Part shown: one piece after another, positions 1 through 25,655 of the stretch | How positions within the stretch are numbered: position 1 is the first letter of the stretch | Layout of the letters: each line of letters begins with the position of its first letter | Virus record (IMG/VR): IMGVR_UViG_3300023174_000591 | Location: 1-25,655 of that record | Origin: a virus | Strand: one strand, 5' to 3' | Length of the DNA: 25,655 nucleotides | Translations under genes and position numbers: made by a program | Notes under the pieces: model-generated | Database searches by the model: none | Told to the model about the DNA's origin: nothing | What the model saw: the letters and a program-made list of their open reading frames with translations, nothing else

Positions 1-1
1 C

Positions 2-1204
2 TCCCTAGAAAAACAGGACTTTATCGAATCACCAATCTCCATCACGAATTTCTCCTATTTTTTGGCGGAGACCACGTACGCAGGAAAGTTAACCCCGCGG
101 GCCCTCCTCGTGGTGGATGAGTGCCACAACACCGAAACAGAACTGGGTAAGTTCATCGAGGTTTCTTTCTCTGAGAAGTTCGCGCGCGATGTTCTGAAAT
201 GCAAGATTCCGAAGCTTGATACGCAGGAGGCCGTTCTCGATTGGGTGAAAACAACCTACCGAAAGGCCGTGAACAAGTACGTTAGGGAACTCGAGAAGAA
301 CCTCGTTAAACTCTCGGAGAACATCGAGGGCCACAACGAGTTCTCCAAACAGTACGAGATGCTCGAGAAACACTCCGGAAAGATCGATCAGTTCATCGAA
401 GTTTATAGCCCTACCAACTGGGTGATGAACGTGGCCTACCCACAGGAGGGCAACAGGAGAGGTGCCCGTAAGTTCGAGTTCAAACCCATCGATCTAGGCC
501 CCTACTCGCAGAAAGTTTTTCTCAAGAGCGGGGCTCGCCTCCTCATGATGAGCGCCACCGTGGTGGATCACGAGGTATTCTGCGCATCTATCGGGCTGAA
601 ACCGGAGGAGGTTGCGTACCTTCGAATCGGTTCACCCTTCCCCGTGGAGAATCGGCCCATCCACGTGATACCTGTAGGTTCCATGGGGAAGGACTCGATC
701 GACAAGACGCTACCTGTCATGGCCGAGGCCGTCAGGATGATCCTGGAGAAACATCCCAACGAGAAGGGCATCATTCACACGACGAACTACAAGGTGGCGA
801 AGTACATCGTGGAGAACATCCGAACGAATAGGTTGTTGACCCACGAGTCCTTGAATCGCGACGAAGTCCTCAAGAAGCACGTGTCCTGTGCGGAACCCAC
901 TGTTCTCATCTCTCCATCGATGATGGAGGGAGTTGATCTCGCCGACGATTCCTCACGTTTCCAGATCCTCTGTAAGGTACCCTTTCCCTATCTGGGTGAT
1001 CTTGTCATAAAAAAGAGGATGGAGAAGAACAAAATGTGGTACCCGTACACCACAGCGAAATCTGTGATTCAGGCGTTCGGTAGGTCCATTCGAAACGAGA
1101 AAGACCACGCCGTTTCCTACATTCTTGACTCTGACTGGGACAGGTTTTACTCGCGAAACATTCACATGTTTCAAGAAGAATTCAGGTTGTCATTCGTCAA
1201 ATAG
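2..1204 (+). CDS. DinG/XPD-family superfamily 2 DNA helicase, 3' part only
   Basis: An ATP-dependent helicase of the DinG/Rad3/XPD type, probably acting in phage DNA replication or repair. The frame is open to the left edge, so this is the last ~400 residues. The ATP-binding Walker A motif, and any Fe-S cluster cysteines, would lie upstream. Fragment residues 39-42 read DECH, the Walker B/motif II box. An SAT motif lies near residue 184. A motif V-like stretch (SPSMMEGVDLADD) and motif VI (QAFGRSIRNEKD, from about residue 357) complete the second RecA-like domain, and the order matches XPD/DinG proteins. The TTG at 62 is an internal codon, not a credible start, because strong family-like sequence (ITNFSYFLAE) precedes and spans it. 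Coding is GC-rich (samples of 57-60%), unlike the virion genes but like 18196-20719. The family is secure; the substrate is not. Confidence 0.88.
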   Translation, partial: SLEKQDFIESPISITNFSYFLAETTYAGKLTPRALLVVDECHNTETELGKFIEVSFSEKFARDVLKCKIPKLDTQEAVLDWVKTTYRKAVNKYVRELEKNLVKLSENIEGHNEFSKQYEMLEKHSGKIDQFIEVYSPTNWVMNVAYPQEGNRRGARKFEFKPIDLGPYSQKVFLKSGARLLMMSATVVDHEVFCASIGLKPEEVAYLRIGSPFPVENRPIHVIPVGSMGKDSIDKTLPVMAEAVRMILEKHPNEKGIIHTTNYKVAKYIVENIRTNRLLTHESLNRDEVLKKHVSCAEPTVLISPSMMEGVDLADDSSRFQILCKVPFPYLGDLVIKKRMEKNKMWYPYTTAKSVIQAFGRSIRNEKDHAVSYILDSDWDRFYSRNIHMFQEEFRLSFVK

Positions 1205-1205
1205 G

Positions 1206-1233
1206 TTTACTTTCATTTGTTCGACCATATATT
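1206..1233 (+). promoter_or_regulatory. Candidate sigma-70-type promoter of the histone-like gene
   Basis: TTTACT (1206-1211, 4/6 match to TTGACA), a 16-base spacer and TATATT (1228-1233, 5/6 match to TATAAT). The predicted start near 1240 falls directly before the AGGAGG at 1241-1246. It sits in the 54-base gap after the helicase gene. Supported only by consensus matching and position. Confidence 0.45.
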
Positions 1234-1258
1234 CCCATTCAGGAGGTCACATTAACAA

Positions 1259-1462
1259 ATGAGTGATAACCCAATCGTAGCAAAGTGGAATGAGTTGAAG
1301 GCCCTAGTTGAAGCACTCGAGGCAGACGTCGCAAAGAATGCAAAAGGTGTTGCCGCTGCAGGTGTGAGGGCTCGAAAGGGTCTTCGACAGCTTCAGGGTA
1401 CCGCAAAGGAGCTTGTCAAGCTTACTCTTGAGACTGATAAGTCTGGAAAAGAAAAGGAATGA
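1259..1462 (+). CDS. Small histone H1-like (Hc1-type) DNA-binding protein
   Basis: A 67-residue basic protein with an acidic helix (LKALVEALEADVAK), the core AAGVRARKGLRQLQ, and a second helix ending in a charged tail. This matches the short Hc1/histone H1-like proteins of Bacteroidetes and large phages, whose hallmark is an AAGxRxRKxLxxLK-like core. The likely role is to bind and compact DNA or shape the nucleoid; whether it is in virions or acts during infection cannot be told. The start is ATG with a strong AGGAGG at 1241-1246, 12 bases away, which is slightly long. A candidate promoter precedes it and a strong intrinsic terminator follows 5 bases after the stop, so it looks monocistronic. 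Family resemblance is from memory of the core motif. Confidence 0.8.
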   Translation: MSDNPIVAKWNELKALVEALEADVAKNAKGVAAAGVRARKGLRQLQGTAKELVKLTLETDKSGKEKE

Positions 1463-1467
1463 ATTTT

Positions 1468-1498
1468 CATGGGAGGATAAAACCTCCCATGTTTTTTT
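1468..1498 (+). terminator. Intrinsic terminator after the histone-like gene
   Basis: A perfect 9-bp stem (CATGGGAGG at 1468-1476 paired with CCTCCCATG at 1483-1491), a 6-base loop and seven Ts (1492-1498). It lies 5 bases after the stop codon. It should end the histone-like transcript; any expression of the next gene would need read-through or an unseen promoter. Confidence 0.92.
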
Positions 1499-1510
1499 AG
1501 GGACACAAAT

Positions 1511-1804
1511 ATGAGACAAAGAGAAAGAGTACTTCGTGTTGCAGCTGAAACAGCAGAAAAGATGGGACTTGATCCTCAAAATAAAGAAGCAATCGATTCA
1601 ATTTTATTTAAAAAGGATCTACCGATAGAGAAATCATTTTCTTCAAACGATAACAAAGAAGAAAACAAAGAAGACAAAAATCAGGAAATGTCTCCTGAGG
1701 AGGAGAAATTGTCCCCTCCAAAGAAGAAAAATCCTTTTCCTCCTAAGAAAAAGAAGGCTATAGAAAATGCCGAAACAACAGTAGCAAATACTACTGTTGA
1801 ATAA
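1511..1804 (+). CDS. Small charged protein of unknown function
   Basis: A 97-residue protein I do not recognise with confidence. Residues 1-40 look folded (RERVLRVAAETAEKMGLD, then a short helix with KKDLPIE). The remainder is low complexity: first acidic and Asn/Lys/Glu-rich, then basic with two PPKKK elements, probably disordered. Its ATG is 12 bases after the terminator T-run; AGGGA at 1499-1503 is a weak ribosome binding site. Its 3' end overlaps the convergent minus-strand gene by 14 bases, with a perfect hairpin across the overlap. Coding is AT-rich like the later virion genes. That it is a real gene rests on spacing, SD-like signal and ordered N-terminus. Confidence 0.62.
   Translation: MRQRERVLRVAAETAEKMGLDPQNKEAIDSILFKKDLPIEKSFSSNDNKEENKEDKNQEMSPEEEKLSPPKKKNPFPPKKKKAIENAETTVANTTVE
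1776..1799. terminator. Hairpin at the convergent gene junction, possible bidirectional terminator
   Basis: CAACAGTAG (1776-1784) and CTACTGTTG (1791-1799) form a perfect 9-bp stem with a 6-base loop. It covers the 3' ends of both the 1511 gene and the minus-strand gene. On the minus strand it is followed by only TTT then CGG; on the plus strand by AATAAAAC. Neither side has a good U-tract, so efficiency is doubtful. Confidence 0.45.
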
Positions 1805-2060
1805 AACTTCTTATCTTCTGATAGATGTTCTTTTCTATCTGACAAATACGCATTCTCGTCAGGCCGTAGATCTTCCCTATTTCATTTAGGGTTAAAGGTC
1901 CGGCCTGAGTTGTTATCATCATACAATTTTTCCCTTGCTGAAAATCAATCCATTTATTGCATCCTTTTCTCTCACAAGGAACATTGTGTTTATCTACTGC
2001 TTCATAGCATTTGGTGCTTAACACAGGCAAATTTATTTTTTTATCTTGACAGTTTTTCAT
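1791..2060 (-). CDS. Small sigma-70 region 4-like DNA-binding protein
   Basis: An 89-residue protein and the only convincing minus-strand gene here. The C-terminal third reads GPLTLNEIGKIYGLTRMRI then CQIEKNIYQKIR, which closely follows the helix-turn-helix of sigma factor region 4.2 (TLxEIGxxxGxTRxRIxQIExxxxxKLR), the part that contacts the -35 element. No region 2 is present, so it is not a complete sigma factor. The N-terminal half has C18, C29, C34 and C46 around a KWID motif, a possible zinc site. From memory, similar Cys-containing region 4 proteins occur in marine phages. It may steer host RNA polymerase or act as a repressor or co-activator. The start codon lies 9 bases beyond the -35 box of the divergent phoH promoter, so that box is within its coding sequence. 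The ribosome binding site is weak. Confidence 0.78.
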   Translation of the reverse strand: MKNCQDKKINLPVLSTKCYEAVDKHNVPCERKGCNKWIDFQQGKNCMMITTQAGPLTLNEIGKIYGLTRMRICQIEKNIYQKIRSFIQQ

Positions 2061-2075
2061 GAACTTGTGTATGAT
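2046..2075 (+). promoter_or_regulatory. Strong sigma-70-type promoter of the PhoH gene
   Basis: A perfect TTGACA (2046-2051), an 18-base spacer and TATGAT (2070-2075, 5/6). The predicted start near 2082 precedes AAGGA at 2084-2088 by only a few bases. The -35 box lies inside the first codons of the divergent sigma-like gene. It is the best promoter match in the window. Confidence 0.72.
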
Positions 2076-2095
2076 ATTTTAGCAAGGAATAACTT

Positions 2096-3523
2096 TTGTA
2101 TAAGTTGTTCTTAAACTACATGAAGAAAACATACATCCTCGACACTAACGTCCTCCTTAGCGACCCCAACTGCTTTAATAACTTTCAAGACAATGATGTG
2201 ATTGTTCCAATCCTCGTCCTTGAAGAGCTTGATAAACACAAAGGTAGATCAGATGAGGTAGGTAGAGCAGCCCGAGAGGTCAACAGGATTCTTGACAAGA
2301 TTAGCGAATCTGGTTCCCTTAAGGACGGGGTAACTCTACCGTGCGGAGGAATGCTAAGGGTTATGTCTTCGCCGACAGGATATAGCTCTTTGTTGCCGCC
2401 TGAACTAGTCCTGGGATCTTCCGTAGACAACATGATCATAGGTTTCGTCCTTATGTTTAAGAAGGATGACCCTAATGCCATCCTCGTATCTAAGGACATC
2501 AATGTTAGAGTCAAGTGTTCCTCACTCGGGATTGATGCACAGGATTATCTATCCAATCGTGCGACAGACAGCGCTGAACATCTGTACACCGGTGTGAAGG
2601 TAATTGTGGTTTCCTATGATGTGGTGGAAAAGTTCTATTCAAAAGAATCCATATACCTCAGTGATATAACAGATGAAAAAGCATACCCTCACCAGATCTT
2701 CGTGATCAAGTGTGTCGACCCTGAAGGAAACACCATTAAGTCGGCAATTGGTCGGGTCAAAGAAGACAAACTAGTACACTTTAGAAAAATCGATCAAGTC
2801 TTTGGTGTGAAACCACGGAATAAAGAGCAGACATTTTCTGTTGAGCTTCTGATGGACCCGAGCATCAAACTGTTGACCCTTACGGGAAAGGCAGGTTGTG
2901 GAAAGACGCTTCTTGCCATCGCAGCAGGTTTGGAGCAACTTGAAGCAATGGGTAACGATGGCCCATATCAGAAACTCATTGTTTCTCGACCCGTCCAACC
3001 TGTTGGACGTGACATAGGATTCCTTCCCGGAACCCTCGCTGAGAAGATGGAGCCATGGATTGCTCCAATTAGAGACAATCTTGAATACCTTCTCAGCAGC
3101 AAGTCCGGCAAGAAAGGTCCTACTCGAGGAAAGAAGAAGATGGATGAACTAGCCGGTGGTAGCGGTACTTCTGGCCTCAGTAAGGACCCATTTCTCGAGT
3201 TAATGCAATCTAAGGGCCTCATTGAAGTGGAGGCGATTACATTCATCAGAGGCCGTTCCATCCCCAATGCCTTCATCATCATTGACGAGGCACAGAACCT
3301 CTCGATGCACGAGCTCAAGACGATTGTGACAAGAGCCGGAGAGGGAACAAAGATTATACTTACCGGTGATGTTGAGCAGATCGACAATAATCACGTAGAT
3401 ACATTCACAAACGGGCTCACACATGCTGTAGAGAAGTTTAAAGAATATGATATTTCTGGGCACGTGACTCTCTTGAAGGGAGAAAGAAGTGAGTTGGCAA
3501 CCTTGGCCTCTAAGATCCTATAA
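2096..3523 (+). CDS. phoH: PIN-PhoH family ATPase (PhoH2/YlaK type)
   Basis: A fusion of an N-terminal PIN-domain nuclease module and a C-terminal PhoH ATPase. The PIN part starts KKTYILDTNVLLSDP and has EELDKHK, with later acidic residues typical of PIN active sites. In PhoH, residues 264-271 are the Walker A GKAGCGKT and 397-400 the Walker B DEAQ, followed by the TGDVEQID stretch. PIN-PhoH proteins of this kind are linked to RNA unwinding and cleavage; phoH is common in phages, where its role is unsettled. The start is ambiguous. TTG 2096 has AAGGA 7 bases upstream and fits the promoter; ATG 2120 begins exactly at the conserved PIN strand but lacks a ribosome binding site. I chose TTG because the MR-fusion gene at 20823 also uses a TTG with a good site. 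Confidence 0.93.
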   Translation: MYKLFLNYMKKTYILDTNVLLSDPNCFNNFQDNDVIVPILVLEELDKHKGRSDEVGRAAREVNRILDKISESGSLKDGVTLPCGGMLRVMSSPTGYSSLLPPELVLGSSVDNMIIGFVLMFKKDDPNAILVSKDINVRVKCSSLGIDAQDYLSNRATDSAEHLYTGVKVIVVSYDVVEKFYSKESIYLSDITDEKAYPHQIFVIKCVDPEGNTIKSAIGRVKEDKLVHFRKIDQVFGVKPRNKEQTFSVELLMDPSIKLLTLTGKAGCGKTLLAIAAGLEQLEAMGNDGPYQKLIVSRPVQPVGRDIGFLPGTLAEKMEPWIAPIRDNLEYLLSSKSGKKGPTRGKKKMDELAGGSGTSGLSKDPFLELMQSKGLIEVEAITFIRGRSIPNAFIIIDEAQNLSMHELKTIVTRAGEGTKIILTGDVEQIDNNHVDTFTNGLTHAVEKFKEYDISGHVTLLKGERSELATLASKIL

Positions 3524-3529
3524 ACAATC

Positions 3530-3558
3530 TTGTCTAAATCTTTGTTCTTCTCCATAAT
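3530..3558 (+). promoter_or_regulatory. Candidate promoter of the virion gene block
   Basis: TTGTCT (3530-3535, 4/6), a 17-base spacer and CATAAT (3553-3558, 5/6) in the 49-base gap after phoH. The predicted start near 3565 is about 8 bases before the ATG and touches the AGGT that would serve as ribosome binding site. I see no terminator after phoH, so read-through would add to expression. Confidence 0.42.
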
Positions 3559-3572
3559 TGCATAGGTAGAAG

Positions 3573-5009
3573 ATGAGCGGGATATTAGATAGCAAATCCA
3601 GAATTATAGATGCAATTCTTACCATTGACGGTCGACGTCAGATGGCCGAAGGAACTTTTGACATATCTTATGTCACATTTTCAGACTTGGGAGTTTCATA
3701 TGATCCTGATGTTAGTTCAGGACATGTTGATCCGACAAATAGAATTTATCTTGAGGCATGCAACTTACCTCAAGACCAAATAACATTTGAGGCCAATGAC
3801 CAAGGAAAGATTGTTCCTTTTAGATCTCAAGACATCAAAGTTTTATCTCCTGCAGACAGCATTAATGACGGTTTCTCAGAAGGATATCTTGTTGATGGTA
3901 AAATTGTTGTCAATGAATATCATTACGGCAGGAGAATTAAGGTCAATGCAGTCGTCGGAGATAAGTCAGACCATTTAAAAGGATTTATATATTCAGATTC
4001 TTTAGGTGTTACAGCAAGCATATTGCTTGATCCTTATAAGTCTTCTGCAACAATATCTGTTTCAGGGCCTCCTTACATCGGATTAATTGGAACCTCAGGT
4101 GGAATGAGCGCTAACCAATTCTCACAGGCTATTTCAGGTGCAATTGATCAGATAAAATTGTCCGGAGGACCAAATGTCAACTGTGCATCTAAAAGTTCAA
4201 CAGTGTTTCTTGATCTTGGACAAGATGCAACTGACACAAAGATATTCAGAACGGGATCAGTTCCATCACTAAATGTTATTGAATCTTCTGCAACAGGAGG
4301 TCAAATTGTTTCAATGCAATTAGAAAATGCCTCTTTTGCATCTCAAATCAAAGGAATCTTGACCTCTTCTTTTGATAATTTTGACAATCTATACACTCTT
4401 TCATCTGTTAACAGAGTTTTTGAGGACGATTTATTTAGTTTATCAACCAATGAGATGACTTTTGACCTGTCTAAGATCAGCTCAAAGACGTTAAATGTTT
4501 TTAGAGAATCTCCTCCCACACTTAATTCAATAGATTCTATTTTTAGTGATGACAAGATGAGTCATCTTGAAAATTTTATGTATTTACCGCCAATTGTAAA
4601 GACTTCAGACAGCATTGTCACTGATAAAACCAACGTAGATAACTTAAAACCCTACCTCTTAGGTGACTATCCTTCTTGGGGAGACAATGAAAAGAATCTT
4701 ACGTTCTTAAAATTGACAAACCAACTAAAAGAGTACGAAGACCCAATGCTGTCTGTGTACTTCAATAAATCTTCCAGAAACAACAACATCATCGGTCAAT
4801 TTTTTGAAGTAACTCCTACGTCAGTCAATAAATTGGATATTGTTGAATTTGGAGAAATGATGAATGATGCTCAAGAACCCGCTGCGGTAACTGATAAAGT
4901 ATTTTTTGTTGGAAAAACATTCATTGATAACAGAGGAACAACTTGTTTTGTCAACATGTTTACCTTGGTATTCACCAAAGACTCTAGGCAGGAAAGGCAG
5001 ATAGTCTGA
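3573..5009 (+). CDS. Phage virion protein, probably tail/baseplate
   Basis: A 478-residue protein whose first ~60 residues (ILDSKSRIIDAILTIDGRRQ, later FDISYVTFSDLGVSYDPD and YLEACNLPQDQITFEA) match a module I know from structural proteins of large marine phages. The same module pattern recurs in the 249-residue protein at 13560. The rest is Ser/Thr/Asn-rich, beta-prone and unrecognised, with no membrane segment or signal peptide. The ATG has a modest AGGTAG site and follows a candidate promoter. The stop overlaps the next start by one base (TGATG), so translation is probably coupled. It opens the long virion operon. Virion role comes from the N-terminal module and context; tail rather than head is inferred. 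Confidence 0.72.
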   Translation: MSGILDSKSRIIDAILTIDGRRQMAEGTFDISYVTFSDLGVSYDPDVSSGHVDPTNRIYLEACNLPQDQITFEANDQGKIVPFRSQDIKVLSPADSINDGFSEGYLVDGKIVVNEYHYGRRIKVNAVVGDKSDHLKGFIYSDSLGVTASILLDPYKSSATISVSGPPYIGLIGTSGGMSANQFSQAISGAIDQIKLSGGPNVNCASKSSTVFLDLGQDATDTKIFRTGSVPSLNVIESSATGGQIVSMQLENASFASQIKGILTSSFDNFDNLYTLSSVNRVFEDDLFSLSTNEMTFDLSKISSKTLNVFRESPPTLNSIDSIFSDDKMSHLENFMYLPPIVKTSDSIVTDKTNVDNLKPYLLGDYPSWGDNEKNLTFLKLTNQLKEYEDPMLSVYFNKSSRNNNIIGQFFEVTPTSVNKLDIVEFGEMMNDAQEPAAVTDKVFFVGKTFIDNRGTTCFVNMFTLVFTKDSRQERQIV

Positions 5010-7594
5010 TGGGATATATTCAGAAGTCTCAAATATCAGAAAAACCTCTTCTCCAAATAAATCCTGAAACATATGCAAAGCTGGTTGATCAAAATGATCA
5101 ATTTTTTGTCTTTGAATTTACAGTTAATGTCAAATTAGAGAACGAAGAAAATAAGCTTGAAAATTATGAAAAAATACTCTTTACTTTAAATAGGAGTAGC
5201 AATGATCTTTCTGACTCTAGTTATTCTAACTATCAAGACTCTGAAAACCTAAATATTGTCAATTTTTCTTTGTCTGAAGCAAATAAGAGCGTCAAAAAAA
5301 GGCCCCGCTATTCTTTAAAAATAGAAAACAGAATCTATTCTAATGCAAGGCTAATAGAAAAATCTCAAACATCAAACTTGTTTATAGAGAGAGTTGAAGT
5401 TCCTGTATCTCAATATGTTCAAAATAAAAATCAGACAGTAAGCTATGTCGAATTGTTTGCACCAAAATACAGAGAAAACTTAAATTCCTTAAAACAAAGA
5501 AGAGACCAAATTCTTCGTTCACCTGGAGGTCCTGGTGTTGTATCCGACAATTACGAAAAGTATTACTTTAATACAAACAACATATTGAAAAGAGTCAACA
5601 AAGAGTTGACAGACATTACTGAAAGTCTGACAGATGAGAGCGTATTAAAGTTAAACTCCAAATCTTTGCTTGATAATCCCCGGTATAAGATTTCCTATTT
5701 GAGTTCTGGGAAATCACAAATTTATTACGAATTTGTCAAATATCTTTTAACCGAAGTACCTGAGAGTCCTCAGGCTAACAAAATGACATGGTATGAAACA
5801 AGAGATGTCACCAAGAAAGTCACCGATGTTGATGTTAAAGTTTTGATGAGAATAAGAAAACAAAACAAAAACAGCAATTTAGTTTTAAAGATTGAGCTTC
5901 TTGAAAAAGGGTGTCATTCAACTGTAGAAACTCTGTATTCCGACTTATATCTTGCAAATTATATAGAATCTTACGAAAATGTTGTCAAACCACCGGAGAT
6001 AAATCTTCAACAGATAAACATGACACCTGACCTTGAAACTCACGGTAATTTTCTTAACGTAGTTTCAATTGTAGACAAAGATAATTCTGACAAGATTTCG
6101 TCTTATTCAATGTATCTTAAGAATGTTCACGAAAATGGAGCAGTTGATCCTTATGTAAAAATAGGAACTGTAAAGAAATCAGAAAAAACTGAGTTTCAGT
6201 TTAAATCTGAGTCTAAATTATCAATCCTAAGAGTTGTCCCTTTCTTAAAAAACAACAGAGAAAGTCATGTGTTTTCTTCAATTGCAATAGGTCCTGGACA
6301 TAAATTTATTAACAATTTATTCATAATTCCACAGAATTTTGGCAAAAATGAGATAAGAATTGACGTCTTTAACATTCCTGAATCTACAATTCTTCTTTCT
6401 CTTTACAAAAGAGATTGCACTGATAATCCAAACAGCTCATTTAAATTCTTAAGAGAAGTTCGACCAACACTAGGTTCGGGGACAGTTTCTTTTTCTGACA
6501 ACAAGACTTCTTTAAACAAAGTTTATGAATATTACGTTGTGGCACTGTCTATAGATGAAAATAACGGAATTGAATTACCAGCATATTCAAACTATGCTAT
6601 GATAAAAAATTTAACTGTAAGTGATGTTCAAAAATCTCTTTCTGTAAGAGTTGAAAACAAAAAGAGTTCAGCAGACCAAGAAGGGATAAAAAATTCATTC
6701 TTAATAAAGACTGTTGTAACCCCTGAAGAGAATCAGAGAATCACTGAATACCTTAAAAATCAAATAGGAGAACTTTATCAGCAGTTCTTAAATCCTTCAT
6801 CAAATTCATCATCTCCCCTAGGAGATGATAAAGGAATTCCGAACTATGCCGACTTATTTTTTCACCAAGTTGTTAGAAATAATTTGACAACAGGAGAAAG
6901 AGAAGCTTTTGATCTCATTTCTGATGGAGTTTTTGAAGACAAAATTGATACTCAGAAAATTTTTGCAGTGAAACCTCTGAACAAGAGGCACAATTATCTT
7001 TATCAAGTTTTCACATACAAAAAAAATCCTATAGACTTATTTAAAAATTTTGTTGCCAAAGGAGTTGACAAAAACGCTAGAGAGTGGTTTTATCTTCCAT
7101 ACAAGTGGAAAAATCCTCAAATTAAACTAGGAAAGATTTTTGCTGATGGTCCTGATGGAATACCTGTGATCAGTCCTTATGAAAACTTTACATCTGAATC
7201 TTTTGGAGTGACATCGGTACAACATGTTAAAAATTCAGAAATATATGACAGTGATGACAAAAAAGTTTTCACAAATAGAGTTGACAGAAATACAATAAAA
7301 ATAAATTGGACATCTGGCAATGAAGACGAGACGACTCAGTACGACTCTTTTGCCGTTCTTAAGGTTGTCAACGGAGTCAGATACATTCTTGGAAGAACAA
7401 GAACAAATTATATCTATCACAGATTGTCCGCAGAAGACATAGGATCCATCTATTACATAGTGGTCCCTATTATGTCTGAGTTCAACTTGTCATTGCCTCG
7501 TTATTCTGATCAGATAACCGTATTTCCTTCTGGGTTGTCAGAAAAGACTTCTGTGATAAATCATGATTTTAATTCTTTAAATAGATTGACTTGA
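5009..7594 (+). CDS. Large Fn3-like virion protein
   Basis: An 861-residue protein rich in Asn, Lys and Ser with repeated beta-sandwich-like stretches. The clearest is at residues ~735-850: IKINWTSGNEDETTQYDSF, then YHRLSAEDIGSIYYIVVP and RYSDQITV, the strand pattern of an Fn3-like domain. A second candidate ends in YEYYVVALSIDENNG then LPAYSNYA. Fn3 and similar domains are common in phage tail and baseplate proteins. No enzymatic motif is seen. The start codon overlaps the previous stop (TGATG), with AGGAAAGG upstream, and the next gene begins 9 bases after its stop. Coding is strongly AT-rich. Likely a tail or baseplate component with no specific T4 counterpart I can name. Confidence 0.65.
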   Translation: MGYIQKSQISEKPLLQINPETYAKLVDQNDQFFVFEFTVNVKLENEENKLENYEKILFTLNRSSNDLSDSSYSNYQDSENLNIVNFSLSEANKSVKKRPRYSLKIENRIYSNARLIEKSQTSNLFIERVEVPVSQYVQNKNQTVSYVELFAPKYRENLNSLKQRRDQILRSPGGPGVVSDNYEKYYFNTNNILKRVNKELTDITESLTDESVLKLNSKSLLDNPRYKISYLSSGKSQIYYEFVKYLLTEVPESPQANKMTWYETRDVTKKVTDVDVKVLMRIRKQNKNSNLVLKIELLEKGCHSTVETLYSDLYLANYIESYENVVKPPEINLQQINMTPDLETHGNFLNVVSIVDKDNSDKISSYSMYLKNVHENGAVDPYVKIGTVKKSEKTEFQFKSESKLSILRVVPFLKNNRESHVFSSIAIGPGHKFINNLFIIPQNFGKNEIRIDVFNIPESTILLSLYKRDCTDNPNSSFKFLREVRPTLGSGTVSFSDNKTSLNKVYEYYVVALSIDENNGIELPAYSNYAMIKNLTVSDVQKSLSVRVENKKSSADQEGIKNSFLIKTVVTPEENQRITEYLKNQIGELYQQFLNPSSNSSSPLGDDKGIPNYADLFFHQVVRNNLTTGEREAFDLISDGVFEDKIDTQKIFAVKPLNKRHNYLYQVFTYKKNPIDLFKNFVAKGVDKNAREWFYLPYKWKNPQIKLGKIFADGPDGIPVISPYENFTSESFGVTSVQHVKNSEIYDSDDKKVFTNRVDRNTIKINWTSGNEDETTQYDSFAVLKVVNGVRYILGRTRTNYIYHRLSAEDIGSIYYIVVPIMSEFNLSLPRYSDQITVFPSGLSEKTSVINHDFNSLNRLT

Positions 7595-7603
7595 AAGAAA
7601 AAA

Positions 7604-10600
7604 ATGGGATCTTCAAAACTGATAAAAGGAAAGCTGTCTTCATCAACAAAGGTTCACGCGACACCTCTGACTCCTGAAACAAAGAGCCCCTCATCTCTTT
7701 TAAATATTTCTCTCATTTCTGATAAAAAAATATATGATTTAGAACTTACATCAGACTCTTATAATTCAGAATTACCAACATCAGCAAATGAGTCTGAGAA
7801 GAAATTTCAGATCAATACAGGTTTGTTAGATACCGAACCTGCAATCTTGCTGACATCTGAATTTAAACCTCTGTACGGACAAGGCAAAAAAAGCGCTCAA
7901 GGTCAATCAATACAAATAAAAGAAGATGCAAAAATAATAACTGCAAAGACGGCCTTAGAGTTAATTTCTCAAAGTGAAGAAATAAAAAATATTGCAAGCA
8001 AAAATAAGCAAGAGATAATCAATTATGCTGATTCAGAAAATAAATTTCTCGTTCAGTTGATGTTGAATCTAAATAAAACAATTTCTTCACTTGACATCAG
8101 CACTTACGCAATACCTTCATTTAATCCTACAAAAAACATAGGATCTTTGTATGAGATACTGAAGAAGAACGGATATTCTTCTGACAGCATTGTTAAATTT
8201 TGTCAAACAAAACTTTGGCAACAAAGTCTTATTGAAGTAAAGAAATCACTTTTGTCACATAGCCCAGAATTGACGTCTCAAAATTCAATTAGAAGAAATT
8301 CTTTAGAAGATCATGATCCGTTCATCCTCTCCGACGTTGAGACAAATTCTGGAGATCAGAAAAGAATATGGATGAACTCTTATTCTTCTGATGATTTCTC
8401 TGTTCCTGACCAAAAAACTCTCATCATTTCGGACAAAATTGAAGACAATGTGACGAGAATAAAACGTTTCTCCGAAAGACAGTATGTAAATTTGTCTTTA
8501 TCTAATGTTTCATCTCCCTTTTCATTGGCCTCCTATGTGGAGTCATCAAGAGACATATCAATAATATCAAATATATTTTTTAAGGAATATCAGTATTCTA
8601 AATCTTTAAATGACCTTTCTTTAAAAAGTGTATTGCAAGATAAATTCGGCTACTCAATTTCCACTGAGACAAACAATTATAAGATCTGGGATCATCTTGT
8701 TGGAAGATTCTCGGCACAATCAATACAGTCCATTGCTAATGCAACAGGGAATGGAAATTCTCTTGCAAGTTATTCTCGAAAAAACATCGTTTCAGGGCAA
8801 GACAGCTATAACGTCTTGACATTTGAAAAAAGCATAATACCAGATTCAAATTCTACTCCTGGTTCTTACTATTACGTTGACAGCAGCTTAAACACTGTTG
8901 ATGGAGAAAATTTTGACACAACTCGTCTTGATTCTCTTGTTTCCATGACTCAATCTGCCCACTCGACGGTAGAAACTATTTTTCAAATTCTTGGGTATGA
9001 TTTTCAACAAACTTCAGACGCTTCAGGAAGAAACAAAGAGTCTTATAGTCGCACGGCAGGAAATCTTACTTTTGAATCTATAATGAGAAGAACAGGTCTT
9101 ATTACTGAATTTTATAAAAAGATTTTAAAAATAAACGGTCCTGAAAATCCTGAATTTTTCGGATACATTACTGGTATTCATTATGACAAAATAAAAAATG
9201 GTCAGTTTGTAAATCCTACTGATTCAAATTCAATTAGGCTTGCAGCTCTTATTTGTAAAGCTGCTGTCTATCCTTCTCCTGAATATTCTTCAATAGCTTC
9301 TACTCTTAAGTCTTATCTTTTCTTGTGGATTATTAACGTCTTAGATGCTCAACTGACAGTCCCTGACAAGACTTACTGGCAGGGGGATATGCAAATGGTT
9401 TCTTATAGCAATGCAAATGAGCTTACAATAAGTGAAATAAAGCTCAGAATAGCAAGCCTAATTGCAAGTGTAAAGACTAAAGAACAATACGATTCAGTCT
9501 TTGTTGCAGCTTCCAATGAATCAAGGACTTACATATTTACAGTAAGTGAAAAACCAGGAATTATAAATCAAGCAGATCAAACGGCAGATCAAGGGATTTA
9601 TCTGAACACAATACAGGACAAAATTTTTAACATAAATGGAATGTCAGGTTTATGGGGAATAATTGTACAAATTTTAAAAGAAATTCATCAAGATTCTTCC
9701 ATATACAGAGGAGAAAAAACTCTGTATTCGGGTTTCGAAAAAACTGCTTATCTTTTCTGCTGTTTTGACATGATTTTAAGAATAATAGCAAGTCAAACAC
9801 CTGAAAGTCTTGCTGGGACTTATTCTCAAAAGATCGAATACACATACACGGGACCAAATTATGAAGATCAGCTTTGGATTTCTCCGACAAACGATGTAAG
9901 TCCACAATCGTCAATTAAATCGTGGGAGAAGAGACCACCTCCGGTTCCTGCAGGTCCTCGAAAAATAAGCCTTTATGAAACAGGAATTCTTGTGGCTCCT
10001 TTGGACATGAATTCTCTTAATGAAGACTATTTTAATGGAAAATTCCTCTATAGAGAAATTGATGTAACTAAAAGTTCAAAAAAATTAGCTTCTTCTATTC
10101 AAAATTACAATGACGAACAAGATGTTGTTGCAAAACAGCTTTTTGTCTTTAGAAAATATCTTTTTGATCTTGGGACATCTTTGGCTTCTTTTAAGTCTTT
10201 TCTGACCAAAAACTTCAAAGATCAATTACAAAAATTGAAAAATTTGTATGCTCTCGATGGAGATCTTCTTGAGAACCAGAAATCATCTTTATTGAACCTC
10301 TCTTTCTCTGATGAACAGACTCGTTTGACACGATACATTTTGTCTGAAATCAAAGATAGAGCTTCTCTGACGACTGATTCAAATGCAAAAATCAAGTCAC
10401 TACCACAATTGTCAACTCTCCCGTCAGGATCTATAGATTTCTTTCCAGTCAATGACATTGAATTGGTTTCTTATTCTATTCTTTCAAAATATTTTCAGTC
10501 AAATGAATTTCTTTCTCAGAAAGGATATAACAAAAAGATAATCTCTGTTGGAATTCCTCCTAAGCTGAATAGAAAACTAAGGACTACGTCTTTCAGTTCT

Positions 10601-11536
10601 GGTGATTTAACTTCTGATTTTAAAAGAGGAATTGTAAGGCTGAGAATTTTTAAGGTTGACAGACTACATCCTGCGGTCGTTTTTCTTCCAAAGATATTTC
10701 TTTTTGACATGAATAGATTCCCCACTAGGGTTCTAAACAATTGGAATTATGAAACATTTTTGACAGAAGATTTTAATCTTCTTAGCGTGCCAAACAAGAT
10801 AGTTGTCGGAAATGGGCTTGTTCTTACATGTCGAGACTACAATTCATCTTTTCCAAAAGATTACTATGGAAACTTCTTGTCTGAATCACAAAAGCTCGAG
10901 ATTTATGCAAATCATTCAATAAGCTTTTTGTGCGAAGAATATTTGAGATGGTTCACTGAATGTAGGTTTGACGAAACCAGATACAACAATTTCTCTAAAT
11001 TAAAATCTACATTATCAAATATGGAAAACCAATTTCTAAATTATTCTAAAAATGTAAAAAGATCAACAACGTCCTCATCTTCTTCAGGGGCACTAAACTC
11101 TACCGTAGAGGCAATTTTCACAGATCCTACAAGTGGAACAAAATTTAAGGTTCCTGTCTATAAATCAAGGGATGAAAATTCACAAAGCAAAAAGAACTTT
11201 TCTATACCTTTTGATGAAACTCTTAAAAGCTATTTTTTAAATGAGACCTTCTTTTCTGATCCAACTCTATATAAGAAGAAAATTTCATATCCAAAAAAGT
11301 TTGACAGAGTTTTTTCTGTAATAATAGACCCTGATGATTTTTATGTAGACGAATCTGTTACACCAAAAGAAACTCTTGACAACCTAAAAGAGATTGGAGT
11401 TCTCGCTGGAGGGGACGATGGAACATCAAGGTCTTCTAAGCCCTATAAGAACAAAGATTCCGGACCAAACGATGTGTCTCTTGACGAATACTTCGTTACA
11501 GTGGAGCCCTCTGATTATGAAATGGAGTTTGACTGA
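7604..11536 (+). CDS. Giant (1310-residue) virion-associated protein, unrecognised
   Basis: The longest gene in the window; I do not recognise its family. It is soluble-looking, Ser/Asn/Lys-rich, with no signal peptide, membrane segment or nucleotide-binding motif. Residues ~100-210 look helical (TAKTALELISQSEEIKNIA and following), and the middle and end mix helices with beta-prone segments. The C-terminus has a Gly/Asp/Lys-rich loop and a very acidic end (EYFVTVEPSDYEMEFD). The ATG has GAAAGAA upstream as a purine-rich site. Its stop overlaps the next start (TGATG). Position between Fn3-bearing proteins argues for a structural tail or baseplate part. One sampled 60-base line (7981-8040) is only 23% GC. 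Confidence 0.6.
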   Translation: MGSSKLIKGKLSSSTKVHATPLTPETKSPSSLLNISLISDKKIYDLELTSDSYNSELPTSANESEKKFQINTGLLDTEPAILLTSEFKPLYGQGKKSAQGQSIQIKEDAKIITAKTALELISQSEEIKNIASKNKQEIINYADSENKFLVQLMLNLNKTISSLDISTYAIPSFNPTKNIGSLYEILKKNGYSSDSIVKFCQTKLWQQSLIEVKKSLLSHSPELTSQNSIRRNSLEDHDPFILSDVETNSGDQKRIWMNSYSSDDFSVPDQKTLIISDKIEDNVTRIKRFSERQYVNLSLSNVSSPFSLASYVESSRDISIISNIFFKEYQYSKSLNDLSLKSVLQDKFGYSISTETNNYKIWDHLVGRFSAQSIQSIANATGNGNSLASYSRKNIVSGQDSYNVLTFEKSIIPDSNSTPGSYYYVDSSLNTVDGENFDTTRLDSLVSMTQSAHSTVETIFQILGYDFQQTSDASGRNKESYSRTAGNLTFESIMRRTGLITEFYKKILKINGPENPEFFGYITGIHYDKIKNGQFVNPTDSNSIRLAALICKAAVYPSPEYSSIASTLKSYLFLWIINVLDAQLTVPDKTYWQGDMQMVSYSNANELTISEIKLRIASLIASVKTKEQYDSVFVAASNESRTYIFTVSEKPGIINQADQTADQGIYLNTIQDKIFNINGMSGLWGIIVQILKEIHQDSSIYRGEKTLYSGFEKTAYLFCCFDMILRIIASQTPESLAGTYSQKIEYTYTGPNYEDQLWISPTNDVSPQSSIKSWEKRPPPVPAGPRKISLYETGILVAPLDMNSLNEDYFNGKFLYREIDVTKSSKKLASSIQNYNDEQDVVAKQLFVFRKYLFDLGTSLASFKSFLTKNFKDQLQKLKNLYALDGDLLENQKSSLLNLSFSDEQTRLTRYILSEIKDRASLTTDSNAKIKSLPQLSTLPSGSIDFFPVNDIELVSYSILSKYFQSNEFLSQKGYNKKIISVGIPPKLNRKLRTTSFSSGDLTSDFKRGIVRLRIFKVDRLHPAVVFLPKIFLFDMNRFPTRVLNNWNYETFLTEDFNLLSVPNKIVVGNGLVLTCRDYNSSFPKDYYGNFLSESQKLEIYANHSISFLCEEYLRWFTECRFDETRYNNFSKLKSTLSNMENQFLNYSKNVKRSTTSSSSSGALNSTVEAIFTDPTSGTKFKVPVYKSRDENSQSKKNFSIPFDETLKSYFLNETFFSDPTLYKKKISYPKKFDRVFSVIIDPDDFYVDESVTPKETLDNLKEIGVLAGGDDGTSRSSKPYKNKDSGPNDVSLDEYFVTVEPSDYEMEFD

Positions 11537-13488
11537 TGCCGGTCAATTTTAAAAATAGATCAACAATACCCTTAAATGTTCCACGAGGACACGAGAATGC
11601 GATCTATGCAAATTTTGAAGAGATAGGAATACCTTCGGAAGACATTGGTAAGTCTTATCAATTTTATAAAAGCACAATGTCAGACCCGTCTGAGATCATC
11701 AGAGAGATTAATGTTCCTGAAGTTTTAGACTTAGAATCTAATTTTGTCTACAACTATTATCTGCGAGACGAAAGAATATCTTTTCAGATTTCAAACCTTT
11801 CACTTGACAAAATCCCAAGATATGTTTCTTTAAAGTGGACAGTTCCTTCTTTTTCACAGCTTACACAAGACACTTCGAATTCAGAGTCCAACAATGAATC
11901 GATGTCTATATCTTCCAATTCAGAAAAAATAATTTCTGAAGACAATTTTTTTAACCCGGGTTACGTCAGCCACACTTTTTCTAACGTATCCGCCATAGAA
12001 CAAGGTTCAACAGATTTAGAAAACTACAGCAGGATGTCTAGGCACGACGCAGAAAGCGTGTTTAAGATGTCTAAAAAACAAATACAGGAAATTGCAAATT
12101 TATATTCCTCAGACGACCCGTCTTTCAAATACATAAAAGGTCTTACTGATTCATACTCAAGACTTGCAGATATGCCAAAAACAAGTCTTGGGCTCAGCAT
12201 CTTTGACAAAGAAGGAAATCCAAACGACGAAGACGATTTAATGTCGTCAATTTCTAATTCCATATCATTAAATGTCAAAATTAGCAATGCAATTGTTCCT
12301 GATGTTTTTAAAGATTCAAAAGTAAAAAAAGACAAAGATAATCTTGAAAAACTTAACATCTCTTATGGAGACTCTTTAAGGGTCATCAGGGCAGAGAATT
12401 TACAGATACAGTCGATAAAAAACGATTGTTCCAAGACTTCGCTTCTTAATCTAAGCCAACCTGTCAAGATGATAGGTTTCATTGTTGACCGATATCTGAC
12501 GACTGCAGATGGAATTGTCAAAGATGAAACTTTTTACATAGAAAATTTTGAAAAGACTTCGCTTGAAGACAAAAGTGTTCTTTACGGAAGGTCTTATATC
12601 TACTCGGTAAGAACAGTTGCAAGCGTAAAGTTAATGTCTTACGATGTTCAAGGAAACATTGTTGACGTGTCAACTGTATATGTCGGATCAAGACCTGTTT
12701 CAGTTCCTGTCGAATGCTATGAGTACAAGCCACCTCCTGAGCCAAATAACATCAGGTTCACTTTTGACTACGTGAAAAGGAGCCTTGTCATTCACTGGGA
12801 TACCCCTGTTAATCCTCAAAGAGACATAAAGCAATTCCAGATTTTTAGAAGAAAAACCATTAAAGAGCCATTTGAGTTAATTGCTCAGTATGGTTTCGAT
12901 AAATCCAAGTTTGGACCAGGAACACAGAGATATAAAACCGGTGAAAGAGTCGATGCAAATAACTTTGAAAATATGAAAGAAGAAGACAAATATCTGGTCA
13001 CTAGGCAGGACGATTCATCTTCAGCAGAGAGATCAATATACACGCATATTGATGAAGACTTTACTGTAGATCCAGAATTTTACATTTCTTCTGAATACAT
13101 TTATGCCTTATCTTCTGTTGATGCCCACGGAATGATATCAAACTATTCTTCTCAACACCATGTTGTTTTTGATTCATATAAAAATAAGATTGTCACTAAA
13201 GTCGTGTGTGATGCAGGATCTCCAAGGCAGTATCCCAACATGAAGCTTAACACTGATGCTTTTAAGGACACAATAAGGGTATCTGGAGATTCTTCACGTC
13301 AAATGAAGGTATATTTCACTCCTGAGTATTTAAAAGTAAGAGAAGACAGAGATATGGTGTATAAAATAGTTGAGGCAAAAACTCAAAGATCTGATTCTTA
13401 TTACGTTCTTCAAATGATAAATCTGGACAACCAAAAGACTCAGCAGTTGAAAATTAATATTTTAGACCCAAAGGGTCTTACTGAATAA
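11536..13488 (+). CDS. Fn3-domain virion protein
   Basis: A 650-residue protein. The N-terminal part includes SNLSLDKIPRYVSLKWTVPS, resembling segments I know from marine phage structural proteins. Residues ~398-550 form a recognisable Fn3-like region: a PPPEPNN linker, IRFTFDYVKRSLVIHWDTP, FQIFRRKT, then EYIYALSSVDAHGMISNYS. The pattern of a Pro-rich entry, the IHWDTP strand and the YIYALSSVDAHG strand is typical of Fn3 in phage tail proteins. Its ATG overlaps the previous stop (TGATG) with GGAG upstream. A 71-base gap follows with no terminator or strong promoter that I can see. Likely a tail or baseplate component. Confidence 0.68.
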   Translation: MPVNFKNRSTIPLNVPRGHENAIYANFEEIGIPSEDIGKSYQFYKSTMSDPSEIIREINVPEVLDLESNFVYNYYLRDERISFQISNLSLDKIPRYVSLKWTVPSFSQLTQDTSNSESNNESMSISSNSEKIISEDNFFNPGYVSHTFSNVSAIEQGSTDLENYSRMSRHDAESVFKMSKKQIQEIANLYSSDDPSFKYIKGLTDSYSRLADMPKTSLGLSIFDKEGNPNDEDDLMSSISNSISLNVKISNAIVPDVFKDSKVKKDKDNLEKLNISYGDSLRVIRAENLQIQSIKNDCSKTSLLNLSQPVKMIGFIVDRYLTTADGIVKDETFYIENFEKTSLEDKSVLYGRSYIYSVRTVASVKLMSYDVQGNIVDVSTVYVGSRPVSVPVECYEYKPPPEPNNIRFTFDYVKRSLVIHWDTPVNPQRDIKQFQIFRRKTIKEPFELIAQYGFDKSKFGPGTQRYKTGERVDANNFENMKEEDKYLVTRQDDSSSAERSIYTHIDEDFTVDPEFYISSEYIYALSSVDAHGMISNYSSQHHVVFDSYKNKIVTKVVCDAGSPRQYPNMKLNTDAFKDTIRVSGDSSRQMKVYFTPEYLKVREDRDMVYKIVEAKTQRSDSYYVLQMINLDNQKTQQLKINILDPKGLTE

Positions 13489-13559
13489 CAGTCTTTATTG
13501 CAGAACAAAAAAAGAGACCAAGCATAATTACGGCATCGATAGTTCCACCCTGAGGCGAT

Positions 13560-14309
13560 ATGGGATACCTTGATCACAGCACAAATAACATTATTCTCGA
13601 CGCAGTTTTGACAGATTATGGACGTCAAAGATTGGCTACCGCCAACAGTGCATTTAACATTACACACTATTCCTTAGGAGATGATGAGATCGACTATAGA
13701 CTCATCAGGAAATACGGAAGAGCTGTAGGAAAAGAAAAAATAGAAAAGAACACTCCTATATTTGAAGCGCTTACCAACCCCAATATAGCTCTTAAATATA
13801 AACTGATAGGAAGAGAAAACGATGGAGTCTCTGTTTCTACAGTATATCTTCCATATCTAAAACTTGCCACTTCATCTCCTGCAATAGAGAGAACTGGAAA
13901 CAACAATACAAGCTCTTTTTCAGTCAAAGTGGATCTCTATTACAACAATACAACTGGTGATTTTGTTCCTGCTGAATTGCTGCAAACAATCTATAAAATT
14001 AAGATTTCTGACAGATTTTTTGTCGTAGAGAATCCTATTGGAGGCACTCTCACTCAAGCCGATGTTGCAAGAAGCATGGTAAATTCAGGAGATCCTAGTA
14101 GGATTGCTACATACACATTCACTTCGAGCCCTCCTTCGACATCAATTTCTTTTACCGTTAGGGCCAAAAATATCGACAATACGACTCTTTCTATCTATGG
14201 AAAGAGAATAACGAGCTCTAAGAGACAAATTACGGGTTACATTACTGTCATCGGCGAGCGCCACGGTTGCTCCATCGACATACCAATCACCTACACGGCA
14301 AATCTATAA
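13560..14309 (+). CDS. Phage virion protein with LDxS...DAxLTxxGR module
   Basis: A 249-residue protein starting GYLDHSTNNIILDAVLTDYG, followed by RQRLATANSAFNITHYSLG and DDEIDY. This N-terminus is a signature of a structural protein widespread in large aquatic phages and aligns with the start of the 478-residue protein at 3573. The remainder is beta-rich and ends in RAKNIDNTTLSIYGKRI and ITGYITVIGERHG, consistent with an Ig-like sandwich. GAGG upstream of the ATG is a reasonable ribosome binding site. GC content rises in the last ~70 bases (line 14221-14280 is 52%, the line before 38%). Its exact place in the particle is unknown; neighbours suggest the tail. Confidence 0.75.
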   Translation: MGYLDHSTNNIILDAVLTDYGRQRLATANSAFNITHYSLGDDEIDYRLIRKYGRAVGKEKIEKNTPIFEALTNPNIALKYKLIGRENDGVSVSTVYLPYLKLATSSPAIERTGNNNTSSFSVKVDLYYNNTTGDFVPAELLQTIYKIKISDRFFVVENPIGGTLTQADVARSMVNSGDPSRIATYTFTSSPPSTSISFTVRAKNIDNTTLSIYGKRITSSKRQITGYITVIGERHGCSIDIPITYTANL

Positions 14310-14329
14310 CTTAAATTGGAATTAGAGAC

Positions 14330-15637
14330 ATGGCGACAACCAAAGAGATTTTAGAATCTGACAAGAAGACAACAAGATCATTTCTCAATCAGCTGATTGA
14401 TGTCTTGCAAGAAGACATTAGCTCTTCTGTCTCTAGGAGAAAGTATCAAGTATTTGTCACGGGAGGAATAGGCCCCGGTGTCACATCTTCATTATTTCAA
14501 ACTGTATATGATCAAGACTTTACTTTGCAGACTGCAAACCCAGTCTTTGACGTGACATTTGGATTGGCAGCACCAGATGCCATTCTTTCCAACGGTTCAA
14601 CAAACACTGCAGGAGTAGCTGCTGCTACTTCAACAGGACAAGACTCGTCCGGAAAATATCTCTATCCAAGCAGTTCTTTAATGATGAGAGAGAAGACAGA
14701 TGTTTATGGGCAATTTGCTCAGACTCTTTTGGGAGACAGGACTGCAATGTTCAAGCTCCCAGATGATGCTTCATTCACATCATCTACATCCACGTCTGAG
14801 ATAGATTCTGCACTCTTCTTGGCATTTAAGCGTCTTTTCTCTAGGGACCAGATAAAGAGAGAGACGTTTGCAATGAGGTTCTATCAATCTGCATCTTATG
14901 TTGATAAGACTTTTACGTACCCCGAAAAAGGCGATATTCCTCCTTCTGTCGTCACCGATGGTGTTCCAAATCTTTATAGAACTTCAACTTCGGGTTCTTC
15001 AATTTTCACAGACATAGGATCTTCTGAAAATAGATATTTCGATGTAGGTGGTCAGTATGGATATATTGTAAATGCTTCTTCGACAACGAATGCTGTCGGA
15101 TTAATCTACTACGACTCTGGCGTTGTAGTTCTTGATGCTGAAAAGATCATATCAGGGTCTCAATTCGTCTCAGGAACAATCTCAGCAATGCATCCGCTGG
15201 GACAAATCACGTTAGGAGGGGTAGGCACTGCTACGTCCGAAAAAGCAAAAGTAATACCTGATCTAGTTACATCAGGAAGCATGGACGACATAATTGACCA
15301 TTTTTGCTATGCCCGTTTTGGAGATGGAGTTCTTACTGCAGTTACTTTCCAAAATGTGACAAATATTAATTCATCGTTAATATTCTGTAGAGCCCTTCCC
15401 GATGATTTCAATTATTCTTCAAATCCTACCTATATTGAGGACTCGGGAGACAACATCGGTAGGCTCATGGTATATGATCCATCTCTTCCTGATGAGACAC
15501 AAGAGCCGTTTTCATACATCACAACCATTGGATTGTATGACAATGCAGGTGGGCTTGTTGCCGTTGCCAAGCTTAGCAGGCCCGTTGAGAAGAACCCAGG
15601 TCGCGACCTCACATTCAGAGTTCGCCTGGATTTCTGA
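14330..15637 (+). CDS. Phage tail/baseplate-type protein with conserved C-terminal module
   Basis: A 435-residue protein. The N-terminus (ATTKEILESDKKTTRSFLNQ, then a KYQVFVTGG strand) is followed by beta-rich Ser/Thr-rich sequence. Residues 360-435 carry the module SSNPTY, then EPFSYITTIGLYDNAGGLVA, AKLSRPVEK and a terminal FRVRLDF, which I know from many large-phage virion proteins. A YDSGVVVLDAEK strand precedes it. The same C-terminal order is found in the next gene. It starts 20 bases after the preceding stop, with a GAG-containing site, and the next gene follows 20 bases downstream. GC rises near the 3' end (line 15541-15600 is 58%). Likely a tail or fiber-base component; no precise T4 equivalent assigned. 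Confidence 0.72.
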   Translation: MATTKEILESDKKTTRSFLNQLIDVLQEDISSSVSRRKYQVFVTGGIGPGVTSSLFQTVYDQDFTLQTANPVFDVTFGLAAPDAILSNGSTNTAGVAAATSTGQDSSGKYLYPSSSLMMREKTDVYGQFAQTLLGDRTAMFKLPDDASFTSSTSTSEIDSALFLAFKRLFSRDQIKRETFAMRFYQSASYVDKTFTYPEKGDIPPSVVTDGVPNLYRTSTSGSSIFTDIGSSENRYFDVGGQYGYIVNASSTTNAVGLIYYDSGVVVLDAEKIISGSQFVSGTISAMHPLGQITLGGVGTATSEKAKVIPDLVTSGSMDDIIDHFCYARFGDGVLTAVTFQNVTNINSSLIFCRALPDDFNYSSNPTYIEDSGDNIGRLMVYDPSLPDETQEPFSYITTIGLYDNAGGLVAVAKLSRPVEKNPGRDLTFRVRLDF

Positions 15638-15657
15638 TGGTTTGAAGATGGAACCTC

Positions 15658-18165
15658 ATGTCAGTCATACGAGTCACAAAGGATGATGTTGAATCATTCA
15701 CTTTAGTCACAACGCCCAGTAGATTTTATTCATCTGGGTCATCATCCGGTGTGACTGGATCCATCAAAGTGTACCCTCGTCTTTCCAGTTTGGAAAAAAC
15801 AAAGGAGAGGGTACAAGTTTTTGATGAGACTTCACCTCCATCAGTCATAGATGCAGGATTTGATTCTACCCACAAAGTAATCAATGACCTGTCTAGGACG
15901 AATCGATCTTTAGGAAATTCAATTTCTTCTGAAGCAAGCTCTTACTTGGAGCTTGTTTCTTCCTCTTCGGTGAAGCAAAATGAAGTCTTAGAAGTAGGTC
16001 GCTTCACCCCCACTTCCAATTTTACAAAATACAGTGTCATGAAGAGAAATGTCAAAGACGTTCTCATGAGACACTATAAGGTTGAATATGGAACTGCAGA
16101 TTGGTCATACACCAATTACAATAGTCTTAATTTTTTTACCGACTATGACGGGCTAACTCCTGTTTTTCCAACTGAGTCTGTGCTTGCATATCCTAATGCA
16201 TCAGACGACAGTCTTCCTGAGCATGAAGGATACGTCTCTGGGTCTTACTGTCTGTCAGGTGCATTTTCTTTTGAGTTCTATATAAATCCTCGCTACAGGG
16301 ACAATGGAAAAACAGGTGTATTCAATGCGGGAACAATATTTCATATGTCCTCAAGCTATGCAGTCTCTCTTGTTTCGGGGTCTTTGAAGAACCACAATGG
16401 AGAATTAGAAGGATTTAGGTTGCAGTTGCAGTTGAGCCACAGCGCCGACTATTCGCCTTCCACAGTCCCTCAAGGTGCATATCCTTACGACCTTGTTTTT
16501 CTCTCTGATGACAACTCTCTTAGGTACAATAAGTGGCATCATGTTGTTGTAAGGTGGGGAACAAACCTAGTGAACAATGGGACCGGTTCATTTGTCGTCG
16601 ACGGCATGAACAGAGGGAATTTCCTTATACCGTCAGGAACAATAATGCCGAAGGCGTTCACGTCTTCAGGAAATCCTGATGCACTTTTTGTGGGAAATTT
16701 TTATGAGGGGACAAATTCTGGGAACTCACTCCAAAGCTTATTCTTTTCAGAGAAACCCTCCAAGAGGTTTGGAGTACTTCAGCTGTCGTCTGATTCTGTC
16801 AAAGATGACCCAGAGACCTATTTGTTTAGACATCCTCTAAATGCCGAAGTTCATGACTTATCCATCAGAAGATCATTTTATTCTGACTCACAGATTGCTA
16901 CAAATGCTTCAAAAGGATTGGGGTCAGAATGTCTTTCAAAGAATATAGCATTTTTTGTACCTCCGTTCTTTGTGGAAGAGACTCCGATAAGAAGAGTTGT
17001 AGACGGCAAGGGCGGAGTTCCTCAGACACCCTTCTTTTCAATCGATGGATCTTCAGATGATCCTTTTAATGTTGCCATGTCTTTTGGGGTCAATGGTCAT
17101 TACATCAATCTTGAGAACTTCACCAAAGACTTTTCCACCGGAAGATTTCCGAGACTGATATCATTGTCTGGATCAGTTCTTTCTCATAACGACTCTGAGC
17201 TTGATGCCAATCAGTTGCTATATCAGGATGGACAAATTGCAAAGAGAAATTTGTCTATCCTTCCGTGTGATGACGGAATGTTTGATCCAAACTACGAGAT
17301 ACTCTCCAGCGAGAGATACACTGGCAAATATTCGGACACAAGAAGAACAAAAGACTATAGTCTCATAAATCTAAATGAGCTTGTTTCGACTGCGTCTATA
17401 TCGAACAACGGGGCTTCTCAAGAAATTTCGGACGATTTCATGGAAGACTTATATGGTCCTACGCCGGAATATCCGGGAATTATTCCCGGCCCTTCATACA
17501 AAAGTTATATTTCAGGATTATCTTCTTCAATTTCGTCTCTTGGGTCAGATGCTGACTTTTTAAGATCTGATCAGCTCGGAGCACCTCTTGCAATTTATCA
17601 GAGGACTCTCGATCCGTCATCAAATCAAGTGACAATATTTAACATCAGCAACATCTATTACGGAAGAAGGATACTTCCTGGTTCTTTTGTGATGTCGGAC
17701 AGTTCTCTTTCTGGATCAAATGGAAGAGTGTCCATCACTTTAAAAGATGATTATCTGGGAAATATTTACAGGGCAGATTCTGAGACAGAACATTCAACTC
17801 AAAATTCTGTAGGTAACATTTTTTACGACGAAGGAATAGTCGTCGTCAAGAGTCCTCATCTTTTCTTCTTTGGGAAGAATGGTTACGAAATATCGTTTAG
17901 AGGTGTGCAGAACATCTACTCCCAAAAGTATGAGATACTCGCAGGACCAGGTCTTCTTAATTCTTCGTCAAATCCCACGTACTTAAGAAATTATGAAAAC
18001 CTTAAGCCTTCTGGCGACCCCAAGGACAACGAGCCCTTCGTGTACATCTCTGGCATGAACTTCCACGACGAGAACATGAACGTGGTGGCGAAGGCCCGAC
18101 TCGCGCAACCCATCATAAAGCGAGAAGGCGACAAGATTCTGTTCAAAGTGGCGTTTGATTATTAA
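15658..18165 (+). CDS. Large tail protein with LamG-like lectin domain and conserved C-terminal module
   Basis: An 835-residue protein. Residues ~200-345 look like a concanavalin A-like/LamG sandwich: GAFSFEFYINPRYRDN, an inner strand region, then KWHHVVVRWGTN and GSFVVDGMNRGNF. Such domains bind sugars or surface proteins in phage tails, so this is a candidate receptor-contacting part. Residues 766-835 carry NSSSNPTY, EPFVYISGMNFHDE, VVAKARLAQPI and FKVAFDY, homologous to the end of the 435-residue protein before it. FYDEGIVVVKS upstream matches YYDSGVVVLDA there, so the shared block is over 100 residues. From about base 18005 the coding turns abruptly GC-rich, unlike the rest of the gene. 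The start has GAAGATGGA upstream. Confidence 0.75.
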   Translation: MSVIRVTKDDVESFTLVTTPSRFYSSGSSSGVTGSIKVYPRLSSLEKTKERVQVFDETSPPSVIDAGFDSTHKVINDLSRTNRSLGNSISSEASSYLELVSSSSVKQNEVLEVGRFTPTSNFTKYSVMKRNVKDVLMRHYKVEYGTADWSYTNYNSLNFFTDYDGLTPVFPTESVLAYPNASDDSLPEHEGYVSGSYCLSGAFSFEFYINPRYRDNGKTGVFNAGTIFHMSSSYAVSLVSGSLKNHNGELEGFRLQLQLSHSADYSPSTVPQGAYPYDLVFLSDDNSLRYNKWHHVVVRWGTNLVNNGTGSFVVDGMNRGNFLIPSGTIMPKAFTSSGNPDALFVGNFYEGTNSGNSLQSLFFSEKPSKRFGVLQLSSDSVKDDPETYLFRHPLNAEVHDLSIRRSFYSDSQIATNASKGLGSECLSKNIAFFVPPFFVEETPIRRVVDGKGGVPQTPFFSIDGSSDDPFNVAMSFGVNGHYINLENFTKDFSTGRFPRLISLSGSVLSHNDSELDANQLLYQDGQIAKRNLSILPCDDGMFDPNYEILSSERYTGKYSDTRRTKDYSLINLNELVSTASISNNGASQEISDDFMEDLYGPTPEYPGIIPGPSYKSYISGLSSSISSLGSDADFLRSDQLGAPLAIYQRTLDPSSNQVTIFNISNIYYGRRILPGSFVMSDSSLSGSNGRVSITLKDDYLGNIYRADSETEHSTQNSVGNIFYDEGIVVVKSPHLFFFGKNGYEISFRGVQNIYSQKYEILAGPGLLNSSSNPTYLRNYENLKPSGDPKDNEPFVYISGMNFHDENMNVVAKARLAQPIIKREGDKILFKVAFDY

Positions 18166-18183
18166 AATATTGAACAATATCAA
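18155..18183 (+). promoter_or_regulatory. Weak candidate promoter overlapping a dyad, before the head-completion nuclease gene
   Basis: TTGATT (18155-18160, 4/6), a 17-base spacer and TATCAA (18178-18183, 4/6). A perfect inverted repeat, ATATTG-AA-CAATAT (18167-18180), fills the spacer and touches the -10 box, a layout expected of an operator. The ATG at 18196 has no ribosome binding site, and the predicted start near 18190 would give a very short leader. Both hexamers are poor, so confidence is low. Confidence 0.28.
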
Positions 18184-18195
18184 TAACTTAGACAC

Positions 18196-18600
18196 ATGCC
18201 AACTCCCAAAAAGAAGCGAAAGAAGAAGAGAAGGGGCCACTACATCCGTGGTACCTACCACTCTCCCTTCGCCGGGCCCTGTAAGTACCGCAGTGGATGG
18301 GAGCTTAAAATCATGGTCCACCTCGACGCCCACCCGGAGGTCGAGACGTGGTCCTACGAGTCAGTGGTGATCGAGTACATCTCCAACGTGCGTTGCATGA
18401 AAGTTCGAAAGTACTACCCGGACTTCCTCGTGAGGTACAAGGATGGAACCTCAGAGTTGATCGAGGTTAAACCGAAGAGGAAACTCGAGCAACCCACCGT
18501 TCGCAAGAAGGCCCAGGCCGCACGCGCCTGGTGCGAGGAACGTGGGATGACGTATAGAATGGTCACAGAAACAGAACTAAAGGTAATGGGACTTCTATAA
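18196..18600 (+). CDS. Head-completion nuclease (T4 gp4-like, TnsA-type PD-(D/E)xK fold)
   Basis: A 134-residue protein with a very basic N-terminus (PKKKRKKKRR). YRSGWELKIMVHLDAHPEV, the later KYYPDFLVRYKDG, and IEVKPKRK follow the pattern of T4 gp4-type head-completion proteins and the TnsA-like nuclease fold. Candidate catalytic residues are E36, D76, E90 and K92, giving the D...ExK core. In T4-type phages this protein acts after packaging so that heads can join tails, probably by trimming DNA. The end EERGMTYRMVTETEL also fits the family. Coding is GC-rich. It opens a block of DNA-metabolism genes directly after the tail operon. An alternative label would be a generic TnsA-like endonuclease. 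Confidence 0.85.
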   Translation: MPTPKKKRKKKRRGHYIRGTYHSPFAGPCKYRSGWELKIMVHLDAHPEVETWSYESVVIEYISNVRCMKVRKYYPDFLVRYKDGTSELIEVKPKRKLEQPTVRKKAQAARAWCEERGMTYRMVTETELKVMGLL

Positions 18601-18640
18601 AACGATTTTACCTGATCATCCCTGTGGGAAACAATCCTAC

Positions 18641-19201
18641 GTGACGAATCTCATCCTAGGCCTCGATGTTTCCACTTCTGTTACGGGGGTCTGTGTAGCG
18701 GATCCTGACATCTCACCTGGTGGAGGTGCTAATATCGCCCATCTCGATCGCATCGAGTTCAAGAAGTGCGTGACCCTGTGGGATAAGGCCGATCGAGTGA
18801 AACAAGACCTCCTAGTCCTCAAGGCGAAGTTTCCTTCGATCTCAGGATTTGTCCTCGAGGAGCCGCTCCTCGGATTCTCAAAGGGAATGAGTTCCGCTGC
18901 CACCATCACCACCCTTATGCGATTCAACGGCATCGTGTCGTACATCGGGCGAGAGGTGTTCGGTCTCGAACCCACCTACATCTCCGCGGCATCAGCGAGG
19001 AAACTGTGCGGAGTGAAGTTGCAGAAGACCTCGGTGGCCGGCATGCCCCACAAGGAGCAAGTCTTCAAGCACATGTGCGAACACGACCTGTCCCACGTTG
19101 TGTGGCCCCTCACGCCTAAGTCGGGAGCGATAGTGGGATGGAGCAGGGATGCCACCGATGCCTACGTGATCGCCCGTGCTGCGTGTCTAGCAAAGAAGTA
19201 A
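18641..19201 (+). CDS. RuvC-like Holliday-junction resolvase (RNase H fold)
   Basis: A 186-residue protein with the resolvase signature order. Residues 4-16 read LILGLDVSTSVTG, with D9 the first catalytic acid; FVLEEPLLGF gives E73/E74; GLEPTYISAASARKLCGVK is the conserved central segment; and DATDAYVIARA supplies D170/D173 at the end. In phages such enzymes cleave branched recombination or replication intermediates so that concatemers can be packaged. Similar proteins with a SSAxTxxTLxRFNG segment, seen here as SSAATITTLMRFNG, are familiar from large marine phages. The start is GTG with only a weak GTGGGA upstream. It is GC-rich and lies 40 bases after the nuclease gene. The next gene has its own apparent promoter just after this stop. 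Confidence 0.86.
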   Translation: MTNLILGLDVSTSVTGVCVADPDISPGGGANIAHLDRIEFKKCVTLWDKADRVKQDLLVLKAKFPSISGFVLEEPLLGFSKGMSSAATITTLMRFNGIVSYIGREVFGLEPTYISAASARKLCGVKLQKTSVAGMPHKEQVFKHMCEHDLSHVVWPLTPKSGAIVGWSRDATDAYVIARAACLAKK

Positions 19202-19203
19202 TT

Positions 19204-19232
19204 TTTTCAAAAAAACCAGATACCAATATAAT
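19204..19232 (+). promoter_or_regulatory. Candidate promoter giving a leaderless transcript
   Basis: TTTTCA (19204-19209, 4/6), a 17-base spacer and a perfect TATAAT (19227-19232). The predicted start at about 19239-19240 coincides with the ATG at 19240, which has no ribosome binding site, as expected for a leaderless message. It begins 3 bases after the resolvase stop codon. Confidence 0.5.
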
Positions 19233-19239
19233 TACTGCC

Positions 19240-19641
19240 ATGAAACTCACTGTCAACCAACTCCGCCGCATCATTAAAGAAGAAGTTCAGAAGGTACTTA
19301 GTGAATCTTCTTACACAATTACGTCCGGACCACACGCCGGAGAAACTCACGATAAGCGTTCAGGCGTTTCTGTCAACAGAAACGGCGATCTAGTGCAGAT
19401 CACGGGTCATGGAACCGATGATATTCTAGCACATGATGGCGAGTTTTCTGTTACAAATTCTCCAAAGCCTGCGAGCCCCCGCGGTGCTTCAAAACCTGCA
19501 GTTTGGACAATTACAGCTGGACCTCACGCAGGAATACCTTACAGGAGGCGCGCCGCTTCTGTCAACAAAAACGGTGATCTAGTGATGATCACGGGCCACG
19601 GATCCTCAGAAGTTATAGCGCACGCCGGCGATTTCTACTGA
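19240..19641 (+). CDS. Small two-repeat protein of unknown function
   Basis: A 133-residue protein. The N-terminal helix LTVNQLRRIIKEEVQKVLSE resembles a leader I recall on many otherwise unrelated small proteins of large aquatic phages. Then come two tandem copies of a ~45-residue unit: residues 26-70 and 90-133. Each has TIT(S/A)GPHAG, SVN(R/K)NGDLV, ITGHG and a closing I(L/I)AH.G(E/D)F, separated by a 19-residue Pro/Ser/Ala linker. The repeats look like small beta domains; I know no function for them. I chose ATG 19240 over an upstream in-frame start because those extra 34 codons overlap the resolvase gene and are cysteine-rich out-of-frame translation. It is flanked by its own promoter candidate and a strong terminator, so it is probably monocistronic. 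Confidence 0.75.
   Translation: MKLTVNQLRRIIKEEVQKVLSESSYTITSGPHAGETHDKRSGVSVNRNGDLVQITGHGTDDILAHDGEFSVTNSPKPASPRGASKPAVWTITAGPHAGIPYRRRAASVNKNGDLVMITGHGSSEVIAHAGDFY
19315..19449 (+). repeat. Tandem protein-coding repeat, copy 1
   Basis: Encodes residues 26-70 of the two-repeat protein: TITSGPHAG, SVNRNGDLVQITGHG, then ILAHDGEFS. It pairs with 19507-19638. DNA has diverged at many third positions, so this is an old duplication rather than a recent slip. Confidence 0.85.
19507..19638 (+). repeat. Tandem protein-coding repeat, copy 2
   Basis: Encodes residues 90-133: TITAGPHAG, SVNKNGDLVMITGHG, then VIAHAGDFY. It is one residue shorter than copy 1 and ends the protein. Confidence 0.85.
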
Positions 19642-19664
19642 AGAAATCTCTCCCCAAGAGATCA

Positions 19665-19692
19665 AAACGCCTCCACTTCGGAGGCGTTTCTC
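19665..19692 (+). terminator. Intrinsic terminator after the two-repeat gene
   Basis: A perfect 10-bp stem, AAACGCCTCC (19665-19674) with GGAGGCGTTT (19680-19689), closes a 5-base loop and ends in three Ts, then CTC and ATTT. A smaller ATCTCT/AGAGAT hairpin lies just upstream. The A-run at the 5' side would let it work in both directions, though no minus-strand gene needs it here. Confidence 0.85.
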
Positions 19693-19732
19693 ATTTGTGA
19701 ACAGTTGAACGCGTGTGTGGTACGGTTGTACT

Positions 19733-20719
19733 GTGGCCATCTACAGTATCAGTGATAAACTCGCCTTTTTCGAGAGCGTTTTCGGAAAGGGGCACCTGTC
19801 GGGAAACGGGAAGAACTTCGATATTCGTTGCCCAATCTGCGCCCCTTCCGATGTGACGAAGAAGAAGCTCTCGATCAAGACGGATTGTGATGCCGCCCAC
19901 TGTTGGGTGTGTGGTTACAAGACCCGCACCATGGCACCGTTAATTCGGAAATATGGTACACAAGGTCAATTGGCCCGTTATCGTGAGATATTCGGTGGGC
20001 CCGAGAACCCCAACGAGATGGTCACGGGGGAGAGGACCGAGGTACAGAGGCTTGAACTCCCCAGGGACTTCACCCTCCTCCCTCTCTCCAACCAGAACGA
20101 TCCTGACGTGAAGGCGACCTGGCGTTACCTCTTCGGGCGCGGGCTCACGGAGAAGGACGCGTGGTACTTCAAGTTCGGGATCTCGAATGAACCTCGCTGG
20201 AAGAGGCGCGTCCTCATGCCCTCCTTCAACTTCAAGGGTGAACTAAACTACTTCACCGCCCGGGCGATAGACAAGGACCGGCGCCCCAAGTACGACAATC
20301 CAGAGGTGGACAAGAACCCCATCATCTTCAACGAGATCAACCTCAAGTGGGATCGCCAGATAGTCCTCGTGGAGGGTCCCTTCGACCTCGTGAAGTGCCC
20401 CGAGAACACCACCGCGATGTTGGGTTCAGACCTCGATGAACGCCACGAACTCTTCAATAGAATCCTCCTCCACGGAACTCCCGTGGCCCTGGCGATGGAC
20501 GGAGACATGTGGGACAGGAAGACCCCGAAGATCGCGAAGAAACTTCAGGAGTACAACATCGATGTGGTGATCGTGGACGTTCGCCCCTGGGGAGATCCCG
20601 GTTCGATGTCCCGCGCGGAGTTTGAGATCGCACTGGGAGAGGCGAGGACCCTCTCGTGGGGTGACAATTTCCTCACTAAACTGAACAGAGTGGTGAACAA
20701 TAGTGCGAGATGTTTTTGA
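19733..20719 (+). CDS. DNA primase with zinc finger and TOPRIM domain
   Basis: About 328 residues. The N-terminus carries a zinc finger, CPIC at 33-36 and CWVCGYKTRT with C57 and C60, flanked by KKKLSIK as in DnaG/T7 gp4-type primases. The middle includes a LMPSFNFKG strand region. The C-terminal half holds a TOPRIM core: VLVEGPFDLVK with the catalytic Glu, and the DGD of MDGDMW. No helicase domain follows, so it must act with a separate helicase. It would make RNA primers for lagging-strand synthesis. I prefer GTG 19733 (AIYSISDKLAFFESVFG, a typical family start) over in-frame GTG 19715; neither has a clear ribosome binding site. Coding is GC-rich (line 20101-20160 is 67%). Confidence 0.88.
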   Translation: MAIYSISDKLAFFESVFGKGHLSGNGKNFDIRCPICAPSDVTKKKLSIKTDCDAAHCWVCGYKTRTMAPLIRKYGTQGQLARYREIFGGPENPNEMVTGERTEVQRLELPRDFTLLPLSNQNDPDVKATWRYLFGRGLTEKDAWYFKFGISNEPRWKRRVLMPSFNFKGELNYFTARAIDKDRRPKYDNPEVDKNPIIFNEINLKWDRQIVLVEGPFDLVKCPENTTAMLGSDLDERHELFNRILLHGTPVALAMDGDMWDRKTPKIAKKLQEYNIDVVIVDVRPWGDPGSMSRAEFEIALGEARTLSWGDNFLTKLNRVVNNSARCF

Positions 20720-20732
20720 ACATTTTTCTAGT

Positions 20733-20744
20733 ATTGTGAACAAT
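20733..20744. promoter_or_regulatory. Operator-like dyad upstream of the MR-fusion gene
   Basis: ATTGT-GA-ACAAT is a 12-base inverted repeat, followed directly by TATAAC (20745-20750), a -10-like hexamer with no good -35 box. GTGAACAAT within it also occurs at 20693-20701. A related dyad lies at 18167-18180. This is in the ~100-base gap 20720-20822, the longest gene-free stretch in the window, where I see nothing else beyond a possible 17-codon reading frame (20773-20826). Confidence 0.3.
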
Positions 20745-20822
20745 TATAACTGTGCACAGACAAGATACCAACATGGAAATTACTAGATTAACAGATGTGC
20801 AGTTTATTTCAGGAGAAATATT

Positions 20823-23800
20823 TTGATTATCGCGCACACTGCGGATGTGCACATCCGCGCGCTCTCTCGCCACGATGAATACAGACAAGTCCTCAAGGCT
20901 TTCACTGAAGATTGCAGGTCACAGAAGGTAGACCACATCTTCATCGGTGGCGACATCTTCCACACCAAGGTTACGGGTATCTCTCCGGAGTACATTGACT
21001 TCCTCACGTGGTGGTTGAACGACATGTCAACAGTCGCACCTGTCCACATGGTCCTCGGCAATCACGATGGCAATCTCGTCAATCTTTCACGACAGGACGC
21101 AGTCACTCCCATCGTGGAGGCGATGAAGAATCCTCGCGTCTTTCTCTACAAGAAGAGCGGGATCTACAACTTCGCACCAGGTTACAACTGGTGCGTATTC
21201 TCTTGTTTTAATGAGGAAGGTTGGGAGAACGTAAGACCAGTCCCAGGTGAGATCAACATTGCCACATTTCATGGTCCTGTGAGAGGATGCGTTACCGAGA
21301 CAGGGTGGGACATAAATGAAGAAGATATTACAGTTGACTTTTTTAAAGACTACAATTTCTGCATGCTCGGTGACATCCACAGGCAACAGTTTCTCGGATA
21401 CAGAGACGGCAAACCCTGGATAGGATATCCAGGTACACCGATTCAACAGAATTATTCTGAAGAATTAGAACACGGATATTATCTTTGGGATTTAATAAAT
21501 TCTTCTGAGTGGTCTGTCACCAACAGACTACTTCCGAACCCAAAGCCATTTGTCACAATTGACTGGGTCGGATCTTTGGATAAGACTCTTTATCTTGCAG
21601 AAAAGTGTCCTCAAGGAACCAGGTTCAGGATAAGGTCCAATGTTTCCATAACACAAAACGATGTTCACCTCTTAACTGAAACTCTTAGGGCTTCTTTAGG
21701 GGCAACTGAGGTCACTTACAAAATAGACGCTCAAATTGATACAAAAATTGTAAAAGAAAATACTGTTCTTCTAAAAAAAGAAGACATTAGAACTCCTGAG
21801 TCTATGACGAGCCTCTTGAAGAGCTACTATAAAGATCTTGGACTTTCAGAAGATGAGACAAATAACCTTTCTGATGTTTCACGCACCTATTTGAGTCAAG
21901 CAGCTACTTCTGAAGACATTTCTCGCTACTCCAAGTGGTCTCTCAGGAGACTTGAGTGGGACAATATGTTCTCTTATGGAGAAAATAATGTCATTAATTT
22001 TGAGAAGCTTAATGGAATAGTAGGAATATTTGGTCAAAATAGAACTGGAAAATCCTCAATTGTCGGTACTCTCATGTATGCGCTCTTCAACTCTACCGAC
22101 CGAGGTCCTGTCAAGAACATAAACATTTGCAATATTCGAAAAGATTTTTGTTCTGCAAGAGTCGTACTTGATCACAACGGCACTTCTTATGTAGTTGAAA
22201 GACAAACAACAAAATCTGCAAACAAAAAAGGAGTTATAAACGCATCAACTTCACTAAACCTCTTCAGAATGAGAGAAGACGGTGAAGACATGGATGACCT
22301 TTGTGGAGAACAAAGAAATGACACTGAAAAGACGGTTCGGTCTCTTCTAGGTCACCCGGACGACTTCCTGATGACGTCTCTTTCGGCCCAAGGAGAGTCG
22401 AACATATTCATACATCAAGGATCTTCAAAAAGAAGATCAATCCTTTCCAGATTTTTAGACCTCGACATTTTTGACAGGATGCATGATTTGTCTTCCAAAG
22501 AGGTGACATCTATTAAATCTCAGTTGAAGAATTACCCCGAGAGAAATTGGGAACAAATTAGAGAACAACTGAAATCAGAAATGTCTGCTTTAGAAAACAA
22601 GATCAGAGAGCTCTCTGATCTGTCACTTGAGGGACAGACCTCCCTTGCGCTCTTACGCGAAGACCTTTCTAAACATGCTTCATCTCCAGTGACAAAAGAG
22701 GACGTTGATGTCCAACAAAGAAGGGTTGAATTCTTAAAGAGAAAGTCGAGTGACTGCAATTCTCAGATAGAGATTCTTGAAAATGATGTAAGCAAACTAC
22801 AAGAAAAACAAGATGCATTGCAGGATCTTCTTGATTCAATTGATGTAGTTTTTCTTAGATCAAAACAAGAGACCCAGCGTAGGCTTCAGAGTGCAATAAC
22901 AGAGTTAAAACATCTTCATGACAAAGAAGACACACTTCTTACTTCTCAAAGAAAGTCTCTGAATATTCTTGACGAAGTCCCTTGTGGGGATGAATACCCT
23001 TCGTGCAAATTCATCAAAGATGCACATAAAAACAAGTCTTTATTTGTTGAACAGGAAAAAAGGGTGAAGAAAGCTCTTTCGGTCCTCGAAGAAGCTCAAA
23101 AATCTTTTGAATTAGTAAATGATGCAACGGTTGTTAGCAAGATAGAAAAACACGAAAAGGCTCATCAATTGCTTGGTAAAATCTCTCTTGAGATATCAAA
23201 AAAAGAGACTGATATAGCAAAAATACTTTCTGCTTGCAAGAGCTGTTCAGAAGATTTAAAGGCAGCAGAAAAGAAGCTGTCTGATTTGCAAGATTCTTTG
23301 TTAAAAGAAGACAATGAAGAGTCTATTTTGATTAGAACAAAGATGTCGGAAGTCTCCGAAACAATCAAAGACTATGATACGCAAAAATTATTGTGTGCAT
23401 CCAGGCTTGGAAAACTAAATTCAGACCTTGATAAACTTGAAGACGAAAAAAAGAGCAGAGACAATCTTTTGTCTAATGTGAGGACACACGAGCTCGTCTC
23501 TAATGCTTTTTCTAAGAAAGGAATTCCTCTTCTTGTGATAAAAAATCAGTTGCCTCTGATAAATTCGGAAGTCTCCAAGATTCTTCAAGGAATAGTGGAT
23601 TTTACAGTCGAAGTTGAGTCAGACGAAGACACTGACTCGTTAGAGATTTACATCAACTATGGTGATTCACGAAGAATAATAGAGCTCTGTTCTGGTATGG
23701 AGAAGATGATATCTTCCATAGCTCTTAGGGTAGCAATGCTTAATGTTTCGGCACTTCCTCGCCCTGACTTCTTTGTGATAGACGAGGGTTTTGGCGCTCT

Positions 23801-23963
23801 AGACAGTGCAGGAGTTGAATCTTGCAGCCGATTTCTTTCGTCTTTAAAGAGTTACTTTAAGACTGTGATAGTAATAACTCACGTCGATGGAATAAAAGAT
23901 TCTGCAGACCATATACTAGAGATAACAAAAAACGAGAAGGATTCAAGGATGGAGTTTTCATGA
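20823..23963 (+). CDS. Single-chain Mre11-Rad50 (SbcD-SbcC; T4 gp47-gp46) fusion nuclease
   Basis: A 1046-residue protein uniting two subunits that are normally separate. Residues 1-~240 are the Mre11/SbcD phosphoesterase: D8 and H10 (ADVH), D44 (GGDIFH), N80-H81 (GNHD), H150 (TFHG) and D184/H186 (GDIH). Residues ~375 on are Rad50/SbcC: Walker A G404-S411 (GQNRTGKS), a long coiled coil (~560-930) with a C721-x6-C728 pair near its middle, a signature LCSGME near 953 and Walker B FFVIDEGFG. The complex processes DNA ends for recombination-driven replication. The start is TTG with AGGAG 7 bases upstream; it yields the typical IIAHTADVHI beginning. The stop overlaps the next gene (ATGATG). Coding switches from GC-rich to AT-rich around 21300-21430. 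Confidence 0.93.
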   Translation: MIIAHTADVHIRALSRHDEYRQVLKAFTEDCRSQKVDHIFIGGDIFHTKVTGISPEYIDFLTWWLNDMSTVAPVHMVLGNHDGNLVNLSRQDAVTPIVEAMKNPRVFLYKKSGIYNFAPGYNWCVFSCFNEEGWENVRPVPGEINIATFHGPVRGCVTETGWDINEEDITVDFFKDYNFCMLGDIHRQQFLGYRDGKPWIGYPGTPIQQNYSEELEHGYYLWDLINSSEWSVTNRLLPNPKPFVTIDWVGSLDKTLYLAEKCPQGTRFRIRSNVSITQNDVHLLTETLRASLGATEVTYKIDAQIDTKIVKENTVLLKKEDIRTPESMTSLLKSYYKDLGLSEDETNNLSDVSRTYLSQAATSEDISRYSKWSLRRLEWDNMFSYGENNVINFEKLNGIVGIFGQNRTGKSSIVGTLMYALFNSTDRGPVKNINICNIRKDFCSARVVLDHNGTSYVVERQTTKSANKKGVINASTSLNLFRMREDGEDMDDLCGEQRNDTEKTVRSLLGHPDDFLMTSLSAQGESNIFIHQGSSKRRSILSRFLDLDIFDRMHDLSSKEVTSIKSQLKNYPERNWEQIREQLKSEMSALENKIRELSDLSLEGQTSLALLREDLSKHASSPVTKEDVDVQQRRVEFLKRKSSDCNSQIEILENDVSKLQEKQDALQDLLDSIDVVFLRSKQETQRRLQSAITELKHLHDKEDTLLTSQRKSLNILDEVPCGDEYPSCKFIKDAHKNKSLFVEQEKRVKKALSVLEEAQKSFELVNDATVVSKIEKHEKAHQLLGKISLEISKKETDIAKILSACKSCSEDLKAAEKKLSDLQDSLLKEDNEESILIRTKMSEVSETIKDYDTQKLLCASRLGKLNSDLDKLEDEKKSRDNLLSNVRTHELVSNAFSKKGIPLLVIKNQLPLINSEVSKILQGIVDFTVEVESDEDTDSLEIYINYGDSRRIIELCSGMEKMISSIALRVAMLNVSALPRPDFFVIDEGFGALDSAGVESCSRFLSSLKSYFKTVIVITHVDGIKDSADHILEITKNEKDSRMEFS

Positions 23964-24241
23964 TGGAGTGGAAACAATATACAAGAGGTAGAGTCATTGC
24001 AGAACACCCCACTGGATTTTTGATTATTAAGCCTGAAGGTTATGAAGCAATAAATAACGTCTTTTGTCCTGTTTGCGGTTCTGTGATGGGAGGACCTCTT
24101 GACGATGAGTCGATGAACAAATTTAATTGTTGTGATTCATGTTCTACTTTTTGGGCTTATCCTAACAAAGAAAGATGGAAGGAAGGTTGGAGACCAACCG
24201 CTGAGGAAGTGATCAACAAATACAGCGTAAGTCATATTTAA
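23960..24241 (+). CDS. Small zinc-ribbon protein
   Basis: A 93-residue protein with two CxxC knuckles, C36-x2-C39 (CPVCG) and C58-x2-C61 (CDSC), 18 residues apart, the layout of a zinc ribbon. The N-terminal part (RGRVIAEHPTGFLIIKPEG) and the aromatic tail (WAYPNKERWKEGWRPTAEE) are highly patterned, and I recall similar proteins beside terminase genes of marine phages. The function is unknown; it might bind nucleic acid or a partner protein. Its ATG overlaps the previous stop (ATGA) with GGAG upstream, so it is likely translated with the MR fusion. The next gene starts 20 bases later. Confidence 0.78.
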   Translation: MMEWKQYTRGRVIAEHPTGFLIIKPEGYEAINNVFCPVCGSVMGGPLDDESMNKFNCCDSCSTFWAYPNKERWKEGWRPTAEEVINKYSVSHI

Positions 24242-24261
24242 ATCGCAGGAGAGTCGCATAT

Positions 24262-24651
24262 ATGCCCAAGACACTTAACATCAACGCCCTCGGACAAGCC
24301 ATAGACACAACTTGGGGACGTTCATCTACACCACAGTCATCTTCATACTCAGTCAAGGTGACTTTCTTGGGGTCGGACAGGCTCTTGGCTTCATATAAAG
24401 TCATCACTAATTTCGTTTCTGAAAAAGAAATGATATTAATGAAGAGGTCTTGCAAGGAAGAATCTCAAAGAGTCGTAAAAGAGTACATGGATCACGTCAA
24501 GTCAGTATACAAAGATTTAACAGGTGAATCTCTTTCGATCAAAGAAGTAAAAGAGAGCACGACTGATTCAATCGAGATAATCGGTTTTAATGTTCACAAT
24601 CCAAAAAGAACTGCGTACTATAGGAGCAAGACAGTTTTCGAGATTGCATGA
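24262..24651 (+). CDS. Conserved phage protein of unknown function upstream of terminase
   Basis: A 129-residue protein with a beta-rich first half (SYSVKVTFLGSDRLLASYKV), a charged helix (EKEMILMKRSCKEESQRVVK) and a second beta part (SIEIIGFNVHNPKRTAYY). From memory, a similar protein (ILMKR and IGFNVHNPKRTAYYR elements) is found next to the terminase in other large phages; I cannot assign a function. The start is ATG with AGGAG at 24247-24251. Its stop overlaps the terminase start by four bases (ATGA), suggesting coupled translation and a packaging or particle role. Confidence 0.75.
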   Translation: MPKTLNINALGQAIDTTWGRSSTPQSSSYSVKVTFLGSDRLLASYKVITNFVSEKEMILMKRSCKEESQRVVKEYMDHVKSVYKDLTGESLSIKEVKESTTDSIEIIGFNVHNPKRTAYYRSKTVFEIA

Positions 24652-25655
24652 CCGTGGGAATACCATCTAGACAGCTCATTGTTTCTGAAATTCTGAAGTG
24701 CGGAAAAGATCCTTCGTACTTTATGAAGAAGTACTGCAAGATTCAGCATCAGCTGAGAGGCTTAATACCCTTTGACACTTATGATTTTCAGGACAATTGT
24801 GTAAAAGACTTCCAGAAACACCGATTTAACATTGTTCTTAAGTCTAGACAGCTGGGTCTCTCTACTGTCTCTGCTGCTTATGTAGTTTGGTACGCGATAT
24901 TTAAGAAAGACAAGAACATCCTCGTCATCGCCACCAAGCTTAATACTGCCATCAACTTCGTCAAGAAGGTTAAGACAATGTTGGACGGATTACCTCCTTG
25001 GCTTTTGCTCACAAAGTTTGAACCCACTAAGCAATCTATAAGATTTGACAATGGATCTACAATAACAGCAGTTCCGACTTCTCCTGATGCAGGTCGTTCT
25101 GAAGCTTTGGCACTTCTTATTGTTGACGAAGCCGCATTCATTAGAGATTTCGACGACATTTGGACTTCACTCTATCCGACTCTCTCTACCGGTGGTTCTG
25201 CAATCATCTTGTCCACACCTAATGGTGTTGGAGGACAATACTACAAGCTGTGGACTGAAGCAGAATCCGGAGCGAATGATTTTAATCCCATAAGGCTTCC
25301 GTGGGATGTCCATCCAGAACACAACCAGGAGTGGTTCAACAAGGAGACTAGAAATCTCACTAAGAGACAGATAGCTCAAGAATTTCTATGCGACTTCATA
25401 TCTTCTGGAGACACATTCCTTCAGCCTACTGAATTTGAAAAATTAAGAGGACTGATCAGACCACCTCTTTTAAAAGAAGGGCCTCAGAACGGAATTTGGG
25501 TGTGGAAAAATCCCGAGCATGGTCGAAAATATGTCATTTCTGCAGATGTTTCTCGAGGAGATTCTTCTGACTTTTCTGCTTTTCATGTTATAGACTATGA
25601 GAATTGTGTAGTCTGTGCAGAATTCATGGGAAAGATACCACCAGATAGATTTGCA
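24648..25655 (+). CDS. terL: Terminase large subunit (T4 gp17-like), 5' part
   Basis: The first 336 residues of a packaging ATPase-nuclease, open to the right edge. YDFQ (Q48) fits the adenine-binding Q motif. The Walker A region reads LKSRQLGLST (64-73). Walker B is LLIVDEAAF (D160, E161), and ILSTPNG (187-193) is the coupling motif III. The nuclease domain begins with VISADVSRGDSSDF, D300 being its first metal-binding Asp. The remaining nuclease acids lie beyond the window. The enzyme cuts concatemeric DNA and pumps it into the prohead. Walker A departs from the T4 form: leucine replaces the usual lysine before Ser/Thr, while a lysine sits at the start of the motif, as in some other viral terminases. 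The ATG overlaps the previous stop. Confidence 0.93.
   Translation, partial: MTVGIPSRQLIVSEILKCGKDPSYFMKKYCKIQHQLRGLIPFDTYDFQDNCVKDFQKHRFNIVLKSRQLGLSTVSAAYVVWYAIFKKDKNILVIATKLNTAINFVKKVKTMLDGLPPWLLLTKFEPTKQSIRFDNGSTITAVPTSPDAGRSEALALLIVDEAAFIRDFDDIWTSLYPTLSTGGSAIILSTPNGVGGQYYKLWTEAESGANDFNPIRLPWDVHPEHNQEWFNKETRNLTKRQIAQEFLCDFISSGDTFLQPTEFEKLRGLIRPPLLKEGPQNGIWVWKNPEHGRKYVISADVSRGDSSDFSAFHVIDYENCVVCAEFMGKIPPDRFA

Follow-up and report, generated by a model that had tools for sequence, protein, structure and literature searches.

The fusion gene and its genomic context

The window, i.e., the whole stretch of 25,655 nucleotides that was analysed (IMG/VR virus record IMGVR_UViG_3300023174_000591), carries a gene for a fused Mre11-Rad50 (SbcDC) protein (20823..23963), recognised by its open reading frame, its domain matches and a structural model. 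The gene is located on the plus strand, as are all of its motifs and domains and the conserved neighbours described below. It begins with a TTG codon and encodes 1046 amino acids, and a Shine-Dalgarno-like AGGAGA, read from the sequence as the probable ribosome-binding site (20811..20816), lies 6 nucleotides 5' of the start. The frame is found where the earlier note on this DNA had placed it and contains no internal stop, which bears out the claim of one uninterrupted frame holding both nuclease and ATPase. In the domain search that the note had proposed, Pfam Metallophos (PF00149) matches residues 3-187 above its cut-off (E 1e-12), the SbcD-like phrog_100 residues 3-364 (E 4e-28) and the SbcC-like phrog_77 residues 299-1044 (E 3e-56). 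Pfam, PHROGs and NCBIfam all place an Mre11/SbcD-like nuclease at the N-terminus and a Rad50/SbcC-like ATPase at the C-terminus, the window protein scoring far under the cut-offs that NCBIfam sets for SbcC and SbcD. By homology, the gene product is very probably an end-processing nuclease in which a large tailed phage combines Mre11 and Rad50 (SbcD and SbcC) in a single chain, and belongs to the R555-type fusion group of aquatic viruses. Being a single chain, the protein holds its two activities at 1:1 stoichiometry, as had been claimed.

The gene lies in a conserved neighbourhood. Upstream are a RuvC-like resolvase (18641..19201; phrog_159), syntenic in 105 of 144 loci, and a DnaG-like primase (19715..20719; phrog_47 and TIGR01391; 117 of 144), and downstream a large terminase that is cut by the contig end (24648..25655; PF03237; 127 of 144). 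The order RuvC-like resolvase, primase, fusion, two small genes and terminase is kept in most of these 144 loci. Between the RuvC-like and primase genes, the window has a small ORF (19138-19641), missing from this position in locus L002, that contains two internal repeats (TITSGPHAG...NRNGDLVQITGHG) and whose true start may be the internal MKLTVNQLRRIIKEEVQKVL. Further upstream, a 475-residue PIN and PhoH protein is encoded at 2096-3523, and positions 3573-15637 hold large ORFs (478, 861, 1310, 650, 249 and 435 amino acids) that matched no PHROGs or Pfam family and probably encode virion proteins.

The Mre11 nuclease half

The Mre11 phosphoesterase domain comprises residues 1-225 (20823..21497), as delimited by the PF00149 match, conservation and the model. 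D8, H10, D44, N80-H81, H150, D184 and H186 are all present and nearly invariant among 96 aligned family members, and Mre11/SbcD chains are among the Foldseek matches of the window model. The domain thus combines the Mre11/SbcD fold with the metal-ligand motifs, one ligand being Asp and not His: Asp184 occupies the place of the canonical His in 96 of 96 members, which gives GDxH where the usual motif is GHxH. Judged from its residues, the active site is complete but variant. The earlier note had called the phosphoesterase motifs complete; every residue that it named is there, and only the word is slightly too strong.

The change from GHxH to GDxH could alter metal binding. In its extreme form this would make the Mre11 half a catalytically dead clamp, which has lost a metal ligand and only tethers DNA, an idea in line with the presence of the Asp in all 96 aligned members and with the equal His to Asp change in Mimivirus R555, which shares the GDxxH motif and also has Asp in place of Pyrococcus His206 (Yoshida et al., 2011; PMC3175470). 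It is nevertheless very unlikely, because the remaining ligands are invariant or nearly so, Asp can bind Mn2+, and the strict conservation of the full active site argues for catalysis. Within the phosphoesterase core, the AlphaFold2 model also contains a β-hairpin (residues 189-202; 21387..21428) with strands 189-194 and 197-202. Its turn (residues 195-196; 21405-21410) is the site at which the gene is split in some relatives and is intact here.

The Rad50 ATPase half and its hook

The C-terminal half contains the Walker A, Q-loop, signature and Walker B of a Rad50/SbcC ATPase, with a long coiled coil in between. Walker A (GQNRTGKS, residues 404-411; 22032..22055), conserved in 96 family members, is followed by an outgoing coiled coil (548-718; 22464..22976), a hook at its tip (719-731; 22977..23015) and a returning coiled coil (732-896; 23016..23510), both coils being delimited on the model. 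The ABC signature SGMEK (957-961; 23691..23705) and Walker B FFVIDE (983-988; 23769..23786) are assigned from sequence and conservation. The ATPase residues are nearly invariant among the 96 members, and the best Foldseek matches are Rad50 of MRN (7zr1, E 4e-20) and chains of E. coli SbcCD (7yzp and 7yzo). Together with the Pfam and PHROGs matches, the nuclease motifs and the model, this confirms the joining of a complete Mre11 to a complete Rad50.

The hook departs from the CXXC zinc hook, the sequence and the model placing C721-X6-C728 at the coiled-coil tip, and the window ATPase is thus of the Rad50 type with a variant hook. Of 96 sampled family members, 92 have CX6C, and CXXC occurs among them only in the deep clade; it is also present in the Microcystis phage Mel-JY01 and in LR756508 (L223). 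A search with the hook region among cultured phages gave no matches. Such a hook could change how metal is bound or how dimers form, and it challenges the idea that every Rad50 hook is CXXC.

Architecture of the fused chain

An AlphaFold2 model of the window chain, built with 55 sequences, has a mean pLDDT of 84.2 and contains all expected domains in sequence order; with a full-chain pTM of 0.53, it does not fix their relative placement. The phosphoesterase domain is followed by a capping-like domain (residues 226-301; 21498..21725), recognised by its order of secondary-structure elements and by the Foldseek matches to Mre11/SbcD, a partly poorly predicted stretch (302-324), a helix-loop-helix (325-360; 21795..21902) with helices 325-335 and 343-360, and a linker to Rad50 of about 10 residues (361-370; 21903..21932). 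Both the capping domain and the helix-loop-helix that characterise Mre11/SbcD are therefore present in the model. In known Mre11 structures the helix-loop-helix contacts the root of the coiled coil (PMC3175470), from which a Rad50-binding role is putatively assigned to the one described here. The earlier note had supposed that the fusion removes the usual interface between the two proteins, which does not agree with a model that retains the capping domain, the helix-loop-helix and the short linker. On this model, the fusion seems to tether the existing Mre11-Rad50 contact, neither removing nor replacing it, in agreement with what Yoshida et al. (PMC3175470) describe for linker and helix-loop-helix in proteins of this kind.

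By analogy with the known machine, two fused chains would pair via Mre11, the ATPase heads and the hook, and ATP binding and hydrolysis would gate the recognition and cutting of DNA ends. The fused enzyme may prepare ends for recombination-dependent phage replication and for packaging, a role that would fit its primase, RuvC-like resolvase and large terminase neighbours.

Fused relatives and known Mre11-Rad50 systems

Related loci were collected in five IMG/VR scans, four of which used proteins or alignments of the family as queries and the fifth an endonuclease. Among the first 128 loci besides that of the window, 92 are fused (93 if the window, L001, is counted), 18 are split and 18 are cut by contig ends, a small number of contigs being listed under two locus ids. 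These proportions do not represent population frequencies, since similarity to the window or to split members decided which loci were taken. The fused loci derive from many metagenomes and illustrate the abundance of the fusion among environmental phages. The search for the same fusion in related phages, suggested in the earlier note, was thus positive, and the finding that would have spoken against it there, i.e., that all relatives carry two separate genes, was not made: only a minority is split, and inside the nuclease. A full Mre11-Rad50 fusion of 1066 amino acids and 30% identity is encoded by the cultured Microcystis phage Mel-JY01 (L222, 3359-6559), where it is annotated merely as an AAA domain protein, and a 735-kb phage (L224) also carries the fused gene. 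The scan of prokaryote genomes returned a sole locus (L226), 43% identical and part of a Halobacteriovorax MAG, which its gene order identifies as a phage contig; its presence there, with the same gene order, may be a hint of the host or the result of mis-binning.

These relatives also bear on the possibility that an assembly or sequencing artefact has joined two genes. The window comes from a metagenomic virus record that offers no reads for inspection, which leaves room for such an error; however, the same frame is present at full length in two independent contigs (L002 and L003) that are 77-80% identical over the full length, the fusion is found at 92 other loci, and the Mel-JY01 protein comes from a cultured phage genome. 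With so many independent fused contigs and a cultured phage, an assembly error is ruled out and an artefact of any kind is vanishingly improbable.

The fusion itself is not new. The earlier note had presented it as a natural variant of the MR machine; the same kind was published in 2011 and is common in environmental phages, and the window gene is an additional case. Yoshida et al. (2011; PMC3175470) described Mimivirus R555 and twelve other fusions, one of them in the Bacillus phage 0305phi8-36; their fusions also came from bacteria, plasmids and aquatic viral metagenome scaffolds, on which they lie beside phage primase and endonuclease genes. Like the window protein, these R555-type fusions consist of Mre11 followed by Rad50 in one unbroken chain, with the helix-loop-helix retained and a short linker, and the aquatic viral relatives share the neighbourhood of primase and endonuclease genes (PMC3175470). 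The window differs from R555 (1351 amino acids), with which it was compared by published residue changes only, in being a tailed-phage gene and in its CX6C hook. T4-type phages retain two genes. In one of them, the Aeromonas phage Aeh1, gp47 and gp46 have homologous domains in the same order, but they are encoded by two genes with a 1-nt overlap and have a GHYH motif (gp47) and a CPTC hook (gp46) where the window has GDxH and CX6C. Profile comparison gives a match to T4-type gp46 with E 9e-17, and to gp47 with E 3e-5 at only 73% hhalign probability. In bacterial SbcCD both subunits have the same fold and domain order as here (Foldseek), but they are two proteins with canonical motifs.

Relatives broken inside the nuclease

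The tree alignment contains 18 split rows, two of which are nearly identical. Their break falls at one place, the hairpin turn that corresponds to window residues 195-196, and thus inside the nuclease and not at the Mre11/Rad50 boundary. In trees built without the hairpin columns, the fused gene is re-split in at least 4 places and the fused or split state changes at least 6 times, against at least 13 in 500 shuffles. The break may contain a homing-endonuclease-like gene, which is Vsr-like in L036 (2979-3881; region identical in L051), L023 (5144-6013) and L132 (about 4905-5867) and has a TnsA-like nuclease domain in L223 (LR756508, 3162-4076). L027 contains a remnant of the L036 element (2440-2570), both edges of which are kept while the interior is deleted, and its gene is in two pieces. 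Both L036 and L027 sit within a fused clade, and in DNA the first 535 nucleotides are about 80% identical between L036 and the fused L028. At several other split loci, the stop of the first piece and the start of the second share four nucleotides. No report of an Mre11 or Rad50 gene split by a homing endonuclease was found in the open-licence literature.

The pieces carry short charged extensions. Net charge in the scored split loci is -4 to -7 (-11 in L223) for the acidic tail of the first piece and +4 to +6 (+5 in L132, only +1 in L223) for the basic head of the second, compared with -2 to +3 in fused hairpins; by eye, L090 and L108, outside the scoring, follow this pattern too. Pairwise comparisons, when pooled, give a pN/pS of 0.33 in tails and 0.42 in heads, ratios that are rough given the near saturation of synonymous sites; they point to both extensions being translated and maintained as protein.

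Several ways of re-joining the pieces were considered and rejected. A split intein comprises N- and C-inteins of about 100 and 35 amino acids with Cys/Ser and Asn-Cys/Ser/Thr junctions, while the extensions (about 20-30 and 10-15 amino acids) are too short and lack junction residues. A self-splicing intron finds no Rfam match and does not agree with extensions conserved as protein, and a programmed frameshift fails as a general rule, since the frame relation of the pieces varies by locus, being the same in L004, L027 and L036 and shifted in others.

A model of the L027 region, computed as an artificial joined chain read through the stop codons, predicts strands 190-202 and 235-247 with good confidence and a disordered scar between them; in the structure alignment of the split form, the head columns are covered by only two rows. 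In this model tail and head appear as a lengthened hairpin, in which we infer that the two strands pair. It is fairly probable that this one hairpin was the site of repeated re-splitting of the fused gene by homing endonuclease genes and that the pieces assemble without splicing, through pairing of acidic tail and basic head as lengthened hairpin strands. Alternatively, two genes with the break inside the nuclease could be the ancestral form and the window gene one of several re-fusions, which would explain why split loci in distant clades share similar acidic tails, why the length of fused hairpins ranges from 7 to 17 residues and why the state changes at least 6 times on the tree. This order of events is unlikely, because the distant clades sampled are mostly fused, known Mre11 proteins are unbroken at the hairpin, and the scar in L027 and the loci with an endonuclease gene resemble insertions.

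Repeated re-splitting by endonuclease genes would have a counterpart in the nrdA-a/mobE/nrdA-b genes of Aeh1, where a free-standing endonuclease gene also lies between two pieces of one enzyme and the pieces also bear short new extensions of opposite charge. These extensions are said to be required for NrdA activity, a result attributed to Crona et al. in 2011. According to a review (PMC2988022), Aeh1 NrdA in its split form is fully functional as an enzyme. In Aeh1 (L221, 41489-44628) the tail of NrdA-a is basic (+6) and the head of NrdA-b acidic (-9), a polarity reversed with respect to split Mre11, in which the first piece is acidic and the second basic. The split relatives differ further in enzyme and endonuclease families, and in that one site is affected in several distant lineages. 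If true, and taken with Aeh1 NrdA, opposite-charge strand pairing would be a general means by which phages tolerate a broken essential gene, of which the window represents the unbroken form. The relatives constitute a natural allele series of one enzyme (fused, endonuclease-interrupted, scarred and endonuclease-free split), which makes it testable how a phage survives a mobile gene inside an important enzyme, and protein engineering could draw on their natural split points and pairing strands.

Related endonuclease genes also occur in other settings. In L137, L149 and L151-L154 they lie between two apparent pieces of a tRNA nucleotidyltransferase/poly(A) polymerase that are devoid of charged extensions, and in L133 (around 4380-5432) one is located between the apparent halves of a split intein, the C-intein of which ends in ...RILANNFYTSN before C.
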